A stretch of 64,000 nt of DNA from Zygnema cylindricum (taxonomy: Eukaryota; Streptophyta; Zygnematophyceae; Zygnematales; Zygnemataceae). Position numbers and translations under genes: made by a program. Below are positions 1 to 64,000 of the stretch, in pieces. The notes below the pieces were generated by a model that was given only the letters and a program-made list of their open reading frames with translations, did not search any database and was not told the DNA's origin. Each line of letters opens with the position of its first letter. The stretch's first letter is position 1. The stretch is from assembly GCA_037447655.1 (NCBI GenBank), contig JBBHKE010001696.1, forward strand, positions 1-64,000, read 5' to 3'.

Positions 1-148
1 ACAACCCAACTTACAGTTAGGGATTAGTTGGTATATATATTTTGTTTAAAAAAAAAAATCCCGATTAGTGTTAATAACACTATTTTTTTTTCTCGCTATT
101 TATTCCTTTACTCTAATAGCAATTGACGGTGTGCTGTACTGTACAGTA

Positions 149-900
149 CACCGTAAATCGTTATTAGACTAAAGAAATTATTAGTATCAATACCAAAATA
201 GTGTCATTGATGCTAATTTGTGTATCTATCCCATCGTCAAAAAAATGTTCAACTGTAATTTCTCCTTAACGCTAATTTAGGTATACAGGATCCGCCGTCA
301 TTACATATACGTTACAATAGGTAAAATTACAAAACCTGACAATCCGTACCACGAGGCGTCCTTGCCGTGAAATAAATCCATAACTCTAATTTGTGTTTGT
401 TGTTAAACAATCATTACTCTATGCATATTTATACACTAAAATAGGTACATGTAAACTGGGTCGAATGGTGCGGTTGTTGTCCTTTCGTTCACTTGTAAAT
501 ACGATTAAAATAATGGTTTTTTTCGCACGCGTGAATATTACAACAGTAAAAGATGTGCGAGTACAACATAAGACAAACTGTACATTTATCGATTCCTTGT
601 TTCGATCTGTAAAACGCAGTGACCGTATGACTTAGGTACGTTCGATCGGTTCAGTTTATTATCGTGAATGAACGAAACTATGACGGCATGCATTCTATGT
701 ATTGTTTCGTTTCATTTAACTTGCACTGTCAAGCTCGTGTGCTTCACGGGCACCCCTTTTATCTTACCAAGGATTCCCGGGCATTTTTCTTCTTTACGGT
801 CATTAAAGCACGAAGAAAGGAGTGCACTCAGCCAAGCCAAATTCTTCTATTTTCTTAACTAAACGGAACGCGACTTTATTTCACACCTAATCTTAGGCCT
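149..900. repeat. Copy 1 of a large family C-like repeat
   Basis: Begins with a family C terminus (CACCGTAAATCG) next to a TA, and is collinear with 55586-57960. Shared blocks include the 'gctaatttgtgtatc', 'caggatccgccgtc' and 'gacaatccgtaccacg' stretches and the 'gtaatgaacgaaactat' stretch. This copy lacks the insertions found in the second copy, so it serves as the empty-site reference for them. A second family C end lies just to its left (about 108-131), facing it head to head. The short reading frames at 393-860 look like chance ORFs in this repeat. Confidence 0.6.
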
Positions 901-1342
901 ATCGGCGAGTTATTCCGCTTCAAATATTACCATCCTCATACATACACCGCTAATCACCCGTCAGTTACATCAGGAACGCCATGTAGCTTTTGGGATAGTC
1001 TTATAGATCTTGCTCTTTGCTATCAGTAGGACGTTAGTTCAGGTCCACTAGCTGGGTAAAGCATATATTAATGTGAGTCAAAGTTAGGCGATTCACGTCA
1101 ATTTAGAACTATGTTGCTCAGGATTGTGTCATAGAAAAACACGTGGCTTCTGATCTAGCCGGAGATAGTCGCCTAAATTTTTGCCCTGAGTGTAGTACAA
1201 CCTGTTGTGTCTTATGTCCGTACGATAACAATTCTTGGCTGGTGATTGGCTCCTGGTATTGCTTTGACTTTGGTACTATCGGTAGGACAAACTTTGCTTG
1301 TATAAGGCACTTGGGGCCGAGGGGGACAGGTTGCTGTTTCAG
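901..1342. other. Unassigned sequence before the outer retroelement LTR block
   Basis: I see no gene or clear repeat here. The 5' LTR of the outer retroelement may begin within this stretch: the right-hand LTR copy is only comparable from 20490 onward, so homology cannot place the true LTR start. Confidence 0.3.
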
Positions 1343-1910
1343 TACTGTCTCCTGATAAAAACTCTAGACATTCCAGCAAAATTTCTTGTGGAGAACTTTT
1401 GTTTTGTATGTGATTGTGACCCTTTTGCCATCTTTGTTTTGCATCCGTCTTTTGTGGAAATCGTAGTCCGGTTTGGTGGTTGGCACTGCTTTTCCTGTTT
1501 GGGCGATTTTGGGACTGGTGTTTGTTGGAAACCGAGAAGGGTCTTGCCGGTTCCGGGTTGCGGAAATCGAGGAGTCAAAGAGGCATTACTTGTTCCGGTG
1601 TCAACAGGAGAGATTTCGTCTCCTCTTGTTGTCAGCGTTACGTTTTGGGGGTAGGTTGAGCTCGTTTGCTATCATTCTACATTCTGTCTTTATTCTCTAC
1701 TTTTCTAAGGGAAGGTGATATTGTTAATTCTGAGACAACATATCTATATTTTATCTTTTCATGATTATGAGTGAAAGTATCTTGTTCTCTCTTTGGTAGT
1801 CCTTTTTGGGGCTTCGGTCGGTTTTCTTCTGGGGTCGATAACCAGAATCTTTTGGACCAAAATAGTGGATTTTGAGGAAATCTTTGTTAGACTTTCATCA
1901 GTCTGCCACA
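1343..1910 (+). repeat. 5' LTR (3' part) of the outer methyltransferase retroelement
   Basis: About 570 bp that is collinear with 20490-21057 at roughly 80-85% identity by eye. Shared landmarks are the 'gtggagaacttttgtttt' block, the 'tttgttggaaaccgagaa' block and the final 'tctgYcaca'. Both copies end in CA and then diverge completely, as expected for LTR ends. The left boundary is unknown. The divergence implies an old insertion. Confidence 0.6.
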
Positions 1911-2100
1911 TTACTAAAACAACAACCTTTCTCCTTAGGTTAAAGAGGATAGGGGCTTAGGGCTAAGAACTTTTAGAACATGATTTAGCTTTTTTTTCCA
2001 GTCAGCTATCGGAGGAAGAGAAGTTCGGAATAAGGATATTGCGGGTGTCAGATCGGAAGAGTAGGAGAGGCAGGAAGCAGTAGCCCAGGAAGAAGAGTCA

Positions 2101-4355
2101 CAGGTGCCCGAGGAACCAGCCCCTTTCGGCTCACTGGCACCCATTGAGCAGTTCCTTAAGGGAATGGTGCCTCCGGCTGTCGCATCTGAGACCTCCCCGA
2201 AGCAGCCACAGGAGAGACCCTCTCCTCCACCTCCACCTGTCTTTTCCCTTGAGAATTTCCCAACTTTGTCCAAAGGTGCCAGAGCCAAGGCCGTGGAGAA
2301 GGCGGAGAGACCTCCATTATTTCTTAAATCACGTAGAAAAGGGTTGGCCCACAAGGAAGCGGTCCCTGGTCACCTCCCCGAAATCGGTCGCTATACCAGA
2401 TCTACGGCCCTTACAGCTGCAATGTACATGGATCTAGAGATACTGGCAGACCCTACCCGGCTAGGTCGGAAAGAAATCTTAGCCCTTCAGAATCTCCAAG
2501 AGTTGAAGGTTAAGAAGGAGTTGGTGCAGCGCGTAGCTAGAACGGATAGAGCTAGGATTGTATGCCCAGTGGGAGGTGTTGTTGAGATACTGAGTAGTTG
2601 ATCTGAGAGCGACTCTTCTACCTCCGTTCGGGAGCAACAAGGGATGCCCTCAATTTCAGGCCAGCATCCCACCCCATCTCTTTACACTGCAACCAGCAGA
2701 CTTTCCAGGTGCAGGGCAACATCTCGAACCCTAGTCGGAGGAGGGATAAGCCAACACGGGTTACCAGAGCAAAAGAGAGTGCATCGGTTCGATCATTGGG
2801 ACCACAAGGGAGGGTTTGCTCCCCGACCTAAAGAGGAGCCATTCTTCCCCTCAGCCTTAATCTCTCCGACCTCCCTATCTCCACCGGCACTAGTTGTTCG
2901 ACCTTCCGAAAGGTTGTGGCGATCTAGACCCACCGATCCCGAGGTACCAGGCTTAGGGATTGCGGATCTCTCGGGGGTAGTGAGCAGCACCCAAAAACTT
3001 GTTGACATTCTGCGATCGCAGAGTGAGGTTACGGCGAGGACCAGACCTATCCCCATAGACTGGGAGGCTCTTCAAAGTAAAAGGAAGGAGGCGCTTGAAC
3101 GGCGACTGCTTCTCATTCGAGAGGCTAAACAGTGGGCAGGAGGAATTCTTAGGGGACACGTAGCTCCTCCTCAGAGGCCAGGTCCATTTGCGGGAAGACC
3201 ACTTCGAGGACAACAACTCCGCATGCAACTTATTCTCCAGGGACTTCACCAGGATCTAGACTGGAATCTCCCTTTCAATCGGAAGGGGAGGAAACCTCAG
3301 GGCCTAACATGATGGGTGTGGGTGCTAATCTACTGCTTGAGTCCGCTTCACTGCCCCAGGGAGAGCCTACCTTTGTCTCAGTAGAGGTTGCTTCCGCCGT
3401 GGAGGCTTGGTGGAGTTACGACCAGACGAGAGGATTCACATTCCCTTGAGGGCATCAACCCCCCCTTCTCCAGCTCCCGGAATACCCTCAGATTTTCCAC
3501 CTTCTCCTCCTTCTCATTCCTTTGACTCCCCGCATCCAACCACGAAGCCCAAGGTCAGTCCTTCTCCACCCGTTTCTCCCGCATCCGTCGTCCTTGGGTC
3601 CCCGGATCCGCCAGTTATACCGTACAAGTAGGACGTACCCGCCTAATCCCCGCGTCATTGACATTCTCCTTCTTCCAGCCCAAGAATTCTACCTTCAAAA
3701 ACTTCTACGAGGCCAAATAGGAGACAGACCCCTTTTTCTACAGGGTCCCAGCAGTCACTGTCCCTGTCTCCGCCACCGGCAATTCCACAAACTTCGAACA
3801 AACCTTGTCTTCACATCCCATCAGTGGAGACAGTTCTAAGAGAGGAACAATACGCTCTTGGATTTAGAGGAGCCAGGAATCTAACTCCTCTTTTATCAAC
3901 CAGCCCATCCTTAGAGGGGGGAAGGATAACATAAGTTTCACCCACCTATCCTAGCGGAGAAGAAGGCGGTCCGGAATTGAAGACATGGATCCAAGGGTCG
4001 TTTCACTGGTTCAATTTGTCAGTCCCACCCGGCCTTCTTCGCCCCAGTTTACCAACCTCGCGGAGGAGGAGAAAATGGGTGACGTAAGGATTTTTACAGG
4101 GGACAGTTCGGGGATCGCTTTCTCAGATTTCGAATTGTTGTGGAAATCTTTCACACAATCCGAGATAGACAAATATAGGGGGGGGCAATTCTAGAGGACT
4201 TCGAAACTACTCTATTTCCTATGATAGTAAATTATCTCGCTGTGGGCGCTATAGCGGATTTCAAAGAGCAACATCCTCTCCGATGGCTCCCAGCATCAAA
4301 ATTTCAAACCCTATCCTTGATGAGGCAATCTTGCAAGCAAAAGCAGACTTGGCGA
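2101..4355 (+). pseudogene. Gag region of the outer retroelement, 5' part
   Basis: A broken coding stretch in several frames. The first piece (2104-2601) is Pro- and Lys-rich. The second (2644-3312) is basic and similar in composition. The third (about 4030-4355) reads as a capsid-like segment with FTGDSSGIAFSDFELLWKSF, then after a frameshift ILEDFETTLFP and FKEQHPLRWLP. The reading frame is cut at 4355 by the young Copia element and resumes after its 3' LTR at 10797, so the two flanks were once one gag gene. I do not recognise a named Gag family. Assignment rests on position between an LTR and a protease, and on the style of the sequence. Internal stops and frame changes show that it is dead. 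Confidence 0.5.
4351..4355. repeat. 5-bp target duplication, left (GGCGA)
   Basis: GGCGA lies immediately before the 5' LTR and again immediately after the 3' LTR at 10792-10796, the 5-bp target-site duplication expected for LTR-element integrase. Confidence 0.95.
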
Positions 4356-5397
4356 TGTAGAAACTAATGGATTTATTAGTATTTTCTAGGTCTAAATAGA
4401 AATATAGAAAGAAGCCGAGGCAGTCTACCTCTAACTTCTCTCTCCAAATCTCAAACTTGTCGCAGTCACTGAGAAATTGGAGAGGAAGCTAGAGCCATGG
4501 CTACCTTGGCTATCCTGAGGTTTACGGGAATTTTATACTAGGGTTTATTTATTTATTTAAAAGGATTGTGCCGGCTGTAGGATTTGATCCTTGAACCTAC
4601 CGGCCGGCAGACAGGAAATAGCCGGTAGCCTTAGCCGTTAGATCTAGCAGAAGTATTACGTGATATACAGTTTGATAATTATATAAATTGGAATACGTAC
4701 AATAATTCATTTAACTGTTACGATTTACGGGATACATAGATTCGGTACGAATGACAGTACGGATTACGAATCAATACCGCGCATTTGTTTCGGAAGTGAA
4801 ATAAATACCGCGCATGTATTTATTACGGCCACGATTAAATCTGAATTTAATCGGACGGCCGGGATTAGCGCCGAGATCGCGGAGGAAGATTTCGGCGGTT
4901 TGTGGCCATCGCCACATCGGATGACGCGTGGCGAAATTCCGTTGGATCGTAGAATCTCTGGAGATTATGGCACCGAATCCGGATTTGACATGTGTCGACA
5001 TTTAGGGCATGTCGTACAATTTCCGTACATAAAGTACACCGGCGGCTGTACTTTTACGTACGGAACTCAATTCTGATTGGTTCCGTACATCAGTAGATAG
5101 AGTCTGTGAGAGAGATAGAACTTAGAAAAATTAGAAGATAGGACCCCCTCTCCCAGAGAGCTTCTGTACAAAAGGTCAACTTTGACCCCCCATAACTTAC
5201 TGCTCAGGGGAGCAAATTCAGAGATTCTTTTTGCTATCGACTCAGGGGAGTCTTGTCTTCACAGGGGTGAAGTTGGTCAGCGTTTTTGTCTGCCAGGGTG
5301 GCAGTTATTTTTGCTTAAACACAAAGGGGTCAGGATTATCCTAGAGACTTCTTGGAAGCTGTCCACTCTGAGGACTTATGGAGGTCTCAGAGTTACA
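4356..5397 (+). repeat. 5' LTR of Copia-1
   Basis: 1042 bp, TG...CA ends, near-identical to 9750-10791. It contains a degenerate tRNA-like stretch on the opposite strand (about 4575-4651) and several GTAC-rich inverted motifs around 5007-5090. It should carry the promoter for the element's RNA, but I cannot place a TATA box with confidence. Confidence 0.95.
4575..4651 (-). other. tRNA-like (Pol III box-like) module, antisense in the LTR
   Basis: On the minus strand this reads AACGGCTAAGGCTACCGG, like a D-arm/A box of a Ser/Leu-type tRNA, then about 30 nt later GGTTCAAGGATC, like a T-arm/B box. The same module recurs at the same relative place in the other LTRs of the family (9968-10045 minus, 14462-14545 plus, 19505-19580 minus, 22540-22615 plus). 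It is too degenerate to be a working tRNA. Confidence 0.45.
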
Positions 5398-5412
5398 GGT
5401 TATGGGCCCACC
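5398..5412 (+). promoter_or_regulatory. Primer binding site, half-tRNA type (initiator tRNA-Met anticodon arm)
   Basis: GGTTATGGGCCCACC directly follows the 5' LTR. It is not complementary to a tRNA 3' end. It is complementary to the anticodon stem-loop of plant initiator tRNA-Met, which reads GGTGGGCCCATAACC, as in Drosophila copia and some other Ty1/Copia elements primed by a cleaved half tRNA. The ATG at 5402-5404 inside it is the likely ancestral gag start. The same site is seen at 17311-17325, 28127-28140 and, decayed, at 21799-21813. Confidence 0.85.
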
Positions 5413-5461
5413 CTCTAGGGTACCAATCTTTAATGGAACTGGCTTCATATACTAGGAAAGT

Positions 5462-8400
5462 ATGATGATAGGAGCTCTATGCGAAAAAAGGTTTTGGGGG
5501 ATAGTGAGTGGACGATTGGGGTGTCCATCAAGTCTTGGAATTCCTCCAGGGTTTGGAGGAAGCAGATTCACCAGGAAAGAGGATTCACCTTCAACGGAGG
5601 AAACAAAGGAAGGAGAGGTGGTGGACAAAGGAAAGGAGAAGGAGGCGACCACACCAATAGCAACTGGTTTAGCATTCATGTCACCTATTCCGAGGAACGA
5701 GGAGAATGATACTGAAACATGGGACTTCAACAATATGGCGGCAAAGCACTTCATCCTACGCCATCTCACTCAAGGACTTGCATGTCCTCATTTGCAGGTA
5801 GAAAGGGCATCCGATCTTTGGATGGCTCTTATAGAGATGTACCGAAGTGGTACGATTCAGCAACAACAGTTGGCTGATCAGAAAGTTAAGGAGTATGTAT
5901 ACAAAGGGGGAAATATGTTGGATTTTTGCAATGAGCTTGCTACACTCTTCATGGAGCTACAGAGTGCGGGAAAAGATTTGAGTGAAAAAGAAAAGGTTAA
6001 CTGTTTACTGATGAAGTTACCTGATGAGTTCGTGAACATAGTTTACCGTGTGCAGGACTTGCCTGACTCAAGGTGGATATGGAACTCAGTGGTAGGAATG
6101 ATTCTCGTTCAAGAGAATACAATTGAGATCCGAAGGGGAGGAAAGAGTGGCCAAGCCTTGGCAACAGCGACTGATTGGAGGAACAGGGATTCCCGAAAAC
6201 CGGTCGGAAACTATGGGGGTAGGGAGCAGAAAAAACCGGCCGATGAGTTCGAACAAAGGGCTCCCAAAGGACTATGTCATTTTTGTAAGAAACCGGGGCA
6301 CTATATGGCAGAGTGCACTAAGCTAACCGAGCTTCGGTTAAAGGAGGGGCAGACCGGTGGTACCCGGAGAGGAAAGAAAAAGGCCCTTGTCACACAGGTA
6401 CTTGAGGCTGAATCCGAGGACGAGGACGATGAGCTCCTTTTGGATGAGGAGTTGGAGGCGAAAAATGAGGTCGAAATTCCACGGAGGCAGAAATGTGCTT
6501 ACGGTGGATTGAAAGGTGAAGCAGGCTGGATTGTAGATTCAGGTGCCTCCATGCACATGTGTAAGGATAGACACCTGTTCACTAAGATAAGAAAGATTCC
6601 CACCGTAGAGATAGAGTACGGGGATGGGAGGATAGTCACCACTACTCTTGTAGGATCGGTAGATCTAAAAGTGTTAGTAGAAGGAAAGACATCCATATTA
6701 ACATTCTCCGATGTATTGTTTATTCCGGAGCTGAACAAAAATCTTATCTCTACATCAGTATTAGATGATAAGGGTTTTTTTACTAGCACTAGGGAAGGAG
6801 TCTTTACTGCTAGTTTTGAGGATGATGTCTATTTCATTGCTGAGAAAGGTAGCCATGGGATGTTTAGGCTGATCTTAAGTAATGAAAAGAAGAAACTTTA
6901 TTATGCTGGTGTTCATGATATTATGATGTGGCATAAGAGGCTTGGGCATGTGAATCTAGATAAGTTAAGAGAGATGAAAAAGATGGGAGTGGTGGAAGGG
7001 ATTCAGTTCAGTGAGAGTGATGATATAAGTGATTGTAGTGGATGTGCTCAAGGTAAAGCACACAGATTACCCTTTCCTAAGTCAGCCACCTATAAGGGAG
7101 AAAAAATTCTAGATCTAGTACACAGAGATATTTGGGGACCGGCTAAAGTGCCCTCACCGGGGGGGAAGAGATTTATGATGACTATAACTGATGATTGGTC
7201 TCGGTATTCCCGGGTATATTTTTTGAAAAACAAGTCCGAAGCTGAGGATTGTTTTAGACAATATAAAGCATGGAACGAAAAACTCCATGAAACTCCAATC
7301 AAGAGAGTAAGGAGTGACAATGGTGGAGAGTATACTTCTAACCAGTTTGAGGATTTTCTGAGGGAAGATGGGGTTCAACACCAAAAGACAGTTCCAGAAA
7401 ATCCTGAACAGAATGGGGTAGCTGAGAGGTTAAATAGAACACTAAGTGATAGTGCTAGAAGTATGTTGTCAGATAAAAGGATAGGGAAAAGGTTTTGGGC
7501 AGAAGCAATGAACTGTGCTAATTACCTCAAGAATAGAGTTCTTACTTCAGCTATAAAAGATCAAACACCTTATGAGAGATGGACAGGCCGGAAACCAGAC
7601 ATATCTCACTTAAAGGTTTTCGGCAGTCAAGTGTTCAGTCTAGATACTGATCGGTCTAATTGGAAGCTAGATCCTAAAGGAAAACCAGGATACTTATTAG
7701 GATATGATGAAGATGTTAAAGGATATAGAGTTTATGATCTAAAAAGGGAAGATATAATCTTAGTAAAGCATCTAGTAGTTATGGATGAAGGAAAGTCTGT
7801 AGATCCCTTCAAATATACGAAGTCAGTAAAAATCAGATTTGAGTCAGAAAATTCCGATGACTTTGAGCTTCCTAACTATCCAGGTTTTAGAGAAGATGAC
7901 ATTCTTGCAGGAACAAATCAGACTGAAAAGGACTCGGCTGTGGAAACTCCAGTGACAACTCTACTCGAAGCGGAAGACGTGGTGGAAATTGATTCGGAAT
8001 CAAGGGATAGGGGAGAAGCCGAGTTTGTTCGAAAGAATCCACGAGAACCATCTATTCCGGCCTCAGATTTTGAGGGGGGGAGGAGAAGTAGCAAAAGACT
8101 GCAAGAAAAACAGGTTAATAACAAGGTAACTAAACTATCTCATCAAGATGAACCTCAAACTTATGGAGAGGCGATGACTTGTCCAGAAAGAAACCGGTGG
8201 AAGACAGCCATCAATGAGGAGATGGCTTCAATCATGGCAGCCGATACTTGGGAGCTGGTGGACTGTCCACCTAACCGAAAACCAATCGGTTGTAAGTGGG
8301 TTTTCAAACTAAAACTGAACCCAGATAACACAATCGAGCGCTACAAGGCCAGATTAGTGGCAAAGGGATTTACACAAAAGGAAGGAATTGACTACGAGGA

Positions 8401-9736
8401 AACCTTTGCCCCGGTGGTCAGATTTCCCTCCGTCCGCATACTTCTCAGTTTAGCGGCGGCGGAAGACATGGAATTGCACCAGATGGACATCAAAACAGCC
8501 TTTTTGCATGGAGAATTGGAAGAGGAGATCTTCATGCGACAACCCGAAGGGTTTGTGGAAGAAGGAGAGGAGAGTAAGGTATGCCGGCTGATTAAATCTC
8601 TTTATGGTTTGAAACAGGCACCTCGACAATGGAATAAGAAGCTTGATGAGTTTCTTACCGGTCTGGGATATATTCGGATCAGCTCAGATCACTCAATCTA
8701 TGTTTTCGAAGATGAGGAAGGTTTGATATTTATTGCAATTTATGTTGATGATTTGCTTGTATTAAGTAAATCAATGGAAAAAATTAACAAACTGAAAACC
8801 GATCTTAAGGGGAGATTTGTAATGAAGGATATGGGAGAAGCAAGATATATTTTGGGAATTCAAGTAGAGAGAGACCGAAAAAGGAAAATTATAAGATTGA
8901 CTCAAAAAGAAGCAATAGGGAACATGCTTGAAAAATTTCAAATGGATAAAGCTAATAGTTGTACAACTCCAATGGAGTTGAAGAAGGGAAGTGAGGGGAG
9001 TGAGGAAGAAGGAGTCATAGTCTTAGACGAGGAATTATCTCCTGATGAACAGAAGTTCATGCAGACTATTCCTTACAGGCAAGTAGTGGGAAGTCTAATC
9101 TATTTTATGAATTGTACCCGGCCGGATTTAGCTGCAGCTGTAGGAATGCTGAGTAGAAGTCTAAATGCTCCCACTAAGAAGGATTGGGAGGCAGCTAAGA
9201 GAGTCCTGAGATACTTGGTAGGAACTAGAGATCTATGGTTGCATTTGGGTGGGGAGAATACTGACATCACTACTTGGAGTGATGCCAGTTATGGTGATGC
9301 TCCGATGAGGAGATGTACTTCTGGATATGTATTATATGTGGGTGATGGGGCTTGCTGTTGGAGTAGCAAACAGCAAAAGGTTATTGCTCAGTCCACCATG
9401 GAGGCTGAGTATATGGCCTCTTGCTCTGCTGTAAAAGAATTGATGTGGGTCAAGTCTTTGCTTGGTGAGCTTGGTCACCTTAAGAGTGGTGTGCAGAAAA
9501 TATTTTGTGATAATCAGGCAGCAATCGCTATTTCTGCCAATCCTAAACATCATTTTAAAGCCAAACACATGGACATCAGACTTAGCTTTGTTAGAGAGAA
9601 AGTAGAAAACAAAATAATCAGTTTAGAGTACAAACCAGATAGTGAGATGGTAGCAGATATGATGACCAAACCTGTGCCTTCCCCTAAGCTAATTTTTTGC
9701 AGGGAGAAGTGTGGTCTGAAATTAAAGATTGACTAG
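5462..9736 (+). CDS. Copia gag-pol polyprotein
   Basis: A 1424-codon single frame encoding the proteins for reverse transcription and integration. Visible in order: Gag (UBN2-type) about residues 75-210; zinc knuckle CHFCKKPGHYMAEC about 271-284; aspartic protease WIVDSGASMHMC about 356-367; integrase HHCC zinc site (WHKRLGH ... CSGCAQGK, about 489-533) and DDE core with D near 553, D in SDNGGEY about 617 and E in NGVAERLNR about 652; reverse transcriptase from about 913 with YVDDLL about 1094; RNase H with WSDASYGDAP about 1272, MEAEYMA and DNQAAI about 1353. The true Gag start is probably the ATG at 5402 inside the primer site. From there the same frame meets TAG at 5453-5455, where related copies have Trp, so this copy may rely on readthrough or on the downstream ATG at 5462. 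Everything else looks intact. Confidence 0.95.
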   Translation: MMIGALCEKRFWGIVSGRLGCPSSLGIPPGFGGSRFTRKEDSPSTEETKEGEVVDKGKEKEATTPIATGLAFMSPIPRNEENDTETWDFNNMAAKHFILRHLTQGLACPHLQVERASDLWMALIEMYRSGTIQQQQLADQKVKEYVYKGGNMLDFCNELATLFMELQSAGKDLSEKEKVNCLLMKLPDEFVNIVYRVQDLPDSRWIWNSVVGMILVQENTIEIRRGGKSGQALATATDWRNRDSRKPVGNYGGREQKKPADEFEQRAPKGLCHFCKKPGHYMAECTKLTELRLKEGQTGGTRRGKKKALVTQVLEAESEDEDDELLLDEELEAKNEVEIPRRQKCAYGGLKGEAGWIVDSGASMHMCKDRHLFTKIRKIPTVEIEYGDGRIVTTTLVGSVDLKVLVEGKTSILTFSDVLFIPELNKNLISTSVLDDKGFFTSTREGVFTASFEDDVYFIAEKGSHGMFRLILSNEKKKLYYAGVHDIMMWHKRLGHVNLDKLREMKKMGVVEGIQFSESDDISDCSGCAQGKAHRLPFPKSATYKGEKILDLVHRDIWGPAKVPSPGGKRFMMTITDDWSRYSRVYFLKNKSEAEDCFRQYKAWNEKLHETPIKRVRSDNGGEYTSNQFEDFLREDGVQHQKTVPENPEQNGVAERLNRTLSDSARSMLSDKRIGKRFWAEAMNCANYLKNRVLTSAIKDQTPYERWTGRKPDISHLKVFGSQVFSLDTDRSNWKLDPKGKPGYLLGYDEDVKGYRVYDLKREDIILVKHLVVMDEGKSVDPFKYTKSVKIRFESENSDDFELPNYPGFREDDILAGTNQTEKDSAVETPVTTLLEAEDVVEIDSESRDRGEAEFVRKNPREPSIPASDFEGGRRSSKRLQEKQVNNKVTKLSHQDEPQTYGEAMTCPERNRWKTAINEEMASIMAADTWELVDCPPNRKPIGCKWVFKLKLNPDNTIERYKARLVAKGFTQKEGIDYEETFAPVVRFPSVRILLSLAAAEDMELHQMDIKTAFLHGELEEEIFMRQPEGFVEEGEESKVCRLIKSLYGLKQAPRQWNKKLDEFLTGLGYIRISSDHSIYVFEDEEGLIFIAIYVDDLLVLSKSMEKINKLKTDLKGRFVMKDMGEARYILGIQVERDRKRKIIRLTQKEAIGNMLEKFQMDKANSCTTPMELKKGSEGSEEEGVIVLDEELSPDEQKFMQTIPYRQVVGSLIYFMNCTRPDLAAAVGMLSRSLNAPTKKDWEAAKRVLRYLVGTRDLWLHLGGENTDITTWSDASYGDAPMRRCTSGYVLYVGDGACCWSSKQQKVIAQSTMEAEYMASCSAVKELMWVKSLLGELGHLKSGVQKIFCDNQAAIAISANPKHHFKAKHMDIRLSFVREKVENKIISLEYKPDSEMVADMMTKPVPSPKLIFCREKCGLKLKID

Positions 9737-9749
9737 AAAATAAGGGGAG
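9737..9749 (+). promoter_or_regulatory. Polypurine tract of Copia-1
   Basis: Purine run aaaataaggggag immediately before the 3' LTR, the plus-strand DNA primer. The same sequence with small changes precedes the 3' LTRs of the other copies (19301-19315 plus; 14778-14792 minus). Confidence 0.85.
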
Positions 9750-10791
9750 TGTAGAAACTAATGGATTTATTAGTATTTTCTAGGTCTAAATAGAAATATA
9801 GAAAGAAGCCGAGGCAGTCTACCTCTAACTTCTCTCTCCAAATCTCAAACTTGTCGCAGTCACTGAGAAATTGGAGAGGAAGCTAGAGCCATGGCTACCT
9901 TGGCTATCCTGAGGTTTACGGGAATTTTATACTAGGGTTTATTTATTTATTTAAAAGGATTGTGCCGGCTGTAGGATTTGATCCTTGAACCTACCGGCCG
10001 GCAGACAGGAAATAGCCGGTAGCCTTAGCCGTTAGATCTAGCAGAAGTATTACGTGATATACAGTTTGATAATTATATAAATTGGAATACGTACGATAAT
10101 TCATTTAACTGTTACGATTTACGGGATACATAGATTCGGTACGAATGACAGTACGGATTACGAATCAATACCGCGCATTTGTTTCGGAAGTGAAATAAAT
10201 ACCGCGCATGTATTTATTACGGCCACGATTAAATCTGAATTTAATCGGACGGCCGGGATTAGCGCCGAGATCGCGGAGGAAGATTTCGGCGGTTTGTGGC
10301 CATCGCCACATCGGATGACGCATGGCGAAATTCCGTTGGATCGTAGAATCTCCGGAGATTATGGCACCGAATCCGGATTTGACATGTGTCGACATTTAGG
10401 GCATGTCGTACAATTTCCGTACATAAAGTACACCGGCGGCTGTACTTTTACGTACGGAACTCAATTCTGATTGGTTCCGTACATCAGTAGATAGAGTCTG
10501 TGAGAGAGATAGGACTTAGAAAAATTAGAAGATAGGACCCCCTCTCCCAGAGAGCTTCTGTACAAAAGGTCAACTTTGACCCCCCATAACTTACTGCTCA
10601 GGGGAGCAAATTCAGAGATTCTTTTTGCTATCGACTCAGGGGAGTCTTGTCTTCACAGGGGTGAAGTTGGTCAGCGTTTTTGTCTGCCAGGGTGGCAGTT
10701 ATTTTTGCTTAAACACAAAGGGGTCAGGATTATCCTAGAGGCTTCTTGGAAGCTGTCCACTCTGAGGACTTATGGAGGTCTCAGAGTTACA
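9750..10791 (+). repeat. 3' LTR of Copia-1
   Basis: 1042 bp, same ends as the 5' LTR, followed by the right target duplication GGCGA at 10792-10796. After it the interrupted gag frame of the outer element resumes. Confidence 0.95.
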
Positions 10792-10796
10792 GGCGA

Positions 10797-12080
10797 TAGC
10801 TGCAGCTACTCCTGTCACAGCCACCTTCACAGATGACATCAAACTGCAGGCACAAGGTCGCGCCTATGTCAACCAGCTTTAGGCAATCGAGGCCGCCAGA
10901 GCAGCCATTCGGATGGTTGCAGATCCTACACCCTGTACCACTCCTTTGAACACCTGGAGGCTCCTTTACACCCAAAGGAATGAATCGGCTATGAAGGAAT
11001 ATACGAAATTTCGTTGCCGTCCTACCCCCCAATCCGAAACTGCATAAATATCACAAGCCCAGTTGCGACAGATCAAACTTCCAAAATTTGATAACGCGCA
11101 AATCTCCAACGAAGTGAGGGGCAAATATACCACTAAGGGTTCCAAGTGTGAGGCTACCAGCTTCATGGGTCACAAGGAGGGGCAGTGTTTCCGGAAGAAT
11201 GGGGTCCCAAAGGAGATGATGCAATATGCACTGTTTACCGGCGGAGGTGAAACTACCATGAATCCTCTCCCCCTGCAACTTTTTTACCATTGGGGACGCA
11301 GTACCACGGAAGAACCAGAATGACAGCCAACATGTCAAGCAAGACTCACCTCGAAGATTATCATCCTACAGCAGAGCCAGCAAATGGCCGCCATGGCAGC
11401 AAAATTGGCTGCCCTGCAATTAGGATCCCCCTCTCTGACTCCTACTCTGACGGCCGCTCAAAATCTCCACCGAGAAAACAAGAGTTGTTATAGAAGCTGG
11501 CCGAAAATGAACAAGAAACGGCGGCGGGCAAAGATGATGACAATGTGATGGGGTGGGACATGGAACCTCCTAAATCTCATCATGCACAAACCTTCCTTTC
11601 TGGAGCCTGGAATGTGGGTGTGGGAGACTGTCGCATGCAGCTTTGTAACTCGACCTCAACGCAAACAAGAGACAAGCAAAGACTAGCTCAAGGAGACCAC
11701 AACAGTAACACTACGGGACCTTTGAGCTTCACCCTAGAGCCATCATTCTGAACAACAAAATAGGTCTCGCAATCAAACCCACAAACCCGCCACCTCTGGC
11801 CGCAAAGAAATTGCCTCCCAGATTCGAGAATTACAGGACGACTAACACCAAGGAGATGGAAAAACAAGCAAAGAAGGAAGAAAAACAAAATAACCAAGAC
11901 TGGTTCGAAAACTATTTGGCGGAACGTCTGAATTATACCACACCCGAAACGCCACCCGAAAAGGAATCAGACCAGAAAAGTGAGGAAACCAGAGGTGGGG
12001 AGCACGAAAAATCGGAGGAACCAGCCGATTCCCCATTTCGTCGCCAAAAACTCAACCCCCTTCCTCCAAACCAGCAGTGA
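10797..12080 (+). pseudogene. Gag region of the outer retroelement, 3' part
   Basis: Continuation of the frame cut at 4355. The first part reads IAAATPVTATFTDDIKL and AYVNQL, has one internal stop, then a long basic stretch (LPKFDNAQISNEVRG at about 11090). A Gln/Ala-rich segment (MAAMAAKLAALQLG) lies near 11390. The end (11811-12080) is very charged, Lys/Glu/Pro-rich. Several stops and frameshifts break it. I do not see a convincing CCHC zinc knuckle. Assigned as Gag from its position before the protease. Confidence 0.45.
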
Positions 12081-12272
12081 TGTTCGTAAGGCATCTAGTG
12101 CCCTACGCCCTCACTCACGTGAAAACACTGGCATCTTCCCATAACTTGCTGGAAGAAATTCTCATCCAGGCCCTCGGAGAGGAGATTCACTCGAGGGGAG
12201 AACAAATATCAAGCCAATCAGGCCAGATCCGTCTTTTGGTCAGCAGACCCAAAGACATCTATGACGGATAGG

Positions 12273-12716
12273 GATTATAAAACGTTATCTGTGGCGCTAA
12301 TACTCAATAAGACGGGAAATTTCAAACTCAACAGATACAGCAAATAGAATGACGCGGTTGTTGATAGCGGAGCACTCCCAAATCTAATTACCACATCAGC
12401 TTTGTAGCAAATGCCTGAAGAACTCCGACCGGAAATCTCCCCCAGTAACATCTGCATAAGCATTGTTAGCAGTGGGAGCTAGTCTGTCCATAGAATAATC
12501 AAAGCTATGTTAATTGAGTTCTCCGATGACACGGGTCAGAAGGTCCGATTTCAGCTTCCCTTCTAGGTGGTGTAAGGTAAGCAGTTTGAATATCTGCTGG
12601 GAATGGCCACCTAGACAAGGTTGAATATGGGATTAAGTGTGTGGAAGGAGCAGTTTACTGTTCGGGATCTTGAGGATTCGGAAGGGGTCAAGATGGTGGT
12701 CCCCCTAGATCTATGA
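12273..12716 (+). pseudogene. Retroviral-type aspartic protease of the outer retroelement (broken)
   Basis: One frame with several stops reads VVDSGALPNLIT (catalytic D-S-G at 12363-12371). A flap-like stretch ending VHRIIKAMLIEFSDDTG follows, then EYLLGMAT and LNMGLSVWKEQFTVRDLED, which resembles the C-terminal 'ILGMDFL' region of retropepsins. Such a protease would cut the polyprotein during particle maturation. The stops make it non-functional. It supports an LTR retroelement, probably Ty3/Gypsy-like, although no RT or integrase of this element remains in the window. Confidence 0.6.
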
Positions 12717-12840
12717 AATTGGGGGAAAAACAATGCTCCGTAGCCATTCTTATCTTGTCTATGCAACCCACACTCCCACAGAAATGCTCGCCAGCGCCCC
12801 CGATATCGGAGATGTTATAAAACAATTCCCTATTTCTAAG

Positions 12841-13605
12841 CGGTGAGAAATGGGATACCGGACCAGATTAAGACAGATAACAACACTTCGGCGGGAAGTG
12901 GACCAGTCATTTGCAGCTGTATTTACCAAGGAGAAAAAGCCTCGCACAGAATCTTCGAAGGCATTATCATCGGAGGGGCCACCCAAGCATCCAATATTCT
13001 ATTGACAATTGGTGTCATTATCACTTCCGGATTCGGGTCTCCGGATATTATCCTTATTTTGTGGAATGAGCTCAGACCTAGAGGTTGTATTGAAAGCAAG
13101 ATATAAAGTGGAGTATTATGTGGCCGTGGAAATCTCACCTTGGACTTGGGCCGTCACTGAACACCGACTACAACACCTCCACCAATTATATCCCCAACAA
13201 CTTCCAGTATCCGCCATCTGCAGATCTCACCGAAGCCTTCCACAAAACATAGACAATATCTTCAAACCTCATCTAGCTATGCTGGATCGATTAGATCTGG
13301 TAATAGCAAGAAGGCCATGTCAAAGATACTCTCTAGCAAGGAAAGGCGAGGGACATCAAGACAGCAGAAGTCGAACCTTCTTCAAGATGATCAAATTAAT
13401 TTCTTGACAGTAGCAGTCCCAAGACACACCAGTGGGGTACGTTTTGGAAAATTTTCACCAGGGAGATGACAAAAGAAAATAGGTCACCCATAGTTGGAAT
13501 CAAGTCAAGCAAATTCTAGGAGCTCCACTTGTTTTCGATGCAGTGGAAATGGGATCAACGGCTCACAGAGTTCGCGCGTACTGGACCAACTTGATACCTT
13601 TGTCA
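12841..13605 (+). pseudogene. Cytosine-5 DNA methyltransferase-like domain in a retroelement (broken)
   Basis: A single frame interrupted by about five stops (13000, 13405, 13411 and about 13480 among them) carries C5-methyltransferase motifs in order. Motif I is LRILSLFCGMSSDLEVVLK (SAM-binding Phe-x-Gly loop). Motif II is KVEYYVAVEISPWTWAV. Motif IV is LDLVIARRPCQRYSLARKGEG with the catalytic Pro-Cys-Gln, followed by SRSRTFFKMIKLI. Motif VI is YVLENF. The motif VIII/IX region is LGAPLVFDAVEMGSTAHRVR, then AYWTNL. The spacing and the HRxRAYWTNL ending resemble the Dnmt3/DRM type. Such enzymes methylate cytosine in DNA using SAM. It follows the protease with only a frame change and lies within the LTR-bounded element, so it looks like retroelement cargo. 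Capture by a nested insertion cannot be excluded. The stops mean that this copy is dead. Confidence 0.72.
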
Positions 13606-13659
13606 GCTTGATACCTATGTCAGTCCTAAACCAACTCTTAAAGAACCACAAGACCGATC

Positions 13660-14777
13660 TGCAACTTTGAGACCTCCATAGGACCTTAAAGTAAGTAGCT
13701 CACACAAAGCCTCTAGGATAACCTTGACCCCTTTGTGTTTCAGTAAGAAAAACTGCCACCTTGGCAAACAAAAACTTTGACCACATTTACCCTTGTGAAG
13801 GCAAGACTCCATTGAGTCGATAGCAAAAAGAGTCTCTGGATTTGCTCCCCTGAGCAGTAAGTTATGGAGGGTCAAAGTTGACCTTTTGTATAGATGCTCT
13901 TTAGGAGAGAGGGTCCTATCTACCAATTTTTTCTAAGTCCTATCTCTCTCTCAAACTTTATCTACTAGTGTACGGCACTAATCATATTACACTGCCGTAC
14001 ACAAAAGTACAGCTGCCGGTGTACTTCATGTACGGATATTGTACAACATGGCCTAAATGACGACACATGTCATATCCGGATTCTGTCCCGTAATCCCCAA
14101 AGATGTCGCGATCATACGTAATCGTGCCACGTGTCATCTCATGTGACGATGACTAGAAACCGCCGAGAATCTCTTCCGCGATCTCGGCTTTCTTTTCGAC
14201 CGTCGGATTGAATGCAAATTTCAATCGTAGCCGTCATAAATGCATGTGCGGTATTTGTTTTGTAAAATAAACAAAATGCGCGGTACTCGTTCTTTATCCA
14301 TACCGAAATCCGTACATTTACATAACTGGATCTATGTATCCGTAAACATCCGCCGTTAAATGAATTTTCCTACGTGTTAACATTTAAATAAATATCAAAC
14401 CCTTTAGTATGTATCGTAACGTGTTGACATTTAAATAAATATCAAACCCTTTAGTATGTATCGTAACGTCTAGACTTAACGGTTAAGGCTACCGACTACC
14501 GGCCTTCTGACGATCGGCAGGTACGAGGATCAAATCTTGGTTCAGACATACTCCTTTTAGTAAATAAACCTACCTATCTGTAAATCAACTAATCTATTTC
14601 CTGTAAACCTCTAGATAGCCTAGGTAGCCATGGCTCTAGCTTCCTCTCAGACTTCTCGGTGACTGCAACAAATGTGGGAGTTTGGAGAGAGAAGTTAGAG
14701 GCAGACTACCTCGACTTCTTTTTTCTATATCCCAATTTAGACCTAGAAAATAATAAAAATAACCATCGGTTTCTACA
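13660..14777 (-). repeat. 3' LTR of Copia-2
   Basis: Recognisably the same LTR family as Copia-1: same ends, same 'gagacctccat' terminal block, same tRNA-like module at 14462-14545. It contains a 47-bp direct tandem duplication (14372-14418 and 14419-14465) that Copia-1 lacks. Confidence 0.9.
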
Positions 14778-14790
14778 CTCCCCTTATTTT

Positions 14791-16383
14791 CTAGTCAATC
14801 TTTAATTTTAGACCACACTTCTCCTTGCAGAAAATTAGTTTAGGGGAAGGCACAGGTTTGGTCATCATATCTGCTACCATCTCACTATCTGGTCGATACT
14901 CTAAACTGATTATTTTGTTTTCTTGTTTCTCTATAACAAAGCTGAGTCTGATGTCCATGTGTTTGGCTTTAAAATGATGTTTAGGATTGGCAGAAATAGC
15001 GATTGCTGCCTGATTATCACAAAAAAAATTCTGCACACCACTCTTAAGGTGACCAAGCTCACCAAGCAAAGACTTGACCCACATCAATTCTTTTAGAGCA
15101 GAGCAAGAGGCCATATACTCAGCCTCCATGGTGGACTGAGAAATAACCTTTTGCTGTTTATTACTCCAACAGGAAGCCCCATCACCCACATATAATACAT
15201 ATCCAAAAGTTTATCTCCTTATTGGAGCATCACAATAACTAGCATTACTCCAAGTAGTGATGTCAGTATTCTCCCCACCCAAATGCAACCATAGATCTCT
15301 AGTTCCTATCAAATATCTAAGGACTCTCTTAGCTGCCTCCCAATCCCTCTTTGTGGGAGCATTTAGACTTCTACTCAGCACTCCTACAACTGCAGCTAAA
15401 TCCGCGCGGGTACAATTCATAAAAGAGATTAGGCTTCCTACTACTTGTTTGTAAGGAATAGTCTGCATGAACTTCTGTTCTTCTATTCCTCATCAAAGAC
15501 TATGACTCCTTCTTCCTCACTCCCCTCACTTCCCTTCTTTAACTCCATTGAAGTTGTTCAACTATTATCTTTATCCATCTGAAATTTTTCAGCATGTTCC
15601 CTATTGCTTCTTTTTGAGTCAATCTTATAATCTTTCTTTCTCGGTCTTTTTCTACTTGAATTCCCAAAATATATTTCGCTTCTCCCATATCCTTTATTTC
15701 AAATCTCCCCTTAAGATCAGTTTTCTGTTTATTAATTTTTCCATTGATTTACTTAAAACAAGTAAATCATCATTATATAAATTGCAATATATATAATACC
15801 TTCCTCATCTTCAAAAACATAGATTGAGTAATCTGAGCTGATCCGGATATATCCCAGACCGGTAAGAAACTCATCAAGTTTCTTATTCCACTATCGAGGC
15901 GCTTGTTTCAAACCAAAAAGGGATTTAATCAGCTGGCATACCTTACTCTCCTCTCCTTCCTCCACAAATCCTTCAGGTTGTCGCATGAAGATCTCCTTTT
16001 CCAATTCTCCACGCAAAAAGGTTGTCTTGATGTCCATCTGGTGCACCTCCATGTCTTCCGCTGCTGCTAGACTGAAAAGTATGCGGACTGAGGGAAATCT
16101 GACTACCGTTGCAAAGGTTTCCTCGTAATTGATTCTTTCTTTCTGTGTAAATCCTTTTGCCACTAATCGGGTTTTGTAACGCTCAATGGTGTTATCCAGG
16201 TTCAGTTTTATTTTAAAAACCCACTTACTACTGATTGGTTTTCGGTTAGGTGGACAGTCCACCAGCTCCCAGTATTGGCTGCCATAATTGAGGCCATCTC
16301 CTCATTGATGGCTGTCTCCACCCGTTCATTTCTAGACAAGTCATTGCCTCTCTATAAGTTTGAGGTTGATCTTGATGAGATAG
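14791..16383 (-). pseudogene. Copia RT/RNase H remnant
   Basis: Minus-strand pieces closely match Copia-1. 16262-15891 is the RT front (NRKPISSKWVFKIKL ... HQMDIKTTFLRGELEKEIF). The middle is broken by frameshifts, including a 2-bp gain at the YVDD catalytic box near 15770. 15468-15211 and 15189-14791 carry RNase H motifs (TRADLAAVVG, STMEAEYMASCSA, DNQAAIAISANPKHH). The end, KCGLKLKID, is identical to Copia-1. Clearly dead. Confidence 0.9.
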
Positions 16384-17310
16384 CTCTAATCGTTAAGTCT
16401 AGGAGTAATATTGCGATGTATAGAGTTTGATAAATATTTAAATTGTTACACATAGATTAATTTGCTTAACGGAGAATAGATACTTAGTGCATAGGTACAG
16501 TTGATTTAGTACACAGTACGGTATGGGGACGAAACGGATACCGCGCATTTGTTTCCATAACGAAACAAATACAGCGCTTTGAATTTCAGCGGCTAGGATT
16601 ATAGCTGGTTTTGATCGGATAGCCGCAATAGGCGCCGCGATCACGGAAGAGGTATTTTTGGCGTTTTTACGGTCTTTGCCACGTCAAATGTCACGTGGCG
16701 TGAAAACATTGGATTACGTGAACTCTAGAGATTACGGGAACAAATCCTGATTTGACACGTGACGACATTTTGGCCATGTTGTACAATGGCGGTACAGAAA
16801 GTACACCGACACCTGTACTTTACTATACGACACAATAATTTGATTGGTGCCGTACTTCACTAGATAGAGTTTTAGAGGGGGAGTGGACTTAGAAAATTCT
16901 GGGTAGGTAGCTGCCTAACCCAGAGAGCACCTTGTATAAATGGCAAACTTTGGCCAGCCATAACTATCAATTTACTTGACCATTTTCAGTGATTCTTTTT
17001 GCCGCGGACTCACGTGAGTCTAGGCTACACAGGTGGGTAGTCGGTAAGAGTTTTTGTTTGCCAGGGTAGCTGCATTTCTAAGGGAAACTCAAAGTGGGTG
17101 AATGTGTCCAAATCTCATGTTTTAATTTTGCATTTTGTGGTGGAACCGAGCACACAGAAAGTGTTATTTCACAGGGGTGAATCTATATTGGGGTTCTGAC
17201 TGTCAAGGGGTCAGTCATTTGGGTTTATATCAAGTTAGGAGTGGGCACTATCTAGATTAGCTTGTTTGGATCTGCCTACTCTTGTGGCCAATGGAGGTCT
17301 CAAAGTTTTA
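16384..17310 (+). repeat. 5' LTR of Copia-3 (left end missing)
   Basis: Collinear with 19566-20489 of the 3' LTR ('aagtctaggagtaatatt' onward). The first ~250 bp of the LTR are absent because of the junction with Copia-2 at 16383/16384. Confidence 0.88.
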
Positions 17311-17325
17311 GGTTATGGGCCCACC
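17311..17325 (+). promoter_or_regulatory. Primer binding site of Copia-3
   Basis: GGTTATGGGCCCACC, identical to Copia-1. Its ATG (17315-17317) opens the gag frame MGPPSRVTMF. Confidence 0.85.
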
Positions 17326-18799
17326 ATCTAGGGTGACTATGTTCGATGCAATAGACTTCACTTGTTGGGAGTTTCCTATGGAGGGATTGCTTGTCGAGAA
17401 GCACTTATGGGGAAATGTTTCGGGACAAGTGAGGTGTCCCCCACTAGGCTTTGGAGGAACTCACTGTGGAGAATCATCTGGGGCTGCCCAGAAAACCAAC
17501 CAGAGTTCAGATGCAAAGGATGGTGAAGGGAAAATCATTGCCATAGAAAGGGAAAATTGGTAGAAGAGAAAAGGAACACCGATGGTGAGGGGAGCTAGGC
17601 TCTCGACTATGGTTCCACTTGTACGGATTACAACTAAAACTGAAGAAAGTGACATTAAAATCCGGGAGTATAAAAACACCATAGCAAAGCATCTCATACT
17701 TAGAAACGTATCTAAGTCTATAGCTATCACTCTTATAAATATATCCAAGTCTTTAGAGATATGGGAAACACTAAGTCAGATTTATAAGAGTGAAACTATT
17801 TAGAGGCAACAATTAGTAAAACAAGAAATAGATGCCTATGTTTATAAAGGCGGTAGGATGATAGATTTTTGCAATGATATTGTTGCGTTATATGTTGAGC
17901 TTCCTAGTGCAGGATATGTAGAATCTGAGGAGAGAAATATTAATATATTACTCATGAAACTCCCAGATGAGTACGAAAACACCATTTGTCGTATGCACGC
18001 AATTGATGGTTCCTCAAAGACTTCGAGCTTTACCATGGGGATAATTCTTGTGAGGAAAAGCACTTTGGAGCTTCGTAGGGGAAGTGACAGGTTGAATGCA
18101 TTTACAGCTGGTGGTGATTGGCAGAAGCGTGATGAGAGGAACGACGGTGATTGGCGGAAGCGTGATGAGAGAAACGGTGGTGACGAGCTGAAACGTGATG
18201 AGAGGAAGAAAGACAAAGGTAAACCTTATCGGATCTTTGGTGGAAAGAGAGGGAGAGGAAAAGAAAGGGGAGCTTTGAAAAAGGGGGTTTGCTTCTTTTG
18301 TAGGGAACCGGGTCATTATATGGAGGAATGCCCTTGTTTGGAAAAACTTAGATGTTGGAATGTGAATGAGGAGGAAGAAGGGGAAGAGGAGAAAGAGGAT
18401 GAAGATATTTTAGAGCTTCTCCGAATTAGTAGTATGGGGAAGAGAGAAAAACACACAAAAATTCCACAAAAGCAACAGTGTGCTTTTCGAGGTATAAGGG
18501 AAGTAAAGAGAGAGGAGGTACTTGAGGATGTCGAGGAGTGTAGAGTGTATGACTTAGAAATGAGAAAGTTTGATCTAGGATCCATATGTGAAAACGGGAA
18601 AGATAAAATTAATGAGGATAATTTTATTGATAATAGGGAAACAGAAAACTTGTTGGAAAAGGAGACTTCAACGGATTCCGAGGAAAAGGGAGAATTGAAA
18701 CTCGAAGAGGTTTTAAAGGATAGGGGAGAAGAGAAATACTTGATTAAAGGTTTAGGGGAGAAGAAATATTTATTGGGAATTAAATTAGAAAGTGAATAG
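17315..18799 (+). pseudogene. Copia-3 Gag (two in-frame stops)
   Basis: A single frame beginning at the primer-site ATG (MGPPSRVTMFDAIDFTCWEF) with TAG at 17561 and 17801. The last open part (17858-18799) keeps the Gag core (MIDFCNDIVALYVELPSAG, INILLMKLPDEYENTI), a run of three Arg/Asp/Gly-rich repeats (DWQKRDERND-like) and a zinc knuckle CFFCREPGHYMEEC. It ends in an acidic tail fused by deletion to EKKYLLGIKLESE from the RT end. The repeats expand the basic linker before the zinc knuckle relative to Copia-1. Confidence 0.85.
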
Positions 18800-19043
18800 A
18801 GGAAAGAATTCCATGGGAGAGAGTGAGGAAAGTTCAGAAAATGGGGTAATTATCATGGATAAAAATATGAGTACGGAAGATGTAGATCTTATGAGGAACT
18901 TAGTGGGGACTAGTGTTTTTTGTATATATTTGGGGGTGGATGGATTTGACATCACTACTTGGTGTGATGTTGCTTGTGAAGATGTGCCTGCAATAGGGTT
19001 ATCATCCGGGTATGTGTTCCAAGTTGGGGATGGGGCTGACTAA
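18792..19043 (+). pseudogene. Copia-3 RNase H remnant
   Basis: Short frame with ENGVIIMDKNMSTEDVDLM (like Copia-1 EGVIVLDEELSPDEQKF) joined to YLGVDGFDITTWCDVACED and SGYVFQVGDGAD, matching the RNase H entry of Copia-1. Catalytic segments after this are gone. Confidence 0.8.
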
Positions 19044-19315
19044 TGGAAATCCAAAAGGGAAAGTAGATTTTGGTTGGATGAAAAGGTGAGGAGGTGAATA
19101 AAATCTTTGATCAGATTTATGATAAGTGGGGTGCTAAATGAAATGTGTGATGCAATTATTATTTCAGTTCATCTAATGCATTGTTTTAAATACGAGAGTA
19201 TTTTTCTTAAGTTTTATAAAAGGAAAAAGAAAAAAAGGAAAAGGAAATAGGGGGAGGAGTGTTTGTTTATTTGTTTGTAAGATGTGAAAAGAAGTAGACT
19301 AGAAAATAAAAGGAG

Positions 19316-20489
19316 TGTTGATATTTGAGTATTTTCTAGGTCTTTATAGAAAAAGAGCAAAGGCACTCTGTCCCTGACTCCCTTCTCCAAGCCCCCAAAC
19401 TTGTTGTAGTCACTGAAAGCTTGATAGGGAGCTAGAGCCATTGCTGCCTAAGCTCACTAGAGAGGACATGGGGTGGATTAGGTAGATTTACAAAAAGGTA
19501 CTTGACGGATCCAGATTGATCTTGGTACCTAGCGTCCGTCAAGCTACCGTAGCCGTTAGCTCTAACCGTTAAGTCTAGGAGTAATATTGGGATATATAGG
19601 GTTTGATAAAAATTTAAATTGTTACGCGTAGATTAATTCGCTAAACGGAGAATAGAAACTTAGTGCATAGATACAGTTTGATTTAATACGAAGTACGGTA
19701 TGGGGACGGAACAAAAACTGCGCATTTGTTTCGATAACGAAACAAATACCGCGCGTTGAATTTCAGCGGCTAGGATTATAACCAGTTTTGATCGGACGGC
19801 CGCGATAGGCGCCGCGATCACGGAAGAGGTATTTTTAGCGTTTTACGGTCTTTGCCACGTCAAATGACACGTGGCGTGAAAACATTGGAAAACGGGAACT
19901 CCGGATATACGGGAACAAATCTTGATTTGACACGTGACGACATTTTGGCAATGTTGTACAATGGCGGTACAGAAAGTACACCGCACCTGTACTTTACTGT
20001 ACGACACAGTAATTTGATTGGTGGCGTACTTCAGTAAATAGAGTTTTAGAGGGGGAATAGGACTTAGAAAATTTTGGGTAGGTAGCTGCCTCTTCAGAGA
20101 GCACCTTGTATAAATGGTAAACTTTGGCCAGCCATAACTATCAATTTACTTGACCATTTTCAGTGGATTTTTTTTGCTGCAGACTCAGGGGAGTCCAAGC
20201 TACAAAGGGGTGTAGTCGGTCAGATTTTTTGTCCGCCAGGGTGAGTGCATTTCTAAGGGAAATTCAAAGTGGGTGAATGTGTCCAAATCTCATATTCTAA
20301 CTTTGTATTCTGTGGTGGAGCTGAGCACACAGAAAATGTTATTTCACAGGGGTGAATCTATATTGGGGTTTTGACAGTCAAGGGGTGAATCATTTGGGTT
20401 TATATCAAGTTAGGAGTCGGCGCTATCTAGATTAGCTTCTTTGGATCTGCCTACTCTGAGGGCCAATGGAGGTAGGTCTCAGAGTTTCA
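19316..20489 (+). repeat. 3' LTR of Copia-3
   Basis: Starts TGTTGATATTTGAG after the polypurine tract and ends GTTTCA. The region 19566-20489 matches the truncated 5' LTR. An antisense tRNA-like module lies at about 19505-19580. The two LTRs differ at many sites, so this copy is older than Copia-1. Confidence 0.85.
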
Positions 20490-21057
20490 GTACTGTCTTC
20501 GAGAAAATATCTAGAAATTCCAACAAACTTTCTTGTGGAGAACTTTTGTTTTATATGTGATTGTGACCCTTTTGCCAATTCGTTTTGCATCCGTCCTTTG
20601 TGGAAATCGTAGTCTGGTTTGGTGGTTGGCACTACCTTTCTTGTTTGGGCGATTTGGGACAGGTGTTTGTTGGAAACCGAGAACGGTCTTGCCGGTTTGG
20701 GGTTGCGGAAACCGAGGAGTTAAGAAGGCCTTACCTCTTCCGGTGTCTTCGGAAGAGATTTCGTCTCCTCTTGTTGTTAGCGTTATGTTTTGGGGGTAGG
20801 TTGAGCTCGCTTGCTATCATTCCACATTCTACCTTTTTTCTCTATTTTTTCTAAGGCAAGGTGATATTGTTAATTCTAAAACAACATATCTATATTATAT
20901 ATTTTCATTATTTTGAGTGAAAGTGTCTTGATTCTCTCTTTGGTAGTCCCTTTTGGGGCTACGGTCAATTTTCTTCCGGGGTCGATTACCAGAATCTTTT
21001 GTACCACAATAGTAGATTTTGAGAGAATCTTTGTTAAACTTTCATTAATCTGTCACA
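20490..21057 (+). repeat. 3' LTR (3' part) of the outer methyltransferase retroelement
   Basis: Collinear with 1343-1910 and ends in CA at the same point ('tgtcaca'). Together the two define the extent of the old element. Its pol genes between 13606 and 20489 have been replaced by Copia fragments. Confidence 0.6.
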
Positions 21058-21320
21058 AAATCAGGATAAAGGACTCCGTTACCCATAATTCCATCCATTT
21101 TTCCGGCCCGGTGGGAAAAAGTTGGGGAGGAGATATCTTTTCACCCTCTCATGCACTCGTCCCACTTTCCGCATCCATGTTCATGGGAGAAAGGCGGGCA
21201 CCAATGGGCATGGGCATTCTAATGGAAAGCAATCGCATTCTAAGGGGTTGTTTGTAGGACTCCGATGCTGATTACTCAAGGTAGTGGGCCCTCCTCTCAT
21301 GTCTCTCAGGCACGCTCGAC
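21058..21320. other. Unassigned spacer
   Basis: No gene or repeat recognised. It separates the old LTR from the break point of the next Copia fragment. Confidence 0.3.
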
Positions 21321-21805
21321 AGAAGGTATAATTTCTTAACTTCTGCTCTGCCAAATGGAGCTCTTGAATCGTACCAGCTATATAGATCTCCATCAAACTC
21401 ACCCACAACTCCTCGCTCTTGTAAACCTGAAGATGGGGAATTGCCAAAGCTTGAGTGAGGTGTCTCAGAATGAATTTCTTAGCAACCATATTGGTGTCAT
21501 CCCACATTTAGGTGTCGTTCTCCCCTGTCTTCACGATCGCCGCTCTGGGTGCCGTAAGTGGTGTCTCCTTTTCTTTCCCCTTTTCGGACATATCGCTATC
21601 CCTCTCATCTGCCTCCTCTGTTGTAGGAGATCATGTTGCAGAAAAAACCTTATTTCAATAAACCCTGGTGGAGTTCCCTAAGGTGGATGTTTCACTTTTC
21701 CAGTGACAATACCCCAGTATCGTTTTTCACACAAAGCCCCTGTCATCATGGCTTCCCAATAAATGAGCCCAGATCCATTAAAGATGGGCACCCTAGAGGG
21801 TGGGC
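21320..21805 (-). pseudogene. Copia-4 Gag N-terminus
   Basis: Reads GPPSRVPIFNGSGLIYWEAM, then MTGALCEKRYWGIV, and after a stop and frame change DDTNMVAKKFILRHLTQALA and SLMEIYIAGTIQELHLAEQK. The ATG inside the primer site has become ATC. This copy has Trp (TGG) where Copia-1 has TAG, which shows that the Copia-1 stop is a mutation. Broken and truncated. Confidence 0.85.
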
Positions 21806-22539
21806 CGATAACGTGTAATTCTGTGTCCTCCATTGGACTATAGAATTCAAGAAGCCTCTTGGTAGTTTTTAACTAACCCACTTTCAACCCCCACCACTGT
21901 TGCCTAAGCAAAAAAGTTGACAAACTAGGAGCACCCCTGTATAGTTTGAACTCCTTTGAGTCCATAAGAAAAAGAATCACTGAAAACGACCAATCATCCG
22001 ATAAGTTATGAGGTGGCAAAGATGCCAATTTATACAAACTCTCAAAAGGTAGAGTTGAGTGCCTACCCAAAAAATCCTAAGTCCTAATTCTCTCTCACAA
22101 TCCCTATCTACTGCAGGACGAACCTATCAAGTGACTGTACAGTACACAAAAGTACTACTGCCGATGTACTTTCGATACGGCCAGTGTACGACAAGGCCAT
22201 TAAGTGGAAGCGTGTCCACATTTTACTTGTCCGTATGTTCCTCAAAATTTTCCCGACCAAATGTTATCTCTCCACATGGCGCCAAGTCATGCCATGTCAC
22301 AAAACCCCAGAGTGACCATTCCGGAATCTTGGCGGTGATGTGCGCCGTTGGATAAAAAACGAGATTCAATGTCAACCGTTGAAAAAAATGTTTGATTCAT
22401 TTGTTTCGTGCGGAATCATGTTCTTACTGTATATTAAATAGTTTTATGTTTGATCATTTGTTATTCTGTTAAATGACTTAAAGATTATAACACAGTTTAA
22501 TTAATTGTTAGACCCTATGTAACCTAACGAACTTTACTG

Positions 22540-22615
22540 ACAGACTGGTTAGAGCTGACTGCTGCGCCTCGCTCTGCTGGTCGGAGGTTCGAGTCTTGCC
22601 AGACTCAACCTTTTG
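22540..22615 (+). other. tRNA-like module in the Copia-4 LTR
   Basis: The clearest of the tRNA-like modules. It has GACTGGTTAGAGC (D arm/A box-like) and, about 30 nt on, GGTCGGAGGTTCGAGTC (variable loop and T arm/B box-like), with a TTTT at 22612. There is no proper anticodon arm or acceptor pairing, so it is not called a tRNA gene. Confidence 0.5.
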
Positions 22616-22815
22616 TTGAGCGTGACTTATGTCACTCCATAGTTCTGCGTATGGAGCTGAGGCAGCCATGGCTCCACCACTCTCTCTCTCCTTCAGTGAC
22701 TACAACAAGTATGGGGGACAGAGGAAAGAGGTGGGGCAGACTGCCTCCGCTATTCTTTTCTTTTCCTGGTAAGATATTCAGACTTAGAAAATACTCCATA
22801 AATCTAGTGATTTCA

Positions 22816-23226
22816 AGAGAATGAATAAGAAAAAAAAAACCCAAGGGGATAAAATCCTAGGATGCGGAACCGGATCCGATTGCGGAGTTTGATGCTACAG
22901 ACGGATACTACGCAGATTCTGAACTTTATTGTGGAGCAGGATGTAACTCAACTGGAGGGAGTAACTCAATATTTCCACCTTCTCCTCCTCCTCGTCCTCC
23001 TCCTCATGGTCCTCCTCCTTCGGCCCTCCTCCTCCTCCTTCGCCGAGGAAAAGTAAAAAAAAAATGTTTTGTGTTCCTTGCAAAGACCACAAAAAAAAGG
23101 AGAAACCACAACATTGTGCCGATTACACACTGCACACACTTTATACCCTTTTTGAGAGCAATGTATTACAATCTTATTAAATTTTTTGTAGTTTGTTGGA
23201 AATGATGCATCAATTTATATGTGTGA

Positions 23227-23275
<49 letters not shown>

Positions 23276-23429
23276 AGTATATGTATGTCGATTATCGATA
23301 GGTAAAAAAAGTAACAAATTGGCACGTTATTTGTCAGAGGCTACAAATACACAATAATAGAAAATGATTGTCAGATGTTTTTCCGTACAATCTTTAACCA
23401 CAAGTTACTATAGTGAAATAACAGTATAT
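22816..23429. other. Gene-free stretch with a TA microsatellite
   Basis: Contains a CTC/TCC-rich pyrimidine tract (about 22978-23040) and a perfect (TA)n run at about 23233-23272. No coding signal. Confidence 0.6.
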
Positions 23430-24200
23430 TGAATTAAAAAGCACGATGGTAAACAATCTTGGGTCCAAAGGTACAAAAGGGGTGGCATGGCCAAAACTAA
23501 AGAACTACAAGCAAAGCAAAAAAACAAAAAAAACAACGTGAACACATAAAAATGGCAAAGAAAACAATTCCACTCAAACCTGAAAACCAAAGCAGAATAA
23601 TGCACTAAAACTAATGCTACAACCCCAACCTCCATATAAATAAATATTTATGAAAAGCAACCTGGTAAGTCCCACAAGCACGAAGAGCACATTGAGGGAG
23701 TTCTTGAACGCGTCGACGGTCCATAACCGTAAGAGCTAATGAAAAGAGGATAGAAGCTGACACTCGTTGTAAAGCCACAGATAAACACTGGCGATAAAAA
23801 GAAACTCGTTGTAAAGCCACAGATAAACACTGGCGATAAAAAGAAGTAAGGATTGAAGAAGTAAGGATTGAAGCAGGAGGGCTCCCAATGCTCGAATGGG
23901 CACCGCCCACAATTACAAAGAAACTCGTCCAACGCAAACCCAAAAAACCAAAGATCTCGATGCCATCAAAATAAAATTTTCCATAGGGTTTCGGTGTGCA
24001 AAGTCTCGCTTCTTCGTGTTAGCGGTATCACGGGCTACCACTCCAATATGTCGAGCCGCTTGACCAACGACAGTAGCCGAACTAGGATTTGCCAAAAAAT
24101 TGTCACTAAAGATGCAATATGCATCATCGAGCAAAACAATATCGATGTTGCACGAAAAAATAATATGAAAAACCTCCCTACGCACCGAAAAAAACGTTTG
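23430..24200 (-). mobile_element. LINE 3' end: ORF2 C-terminus and 3' UTR (minus strand)
   Basis: Minus-strand frames read IVLLDDAYCIFSDNFLANPS, ARHIGVVARDTANTKKRDF, HRNPMENFILMA, then after a frameshift FYRQCLSVALQRVS (twice, by a 44-bp tandem duplication at about 23763-23850). I place this as the C-terminal end of a plant non-LTR retrotransposon ORF2. The last ~200 bp are the 3' UTR, ending with a block (about 23437-23500) that recurs at 26650-26735 and 50919-50990. The copy is 5'-truncated, typical of LINE insertion. Confidence 0.55.
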
Positions 24201-26640
24201 CTTCTTTCTAGGTGAGCGTGAACTACACCAATAACAACAGTGTCCTAATAAACCACATCCACCGATGGAAGCTTTTGGTGAGTTTTTAAACGGCTACAAT
24301 TCTTTCCGTTGGGGATGCCCCAACCAAGATCAGGATTGTTATGTTTTGACATAGCATAGAATTAAAATCTTAGAATCATTTTTTTTCTTTTAAATCCATG
24401 CTTGAATTAGAATGAAGGAATTATCCTCTATTGACCTTTTGAAAACGGCTTTGATCCTCAATGTCTCCAGATAAGGATGAGTGCCACTGCCAATGTTGCT
24501 TTCCTTACGGCTCTCTACATCGGCAGAGTGTCGACCAATGGAACGCTGCCAGGTGCCGTAAACGCTAAGCAGCAATTAAAAGTTTTTCCTACTTGGGAAA
24601 ATGTCAATGGTTAAGGTTATACTACAAATCAGACGATGACCTCTTAGACTATCATGAGAACTTTGAGAAAGTTGAAAAATATAGTATAAATGATGGAAAA
24701 CTGTATATAACATCTATGAAAATCCTCGAGGAAGATTCGGCGAGTTGATTTTAATAAACGATGGCTACCACTGTGCAAGTCATAATTTTCGTGAATAAAA
24801 AAAAAAAAATATTATGTGATCTGGTTTTTTCACAAATATTTCCAATATTGATCCAGAAAAAGGAAAACCTTACAGAGTGTGTTTCATAAGCTAGAGGATT
24901 TTTTGAGAGTAATCAAAGCATAGTCTTGTTAGAATGTCAAAATTTTACAATAAGAAATGGAACGGACAGACATGATACTTGACATGCTGATCGCATGACA
25001 ATTTTTTTTTTCTGTACATCTTTGACATGCTGATCGCATGACAATTTTTTTTTTCTGTACATCTTTGGTTTATTTTACAGTTCTTTTTATGTTATGATCT
25101 ACAATTCATCATTACAAGCAGTTGATTCTAGAAAATTTATATCAATTGATTCATTTATCTATTGCTAATTGATAAATTTTGTCTCAATTCTTGGTTTTTT
25201 TGGGAGTGTAATTGTACGTGTTGTTGGTATCAGGGCAACGGATAAACTAGCGCCGTGAGTCTCGTAAACCTTGGACCCACTTTTGCTGACGTCAGCATCA
25301 GTGGCAAGATTTGCACTGCGCCATTGGCCAAAGACCTCAGCTGTCCCATATGTCCACCTGTCCACCTCCCCCAACATCTGTGGGCACTCCTCCAATTTCC
25401 GTCTCTACCCATTTCGATCTCTACTCCTCCAATTTCGGTGTCAACGCCTCCGGTTGATGTCTACACCTCCAACTTCAGTTTCTACCCCTCCATTTTCTAT
25501 TTCTACCCCGTCCAATCTCAATATCTACCCCTCCTATCTCCGTATCCTCTCCTCCCATCTCAGTGACCTGAAAGTCACGTGGAGATCCACACTTCACTGG
25601 AGCCGATGAATTTTGTATGAATTTTGTTTTGACTTCTCCAGTACGAAAGACTTGACTTTGTCCGTTTTTTTTATGTTTGTCGCTTAATTTGGCAAATTAC
25701 TCTTTTTTGAGAAACATTACCTTGACAAAAATTAAAAATGCATAAATTTGGAGTGAAAATGTGCTCATTTTTGAATTTCCCATTTATAAACTTAAATCCA
25801 GTTTTTATTTTTTTGTTCGCAAGGATCGGATAGGATGCCTCCATATTCCAAATGCAACAAACATGTCCATTTTGTGAACATTATTTTATCTCTAGCTTAC
25901 ACATTTAAGTCAACTTTTTTATATTTACATATTTAATTTGTCCTTTTTTGAACTTTTATACTTTTTAAGGGGAGGCCGATCCCATTTACTCCTTGGTAAA
26001 CAACTCCCATTTCCACATCGATGTATTTTATGGCGGTCGTTTCGACCAATGGGATCATTTTATGGCGGCAGTTTCGATTACATGGATAAGCCAAATAGGG
26101 AATTCGTTGAAGCTACCACTCAATCACATTCGCGGCGCGCAGTGGTGCCAGGTGGCAGTACGACAACGGCTACATGGCTCGCACGGGAATCGGCAGCGCA
26201 AAAGTGAAGCATTAAACAGGAGGGCAATTTTTGTGAGCGTGTGGGAGGTGACATCAAGGTGACGTGACTCACGGCTAAAGTACAAAGCGCCGACGATTTG
26301 ATTGACGTGTACGAATTAGAGATTGAAGACTTTACTGAAAAATGCACATTAACTTCCGAACCTAAATCGCACTTTTGCGCACGGAAACCGATGGGTTAGT
26401 GCATATAGATTTCGAATTGCATGCGACAACTTTGTCAAATGGAGCTCACGGAATTGTTTCTTTACAATATTGTTCATGTCCTAAAAACCCTAAAAATCCT
26501 AAAAACCCTAGAAATGCGTAAAAGTTCTATATTTTATCATCATGGTGTGAGGTGTAGGATATGTTGAATGAGTCAAAAGTTTGGTAATTTTTATGGCAAG
26601 ACAACATTTTTTCACTTTCCCGTGTTTTGTTAATGTAGTT
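24201..26640. other. Gene-free stretch
   Basis: No coding gene recognised. It holds a 43-bp direct tandem duplication at about 24979-25064, a C-rich run of degenerate ~18-bp units (tctacNcctccaatttc-like) at about 25395-25560, and a short telomere-like A/C-rich run (ccctaaaaaccctaga-like) at about 26482-26512. Confidence 0.5.
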
Positions 26641-26641
26641 T

Positions 26642-26870
26642 CTATTGTGTCTGAGGGGCCAACTTTATTAAAAGGCGCGATGGTAAACCATCTGAGTCCA
26701 TAGGAACAAAAAGAAGTAGCATTGCTAAAACTGAAAAAACCACACGACGAGGGAATAAACAAAAAGGAAAATCAAGGCAAAAACGACGAAAATACGAAAG
26801 GATGGCAAGGAAATCGAAAACACCCAAAAAAGCAAAATCCAGCAAACAAAACATCAAAAGAAAAAACTAA
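26642..26870 (-). mobile_element. LINE 3' UTR fragment (minus strand)
   Basis: Same 3'-terminal block as at 23437-23500: on the minus strand, a T-rich leader, then 'gactcagatggtttaccatcgc' split by few changes, ending in a TTTAATAAA-like tail. No coding part is retained. Confidence 0.5.
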
Positions 26871-28126
26871 CACGTATCAAAAAAACCCCAACATAACTAA
26901 AAATTGTTGTTTTGAAAAATTAATTTCGTGCGTACGTGACATTTTGTGCGCACGCGACGTTTTGTACGTAACTTGTTTATTATATTTAATGTGGAGGTTC
27001 GAATTGATTCACGGATTGGGGGAGTAAATGCACAGATAAATTTAAAGGGACGTAAAGGACTAATTGAGTGGCGCAAACAAGGATAGGAAATGAATCGCGG
27101 ATCGCGAAGCGATCCGATGTTTAATATTCGGTTTTTTTTTAAGTGTACGCCGGTCGTACGGTGTTATTTTGAAAAGCTTTAGTCCTCTCTACGCCTCGAG
27201 TGTGAGGGAGAGAGAGTTTCGTGACTTAGCATATGTTTGGTTGTAAGTTTGGTTCTTTACACACCAGAATTGATGTTACAATAGATCGGTAGGGAGTACA
27301 CCTTTGTATACACTCCTGAGACACACGTCACTACAAGAAAGAAGACACTCCATAATATCCAGTTGTTGGTGCATAGATACACTTGAGGACGAAATGGCAC
27401 ATGGAGATTTGTCTACGGTGCCTAATTTGATATCTAGGTGGCGGATGGAGACCGCCAACAAATTCTGGTCCGTGTGAACCACATACACGACAAATGACGT
27501 GGCATATTGAATCCTACTTCTTTGTAAATATTTGGTTCAACAGATTTTTGTTTTTGTGTGGTTAACTGATTAGTGTAGGATTCTTTTTGTATCACGTACC
27601 TTGTTCGGTTCGATTATACTCACCGTAGGTAGTTATTGTACGGCTGGTATGCCTCTGTACGTTCGGCTTCAGTGTATATGATTTTCGCACATAGGAACTT
27701 TTTGGACCAAAAACTATTTATGGTGTTTTTTGGAAATTTTATCTAAGGATTACTCTCACATCTGTAGGTTAAATTATCCAAAAATCTGTATGTGTGTTTC
27801 TATTTATCTTATTAATATTTTCACATATTTTCAGGCATATTGTGTGTCTGGTTAGTGTTTTACTTCATTGTGAAGTTGGTCGTTTTATTAAAGTTATGGC
27901 AGACTGTTTTTCTGCAACTTTGACTAGATGATGTGATCACTCTGTTTATTATTTTTGTCTCACACTTTGTGAGGTTATTCTATAGTCTAAAAAATATCTT
28001 TGAATGTAGTTTCAGCTTGTTTTGTTCTTTTTGTAGAATTATGTGTTGATTCAAAGTAGGCTGTTTTTGGGTAGTATGTGGTGCTTCCGAGGGTAAATCC
28101 GTGGCTGAAAATGGCTATGGACAACC
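26871..28126 (+). other. Probable LTR of Copia-5, boundaries unclear
   Basis: The primer site at 28127 requires an LTR ending about 28126, but the sequence before it does not resemble the other Copia LTRs and I cannot find its TG start. No gene seen. It may be a diverged LTR subfamily. Confidence 0.35.
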
Positions 28127-28140
28127 GGTTATGGGCCCAC
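28127..28140 (+). promoter_or_regulatory. Primer binding site of Copia-5
   Basis: GGTTATGGGCCCAC, the family's half-tRNA site, again with an internal ATG (28131) opening a frame MGPRPWLPILD comparable to the Gag start of the other copies. Confidence 0.8.
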
Positions 28141-28935
28141 GCCCATGGCTACCCATATTGGATGAATCTTACTTACCTAGTCTTGATGGAACTGAATAAT
28201 ATTGTTGGAGGAGTACTATGGAGAGCTACTTCAAGTTGAGGGAGCTTATAGATGTGGTGGATGGGACATGTGTCGACACATCTGTTGGATGCAGAAAAGG
28301 TGGAATCTAAAAAGGAGAAGGCGAATACCTTGTTGATGAAAATCCTAGAGGAGAACAACAATATTTTCAATAGAGTTAAAGACCTACCCGACAGCAAGTG
28401 GATATGGAATACATTGGTTGGAATAATATTGGTCAAAGATAATACAATTGAGCTTCAAAGTGGAGGAAAGAGCGGTCAAGCCTTGGCCACCGGAACCAAT
28501 TGGAGAGACCAACAAACCAAGAAGCCTTATGGGAATTTTGGTGGAAGAGGTAGAGGAGGTCAACCGGATGGACTCGGACCTCGGCCACCAAAGGGGCTTT
28601 GCCATTTTTGCAAGAAACATGGTCACTACATAGCACACTGCACCAAGCTGATAGAGCTAAGGCTCAGAGAGACCAAATCTGGTGCTCCTACCTGAAAGAA
28701 GAAGGCTCTCATTACCACCTAGGGGAAAAAGGAGCTTGGAGAGGAGGAGATCTTTGATGAAGAGGACGGGGAGCTTCTTCTCAACGAAAAGCTAGAGGAG
28801 AAAGAGATACCAAGGAGGAAAAAATGTGCAATCGGAGCTTTCCGAGAAGATCCAAAGGAAAGTTGGATCATTGACTCGGGTGACTCCATGCATATGTGCT
28901 GGGAAAAGCAATTGTTTACTAAACTGAGAAAGATT
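28127..28935 (+). pseudogene. Copia-5 gag and protease start (truncated)
   Basis: From the primer site a Gag N-terminus, a deletion, then an open part (28252-28695) with KANTLLMKILEENNNIFNRV, LVGIILVKDNTIEL, a Gly/Arg-rich linker and zinc knuckle CHFCKKHGHYIAHC. After stops at 28693 and 28714 the same frame goes on through an acidic stretch to the protease motif SWIIDSGDSMHMC. Similarity to Copia-1 ends at about 28935 (FTKLRKI), where an LTR-like sequence starting TGTTG follows. 3'-truncated and dead. Confidence 0.88.
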
Positions 28936-29940
28936 TGTTGTTTCTGGAAAGCTTTAAGTCTTAGCAAATTAAATAGGACGACTGAAAGATAGATCCACAA
29001 GGACACGCGTCGTCACTTCAAGCATAGTGCAGGTATTTCGAATGTCACAAACACCCGCGTACACATGTCACACATCGAGCGGAACAATGCAGCTGTGACG
29101 CAAATAGGACAAGCGCAACTGCGGTAATTTTTGATACTGACTGTACGGACAACACAGCTACGACGCAGACTAGACAAACGCCGCTGCGACTATTTTTGTA
29201 TGGGACAACGCAGCAACAACGAAGTCAGATATACTTGAATATGATCTGGGATTGGACTGCGCAGCTGCGGTTAATATGAATGAAGTCCACAAACAAGATT
29301 CATAAGAGGATAAAGAAGTAACATACTAGCAGGTGTTTTGCAACAACCAAATGGACGTATTCAGAGAAAGTGTCACTAAGCCGACGGCAGGTATTTGAAC
29401 AAATCACTTGTATAGATATTTTAGTAGTGGAATTGCACAATGGTAGATCAGCTTTTAGTGTGACTATAAATACTTAGATCTCAGTGGAAGTTTAGTTTTT
29501 TGGACGTATCCGTTAGCAACACTTGTATCGGTGGTACAACATTATCTAATAGAACAATTGAGTGTAGACACTCACTGCTAGTATAAGACTTAGGACGTAG
29601 AACAGTTTATGTATTTAGACTCCCAAGTAGTAAAACTGCAGATAGTTTTTCGGAAACTTCTCAGTCTTATATCTTGAGTGTTGTTGGGTCAATTGTACTG
29701 AAACTTTGGGAGTTGTCAGTGTTTATGCTGCTCTATATTCGGATAGAGTTTTGTGAGTTTTTAATGCTTGTATAAGATTTGGTGAACACTTGAAAACAAG
29801 TGTTTGGAAGGATTCTTGATAGCTTTTGAGAGTGTATCATGTCTACTACTACTACTGCTGCTCCTCCACCTGCACCGATGGTTGTAGAACAACATAGAGA
29901 AACAACAAGCTTTTACCACCAATTCAAGGGAAGTGAAATA
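28936..29940 (+). mobile_element. Possible LTR and leader of another retroelement
   Basis: Begins TGTTGTTTC exactly where Copia-5 is interrupted. It contains a TATA-like box (ctataaatac, about 29464) and a downstream frame ATGTCTACTACTACT... (MSTTTTAAPPPAPMVVEQH) at about 29839 that stops after about 37 codons. No second LTR or domain is recognised, so this remains a suggestion. Confidence 0.3.
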
Positions 29941-30430
29941 TGGACAGAATAACTTCATTAACAAAAAACTTAAAAGAGGGTGCAAGAGAGAACAAAGAAC
30001 AATAAAGTTAGTGAAATCTTAGCTACATGGACAAAGAAAAAATAGTATTAAAGAAAACTAAAGGAAAAGGTTGCCATAACACAAACAACTGATTTTTGTA
30101 GAAATACCTTGTAATTGTTTTACATCGGTGGACGCATACGCCAAGTTTCTCCTTTCTAAAACTACGAAGTCATCTTGGTCCCTTACTCAGAGTGCTTCTC
30201 ATCTTCAATATCTAGGCAATACCAATCACCTAAAGGCAGCAATTGCTTTACATTTCCCATATATCGAGAGGGAAACGCTGTTGGACAACCATCGGTGCAA
30301 CTCAAGTGGCCATCTATTCCACTAAGAATGAATTCATCCAAATTTATGTGACTGCCAGTGTCACATGTGGAAGATCCAAGATATCTCAATAAAGGTTCCA
30401 TACATTGGCAAAATTATTTTCGGGCTAGGG
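29941..30430. other. Unassigned sequence
   Basis: A minus-strand frame at 30183-30401 (72 codons) has a protein-like composition but no family that I recognise. Nothing else seen. Confidence 0.3.
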
Positions 30431-30439
30431 AGACTATGG

Positions 30440-31717
30440 CGCGTTGTCGGTGAATCTTTTGTGGTGACTTGAAGGTCCTCCACCCCAAGCATGAGGATCG
30501 TCTAGTCTTTGCTTCTTTCACGCCGCGTGGTCTATCTAGGCTCTCAAGTGTTTCGTCCTCTTATCATCGAGTTGTTTTTTTGGGTCATGTTAGTGAGCTT
30601 TCTCCAGTAGTTTGGGCCCTCCAACCATTCACCTTTGCTCCTCTATCTTTTTCCACCATCGAGGTCTTTCGAGCTTTTTATCCGCCATCATCTAACCCTT
30701 TATCCATTTTTATCCCCTTCTTTGAGCCTTTTGAGGGTTTTATTCTAGATTAGGGGGGGTTTATAAAGGCTTTTACCTCTTATCCTCACCTTTTAGCAGG
30801 TGGTGCATCGGGCACAGTGTATGAGTTATTTCGCGATGTTTTGCCCCTGAATCAGGTGTTTGAGGTTTTGATGTGTTTTTTTGAAAATTTTCTTTTATCG
30901 TTGGTGGGGCAATTCCTCCTCAAATTTGTGATCTTCTCATGGCGTCTCGCCTTGTGCCCGTCACAAAACCTAATTGGGGGATTTGCCCTATTGTCGTGGG
31001 AGAGGTTTTACACCAATTGGTGGTTCATAACCAACTCCAACCAACACCCTATGATTATTTTTCTCCCAATCAGTTTGGAATGGCCACAAGCGGGGGGTGT
31101 GAGGTCGTCATCCACGGTATTCAAGCTTTGTTAGATGTACATCGCGATTGGTTAGTCCTTCATATTGACGTTTCTAATGCTTTCAATACGATGTACTGGA
31201 ATGTCATTTCTTTAAAGATTATGGCTACCCCTTCTTTGATAGTCCAATTATTCCCTTTTGTTAGAGCTTTTTATTGACTTGCAACCTTTCCTTCTCGACT
31301 GATGGTGATCTAGTCCTTATCTCCTCTGCAATCGGCACACGTGAAGGCAAATCTCTTAGAGGACCTTTGTCAGCCCTTGCCCATCACCGGGCATTTCGTG
31401 CTTTTGTTGCCAATTTCCCTTCTTGCCTTTTCCCTTCTGCTGCATATCATACGCGTATTATTGGCCCTGTGGGACAAAGTAGTGGCGTCGTGTAAATATT
31501 TTTTTAGAATCGTTTGGCCAAACTCAACCTTTTCGTCTTACCCTTGAAGTTTGTTATTTGGTCCCCTCTATATATTCCACTTTCTTTTACCCCTCCCTCT
31601 AGTTTTAAAGCTCCTCCTCTTTTTGATGACATTCATGTGTTCAACTACTCACTTTGGTTGGGAACTTGTGATTCTTTTGTCATTCCTGATTTATTTATTT
31701 TTTTATTCTCAATATAA
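30440..31717 (+). pseudogene. Non-LTR (LINE) reverse transcriptase fragment
   Basis: Three overlapping frames carry RT segments in order: LHPKHEDRLVFASFTPRGLS and WALQPFTFAPLSFSTIEVF (30469-30753); the core KPNWGICPIVVGEVLHQLV, then FGMATSGGCEVVIHGIQALL, LHIDVSNAFNTM and QLFPFVRAFY (30939-31277); then GTREGKSLRGPLSALAHHRA and FPSCLFPSAAYHT (to about 31495) and KFVIWSPLYIPLSF (to 31717). The catalytic Asp in DVSNAFN is kept, but the position of the usual YADD box reads AAYHT, so the two catalytic aspartates are lost. It copies RNA into DNA at the target in active relatives; this copy is dead. Confidence 0.75.
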
Positions 31718-32310
31718 CATGTGATCCGAGTTTAACGCGGTAGATCGTAGCGGGGCCCCTATCAACTTAGGAAGAAAAACGTTCATTTTCCACAAATTGT
31801 TATAACAAACAATTCAAAACTACAGTAGAGTACACCGCTAATCGTTATTAACGTTATGAACTCTATGTCAGCGCCCCCAAATTTCGATACCAAAACCGAA
31901 ATAGAATTAACATAACTAACTTTTCCTTTACGTTAATTATGAATCTAAAGAATTAGCGATCATGGTTCTAATTTATGATATTGTTTAATAGTGTGGTGTA
32001 CGGACGTGTCAGCCCATACAAAAATGGTACTTTATTAAGTAAAAATGTATGAAAATGGATTAAAATAACCGCGATCGCATGAAAAGCTTCGCTCAAAATA
32101 AAAGACAAGATGAGATCGTACCTATTTTAGTGTAAAAATATGTGTGGCTTACAAATTACTAGCGAAAACACCCAAATTAGAATTATGAAAGATTTAGAGT
32201 CAAAAGACGCAACAGTGTACGATTTATCAAATTTTCTACTTTAACCTATTTTACTTTTAAGAACCAATTACCGAATCCATCGTAGCAAAATTAGAATTTT
32301 AGATCAATTA
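31718..32310. other. Repeat mosaic without genes
   Basis: AT-rich, with a family C-like terminus at about 31828-31852 and the subterminal motif 'tagtgtggtgtacgg' at about 31989. No coding signal. Confidence 0.5.
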
Positions 32311-33739
32311 GGGTGAAGTTCCATCAGACTTTTTGTAATCGTAGGGCCAACTCTACAAGCCGCGTCGATTGAGGGTGGCGTTCCATCAGACGAAAAGTGA
32401 GGTTGTTTACAGAAATCTTGACCTCTCCGTACTACGTCGTACCTCTACTTTTGTTTTTATACGCGAACAACATTATTGAGAATCTTGGCAATATTCGCCA
32501 AAGGTTTGGGAGGTAACAATGACCATTGGATGTTATTTCGCGAAGCATTCGCGTCGAAAGTTTATGTAACAAAAAAAATTGAGTCGTGACACGTCGGATA
32601 ATGAATGCACGTGTCAAGACGACAACCAACGGAAATCGAAAAAAATTGCACATGATATATACATTAAAAAACTCAGCGGAAATCACGAAAGTGATCTCGT
32701 AACAAGCTTTCGTCGCGCTATTTTTGTTAACGGCCTTTCGTCACAATATTTGTAGAAGCTCTCATTCGTCACGCAAAAAATCAAAAACCCTAAAAATAAT
32801 AAGCTGGCAACTGACAAGCGTTTGCAAAGAGTACAAAATTTGTGTGGTATGATGTCTTGGTCCGCACGTACATGGTATGCAAATGACGATTTCAAGTTGA
32901 AGTTGGTTGGTGAAAAAAATATTTGACGATTTTCAATATACGATATTATCTTACGTGGTACCACTCGTTCCTGAGCACGTGGATTACAAACTTCGCGCGA
33001 CAAAACACCGTTCAAAGTGTAGCATTCTGTAATGATGTTTGTACGATTATATAATTTCCTGATGGAACGCCACCCTGAGTCGATGTTCCATCACGTAGAG
33101 TTTGTAAACCACGTGTTCTAAATTGACTGGCGCCACGCAAGCTACGATCCAATAGTGAAAACCTTTCAGATTTTTAGCACCGACAAACTTAACTTTTAAT
33201 CTTAACTTGCGTAGCATGTACTTGTGTACTTCGACATAAATTTTGTACTTTTTGCATACGCCGGTCTGTACGCCTGGTCATTTTTTGGGGTTTCTATTTT
33301 CGAACATAACGAAAGTCCTTTGATAGAAATAGTGTGACGAACAAAAGTTACGAAAATAGCGTGACGAAGGAATGTTACGAAATTTCGTTTTTATTTTCGG
33401 TTTTATTTTGGAAAGCGCGTGTCATGTGCAAATCTTAAAATTTTTCGTTGGTTTTGCATCATGACACGTAGCTTAATCGTCCAACGTGTCATGATTTTTT
33501 TTTTGTATCTGTCAACCCACCTCCTCGAGGTGGGTTGACAGTTACAAAGAAAAATGAAGCAAACGCCTCGAAGATGAACATCCGACGGTCAATATTATCT
33601 CCCAGACTTTCGGACATTATCTGCAAGATTCTTTGTAATGTTGTTTTTGGTATAAAAACAAGGTTAATAGTACGGTTTGGTACGGATAGTCGCGAATTTC
33701 TGTAAACTACCCCACTTTTCGTTTGATGGAACGTCACCC
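32311..33739 (+). mobile_element. Family A TTA-target DNA transposon, interrupted
   Basis: TIR GGGTGAAGTTCCATCA at the left and TGATGGAACGTCACCC at the right, with a TTA duplication (32308-32310 and 33740-33742). It carries an inverted insertion of a relative at 32373-33075. Without that insertion it is 723 bp and collinear with 55639-56350. A central inverted repeat (caacccacctcctcgaggtgggttg split around 33513-33538) forms a hairpin. The 3-bp target and GGG... ends suggest a PIF/Harbinger-like MITE. No transposase seen. Confidence 0.85.
32373..33075 (-). mobile_element. Family A element nested inside another family A element
   Basis: 703 bp, TIR GGGTGGCGTTCCATCA and its complement, flanked by TGA on both sides (32370-32372, 33076-33078). 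The uninterrupted paralogue at about 55694-55715 has a single TGA at this point, which proves the insertion and its 3-bp duplication. It lies in the opposite orientation to its host. Confidence 0.88.
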
Positions 33740-33880
33740 TTAGCTTTAAACATTTTTTCCAATTAAAGAAGAAATGGTAATTAGTGTTGATAACCCTAAT
33801 TAATATTTAACACTAATAATTTATAAACGCTAATAACGATTCGCGATGCACTCTAGATATTAATCACGGGGGCCAAATAG

Positions 33881-34085
33881 TAGTGTTGTGTATCGGTAAG
33901 GATTTGTCGAAAACCGATATGGACATTTTTTCGGGTACCCGACAATCGATATATTGGTACGATATATCGTTATCGGTGTTATCGCCGATAAATAACCAAT
34001 ATTTATCGGTATTTATTGGCGATAACACCGATATCGATAGCTATCGGCGATACATGTACGGACCATACAGATAAATATGGTGTCT
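33881..34085 (+). mobile_element. Left end of a family D hAT-like MITE (truncated)
   Basis: Starts TAGTGTTGTGTATCGGTAA and continues through the CGATA/TATCG-rich subterminal array seen in 43895-44818. It breaks off after 'cagataaatatgg', and no right end is found. Confidence 0.7.
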
Positions 34086-34157
34086 GTAAATGGCGGCAGT
34101 CTGACAGGTGTTTAGATTGTAGACGTCCCGTGAGCATATTACGCACGATATAAGCTA

Positions 34158-34605
34158 CACCGCGAATCGCTATTAGCGTACATGAGGCTAATTGGGGTAC
34201 CCCTTTTTTGGGGGCAAATTCTCAAATAGAATAAAGTACGCTAAATATTTTTGCACGTTATTTGAGGTACCCCGCTTAATGCGGTTCATAACTGTAATTT
34301 AGTTCCCTTTTAAATAGTGTGGTGTACGGGCTGCCAGATCTGTACTATTCCGTACATTTTTAAATTTAAAAGTACAGAAAATATAATAATATATAATTGC
34401 GTATATATTTTCCGGCATACGCAGATGTCAAAAAAACGCGACGGCGTACGATTTGAACAGTTTCGTACATATTCATTTTTTAGTGTGGACATATTATGTG
34501 CTGAAAATTTTTACAAAGCAGTTTACAAATTAGAGTACATGATAAATTAGTATCATGGTGTACCCGAAAAAACACAATTTACCGTAAAGTACGCTAATTG
34601 TTATT
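34158..34605 (+). mobile_element. Family C MITE, right end lost
   Basis: Starts CACCGCGAATCGC next to TA and is nearly identical to 38652-39105 over about 440 bp, then diverges after 'gtacgctaattgtt'. A small 77-codon frame inside it is also present in the other copy but shows no recognisable domain. Confidence 0.75.
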
Positions 34606-34834
34606 TTACATGCTTGTATCTGCCTATGTTTAATTCCATGCGTAAACTAAATGAAAAGTAGTAGCAAACTACGCATGGAATCAATCATAAGCAATGTCAT
34701 GTGGCACTTAGCGATAATCGCATTACTTTACCTATCGCATTACTTTGTTAATCGCATGAAATGCCATTTAACACAAAAAAGCCCATGTGGTACTATGATT
34801 AAATAGTACATGAGATTAAACATTTGACGAAACA

Positions 34835-34844
34835 NNNNNNNNNN
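34835..34844. other. Assembly gap (10 N)
   Basis: Ten N, probably a fixed-size placeholder, so sequence of unknown length may be missing. Confidence 0.99.
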
Positions 34845-37800
34845 GGCGGAGAGAGCGCGTCGGAGCGTAAGAGAGGAAGTGTGGTGATAAACCACACAGT
34901 AGTGTCTAACATGTGACAGCTGTCGGCAGTGCCCGTAACAGCTGCATATGTTAGTAGTGCGGGAATTCACTGTCGAAGCAAACCACGTCTGTCCGTGTTG
35001 GCTTTAGGCCCAGGCGGTTTTCATTTAAGAGATTCAAAGTTCATGTACCTCTCCTGGGATTTAAGCGACAAACCTTTTTACATGCCTTTATAATCTTTAC
35101 ATGCCCTTTACTTTAAATGCTTTTTACATGCCGGCAGAATTATATTTAATAATACTATTTTAGTGCAAGGAGATGTGACAGATTGGTGCGGTGCGACTCC
35201 CTCCCTGCGCCGTACATTTTTCGTAAATTTCATTTCCCGTACATTTCTAATATTTCCGTACATTTTTCCAAACAGCGAATTTAGGGTCCTCTCCATGTAC
35301 TTGAAACTTAGAGAATTTACTTTTGGCGGACCCGGATTTCGGTTGTGCCTGTCTGCACCAAACGAAGCTGTCACTTAAGGGCGTGATGATTGTATACGTC
35401 GACAATGCCCGTGACGGCTGTCGACAGTGTACAATCTGTGATGACACACCAAATAGTGGTGTGAAGGAGAGAATGCGAGGCTGCGCGAGAGAGGCGGTTT
35501 CTGTACTGTTGAAACTTACGCGGTACGGCTCTAAGTTTTACACAGAGGTTTCATTCGTAGTTTGCGCAGGGTAAAAAACTTTGAAAAAGAATGCATATGC
35601 GCATTATTCAAAATTTCAGATTTTTTAAAATGCGTTGACCGACTTTGACTTAATTATAAAGTAAAAATATGAAAAATTTCATCAAAAGTACTGCTACAAC
35701 TTAGGGTATGTGTCCATGTATTAAGGTACCAGGTTTTTTATTAGCACGAAGGAGAGTACTACCTATTTTTTCATTGCCCGTCACGCGCATGTACGTAAAA
35801 AAACTGTTGTTAATCAAATTTAATTCAAAAATAAATTTACATCAACATTGGTACTGTTTAACCAGCGTTAATTATTTTAATGTCGAATATTTATAGATAG
35901 TGTAATGTAAAAATGTGTCAGTCCGTACTAAAACTGCTAATTATTTCGTACATACGTACAAAATAAGTGTGAGTGAATGGCGTCGAAATAGAAAATTGAG
36001 TGCGTCTCACGGAAAAGCGTACCCAGATTTGATTCCAAGTCAAAAAGACGAGAGAAAATCGGGAGAACGTGCTCTCACATATTCAGGCGTCGAATATGTG
36101 AACACAGACTTTCGCGACTACCCCTAAAAGCATGGGAAACTATATCGATTTTTTAACTCTAACAGCGATTCACGGTGTACTTTCACCTTTTTTTTATAAA
36201 TTCGTCCCAGTTAAAAGCATTACACGAAAAGTATACGAAATTTACGAAAAGTTAAAAAACCCCTAAAAATAATGCATAATCGTAAAAATTTCATAATTTT
36301 AACAAATGAAACCTCTATGGTTTTACACGAAAACGACAGAAAAAAAACCCTTAGGCACATGGAGACGCACCCTGGGTATACGAAACTTACAAAAGTTCTA
36401 AATCAAGAAAAAATAAAGAATATTCGTAAAAGAGTCAAAAAATCATAGATGTTTCATTCGTCAAAATTTTGAAAATCTTACGAATATGCGTTGTTTTTAG
36501 GGTTTTTTGAACTTTTCGTAAATTTCGTATGGTTTTCATGTACGGGCATATTGTACGGATTGTATTTGTACGGACGTACGGAAAGTACGGGTGTAATTGT
36601 ACGGGCAGGCGGTATCTACAGAATTTAAAAAAAAAATATGCGTTGGGGTATGTCCCCATGTACTTGGAACTTAGCGAACTTACTTTGTATTATAGCCGGA
36701 TCCGCCGGACCCGGTTTTCAAGTGTCCCTATGTGTAAGAACGTAATCGTAACTTACGTCTTTTTCGATTGTATACGTCGACAATACCTGTGACGGTTGTC
36801 AACGTCTACAATCTGTCATGTCGCACGTTTTTTTTTGGAACTGTTTGTGACATCGCATGTCTTACCGTGACATTGTAGACGTATCGCCTTCCAGCCTGTG
36901 CCGTTTCACGGTTGAAGAAGATGTGCTTTGCCTTCGCGTCTCTTGTACGGTCGACGTGAAATGGAATCGGAATTTCGAGACCCCTGCAAAAAAAAAATCC
37001 GTACTGAACGAAAACGGACAAAGCTAAACAAATTGTGTACTGTTCTTTGTCGTATTGAACTCTAACGGACTAAACATAGCGAATTATGTACTTTTCTTTG
37101 TCCTTGGAAATCGTATGAAAATTTTCAATAATTACGGCACGTGCGAATATATGTTCCTATTTGTTTATCGAAAATACCTAGTTTTAAAACACATCGCGCA
37201 TGTGTTTTGAACATAAGGTTGAAGATGACGTTTTTTTGTTGTGGAAGTGGGCCGAAAAACACAAGACGACAAATTTTCGTACATCCTAAGTTCGATGATG
37301 ACGCAAATTGTACTTTTTCCTTCGTACGGTTGCAACTTAGGCAGTACGGCGCTAATTTTTACAGGAAAACGACAAAAAAAAACCCTTACTTATGCACATG
37401 GGGACATACCCTTGCTTCATTTCCGCGGTCTAATTTGAATTGGATTTCGACTTCTTGACCTTTCGTCCTTACTTTGGAGCATAGAGGTATCGATTAATAT
37501 TTAATACTCTAATCGTTTAAGATGTCGTATTGTATTTTATTCTGATTATTTTTTTTGGAGTTTTTCGTATTTTTGTTATATAATAAGTCAAATTCGGTCA
37601 ACGCATTTTAAAAAATGTGAAATTTTGAATAATGCGCATATGCACTTTTTCAAAATACTTTTCCGTGCGCATAGTACGAATGAAACATATATGCAAAAAA
37701 TCCACGTGTTAAACCAGGTTAGATTCTGTTTTGCTACAAGCCTTGTGGGAGCCGCTTACAAATTGCCATTAGCTCTTAAATTTTATTCAAAGGATGTGAA

Positions 37801-38420
37801 ATGAAATCAATGGCTACGATTGGTGCTCGGCCAATAACTGAGCGCAGATGGCCGTCATTCCGTACATGCACGGACGGTTGGAAATATATGAATCCAAATT
37901 GCCGGGAGTATTATATCGTCAGGAGCAAATGATACTGCAAAAAGAAGAAAAGCAAGAAAACTGGAAAACTGCAGGAAAACACCGAACCGTCCTTTAAAAA
38001 TAATTTTGTTCTGGCGGCTGAGCGCTCAGACTCGCAACTCAAAAGAAAATGGAAACCGAAATCTCCGCCTATGCCGGATGGCCAATGAACGGTAAGCCGT
38101 ACACCTACACTTTGAATCTAGAACACTTTCGTGGGCTAAAACCCTCCCTAGCTACGCCTTGAACTTGTACAATCCATGTGTTGTCCAGTACGGAAATGAC
38201 AAAGTACAGACACACATCTATAGGATATGAAATGCAATCGACGGCTCCGATTGGGCTCGTCCACGGACATAGGGCAGATGGCCGTCCGTTCGTACATGCA
38301 CCAACGGTCGGAAACATATGAATCCAAATTGCCGGAAATATAAATATCGTCAGGAGAGCTTAGCCGACCACTTCGACCGTAGCACAGGCACGAGCGAACA
38401 GGAAAATTATAGCAACGATT
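34845..38420. repeat. Repeat mosaic without genes
   Basis: No host gene seen. It contains two direct copies of a block at about 35290-35450 and 36655-36820 (shared 'tgtacttg-aactta', 'ggacccgg', 'gattgtatacgtcgacaat', 'gtacaatctgt'). It also has two direct copies of a ~140-bp block at about 37792-37928 and 38221-38361 (shared 'atatgaatccaaattgccgg' and 'tatcgtcaggag'), plus scattered family C ends (36160, 37490). The sequence is strikingly rich in CGTAC/GTACG. Confidence 0.5.
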
Positions 38421-38423
38421 AAG

Positions 38424-39520
38424 GCGTGTTCTCCATTAGGCGATCCCAGTAAACATGCGGATACGTCTATTTCTAGTTTTACTGGAACGGCCTTCCATTA
38501 TGTCGTGCCAGTAGTCATCGTTTCTCAATTATGATTGGCGCCACGTAGGCTAATTTTCAGATTCTTAAAATCTAAATATATTCTTCAAACTGACAATCTG
38601 TAAATTATATTTGTACGAGCGGAGGTAATTATATTTGTACGAGCGGAGGTACACCGCGAATCGCTATTATCGTACATGACGCTAATTGGGGTACCCCTTT
38701 TTTTGGGGCAAATTCTCAAATAGAATAAAGTACGCTAAATGTTTTTGCACGTTATTTGAGGTACCCCGCTCAATGCGGTTCATAACTGTAATTTAGTTCC
38801 ATTTAAATAGTGTGGTGTACGGACTGCCATATCTGTACTATTCCGTGCATTTTTAAATTTAAAAGTACAGAAAATATAATAATATATAATTGCGTGAATA
38901 TTTTCCGGCATACGCAGATGTCAAAAAAACGCGACGGCGTACGATTTGAACAATTTCGTACATATACATATATTTAGTGTGGACATATTATGTGCTGAAA
39001 ATTTTTACAAAGCAGTTTACAAATTAGAGTACATGATAAACTATTATCATGGTGTACCCGGAAAAACACAATTAACCGTAAAGTACGCTAATTGTTTCAT
39101 TACGCTATCTATTTCATTACGCTAATAGCGATTCATGGTGTAGTTAATGATTCGTACGAAAATTTTGCGACCAAATTTTAATTTTGAAATTGAAAATCAA
39201 AATTTCGAAACGGAATGGCAAAAAGGCGCCGCAAACTTTGAAGGTCAGCGGATGTCAGAACGAGCGTGCGAGAATATTTCGATCGACCTGCATACACCGT
39301 GGAGTGTACGTTTCTTATCGCCTATTCGTGGTGGATTTTTTTTTTTTACTTTTCACGTGTACCAATGGTACACGACCAGTGGGAAGAAACTCTCCTCGCC
39401 GAGGAGAGTCTCTTCACACTGGACAATGTGCGCGATTGCTTCGTGAATCTAAAAAAGTGAAACATCCAACGGTTGATTATTACGCCTATAGTATTGGAGC
39501 CATCAGTTGAACGTGGCGGT
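38424..39520 (+). mobile_element. Family B transposon, degenerate, split by a family C MITE
   Basis: Collinear in parts with 56354-57080: 'ccattaggcgatcccagtaaa' start, 'cggaatggcaaaaag', a central short palindrome 'ctctcctcgccgaggagag' (about 39391) and 'gtgaaacatccaacgg'. A 23-bp tandem duplication (about 38604-38650) precedes the nested insertion. The right TIR is not intact. Confidence 0.65.
38652..39140 (+). mobile_element. Family C TA-target MITE (complete)
   Basis: 489 bp. Left CACCGCGAATCGCTATTA, right TAGCGATTCATGGTG, flanked by TA on each side. The paralogous family B copy at about 56553-56575 has one TA at this point ('ggaggtagttaatg'), so both the ends and the TA duplication are proven. 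A TA target suggests a Tc1/mariner-like origin. Confidence 0.88.
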
Positions 39521-39978
39521 AGACGAATTTGCGGTAAACGCGGGAAGTTGCCCGGTAAACGCACGTGTTCGTGGAACTTCGTTGGTGCTGAAATTCATCA
39601 TCACATGAAATAGGTAAATTTTCTAAAACAGCGTTTTTAATTCTAACATAGGTTCGTTTTAAATAGTGAGGAGTGCGGACGACCCCCGACCGTGCAAAAC
39701 TGCACTTTATTAAGTAAAAAAGTACAAATAATGATTTAACACAGGCAGTTATCATATAACTGCGTTTTACCAAACCGCGTAGTGCAAACGTCATACTGAC
39801 GATAAACTTTACGTTTTGCCAAATTCTGTACGAATACCTTATTTACAGTAGAGGATATTAGCGTGCCAAATTAGAGTACTTAAATAAATAAGGTAAACTT
39901 CATTGTTGAAACATCTCATCCGTAAATTAGCGTTCATACTCTAATTTTTTTATTTTGTACTCTAATTACGATTCGGTG

Positions 39979-40759
39979 TAGTATTAAATCGGTAAGGATG
40001 CCGATAACCGTGTGGATCTTTTTTGGCCCGATTCGATATACTGGTGCGGTATATCGCTATCGGTGTTATTGCGGATAAATACCCGATTTTTATCAGTTAT
40101 TATCGACGATAACACCGATATCGATAACTATCGGCGATGTTTGTAGGGACCGTACAGATAAATGTACGGCTAGTACACTCAACTGTATGTGTTATTCCCC
40201 GGACGCGCCGCGGACCCCCTTCCCCCCGATTTCGGTAAAAAATCACGATATTTCCTTCAATATTTATAATTTAAGGGGGTTTAACTTGGGTACCCCTACC
40301 AGGATGTCCTTTTTATTTTTATTTTTTTATAAATGGCAGTTAATGGCAGCAGTAAGATTTGTTCGTATGATTTGTTCATCTGTTCGTCTGTATTCGAAAA
40401 AGTTTGATTTTACAAATTTACAATGCAATTTGTTTTTTTCGTTTCAATACTATAACTTTAGGACTATACCTATTATTTCAAATTTGTCAACGTTTACGTG
40501 CTGCGCTATCCGTGATAAATTTCAGTTAATAGTGTACGGAACAAATTCTTACACGTGGCATACCACGCTAGATAAAGTCAATAATATAATACAGCATTTT
40601 ATAAAGTACTATTGTTTGCATACTATATTCTTTTAAAATATCCACGATATGGATTTTGTTGGCCTCGGACCGATATATCGGGACCTCTAACCGTTCTATA
40701 ACCGATAACTATCGGTATCGTTGTTATCGCGATAATTTTTTTACCAATACACAACACTA
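39979..40759 (+). mobile_element. Family D hAT-like MITE, diverged
   Basis: Left end TAGTATTAAATCGGTAAGG, right end ACCAATACACAACACTA, with TATCG/CGATA arrays inside both ends as in 43895-44818. The flanks do not show a clear 8-bp duplication. A 149-codon frame (40187-40636) lies inside; it has no family I recognise and is probably chance. Confidence 0.65.
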
Positions 40760-40768
40760 AAAAATTTG

Positions 40769-43700
40769 TCACAAAACTCGCGTTCGAAGGACCAAACAAT
40801 TGTGCAAATCGAGTTGATTCATGATAATTGACTTTAGTGTTATAATCATGCTCAGTTGTTCAACAATACAAAACAAAAACCATAAATAGCCAACAGCAAA
40901 GAAAAAAAAAATGTTTCAATACGACCTGAGAAATGGCCACTCTCACACCTCAAAACCTTTGCCTAAGCACATCTATGCAAGCACGAGGCTAATGAGAAAA
41001 ACGAGACCAAATCAATGAGGAGTAAACATATGAGGCGGGGTAGATAGTAACGCAACACTCAAAGGCTAGAAATAGTGTAGAATTTTGTAGAAGGCTTGGA
41101 GAGCCGAAGTTCGATTAACCATCAAAGGGATGGGATTGTGACTAGAAGCACAAGAAATTGCAAAATTATGTATCCTAGTAGAAGACTAAAGATGATAAAA
41201 TGTCTTATCATACGTGTCAATGAAACGTGCAACTAGAAGGAGGAAATCTTGGGTTGTTACGCTCTCAAAATTGCTACTCCTCGTGGTTACAACGAAGGAC
41301 AAAAGCTTTGTTTTTTTTTCGTTTTTCCCTGTTGTCTCGCGCAACACAACCAGCCAATGTTGAAAGGTGAAATCAGTACGAGCCATCCTTGTGAGTTGAT
41401 ATCTTCGTAAATGCTTCCAATTGAGCACCTACGATCTTATCTACACGAGCCTCCATGGCTTGCTCGACTTTTTCTCAACACCATATTTTTCGACTTCTTC
41501 TATGTGGACATCTTTATCCTCGACACCATTTACCACTTTCACGGATTCAAAGCCAAACAAGCTTTTTTGTGTTATATAACATAAGAAAATTGAAGGAACT
41601 TAATATGACAATGTCAAGGGACATGACCCTAAATGCCATGGTGACTACAAGTTGAGCCTTTTGAGGATAAGAGTGCCACCTCTGTCCACACCCCCTACAT
41701 TAAAAGTAGAGACGTGAACCACCATATATAGGTAGAACACTATTAGGTGATGCCAAACCGAACGTGATTTGTTTTTGGTTACTTGAGGGTGGGAACGGCT
41801 TAGAGTCATCGAATGCATTGATAACGTTGCTTATGTGGTCTTTCGCCCATCATGAGCCTCCCACTAAAAGCTTGAGATCCATCGGGCAAATTATTGTCGC
41901 GTGTGTTTGCTACTAAGCATGATCGTTAGCCCTTTTTATCTGAAATTCCGCATAGGTTCAGCCTTATAATCTCTAACTATAATGTCGTCGTTCCACGTTG
42001 GTGAATTTTTGTTGACGGCGATAAGCGAATCCTCCTGATGCCCTCTCATTCTTCTTTGCTAAACTTGTCCCACCTAGAGGGAAGATCATTTTCCTTTAGA
42101 AATACCAATGCCACCCTCGGTTGTTGTTTTAATAATCTACTTGCCCAATTATATGTTCTTTTACGACCTCTTTACTCTCGTGTAGGTGTATTGGCCGCTC
42201 TATCCAATTTTTGCCTCCTCGTTGATCCTTGTATATGCGCCGATTTTTTTTTGCTGCTCCAATTTTCGGAGCTTGAGGTGTCCTCGATAGGTGACAATTT
42301 TTTTTTGTCTCTATTTTATTCCCCTTTTCCTCAATACTTCATCCTTAGGACGAATGATTCTCGAGAAGATTTTCCGTCGCCGTCGTTATAAAACTTTACA
42401 TTTTTATGGCCCTAAGGCTGAAATCGTATCACTTTGCTTTTGTCAAAAACATAAAATTTGCATAAGGCCAAGGAGTTTTTTGAAGGGAAAGGAAGTTGTA
42501 AGGTCGATGCCAGTATTTCTTTTTTTTTGCATACCTCAAAATCTAATATCAAATGGTAGAAGTGATCTAGGCACAAACACAACAATACAAGCCAACACTC
42601 CGCTGCAACATCATGCATATAAAAAATCACCAAGGTATACCGAACAAAAGATGAGGCATGGAAATCAATGTTTACCCAATAAAAGAAAAACTTCAAAGAC
42701 AAGTTTTGTGTAAAACGAAAATCCCTAAGTAGGAATATCTAACCCTCTCTCACGTGACCACTCGTGCAAGACTAAATAATTTTGTACGTTTGATTATGTG
42801 TAAACCTTGTATAGCATGCATCAAAGAAAAGACTCCATTGAGCCCGACCTATTGTTATCCCTCCGCCCTAGTTGACAAATGGGTAGATGGGTCCACCGAC
42901 GAATGTGTGACTTCCATTATAGAAAACAACTTAATGAGCTATTTTTATACATGTAGTGATTGCCTGTGTGTCCTATGTATAACTTATAGGCCTCATCAAA
43001 GATGACATTCGTAATTCACCCATGATATGTACAAAGTCGGGCGACCTTATGAAGGTTGTTCATGGGACCTCGTCTCCGTATCCTTGTGTGTCTCTTCTTT
43101 GTGCGAGGAAGCTCCAGATCATCTATATGCGTTGCATTCATTGCTCCTCTCGTATGCTATCATTTTGTGGACAAGGCTTCCTTAGCGCCATTATCAAGTT
43201 TTAAAGCTTATGTGGAATCCCTATGTGATTCTTTACTACCATTTATGTGCGTATGCGATGTCCAATTTGGATGACTGTCTATCACACGATCGATGGTCCC
43301 AAAATTACCCAGTTTCCTACTGTATATTTTCATGCATGGGTAGAGGTTATATTCGATGAAAATGGTGGGCTTTGTTTCTATGGATGAATCATCCCAATTA
43401 CAATGTTGACCTATAATCCATGTGGGATTTCGTAAAGCTCTGCGTTTGCCCACGACATCCATAATGCCCTAGAGGATTCCTTCCTAACCTTGGAATTCTC
43501 GGAAGTGTACATACTTGATCTTGATTGGGCTCATCACTATACATTTAAACGTGCCTTTCCAATCTCAATACTCTTTCCAAGGAAAAAATTTCATACTTTT
43601 GCCTTATGAAGAACCCGACCTCCAATGAAATAATAGATAACAAAGTTGTGTATTTTAGAACCCCACAAAGTTATACCTAGTTGATAGTTGAAAATATAGT

Positions 43701-43886
43701 TTTATGTATGGAAGTACTCTATTGTTTAAATTGTTAGAAAACCTTGTTTTATAAACATGCATATAAAGGTGGTCTAAAAGTATGAACGTTTGTATTGTTT
43801 AGTCGGAAATTGACAACACTGGTTTTTTTAACGTGAAATAATAAATAGTTTATACCAGCTCAACAAGGCTGGGGTGAAAGATTTGT
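40769..43886. other. Unassigned, possibly decayed transposon coding DNA
   Basis: No confident gene. On the minus strand around 41100-42030 several short, protein-like but broken frames occur (for example VNGVEDKDVHIEEVEKYGV near 41500), which could be a decayed LINE ORF1 or another transposon gene. Plus-strand frames at 42038-42391 and 43210-43500 are likewise unrecognised. Confidence 0.3.
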
Positions 43887-43894
43887 CAAATTTG

Positions 43895-44818
43895 TAGTGT
43901 TGTGTATTGGAAAGGATTTGCCGATAATCGATATGGGCATTTTTTCGAGTAGTCGATAATCGATATATTGGTACGATATATCGTTATCGGTGATATCGCG
44001 GATAAATATCCGATATTTATCGGTTATTATTGGCGATAACACTGCTATCGATAACTATCGGTGATATCTGTACGGACCGTACAGATAAATGTACGACCAG
44101 TACACTTAACTGTACGTGTTATTCCCTGGACGCGTCCTACTCACAACCCCTATCTACTGAGATGTATACCAATCAGATCACTGTATTGTACAGTTGTACA
44201 AACACGGAAAGTATATTTGCCGCCATGAGATCTGTACGTTTCTGTAAAAACGATTTACCTTTCACATCCAACGCTATGGCTTTGTACCTTTTTTCCTTGG
44301 GATCCACTAGGGATCTGCCCCGTGTCAATGTGTTGGCTTGTTTGGCATAAGCTGCCAAAAGAGCCATTCCGGGATGTTGGCTCTCACGTTGGCCGTCCTC
44401 TCGTATTTTCTTATTCCAAGTCGTCTGTTCGATTCTTGCGCCGCGTAGAATGATATTTTGCGTCCGTTGTACTTTGTGTCTGCTGTCCTTTTACCGTTCC
44501 ATGTTCACTAGTTTGTCTGTTCAATTTCGTAAGTTACCGTAAAATCGATGTTTAGTTAATAGGCCAATGTTTATGTGCTGCGCTGTTCGTAATAAATCAC
44601 AGTTAAACAGAGACCGAACAGATTCTTATACGTGGCATGCCACGCTATATAAAGTCAATAGTATAATAGAATATGTTATAAAGTTCTATTGTATGCATAC
44701 TATTTTTTTTTGATTTGTTGGTCTCATACCGATTTATCGAGACTAGTGACCGTTCGATAACCGATAACTATCGGTAACGGTGTTATCGCGATAATTTTTT
44801 TACTGATACACAACACTA
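43895..44818 (+). mobile_element. Family D hAT-like MITE (complete)
   Basis: 924 bp; left TAGTGTTGTGTATTGG, right complementary ACTGATACACAACACTA. Flanked by CAAATTTG (43887-43894) and CAAATTTT (44819-44826), an 8-bp duplication with one mismatch, as in hAT elements. Both ends carry arrays of CGATA/TATCG words that are largely self-complementary (for example 43925-44060). No transposase. Confidence 0.85.
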
Positions 44819-44833
44819 CAAATTTTAAATGAA

Positions 44834-44900
44834 AACTTTTATTTCAAAAGTGCGATGGAAAAACCATCAAGTTACAAAGGGTTTCAAATATCCCGAAGCA
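44834..44900 (-). mobile_element. Possible LINE 3' tail remnant
   Basis: The minus strand reads a diverged form of the LINE terminal block (…'gatggtttttccatcgcacttttgaaataaa'-like). Short and uncertain. Confidence 0.3.
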
Positions 44901-44926
44901 AAATAATTTAACACTTCGGTACGGTA

Positions 44927-45447
44927 CACCGCGCATCGTTATTAGTGTCAAGGTTTAAATAGTGTGGAAGTAAATTTACCGTTATTGATGCTAATTAAGA
45001 ATTTGATTTTTTTAAAAAAAAAGGTGTATTCTAATTTCGGCGTTAATGCTAATTTGGAACAGCAAAAATGGAAAATTTTCTGTACGATTATATACATTAT
45101 TATATGTTTCCGTACAAAATATAAAAATTCGTACATTGTTGTGAAATTTAAATATCCGTACATGTCAAACCAATCCCGTTTTTTTAGCGCACGTTCCCAT
45201 GCGTGCCCGTCTGATTTAATTCATTTTTTGTAAAATTTTCACTTGAAAAGGTACATTTATGTACGGTCTGACATCGACCGTACACCACACTATTTAGATT
45301 TTATTGTACTTTCGTTCTTTACCCTATTTTGTACGGTACCTTAATTATCGTCAAAGAAAAATTAAAATCATGTATCCTATTTGGGGAAAAAAATCAAAAT
45401 TTTAAGACCCAAATTAGAGTTGTTGACACTAATAACGATGCGCGGTG
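44927..45447 (+). mobile_element. Family C MITE upstream of Pur-alpha
   Basis: 521 bp with a 25-bp perfect terminal inverted repeat beginning CACCGCGCATCGTTATTAG, flanked by TA (44925-44926 and 45448-45449). Inside each end is the subterminal motif AAATAGTGTGG or its complement. It ends about 890 bp before the Pur-alpha start codon, so it may lie in or near that promoter. Confidence 0.88.
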
Positions 45448-45449
45448 TA

Positions 45450-46335
45450 GTGGGCTTGTTTAGTTCGATTAACGGCTTATGGACTTCCACGTCACTTGGA
45501 CATCAGCAAGGCTGATAACGCTACAGATAAACCCCACGCCCCCCACTGTGCATGAAGTTTAGGACTTACTATGTGAACCCCTTACACTTCTGTATCAATA
45601 GATCCCTCAGTTAAGTGTGTGCTGTGCACGAAGCAACGACTTTCGATCTGACGTGGACACCACAACCGTGAATCGGCTTGCCACGCTGTCAACTTTTTTA
45701 CCTGCCACGTCGCGCGCCCGGAATGGGTCTTTACTACGGCTTCAAGCGCCATTCAAGGGTGACATGCGCTTTGCGATTCAATTAATCAATCCGAGTCTTT
45801 GCCGGACCTCATCCGAACCTCCATTAGACGTATTGGCGCCGCACAAGCGGCAACGTAACTCAAGTTGGAGCTTGGGACCGTCTGTACGGACGAATATTCG
45901 TACTTCCATATTGAATGTGAACACAGACAATTGTTTGCAGCTTCCATAAGTTACTTTGCAGCCATGGTAGTGTTTTTTCTTTCCTTGTAGCAGCATATCT
46001 TAGTGATCACGTTTAGAAACTTGAGCGTCCCCCGTTGGAGGGTATCTTCTTATTACTGAATTTATTTTTCGTTAATGTCTATGTTAGAGGAGGATGTGCT
46101 TCTGTCTGTGTAAAATTGTTTGCCAGGTAGGGCAAAGAAGAAAAGTTGATGGTTGCTGTTGTCATAAGGAAGGCGGGAAAGGGTGAGATCAGCAGTAGCT
46201 GAGAGCTGGTGATTTTACGTTTTGTCATTTTTTCCCGTCAATAAGTAACAGGAAGCTTGCTTACTGTTGCGCATGTGTGGATTGTAGTTCTGTTAGGGTT
46301 TGATCTTGGTGTGAGAGATATTGATTGATTCAACC
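45450..46335 (+). promoter_or_regulatory. Promoter and 5' UTR region of Pur-alpha
   Basis: Single-copy-looking sequence between the MITE and the start codon. A 110-codon frame at 45617-45949 has no recognisable domain and may be chance. I cannot fix the transcription start or any upstream non-coding exon. Confidence 0.4.
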
Positions 46336-49009
46336 ATGGAGCCAGCTGCAGCAGGAGATGCAGAGCTGGTTTGTAAGACGCTACAAGTTGAACATAAACT
46401 GTTTTACTTAGATCTGAAGGAAAATCCACGTGGCAGATATTTGAAAATATCCGAGAAGACATCTGGATCTCGCTCTACAATCATTGTTCCTATTGCTGGT
46501 GTAGTTTGGTTTGTTGATCTTTTCACATACTATGCCAACAATGATGACGGGGAACTTTCAAGCAAGGAGCTTCAGCTGGACACTAAGGTGATAATTTGGT
46601 CCCATGAGTCACTGTTGATTACACGAGTCACTGCTGATTATGTTATGTGAGATGTATGGATCATTCGTGTTCTGATTGTTTCAACTTTTGTGCGAAAGCA
46701 TCTGAGGTTTTTGTCTGCGGCAGCAGTCTGTAAAGTTGAGCCTCACACTTTTAATTTTCTTCCATTTCTCTTACTTACGGGATCGAGTGTTTCAGGATTT
46801 TCTTTGCCATTTCTTGCCATTCCGAAATAGTATGTGATTATTGTCAGTCAAGAAGATTTAAATAGCAGTGCTTCAAGGGAGATCCATGTTCCTTAAAAGA
46901 ATGCTGCTCTTTCTGTACTGATGTTTCTCTCTGTGTGGACTGTTTAACCTTCTGATAATGTAGGTTTTTTATTTTGACGTTGGTGAGAACAACCGCGGAA
47001 GGTTTTTGAAGGTAGCTGCTCTAAACATTTTTCTGGATCTGACATTGCCTTTTGCCCTCTGGAATTTCACCAGGTTTTACCTCTCTTGTAAACAGTTAAG
47101 CAATTTGTAGTTAATCACCATTCTGCAATTAAGCAGGGGAGTGTTCATCTGTGGTGAAGTCTTGCTGAAATGTTGAAGGAAGGCGTTGATTATGAGTCTT
47201 TTAGAGGTGCTTTTGGACAAAGGTTTGCCTATTTCCGATCCTTACTGGATCGCAGTGTGGATGTAGCCTACTGTAAACTCCAACCTGGAGTGATGAATTT
47301 ATGTCAGAGTTGAATGGAAATTGTGAAGTGATAAAAAGTGCCAAGCAACCCTCTCCTTATGAAATATACACTCCCACCATAGGTGTATATCTATGGAAGA
47401 TCGCTCACAGCCTCGGGCTAGTTAGCTATGTTAATTGTTGAGGTCAAACTTGGAGGTTTGGTTTCTTTTTGCGGTCTAGCACTTGGAGATGGTTCTGTTG
47501 GTTCTGGATTAAATTGCAACTGATATATGCTTAGGCCTTCTTCTTACTTGTATGAGCTGGTTTTGGTTTTTGACGAAAGTACAGCTGATTTATGCTTCCA
47601 GGTTTCTGAAGCCTCAATGACTCGTAACAGAAGCACAATTATTGTCCCTGCTGGTGCTACCGGGGAAGAAGGATGGGCTGCCTTTCGAAATGTTTTGGTG
47701 GAGATTCATGAAGCGTCACAGTTGCTTCCAGCCTCCTCCAGCTCATCCACAGCACTAGTGGTAAGCTACATGAATCTTACAGAATTGGTAGCTAACGTGT
47801 ACAGATCCTACAGAGTTGAGGGCTGCAAAAACGTATTGAGCCTTACAAAATTGGTATCTACATGTGTACGGATCTCGCAGGATTGAGGGCTACAAACTTG
47901 TACGGATCTCACAGAATTATAGCTACAAAAGTGTGCGAACATTGGAATGACAAGCTGCTATCCCGATTTAGTGCCTGCCTCTGTGATGCCACTAATCTGC
48001 TATGTTTGAATGATACAGGCTTCTAAACTTGGTTTTTGTGATTGATCCTGGGTTTGAATCACATTTTGTCAAATAACGGTCGTAAGACATGCAATGCAGT
48101 ATGCCTGATGTATTCTTGCCGTTTGTGAATGCATGTGGTTGCGAAAAGGATTTGTACCATGGCAGTATTTGAATGTGTCTGGGATTGGTGCAATGCAGCA
48201 ATCTGGATCCTCTGGAGGGCAAGTGGATCAGCTTGGTGGCTTGTCCGAGGCTGTCGGGGGAGGTTATCTTGGAGGAAGTAGCAACAGTCAGACAGGACCT
48301 GTGGTCATACCTCCTGTGGACAGTGGGGCAGCCCTACCACCTCCTATAACAGATGGCCAAGGATTGACTGCGGCACGAGTTGTCCGGGCTGAGCAGAAGA
48401 GGTTTTTCTTCGACCTTGGAAGTAATGCTCGAGGCCAGTATCTGAAGATATCGGAGGTAAGAAACTTTGTCAAATCTGCAAGTTGTGTGTCCGTCAGCAG
48501 CTGCAATTGAACGGGTTCAATCAGAGCTGTGGATTTATGTATTTGGCATAATAAGGCAGGTTTTATGTTGGGTTTTTGACGTGTAGGAAAACTGAGAGAA
48601 TATTCTGTGTTTTTATTATGTGTCCCCTATTATTGCTTTGTAGCCTTTTTTCATGTGTTCGCTTGAATTGGACCGTTTTGAATTGCACTGTCCATGAACC
48701 CTGAGGCCGGAAATAACCGGGATCACCGGAATATACTTTTAGTACTTATTTGTCGTCAGTTAGTATTGCGCAAGGAAATTTTGGTCTATGACACTTAATT
48801 TGATTTTTGTATTCCCTTTTCGTTTTTGGTATGTTGAACAGGTGACGGGCGCGGACCGTTCTGTAATAATCTTGCCAGCGTCGGCCCTGGAGCAGTTCCA
48901 TGACACTCTGGGTCAGTTTCTGGAAATGGTTAAGAGCCAGGGTCTTGCAACCAGTGGCATTGCCAATGTCCGCACCATTGCCCCTGTTAGAAAGAGGCCT
49001 GAAAGCTAG
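46336..49009 (+). CDS. PURA1: Transcription factor Pur-alpha (five coding exons, 294 aa)
   Basis: A purine-rich single-stranded DNA/RNA-binding protein; plant relatives bind telo-box promoter elements. Exons: 46336-46587, 46964-47011, 47602-47760, 48199-48456 and 48842-49009, all joined in phase 0 with GT donors and AG acceptors. Three PUR repeats are visible. Repeat I, about residues 14-82, has VEHKLFYLDLKENPRGRYLK. Repeat II, about 79-145, has KVFYFDVGENNRGRFLK, then RNRSTIIVPAG. Repeat III, about 213-280, has EQKRFFFDLGSNARGQYLK and DRSVIILP. A Gly/Ser/Pro-rich linker (about 146-212) separates II and III. The length fits the plant family (about 300 aa). The ATG is in a good context (aaccATGG). 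Introns fall at equivalent places in repeats II and III, just after the F/YLK(ISE) strand. A polyA signal AATAAA lies at 49543-49548. No defects seen. Confidence 0.93.
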
Positions 49010-49560
49010 GAAGGAGAGGAACAGTTTGTAATGTTTTTCACGTAAAGTAGGAGCTCTTGCCGGCTTTCCAAATATGGATGCTTAGGAGTTTCTGGCCCTT
49101 TTTCTCTCTTGTGTGGAATGTTCCAGCCTTTTGTAGACTATTAGGTCCCAACTGAACTGTAGGTCCCAGCTGAATTAAAGGATCCCATAGAACACAGCAA
49201 AGATTTTGTGTCTTGGGTTCCTTAAGAGGAGGCTGGATTTCTGCACTTTTCTCTTCTTTCAAAGGTTTTTGGCAAATTATTCTGTATGCTGGTATGATCT
49301 GTCTGCACAAAGTTCTTGTTAGGTGCATTTGGCGTAGGTATAATTGTTGATACATTTTGAGCCTGGCTGGGGCTCTATTTGTATTTGCATTTTTGCTAAA
49401 TTCAACGGTTAATGGCCTGTGGATCGTCCCAAGGTATTGCTGAAAATTTGTGTTTTAAGTTGGTAGCAAAGTCTACTTGCAGTGGCTTTAGAGAGGAGTG
49501 TTCGGAATAGTCTGGGAGTGTTAATTGTTTGACCAAGGTGGAAATAAAGGAAACTTCATG
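49010..49560 (+). other. PURA1: 3' UTR of Pur-alpha (approximate)
   Basis: From the stop at 49007-49009 to just after AATAAA at 49543-49548. The exact cleavage site is not visible. Confidence 0.55.
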
Positions 49561-50557
49561 TATTCAAGTGTCTTTTTCTGGATACATGTGACAAGCCTTT
49601 CATTGAAGTTCGAGTGATCTTTTGCAACTCAATCAAGGATAAAAAAATCGAAAGTTGAGTATTTATAGCTGTGTCTGAAACCAATGTTTGGTTTCAAATA
49701 ATAATTCGACTCTGTGTCTTATCGTTCTGCTAAGAACCAAAAGCTGTTGACGTTGTTTTTTGTCAAAATTGGGGCCGTTGTTTTCTTCCTTTAGTTTCCC
49801 ATTTTTTTGCTTGTGCCCTTTTTATAATCATGTGTTGACATTCAGACGTCTCTGAATTTTAGGACGGAAAAAATGGAAGTGTTCAACATAAAAGACATTT
49901 AGAACTCCGAATTTTCATTCATCCATTCAAATATGTTGTTTGGTTACATTCTAATTTTCCTCCTGATGTCATGCATCCTCACAATTTCACAACTCCTTAG
50001 AGGGCATTTGTACATTTGGGTGCCCATCTTTTTTGAGTTATTTTGTGTCCCAGTTTTTTTATTTATCTTTTCAAACTGGTTTATCCTATGTGGAAGACCT
50101 CCCCAAGCCTCTCAACTCTCTGGTAGTTTACACTGCTATTTTGACAGAGGTGATTTGCCTACCACCCTTTCTACCTTGCCACCACGTGTGGTAAAATACT
50201 GTTGTTTTAAACGCAGCAGAAGTGGCATATGGGAGGGTTCTTCAAGTTACACGAGTGGAGCATTGACATACAGCTTCATACCTACCACTTATCAATTCAA
50301 GTGAAATTTCATGCGCAGAAAGATTTTGTGTAGATATTGAGGCAAAAATGTAAAGACTTGATACAGGGTCAAATATTAAAAATGGTTTTATGTCATATAA
50401 TAAAACCTACTTTGCAAACCATGAAATGTGATACTTTATATGAATTGCTCAAACAGACTGCTTCTACGATTTCTATTAGATTTCGAAATGAAGTGAATGA
50501 CAATTGAAATTGACAAAAGTTACGATGAGGTCATAAAATCGTTGACATCATACTACA
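49561..50557. other. Gene-free stretch
   Basis: No coding or repeat signal recognised beyond chance frames. Confidence 0.4.
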
Positions 50558-51420
50558 TCATTGACATATAATGATTTTGAGTTCTTGCAACGAACCTTCC
50601 AGAATTTCATAGTCGCCTCTATGCAATTTTGCATCAACTTGTTGGGCATGGTTTATTTGATCGCCTGGAAAGGCCCGTCGCTCGTCAAGGGTGTTGGTCT
50701 GCGTCCTATAGCCACCATAGCGGCAGCCGCTTACTTGGGTGGCGTCTCTCATTAGTTCGAGGATTGTCGTGGACGATAGTCCTATCTTGGCCCAAGCGAT
50801 CTCTACCACCGATGAGGGCTCATTATTATTTCAACAATTGTTCTTGTCTACTCGTTCGCTTTTACCATCCGTGGCCCAAGATGCAGTTCCTCCATTCTCT
50901 TCCCTTTTTCAGTTTCGGCCATGCCACCCCTTTTGTACCCCCGGACTCAGATGGTTTACCATTGTGCATTTTAATACATCCTGCGTTGGTTATTCACTGG
51001 TGCAACAACATATCATCGATAAGGTAGCCGCAGCCAACTTGAAGAACCTCCTTGCGGCGCCGCCTATGGCAGATGCCCGGGCACGACTTCGCTCTTTTTC
51101 GGGACCAGGTGTTGGGGCTTGGCTCGTTGCTACTCCAATTTTTACCTCACTCCGCTTATCTTCTCGACAATTTTCTTCTACACTCCGCTTACGTCTCAGC
51201 TTTCAGCACCCCTCTCTCTTGGGCAAGCCTCTTTGCCTCTTTGGCCAATCTATCGATGAACATCAACCGACGCCGATGGAATAGCTACTATACAACAACG
51301 TGGTCACTTATTGGTTGCGTCCTACATAATTTTACGTGTTACCATTTGGTAGACTCAGGCCCCCATGTTTTCCCCACCGTACCGGCTTTGACTTTTTCCC
51401 TTCTCTTACCTCCTTGACGT
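50558..51420 (+). pseudogene. LINE ORF2 C-terminal fragment
   Basis: Overlapping frames read GVGLRPIATIAAAAYLGGVS, then MASLISSRIVVDDSPILAQA and LFLSTRSLLPSVAQDA, then MADARARLRSFSGPGVGAWL, LRLSSRQFSSTLRLRLSF and PLCLFGQSIDEH. I place this as the region after the RT core of the same plant LINE type as at 30440-31717. Within it, 50919-50990 is the family's 3'-terminal block, out of place, which looks like a small nested insertion of a LINE 3' end. Frames are broken. Confidence 0.6.
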
Positions 51421-51441
51421 AGAACCCGGTGCCTACCATTT

Positions 51442-51451
51442 NNNNNNNNNN
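51442..51451. other. Assembly gap (10 N)
   Basis: Ten N just after the LINE fragment. The missing length is unknown. Confidence 0.99.
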
Positions 51452-51680
51452 TTGCAAACCTTTTACCCCCCACATAAGACAAATATAATAAGTAGGGGTA
51501 AGAATAACAACTACAACTATTCATTTTCCAAACGTTCACGTTAAACAATAAAAAATTTAGAAAAAAATAAAATATATAATATCATAGTTAACATCTTTTA
51601 TTTTATCATTTACATATTTTTTTCTATTTGCAATTGGAAAAAATATATATATTTTTTTATTCTATTGCAATTTTTAAAGA

Positions 51681-51718
<38 letters not shown>

Positions 51719-52903
51719 TTTTTTTTCCATTGCAATTTATTTTTTTTGACATTATACAATTCACATTCATAAAAGGCACAGAACTCCTCAAGAAAAAGGA
51801 AAAAAAAAAAAACGGTACTAAAAGACAAAAGAGATGCTTCAAAAGACACAAATGGCACAAGCAGACAAAAAAGCACTTATAAACAAAAAGGCACTAGTGG
51901 ACGAAAAGGTATTAGTGGACAAAAAGGCAAAAAAAAACTTTAAAGGCAAAAAGGCCCTATGTTAGTCACTAGCAGACTCTAAAGGCACTAACCGACAAAA
52001 AGATGCTAAAAAAGGCACTAACAGACAAAAAAAAATCACATACAAAAAAAGGTGCGAAGAAACAAAAACTGTTACTAGCTGACAAAAAAGTTGCCGCAGA
52101 AGACAAAACTATCACAAGCAGACAAAAAGGCACTTATGGAAGGAAAGCACTGAAAAACAAAACTGCTCCTCAACAATCTAAAAACAACAAAAGCCCTGCT
52201 CCTCGCCGATCGCTCCTCCCCCGCTCCTCAACGGTCTAACGGAAACTAAACGGCTTATCCGTTCCACCACACCGCAAACGGACGCATGGAGACGACTTCC
52301 CGCCACAAGGATCGTGCCGTGACCTCTGGGTGAGAGAAGGAGAGGGAGAGAAGGAGAGGGAGAGGGCAAGGGAGGGGGGGGAAGGGGAGATGGGGGACGA
52401 AGTGAGAGAGGAAAGTGAGAGTGAGAAAGGAGGGGGAGAAGGGAGGGGAAGGGAGATGTTTGTGTGTTTCAATCATATTTCAATCCTTAGCCATTCAATA
52501 ATGCTTAATCGTCAAATATTCGATCTTGGATTTGATCCATACACTTAGAAACTAAATAAGCATTCGAGGATTCCCAGAAAGTAAGAAGAAAATTTGAAAC
52601 ATGCACTCGCCATTTGTGGAGGTATGGCAAATAGGGTTTTGCAATTTTAGGGTTTTGCAATCTTAGGGTTTTGTGATTTTAGAGTTTTGCAATTTTAAGG
52701 TTTTGTCCTTTTGCGGACAAAAATGAAAAAACAGGAAACAGTTACGAAAATTTCTCCAAAAGTACATGTAAATTGTACCTTTGTACTGTATCATTGGTAC
52801 AGTTCAATTACGCGATCAACTTTGATTGGACGGTACACTGCGTATCCTTATTAGAGTTGATGTCACTAAACTATTGCTATCATTGTTATTATTGTTATTG
52901 TTG

Positions 52904-52935
<32 letters not shown>

Positions 52936-52951
52936 TTTATTTTTATTTTTA

Positions 52952-52991
<40 letters not shown>

Positions 52992-54680
52992 CATTATTAT
53001 TATTATTGTTATTATTATTGATATTATTATTGTCATTGTTATTATTGCTATTGTTGTAACTATTGTTAGTAGAGTTGGTGCCTCTACATTCTAGACCTTG
53101 AACCTAAAAAGGAAATTGTTTATTTCTTAACGATAATCCTTTAAACGGTTCAGAATAAGCCATGTCATTTGAAACTGAATCACTATTAATAACACTAATA
53201 TAAATGCCACGCTAATAATTTCCTTAGTCTAATAACACGATTTTGAGGTGTAGTTTAGTAAGTCGTAACAAGAGTAAGGATGTTCCTGAAAAAGTTTACT
53301 AGCCTTTTTTTTTCCAGAAGCTCAAAAATCAATCCTTCACATTGTTGGCGGCCATTTTCACTCTTTCCCCTCTCTCTCCATCACTTCCTTCTTTTTCCTT
53401 GTACTTTATTTAGATTGTATAGGTTTATTTTTGCTTTTAATTTATCAATTTGCACACTCTTTAGAATGATTTATATCCTAGTTGTCTTCCTATGTATTGG
53501 ACTTTCAAATTTTTACCTTACACAATTTAAAAAAAAAATCCAAAACCTATAATTTTACAGCTAAATATGGAAAAATTGGAATCTTGCATTTGACAAATAT
53601 TCTTACTCAGATAAGAATTACAGTGATTCCCTTAAATGATCTTTAATAATTTCATCGTGTCCTTATCCTTAAATATTAAATTACATTTTTTTTTTACATG
53701 TTTTAATTTTAGTTGAATTGAATCTCTAAAGATTCTGCAAAATAATTGAAAAAGCCCTTTTCTTATGTACATGATTTGGTGTAAAAACCACATTATTTTA
53801 CCAATGAACGGTGTTCCATGCAACAGATAAAACAAATCCACACCTCTTAACACTAATAATGCGGTCCACACTATTTACACATAATATTTCACTTTTTCAG
53901 AATCTTTCAGATTTTTTTTCATGGTGAGTTAGGCAAAAACTTGTAAAAAAAACAAATACAGGAGATGTTTTCAAACACAAATGACTAATTTGATTAAGAA
54001 ACTTTTCTTAATTAGAAAAGAAATAGCAAATATAGTGAGATAAGAAAAGTAGCGCACTCTTCTAGTTTTGCCGGAAAGTATTTTGAACATTCGATTCGAC
54101 TAAAGACGAAAACATGATCCTATATTTAAGAATTAAAGAATATGATTCAACATCACTTATGGTTTAAAAAGCAATCGAAAATTTATGAATTAGTTCATAT
54201 GGTCCAACATTTGACCGTACGATTTGAATATATAAATTCAACTTTAAATAATTAATTAATTAATTAAAAAAAAAATCCCACGTGTAAATCACAAAGCAGT
54301 ATTCTTCAAGTATGACCAAAAAATCAAAAATTAGGTCTTAAGCACAACCTGTAACCAACATTAAATGCTCAAATTTGTGAACATTTGGCTCCTCTTCCTC
54401 TTCTTCTTTGTACTTTATTTTAACTTTTTCTTGTGGTTTTCGTGTTTTAAATATTTGTAAGCTTTTCAAGGTTTAGGTTAAACATCATTTTTAAGTTCCT
54501 CAAAACAAAAATGTCAAAAAAATTGCGCAAAGTCGTTTAATTATTAACGGCCAAAACTACAAAAAAAAAGGCGAGCTAAGGATATATAACCCCCCTTCAA
54601 CCCTAAAACAAGCTCTTCAAAACCCTAAAGTGCCCTCCCCAATCCGTACAGCCGTACATAATTCACGTCCGTACACTCAC
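51452..54680. other. AT-rich, low-complexity, gene-poor stretch
   Basis: Contains a (TA)n run (about 51686-51714) and an A-rich degenerate repeat of 'gacaaaaaggcact'-like units (about 51830-52140). A purine tract (GGGAGAGGGAG-like, about 52325-52460), a short ttagggttttgcaatttt-type tandem (about 52630-52708) and a long (TTA)n/(ATT)n trinucleotide array (about 52880-53058) follow. The Leu/Tyr-only frames across the array are artefacts. The intron of the minus-strand exon at 54681 would run into this region, but no further exon is recognised. Confidence 0.55.
52880..53058. repeat. (TTA/ATT)n microsatellite
   Basis: Nearly uninterrupted trinucleotide array with a few TTG, TCA and TTTTA variants. 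Confidence 0.95.
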
Positions 54681-54835
54681 CTGAGAAATCCCTGGTCGGT
54701 ATCCACAGGCACCTCATCGCCAACTGTCGCCAGCGCAGCATCGTGCAGATAAGACAAAGCGCAATCCCTCAGCCTCTCATCGCACGCCTTCACACGTGCG
54801 GCCATAGTGCCATCGTACTGTGCCAGGGCGGCCAT
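54681..54835 (-). CDS. Orphan first coding exon, unknown protein
   Basis: On the minus strand an ATG in a strong plant context (gccaaaATGGCCGCC) opens 51 codons plus two bases: MAALAQYDGTMAARVKACDE, then RLRDCALSYLHDAALATVGD and EVPVDTDQGFL. It ends at a good splice donor (CTCAG/GTGAGT). GC content and codon use stand out from the AT-rich surroundings, and two telo-box motifs (TTAGGGTTT) lie 8-40 bp upstream, as in many plant housekeeping promoters. I do not recognise the family. The following exons should lie to the left but none is seen before the low-complexity region, so the gene may have a long intron or be truncated. Confidence 0.6.
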
Positions 54836-55060
54836 TTTGGCGCCAAACCCTAACTCAGCACTCCGAAACCCTAACTGAAAACGCCGATTCGGATCCTCTT
54901 ATGAACGAGAAATACGAGTTAAACCCATATTCAGCAATTCAGAATTATTCGTTGCTTCTTCTGCAGGAAATTCGAGATTGAAATGGAAGCTGGTTGCAGC
55001 ACGTGGCGGAAAGGAGGGCGCCGCTGGCTACCGTACACTCATGATGACATATGAATGTCG
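54836..55060 (-). promoter_or_regulatory. 5' UTR/promoter of the orphan exon, with telo boxes
   Basis: The minus strand contains TTAGGGTTT twice between 54843 and 54875, just upstream of the ATG. Pur-alpha proteins are known to act with telo-box promoters in Arabidopsis; a link to the Pur-alpha gene in this window is only a thought. Confidence 0.4.
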
Positions 55061-55483
55061 TTAGCGGTACGGAAATAGTACGGGCTCGAAAAAAGTAAAA
55101 AACTCAGAATCACGGTATGTTTGAATACCGTACGTTATGAAGTACTGTACTGTACTGTAGCTTCTTCCGTACCGTACCGCCGTACGTTTTTAGGAATTGG
55201 TAGCTGGAAGACGTCAGGTCTTTACCGAACATGAACGGTCAGCCGTCAGACATACCGAAGTACGGAAAACTAAAAAATACGGACGGAATAATGGTTCGAA
55301 ATTTATACACCTTTCGCACGTGAAGAATAATTAATATCGCATGTGCGATAAAGTAACCAGCCGTACAGTCTACAATTTTATTATGGAAAAGAAAATGGAG
55401 ATCTGCCCTAACAACGAACAGTGTACCTGTGCCAAAAATACCACGTACGCACATAAAAAAAAAAAAAAATTATGAGATACGAA

Positions 55484-55587
55484 AAGTTTAACTTCGACAC
55501 GATTCGTATCGCCTTGCGACATTACAGTACAGTACAAGTTTAACTTCGACACGATTCGTATCGCCTTGCGACATTACAGTACAGTAC
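55484..55587. repeat. 52-bp tandem duplication
   Basis: Two identical copies (55484-55535 and 55536-55587) ending 'ttacagtacagtac', directly at the left end of the large repeat copy 2. Confidence 0.9.
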
Positions 55588-55638
55588 ACCGTGAATCGTT
55601 ATTAGCGTATAGAAATTATTAGTGTACATAATGAATTA

Positions 55639-56350
55639 GGGTGAAGTTCCATCATACGTTCTGTAATTGTACGGCCAACACTACATACCGGGTCGATTGA
55701 GTCGAAGTTCCATCACGTAGAGTCTGTAAACCACGTGTTCTAAATTGACTGGCGCCACGCAAGCTACGATCCGATATTGAATATCTTTCAGATTTTTAGC
55801 ACCGACAAACTTAACTTCAAATCTTGACTTGCGTACGACGTGAGCATACGACAAAACTTGTATACATTTTGCAGACGACGCCAGCTCATTTTTTAGGGTT
55901 TCGGTTTTCGAACATAACGAAAGTCCTTTGACAGAAATAGTGTGACGAACAAAAGTTATCGAAATAGCGTGACGAGGGAATGTTACAAAATTTCGTTTTT
56001 AGTTTCGTTTATATTTTGGAAATCGCGTGTCATGTGGAAATCTTAAGATTTTTCGTTGGTTTTCCATCATGACATGTAGATTAATTGTCCACCGTGTCAC
56101 AAATTTTTTTTTTCTGTGTATGCCAACCCACCTCGTCGAGGTGGGTTGAGTCTAACAGAGAAAATTGAAGCGAACTCATCGCAGATGAACATTTGACGGC
56201 CAGTATTACCTCCAAGACCTCCGGAGAGTATTGGCAAGATTCTCTGTAATGTTGGTTTTCGTATAAAAACAAAATAGGCGGTACGATCTGGTATGGAGAG
56301 TCGCGGATTTCTGTTAGAAACGCCACTTTTCGTTTGATGGAACTTCACCC
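55639..56350 (+). mobile_element. Family A TTA-target MITE (uninterrupted copy)
   Basis: 712 bp, TIR GGGTGAAGTTCCATCA on both sides, TTA at 55636-55638 and 56351-56353. It has a central hairpin (ccaacccacctcgtcgaggtgggttg-like, about 56124-56149). It serves as the empty-site reference for the nested element at 32373-33075. Confidence 0.9.
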
Positions 56351-56353
56351 TTA

Positions 56354-57080
56354 GGGTAAGGTTCCATTAGGCGGTCCCAGTAAAAGTACGGACAAGTCTA
56401 CTGACAGCGTTTACTGGAAGTCCGCTCCATTATGTCGGGCCAGTAACAAGCATTCCTCAATTATGATTGGCGCCACATAAGTTACAGTCTAGATTCTAAA
56501 AATCTTAAAAAAATCTACAAACGGGATATCTGTACGAAATATCTGTACGACCGGAGGTAGTTAATGATTTGTACATAAAGTTTTCGGCCAGATTTTGATT
56601 TTGAAAATAGAAATCGAAATTTCGAAACGGAATGGCAAAAAGAAGTGTCAAACTTTGAAGGTCGCGGCAAAACCTTGAATGTCAGACGGAGCGTGCGAGG
56701 ATATTTTCAACCTGACATGCATTCAGCGTGGCAGGCGGCACATGGCCTGTACGACGTGCACGCCTGTGATCCCTCGATCAAAGTAGATATGTATTTATTT
56801 TTTGACGTGTACCAATGGCAATCATCTCGTGGGCCCCAACTCTCCTCGCGAGGAGAGTTGGGGCCCACGAGATGATGTGCCCGATTGCTTCGCAGATCTA
56901 TAATAGTGAAACATCCAACGGTCAGGAATCACTCCTACATCATTGGAGCTTCCCGACAGCTTTCCAGTAGCGATGTTTCGTCTTACAAAAAAAAATTAAT
57001 GGTACGGATATGTACGGTGATGTACGAATACGTACGGCGTCCAGTAGCAAACCTCACTTTTCGCCTAATGGAACCTTACC
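56354..57080 (+). mobile_element. Family B TTA-target MITE
   Basis: 727 bp with a 20-bp perfect TIR, GGGTAAGGTTCCATTAGGCG. TTA lies at 56351-56353 (shared with the family A neighbour) and at 57081-57083. A 56-bp perfect palindrome sits inside at 56821-56876. No transposase. Confidence 0.9.
56821..56876. repeat. 56-bp perfect palindrome
   Basis: Two 28-bp arms with no loop, centre TCG|CGA at 56848/56849, containing GTGGGCCCCAACTCTCCTCG. The related family B copy at 39391-39409 keeps only the inner 19 or so bases. Confidence 0.95.
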
Positions 57081-57211
57081 CTTAGTGTCATTTATGCTAA
57101 TTTGTGTATCAATGCCATTTTCAAAAAAATGTTTAATTGTAATTTCTCCATAACGCTGATTTGGGTATACAGGATCCGCCGTCTTAACATATACGGTAAA
57201 ATAGGTAGAAG

Positions 57212-57517
57212 CATAGTTCAAAAGTAGGCGTTTTTATGGTAGGCCTTTGGTCGGCGCCTTCATCATAATTTGTGTTATGGGCTTTTCATGTGATCTTCTT
57301 AGATCGCTATTTTGATCAGCGACCGTCCGATCGTCTGAATCTGACGGTGTAAATAAATTTTTTTGGTCCGAATGTTTTAATAAGTCCAATTTTTGATCCG
57401 AATGTTTTAATTGGTCCAAATAGGTCCGAATACAATATGGGTCTTAAGGTCATATTGTATGTTTTGCATACAATAGGCATATTGTATGGGCCTACTTTCA
57501 CCTACTTTTGAACTATG
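57212..57517 (+). mobile_element. 306-bp hAT-like MITE with perfect 8-bp duplication
   Basis: 17-bp perfect TIR CATAGTTCAAAAGTAGG, flanked by GGTAGAAG at 57204-57211 and 57518-57525. The copy 1 paralogue near 320-335 lacks it. The interior repeats 'ggtccgaat' and 'catattgtatg' motifs. Confidence 0.9.
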
Positions 57518-57960
57518 GGTAGAAGTATAAAATCTGACAATCCGTACCACGTCGCGTCCTTTTACTATAATTAATCCATGATTCTAATTTGGGTTTGCGG
57601 ATGAGTAATTATTACGCCATTCATAATTATACACTAAAATAGGTACGTGTAAAAACTGTCGAAGGTACGGGTTTTTGTCCATTCACTCAAGCTTATTCAT
57701 GACTATAATAAGCGTTTTTTTCACGCGCGGTGAATATGATTACAGTAAAATAAGTGCGAGGACAACATAGGACAAAACGTACATTGTCGCGTCATACAGT
57801 CGATTCCATGCTTCGGATTGTAAAACGCAGTTACCTTATAACGCCACGTAACCGTACAACTCTAATACGTCCATTCAGTTCAGTTTCATATTGTGTAATG
57901 AACGAAACTATAACGACGGGTTTGATATGTTTACGTTTCGTTTCACATAACTTACATTGA

Positions 57961-58923
57961 ACTCAGTGTTTCATTTTAATTTATTTGTCGTAAGAGGGGA
58001 GAACGAGCGTTATATGACGTTAAATATGGACCCTTAACTTTAATAAGGTGCCCGGTGGGTTGTTTTTATTAGAATTCATGCATTGTAAAATGGGACTTAA
58101 TTCTAATAATGATGTGTTTAGTTAAATCAAACGTCAAATAAACCTCTTATTAGTATCACTGTTAATTCTAATTGAATGTAAAACGGAGAATAAACCACTT
58201 ATTAGGATATATGTTAATTCTAATTGGCGGTAATACGTCAACGAAAGCTGATCCAGCCGCCGTTGGAAGAGTATCATTGGCTGTTGCCGAAAACACGTGG
58301 CATGTTTAATATCCACGTATTTCTAAAGCTGGCCAGGTTCCGTAGATGACGTTTGAAAAATCGTTCGTCAATGTTACGAGGCTCGCATTTTTTCCCATCA
58401 ACATATTGCCGTCCTACCTTGGAAGTGTTTCCATGGCGATTTGATAGATCTTTCTATATGTAGTTCCACCTAATGACTTTCTGTAGCTTTTTCTTTTTTT
58501 GCTCTTTCTTTAATTGTATCGTTTAATTTACATTTGTTTTCCTAATAACTAATTACTGTAGCTGATGATACTCTTCCCTCTCCAAAATTTCCAGCCGAAG
58601 TGAATGGATGATTTTTTTTTTGCAGTAAAATTAGTCTACCTGCAAATCTTAGTTTTGGAAAGGGAAAAGTATTCTCGTGGTACTTTTCGTCCGCAGCTTG
58701 GAATTTATTTATACTCTAATTTTTGGTCAGCCTAATGCTTGGCTATTTTGAATATGGCAAATAATTATTTGCATAATTCCACAAGATTTGCAGTTTTTTG
58801 TTGGTATTTGCCTGTTGTCTTCCATGACATTAAAACAAAGCTAACCATAGAAAAATGCTTTTTCACACAGTCTCACTCTGAATTTTAACTAACTAAAGTT
58901 GGTGATACCTTTCCTCAATTCAG
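57961..58923. other. Unassigned; intron-like sequence before the H3 exon
   Basis: No upstream H3 exon (the N-terminal tail) is found here. The T-rich end and CAG at 58921-58923 form a good splice acceptor. Confidence 0.4.
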
Positions 58924-59204
58924 GTATCGTCCTAGAACAGTTGCTCTCCGTGAAATCAGAAAGTACCAGAAATTGACTGAGCTTCTCATCCGCAAGTTGC
59001 CATTCCAACGCCTTGTTTGTGAGATTGGACAGGATTTCAAGACGGATCTTCGATTCTAGAGCTCGGCTGTTCTAGCTCTACAGCTTCGCTTATTTGGTCG
59101 GTATGTTTGAGGACACCAATCTCTGTGCCATTCACGCTAAGAGAGTCACCATTATGGCAAAGGATGTCCAGGTGGCCAGGCGTATCCAAGGAGAACGGGC
59201 TTAG
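58924..59204 (+). pseudogene. Histone H3 (H3.3-like) pseudogene, second half
   Basis: Starts right after a splice acceptor at the point (R40/Y41) where plant H3.3 genes have an intron, so it derives from a gene and not from a spliced RNA. It reads [38 protein letters not shown] and KTDLRF, then TAG at 59057-59059 in place of Gln68. A deletion after LALQ then removes about five residues of the EAAEA helix and shifts the frame, and [20 protein letters not shown] ... GERA follows to a stop at 59202-59204. Tyr41 and the Leu in AVLALQ favour an H3.3 origin. The exon for the N-terminal tail is absent. H3 packages DNA in nucleosomes; this copy cannot encode a working one. Confidence 0.9.
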
Positions 59205-60625
59205 AAAAGTTTTTGAAATATTATTAGAATAAGATGAAAACATAGCAGCAGCAGGAACAGAGGAGTGAACCAGCTGTTGCTCGATAATGGACTTGTAAAT
59301 ATTGGTAGAAGTAAAGACGACTTTTCCTACTGTTGTGTCGAGCGAAATTTATAGTTGTTAGCCACAGTAGAGTTTCCATTTCGATTAGGTGTTTGTTTTG
59401 TTTTGTCCCTCCCATTTTTTTCCCTTTTTTTTATTGAAAATAAAGATGTAAAAGCTGGTACTATTTTAAAGTACAACTTTATGCTGAGTATTTAAACACT
59501 ATTTTGTGGCCTTTTGGTGTTTCTGTATCGACGACATTGAAAATTCGGGAAATTCCATCAAACCTTGTTTGGCTATAAATGACCTTGCCGTGCTTTTTTG
59601 CTATTTTTTTGTTTTATTTTTTATTATTTGGTTTTGGAGTTTTAAAATTTTTAAATTGGGGCAGGATGTTTGTCTACCTATCATGAAAGAGTTACCGATA
59701 ACTACACTTTATGTTTCACTGTGTTGTTCCATTCACTCCATTTCGTATCTCTTGTATTAGCGAGGTTAGGATAAAGTAGTTGCACTGGAGGTAAGTTGGC
59801 TAAGTACTTGGGATATCTTTGAAGGCCTTGCTGAATTGCAAAATTGAGCTTATAATGACTTCTTTTACATTGAGAGTGTCAACTAATTTTCATGAGAAAG
59901 TTGTTGCGGCTCTTAGACGTGAAGACCCTTCGTTGAAACAACAATTTTTCAATCTCAACTGTTCATGGTAGGCTGCAAGCCAAGTTGCTTTAAGAACGTT
60001 TTTGCCCATTGTTTTATGAATGTGCAGAAATTACTGTCAACTGGCACTTGTAAGTTAGGCCTGTGGATTTTAATCTCATTAGAAATGGAAAGGAATTTTT
60101 GAAGCGCCTGCATGTATATGAAATCGGAGAATTGCAAAGATGTAAGAAAGGTTGAAGGTTAGTGCTTCTCGTGGGGCTTTCAAAGATATGTGACTAACGT
60201 GTGCGGCTTCAAAAGTTTACAGATGTATTACAGAGTACAGAATTGAGCGATTTAATCCCACCTCCTGGTGTACCAATATCGAACAACACAAAATAGGGCG
60301 CTAGGAATTTCTGGGCTAATTAGTAAAACGAAAATGTGGAGATGCTGCTCTTGACTTTCTGTTGAAACTTGGAAGGAATTGTAGCTTAAAACCAAATTTC
60401 GAATGTGCGAATATATAATAAAGATTTTATATGTGTGTATGCTTTTTTATAGAATATTACAATTTCGGGTTTTTACCAAGCTTACATGTTTTGTATAATG
60501 TGGAATTGGATGCATCTATAATTCTCATGTGTTTTTAGTCTGAGATGTTGTTAAGGTGGTATTTGGAAATGAAGTGTGCGTGTAGACTGGATTTATAGAT
60601 TTTGCTGCCTTCTACATGATAAAAT
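59205..60625. other. Gene-free stretch after the H3 relic
   Basis: AATAAA at about 59438 may be the relic's polyA signal. Nothing else recognised. Confidence 0.4.
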
Positions 60626-60895
60626 AACCAGCGACAAAAATCCTTCGTCGCTGGTTAGTCATCCATCGACGAAGTGAATTCGTTCTTACTTTCCGAAACA
60701 ACTCTTACATGATATTGCACGGTTGCCATTTTAGCGGCGAGACGGTCTCGTCGCTGAATGGAAATTCAACGGCGAAACTGCTTCGTCGTCATCTCCAGAA
60801 AATCAGAGTCTGCACTTGATTGCTGTCATTGTAACGATGACTCTGTCTCATCGCATGGCCTTACAGCGGCGAGATTGGTTCGTCGCTGGTCTATG
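60626..60895. repeat. Array of short hairpins with GCGACGAA/TTCGTCGC arms
   Basis: Successive imperfect inverted repeats lie tens of bp apart: ccagcgac...gtcgctgg (about 60630-60656), gcggcgagac/gtctcgtcgc (about 60734-60756), ggcgaaactgcttcgtcg (about 60771-60789), cgatgactctgtctcatcg (about 60836-60855) and cagcggcgagattggttcgtcgctgg (about 60866-60892). Such motifs occur as subterminal repeats of some plant DNA transposons (CACTA type), but no CACTA end is seen here. Confidence 0.6.
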
Positions 60896-61630
60896 AAGAG
60901 TGAGTTTGCAAAATAGGTGGAAAAGATTATGGTTATCAACAAAGAAGTGGGTTTATACTTTGCAACAAATTGGCATTTTGACTGAGCTGAACCAAAAAAC
61001 CGGAGTGAATAAAGACAGTAGATTCTTCCATGTAGGGAAAGAAAATTACGACTAAGTTACGCGGTGAGCAGTAGGATAAACGAAGTCATAATTTCAGCAT
61101 ATAGAGATGATACACAAAAGAATACATGCGGAGAACATTTAATATATTTCAAAACGAAAAAATCATCGAAACAACATGAAAGCAAATGAAAAAAGACACA
61201 ATGAATAAAAAATGGAGAATAAGTTGACACAAATAAAGTCATTCATTAACAACAATGGAAGAAAAGTTACAAAAATTGTATATTTCACGGTGATATCCTT
61301 TTAGAACGTTGTATTAAAACAAAAATGTAGTGAAGCCAATTAATCTACAATATGATGCAAAGCTCTATGTACTTCAGTATACTTAACGTTTGCGTCTCTA
61401 GCATGAAAACCCCCAATAAAAAAAAAAACCTTCGTAATACTACACACACGAAAAAATAGTAACGATTCGACACGACGCAGATAGATCCCTGCAAAGTTCT
61501 TCACCGTTTTCCCCAAACGATGTCATCCGCTCCAACACCTTGAAGATGATACTTTCTTCTTCCATACGATCATATGTTGGCGTAGATGTCCTTTAATATA
61601 ATGACCGTCGGATGGAAGTTGATGGTCGAT
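60896..61630. other. Gene-free stretch
   Basis: AT-rich, no coding or repeat signal recognised. Confidence 0.4.
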
Positions 61631-61639
61631 TAAAGTCTC

Positions 61640-62200
61640 AAATACAAAAGAGAAAAAGAGAGAAAAGGAATAATGAGCAATAATGAGAGGAAAAAGAGTG
61701 TGAGAGGATTGACAAAGGAAAGTCGCAGAGAGGAAACGAAGGGGGGACGCAGACGAGGTTGGATTAAAGAGTGGGAGAGAGAGTGGATGAGGAAAATCAA
61801 GAGAGTGAGGAAGAGAAAGTGGGAGAGGGTAAGGGAGGGAGAGGTAAAGGGCACATTTAAGTAAATCACATGGATGGAAAATAAGAAAGGCATATTTAAG
61901 GGAAAGAGGGGGGTTAGGGATAGGGCAATTACTTAGGAGGGGAGTAGGGACGATTTATTGCAGAGGGATTGAGAGAGGGATTGAGAGATAGACAAGGATT
62001 GAGAGATAGACAGTGAATGAGGGAGGGAGAGAGAGTGGGAAGAAGAGAGTTAGAGAGAAAAGTAGGGAAAGGGTATTGGACAGAATGAGGGGGGGAGAGA
62101 GAGAGAGTGGTAAAAAGAGAATGAGAGAGAACAGTAGAGAAAGGGTATGGGACAGAATGAGGGAGAGAGGGAGAGAGGGAGAGAGAGGGATGAAAAACGG
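61640..62200. repeat. Purine-rich low-complexity tract
   Basis: Plus strand almost only A/G, with repeated gagagagggagag, 'gattgagagatagacaa' and 'ggtatgggacagaatgagg'-like units (about 62070-62165). The frames on both strands are compositional artefacts. Confidence 0.85.
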
Positions 62201-62384
62201 ATAGAGCCGCGCACTTACCCATGATTTTCTTCGTAAACCCTAGCCATGTTATGGTCAACCCTAATACTGTTGTAAACCTTAATAATAAGGTATGGCGTAT
62301 TGAAGGTTGCAAGACTACATGAGGCGGCTGGACAACGATCCGCATCTTACCCAAAAAATGGCGACGTTGTGTGAACATGGCTCC

Positions 62385-62460
62385 GCGATATTCAAATGTC
62401 ACCCATCAGGAGATGAGGATGTGCGATATTCAAATGTCACCCACCAGGAGACGAGGATGT
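62385..62460. repeat. 38-bp tandem duplication
   Basis: Two copies (62385-62422 and 62423-62460) of gcgatattcaaatgtcaccc plus 18 further bases, with two differences. Confidence 0.9.
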
Positions 62461-63546
62461 GGATGGGAATAGTCAGAACAAAAAATCTATTTTTTGTGTT
62501 TTGTCCGCATTTGCCGTTTTTTTGTTATCTTTTCAGGTTTTCAAGGCGCCGCGTTTTTTCAATCCTAAATTTTGTAGCTTAACTCTAAAATTTACACATT
62601 ATGACTCTAATTTGGTGACGTTTTGTGAATCATTACCCATTTTAGGGTCAAACTTAACTCTAATAAGCGTCTTTATCGTTTACAGGTTTGGTATTACTAT
62701 TATGTTTCTGGTTGACATTGTAATAGCGTAAACATATACTTTATTAATTTCGAAGGAACTCAAATAGAGTTCAAACGGCAACGTAATAGACTTAACTTTC
62801 CGCGACTGTACAACATGTGTAAGTCTGCGACAGTACGCTTACGTAACATACACAGTTTTTCGCATGTGCACATGTTTTCTATTCTCATTGTCACACACAA
62901 AAACGAACATCTCAATGTATGTGAACGCCTGTTTTTACAAACCAGCTCCACGTTTATCTAAGCGCAGTTTTGTATGCAACCGACATAAGTTCACTACATT
63001 TTCCGTACGATTATTGGTAATGAAGTACAGTATTGTACGAACAACACATTCCGTACACCACACTATTCATGAATCCACTACGGTCATACCATTGACGCTA
63101 ATTTACAAGTACCGTATTTAATGTCAAAGATAAATTAGATTCAATCACTGTATTTCGTGTATCAATGTCAAAATTTCGGGGTGCCAATATAGCGTACAGT
63201 ACGCTAATAACGATTCACGGTGTAGTGTATGTGATAGAACATTTGTTCACACTAACGACGATGCTGTCGACGGACGAGAGTTATGCGAACGGCTTTTTTT
63301 CGATGTGATTATTTTTTTGTTTAGTGCGATTTCATGTGCGAGCGCGATTCTATTAAATCATTATTTGTGCCTTTTTACTTATAATTTTGCACGGTCGAAC
63401 TTCGTTCCTACTCCACACTATTTAAAACGAACCTATATAACAATGTTTTACGCTAATTAAACCTCACCTAAATTATAATAATGAAAAAAATAGAATCGTT
63501 TACTGTATTTGATGTCATAGATTCGAAATTTCGAGCGACCGAATTA
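62461..63546. repeat. Repeat mosaic with family C ends
   Basis: A right-hand family C terminus (gctaataacgattcacggtg, about 63200-63221) and the subterminal 'ccgtacaccacactatt' motif (about 63052) mark one element. A second piece has 'ctccacactatttaaaacg' near 63413. No gene seen. Confidence 0.55.
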
Positions 63547-64000
63547 GGGTGACGTTCCATCAGGCGAAAAGTGGCGTAGTTTTACAAAAACCCGCGACCC
63601 TCCGTACCAAATCGTACCGCCTATTTTGTTTTTATACGAAAAACAACATTACAAAGAATCTTGCCGATACTCTCTGAAGGTCTTAGAGGTAATATTGACC
63701 GTCGGATGTTCATTTGCGAGGTGTTCGCTTCATTTTTTTCTGTAACTGTCAACCCACCTCAAGGAGGTGGGTTGGCAGATACAGAAAAAATAAATAGTGA
63801 CACGCTAGACGATTAAGTTACGTGGCATGATGGAAACCAACGAAAAATCTTAAGATTTGCACATGACACGCGCTTTCCAAAATACAACCGAAAATAAAAA
63901 CGAAATTTCGTAACATTCCCTCGTCACGCTATTTTCGGTAGCTTATGTTCGTCACACTATTTCTCTCAAAAGACTTTCGTTATGTTCGAAAATTGAAACC
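63547..64000 (-). mobile_element. Family A MITE, cut by the window end
   Basis: Left end GGGTGACGTTCCATCA after TTA (63544-63546). Collinear with the reverse complement of 55639-56350, including the central hairpin (caacccacctcaaggaggtgggttg-like, about 63751-63775). The other end is outside the window. Confidence 0.85.

Follow-up and report, generated by a model that had tools for sequence, protein, structure and literature searches.

In the 64,000-nucleotide stretch of Zygnema cylindricum DNA analyzed here (hereafter the window; contig C1271 of the genome searched), positions 12823-13602 encode a decayed C5-cytosine methyltransferase (MTase), which stands directly behind a retropepsin (PR) within a truncated Ty3/gypsy element. 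The element has been broken up by a young Ty1/copia insertion and two older copia pieces (Table 1). The initial annotation had taken 1343-1910 and 20490-21057 as the two LTR pieces of this element. The repeat pair is real but its description was incomplete: the left repeat A1 covers 727-1910 and a further repeat, B2, follows A2, and the two pieces are not a plain LTR pair but parts of split direct repeats. Positions 974-2108 align with A1 and the region beyond it in another copy, on contig C1374. The LTRs of the young copia element have BLAST bounds of 4356-5399 and 9750-10793, and the sequence GGCGA flanking it on both sides puts its end at 10791. Within the third copia-type element, matches to copia gag and zinc-knuckle domains at 17804-18799 stay below the cut-off. 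Rfam and tRNA scans of the window gave no match. Elsewhere in the window, an exon-like ORF at 48109-48510 matches PurA (E 2.8e-9).

Table 1. The MTase element of the window and the elements inserted in it
Feature	Position	Strand	Remarks
A1, the left terminal repeat of the MTase element	727..1910	+	begins with TGTCAAGCTCGTGTGC, differing at 1 base from the start of A in another copy
First internal ORF remnant, gag-like by position	2110..3189	+	no Pfam match; 67% to the 377-aa ORF of L032, E 2e-134
Second internal ORF remnant, first part	3243..4354	+	tblastn pieces to the 716-aa ORF of L032
Young Ty1/copia element inserted in the MTase element	4356..10791	+	intact 1426-aa ORF 5456-9736; LTRs 99.5% identical
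Second internal ORF, resumed after copia	10793..11209	+	71-78% to residues 373-447 and 648-716 of the L032 ORF
Decayed retropepsin	11988..12740	+	56% to the PR ORF of L032, E 3e-74
N-terminal pol piece with decayed MTase, assigned to Dnmt3 type	12823..13602	+	PF00145; 61% to intact pol residues 1-256
Second copia element, 3' half, reverse insertion	13659..16383	-	84.9% to 8135-10792
Third copia-type element	16381..20490	+	LTRs 16381-17311 and 19557-20490, 89.6%
Right repeat A2, 5' part missing	20490..21057	+	88.6% to 1336-1910
Terminal repeat B2, right end of the element	21058..21321	+	abuts A2; ends CAGGCACGCTCGACA; last 15 bases equal B of another copy

MTase motifs standing in order in one frame behind a retropepsin had been the core of the initial annotation, and they are found there: in a single frame, with the translation read by eye, motif I lies near 13039, PCQ (motif IV) at 13315-13323, ENF (motif VI) at 13447-13455 and AHRVRAYWTN (motif VIII) at 13561-13590. 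The Pfam profile PF00145 matches the ORF at 13006-13407 (E 4.1e-6; 26.9 bits against a cut-off of 22), and the check with stops masked as X, which had been proposed at the outset, gave E 6.7e-7 for a stretch of 216 residues. With the pol frame of an intact copy as query, the remnant is a single tblastn piece (E 2e-94) and nothing aligned past residue 256; RT, RNase H and integrase (IN) of the MTase element were not found in the window. The MTase is cut off ahead of its last motifs, and stops interrupt its frame at 13405, 13411 and 13480, with a further one at 13609, while the motif IV Cys, the motif VI Glu and the motif VIII Arg are still present. In a direct Pfam search, the retropepsin of the window reached 0.16 with Asp_protease_2, below the cut-off, an NCBIfam search gave dcm-type matches only, all below cut-off, and a protein search with the decayed window query retained none of 88 candidates at E 0.001. 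That the remnant is an MTase and that it belongs to the element, taken as one joint claim, is hardly in doubt.

The genome searched comprises 352,776,454 bases in 2689 contigs. A protein search of it (1149 first-look candidates) returned at least 150 MTase matches including the window, all with E 3.4e-48 or better and many with stops, and the codons for GWPCQG occur at 200 sites, the reversed control giving none. Sixteen copies were fetched as 10-kb pieces which, having been picked for long frames, are a non-random sample, and 20 short loci were added. The search for less decayed copies was rewarded with two in which pol is a single open frame of 1520-1525 aa with the order MTase-RT-RNase H-integrase, preceded in another frame by PR, whose match is just below cut-off. 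In both pol frames, Pfam places the MTase at about 70-250, RT at about 600-768, RNase H at about 826-960, and the integrase zinc finger and core at about 1090-1264; the PHD match at the end is weak and stays under the Pfam cut-off in both (2.4e-4 and 0.0044). Matches of the RT include the Ty3-G Gag-Pol chain (5.3e-77) and an enzymatic polyprotein which we take to be caulimovirus-like (1.5e-55).

The MTase element has the terminal plan A1-coding-B1-GC-A2-B2 with no plain LTR pair, and its insertion bounds, A1 on the left and A2-B2 on the right, appear by their layout to be unlike those of standard LTR retrotransposons. In copy C1374 the order is A1 (1186 bp), coding region, B, a 3.7-kb stretch, a second coding end with B, GC, A2 and B2; the coding end and B are present twice, 3.7 kb apart (L032 and L050; contig C1374 31305-35679). 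Copy C544 has A-coding-B only, plus an inverted A-B unit upstream. The 4-mers flanking its units match crosswise (GTTC/GAAC, AGCT/AGCT) and never directly, as expected from an inversion between two insertions, which is what the opposite orientation of the units suggests (L047 and L031; contig C544 116589-132288). The B-A junction was found at 198 genome sites (control, 0). Its spacer is 2 bp long in 98 of 100 listed junctions (GC 63, GT 15, AC 11), GT and AC possibly being products of decay of GC, and GACA-GC-TGTC at the junction is a perfect palindrome. As for target duplications, ends were fetched for 10 further copies and both ends were seen in four. Among six copies read at both outer ends, exact 4-bp duplications are present in two (TCCT, GAAT) and three of four bases agree in two, while no duplication is found in C1374 (CCGT, GAGG) or in the window (GCAC, GAAG); these two copies may be rearranged. 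Among 16 loci scanned, L031, L032, L038 and L044 have a purine tract ahead of B; in the two copies examined for a tRNA-type primer site, no TGG occurs within 50 nt downstream of A1.

What type of enzyme does the element carry? DRM and Dnmt3-type MTases are both C5-MTases of the wider Dnmt3 group, and the initial annotation had left the choice open as "Dnmt3/DRM-like". In plant DRM methyltransferases the motifs are rearranged, whereas the motif order of the intact element MTase is not. Among solved structures, DNMT3A chains are the best sequence matches, at 2.6e-13 versus 0.0016 for DRM2, and on these grounds the DRM type was rejected. An AlphaFold model of the intact MTase (pLDDT 90.1) retrieved 239 PDB matches at E <=0.001, the best 50 of which are all DNMT3 entries (best E 1.9e-20). 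Phage methyltransferase families also match the intact MTase (phrog_116, 4e-20). By sequence and predicted fold, the intact MTase is assigned to the Dnmt3 type and not to a rearranged DRM, so that only the former part of the earlier label is retained. Of 35 copies, 34 retain the catalytic Cys and 30 the motif VI Glu.

A search with the intact MTase yielded 42 long proteins from 4502 candidates, the named ones being four from Marchantia and one from Klebsormidium nitens. A profile of eight domains gave 541 matches; one Apatococcus and two Scenedesmus entries are among the 120 listed, and pieces of MTase and of integrase are combined in one Scenedesmus protein. We take the Marchantia relatives to be liverwort sequences and those of Scenedesmus and Apatococcus to be chlorophyte ones. 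In viral_contigs, 10 loci were retrieved with 23-40% best-segment identity. The rows of the MTase trees were chosen by length and found using our own MTase domains, with DNMT3A as a single partial long row. In a quick tree of 95 rows, the retroelement-type MTases made up a single 80-row clade (SH-aLRT 100), separate from DNMT3A and from 14 rows of prokaryote type, our copies and Klebsormidium falling in a 20-row clade at 94. A careful tree of 34 rows repeated the retroelement clade (100/99) and placed our copies with P0003, P0004, P0009 and Klebsormidium in a 7-row clade (96/93), P0003 being nearer to them than Klebsormidium. In both trees this DNMT3A row grouped with the prokaryotic ones and not with the retroelement clade, among rows that include no plant DNMT3. 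The 23 proteins having MTase, RT and IN show two domain orders, MTase-RT-IN in six (two of them our own copies) and RT-MTase-IN in 17. An RT tree of 24 rows splits the two orders (100/99), and in the MTase tree the MTase-first rows make up one side of a branch, weakly (46/66). That RT-MTase-IN is a green-plant order is drawn from the Scenedesmus piece. P0012, P0015 and others read RT-RNase H-MTase-integrase-PHD; in P0012 and P0015 the PHD match clearly exceeds the cut-off.

Is the MTase really a part of the element? Seen on its own, the window copy is broken and has three copia elements around it, as might a host DNMT3 pseudogene or fragment that was hit by retroelements and came to neighbour their coding regions by accident. 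However, copy L032 is colinear with the window across the ORFs, PR and MTase, and MTase, RT and integrase share single open frames. Moreover, when 100 listed B-A junctions (of 198) were compared with 150 listed MTase matches, a same-strand MTase match was found within 15 kb upstream of 35 junctions, none on the same strand downstream and two on the opposite strand. The distance is 4547-4824 bp in 24 of these 35, and such strand-biased, fixed spacing indicates that the MTase is a fixed part of the element unit. Given the many copies, the single-frame MTase-RT-IN and the fixed linkage, an origin as a host pseudogene was rejected; its probability is vanishingly small. The claim that the element carries the MTase is borne out, and neither of the outcomes named against it at the outset, a missing PF00145 match or a domain lying outside the element unit, occurred. 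It might also be asked whether the MTase is only a hitch-hiking passenger, kept through its position in the Pol frame. dN/dS was estimated in two subfamilies of 6 and 10 among the 16 fetched copies, those with more than one stop within a domain being left out. Since dS between subfamilies is saturated and the same copies recur in several pairs, the medians are rough bounds: 0.07 for the MTase (34 of the 60 pairs could be used), 0.15 for the linker (45/60), 0.03 for RT (36/60), 0.04 for IN (12/60) and 0.07 for the C-terminus (21/60). Within subfamilies the MTase has 0.27 and 0.32 and other parts range from 0.07 to 0.85, as decaying copies would give. The between-subfamily dN of the MTase (0.185) is above that of RT (0.053), as might be expected of a passenger; yet its dN/dS of about 0.07 is still low, and divergent relatives, too, retain the catalytic motifs. 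Judged from these ratios, with dS saturated, the MTase is under purifying selection between subfamilies, and a mere passenger seems quite improbable.

How, then, would an MTase serve a retroelement? The likeliest role, which we propose tentatively, is methylation of the element's own cDNA. The enzyme would act on this cDNA in the particle or in the nucleus and add de novo methylation before or at integration, and the new copy would arrive resembling silent host DNA, a look that may shield the cDNA and lower the host's cost per insertion. The PHD-like end behind the integrase, given its weak PHD match, might steer insertion to chromatin with particular histone marks, and integration might start from a circular form opened at the palindrome. 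Self-methylation, looked for as CpG loss, left no element-specific signal when pieces with the MTase were compared with MTase-free copia: for the two main 10-kb pieces CpG o/e is 0.645 and 0.671, eight further pieces range over 0.597-0.689, and the copia has 0.676, the value for 22001-64000 of the window being 1.042. This result, as well as a predicted fold that is that of a DNA-binding Dnmt3, would also suit an MTase that acts elsewhere than on cDNA, on host or competitor DNA or on element RNA, or that is mainly a DNA-binding domain. Against such a role, most of 35 copies retain the catalytic Cys and Glu, so that catalysis probably matters, and the position in Pol would put the MTase beside the cDNA; we consider it somewhat unlikely. 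With methylation of its own cDNA included as the proposed role, the window element is probably a dead, truncated copy of a multicopy Ty3/gypsy element that has a Dnmt3-type MTase between protease and RT. A more far-reaching reading would join all of these features: green plants would long have carried one gypsy lineage with a captured Dnmt3-type MTase in two orders (MTase-RT-IN and RT-MTase-IN), its circle opened by a DDE integrase at a fixed GACA-GC-TGTC, with DIRS-like split ends, 4-bp duplications and pre-methylated cDNA. As a whole this is unlikely, and it is made less likely by copy C1374, which also has no matching target duplication.

The initial annotation had regarded such an element as new or little known, which holds in part, since a relative has been reported from Klebsormidium nitens. 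According to the available parts of that report, KnitGypsy-Dnmt3 has a Dnmt3-type MTase in a gypsy Pol ORF, DIRS-like repeats and an MTase under purifying selection; a yeast assay of the enzyme showed no activity, a result its authors call inconclusive; and the capture of MTases by retrotransposons is described as having happened independently in dinoflagellates and in one charophyte alga (de Mendoza et al., 2018; PMC5890265). Our element resembles it in the order MTase-RT-RNase H-IN (KFL_009030040), in gypsy RT/RNase H with a DDE integrase, in the A-coding-B-A-B split repeats as far as these are described there, which C1374 has with an extra duplicated stretch, and in an MTase likewise apparently under purifying selection and grouped with the Klebsormidium sequence. 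It differs in its host and in its MTase, the identity being 37%, and it has a weak PHD match at the C-terminus as well as a palindromic junction and 4-bp target duplications. In dinoflagellates, SymbioDIRS-Dnmt3 and SymbioLINE-Dnmt also hold a cytosine MTase inside a retrotransposon, but they are described in the same partly available source as DIRS with a tyrosine recombinase or as LINE (PMC5890265), whereas ours has a Ty3-like RT and a DDE integrase; eight ORFs scanned gave no phage-integrase domain at E 0.1 or better and an rve integrase instead. Related MTases of 39-44% identity are found in Marchantia (Mp_4g09160, MARPO_0063s0090, _0204s0011 and _0020s0163), on a separate MTase branch and with no RT domain listed in the same protein. 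These are "hypothetical" at NCBI; Mp_4g09160, in which two knuckle-like cysteine motifs can be made out by eye before the MTase, has a CCHC-type name in UniRef. Algal elements with a ParB-like and methyltransferase protein such as Sola1-1_Ec32 are likewise mobile elements bearing a DNA methyltransferase, but, in the available part of the source, they are DNA transposons with a predicted N4-cytosine or N6-adenine enzyme, ours being a C5 enzyme (PMC12477816).

No report of a retroelement MTase in a land plant was seen in the open-licence literature searched, as far as its texts were available, and within the same bounds the spread is wider and the termini are more detailed than found described. 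What appears to be new is the abundance in the host genome, the occurrence of a single MTase lineage in gypsy-type elements that differ in domain order, of which there are two, and the combination of a DDE integrase with DIRS-like ends that carry target duplications. The element type is abundant in its host genome and has named relatives in a liverwort and in chlorophytes, and the sampled MTases make up one clade; together these point to an old association of MTase and gypsy, and not to a curiosity of one lineage, in hosts that use methylation to silence transposons. The question why an element carries an enzyme normally used against it is thereby opened to direct test.

The genome holds other loci of some interest. 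One of them encodes a CP24-like protein; for another, a tandem LHCI chain comes first and the antenna chains 5xnl_3 and 7oui_2, which we take to be LHCB3, are the next closest. CP24 and LHCB3 are land-plant antenna proteins. The RuBisCO large subunit had no match, and the C-terminus of dynein heavy chain, looked for as a possible indicator of motile sperm, had one (6.7e-12). Clusters of many light-harvesting family matches lie on contigs C519, C2590, C610 and C1077, and the weaker matches on C610 and C1077 may be ELIP-like.
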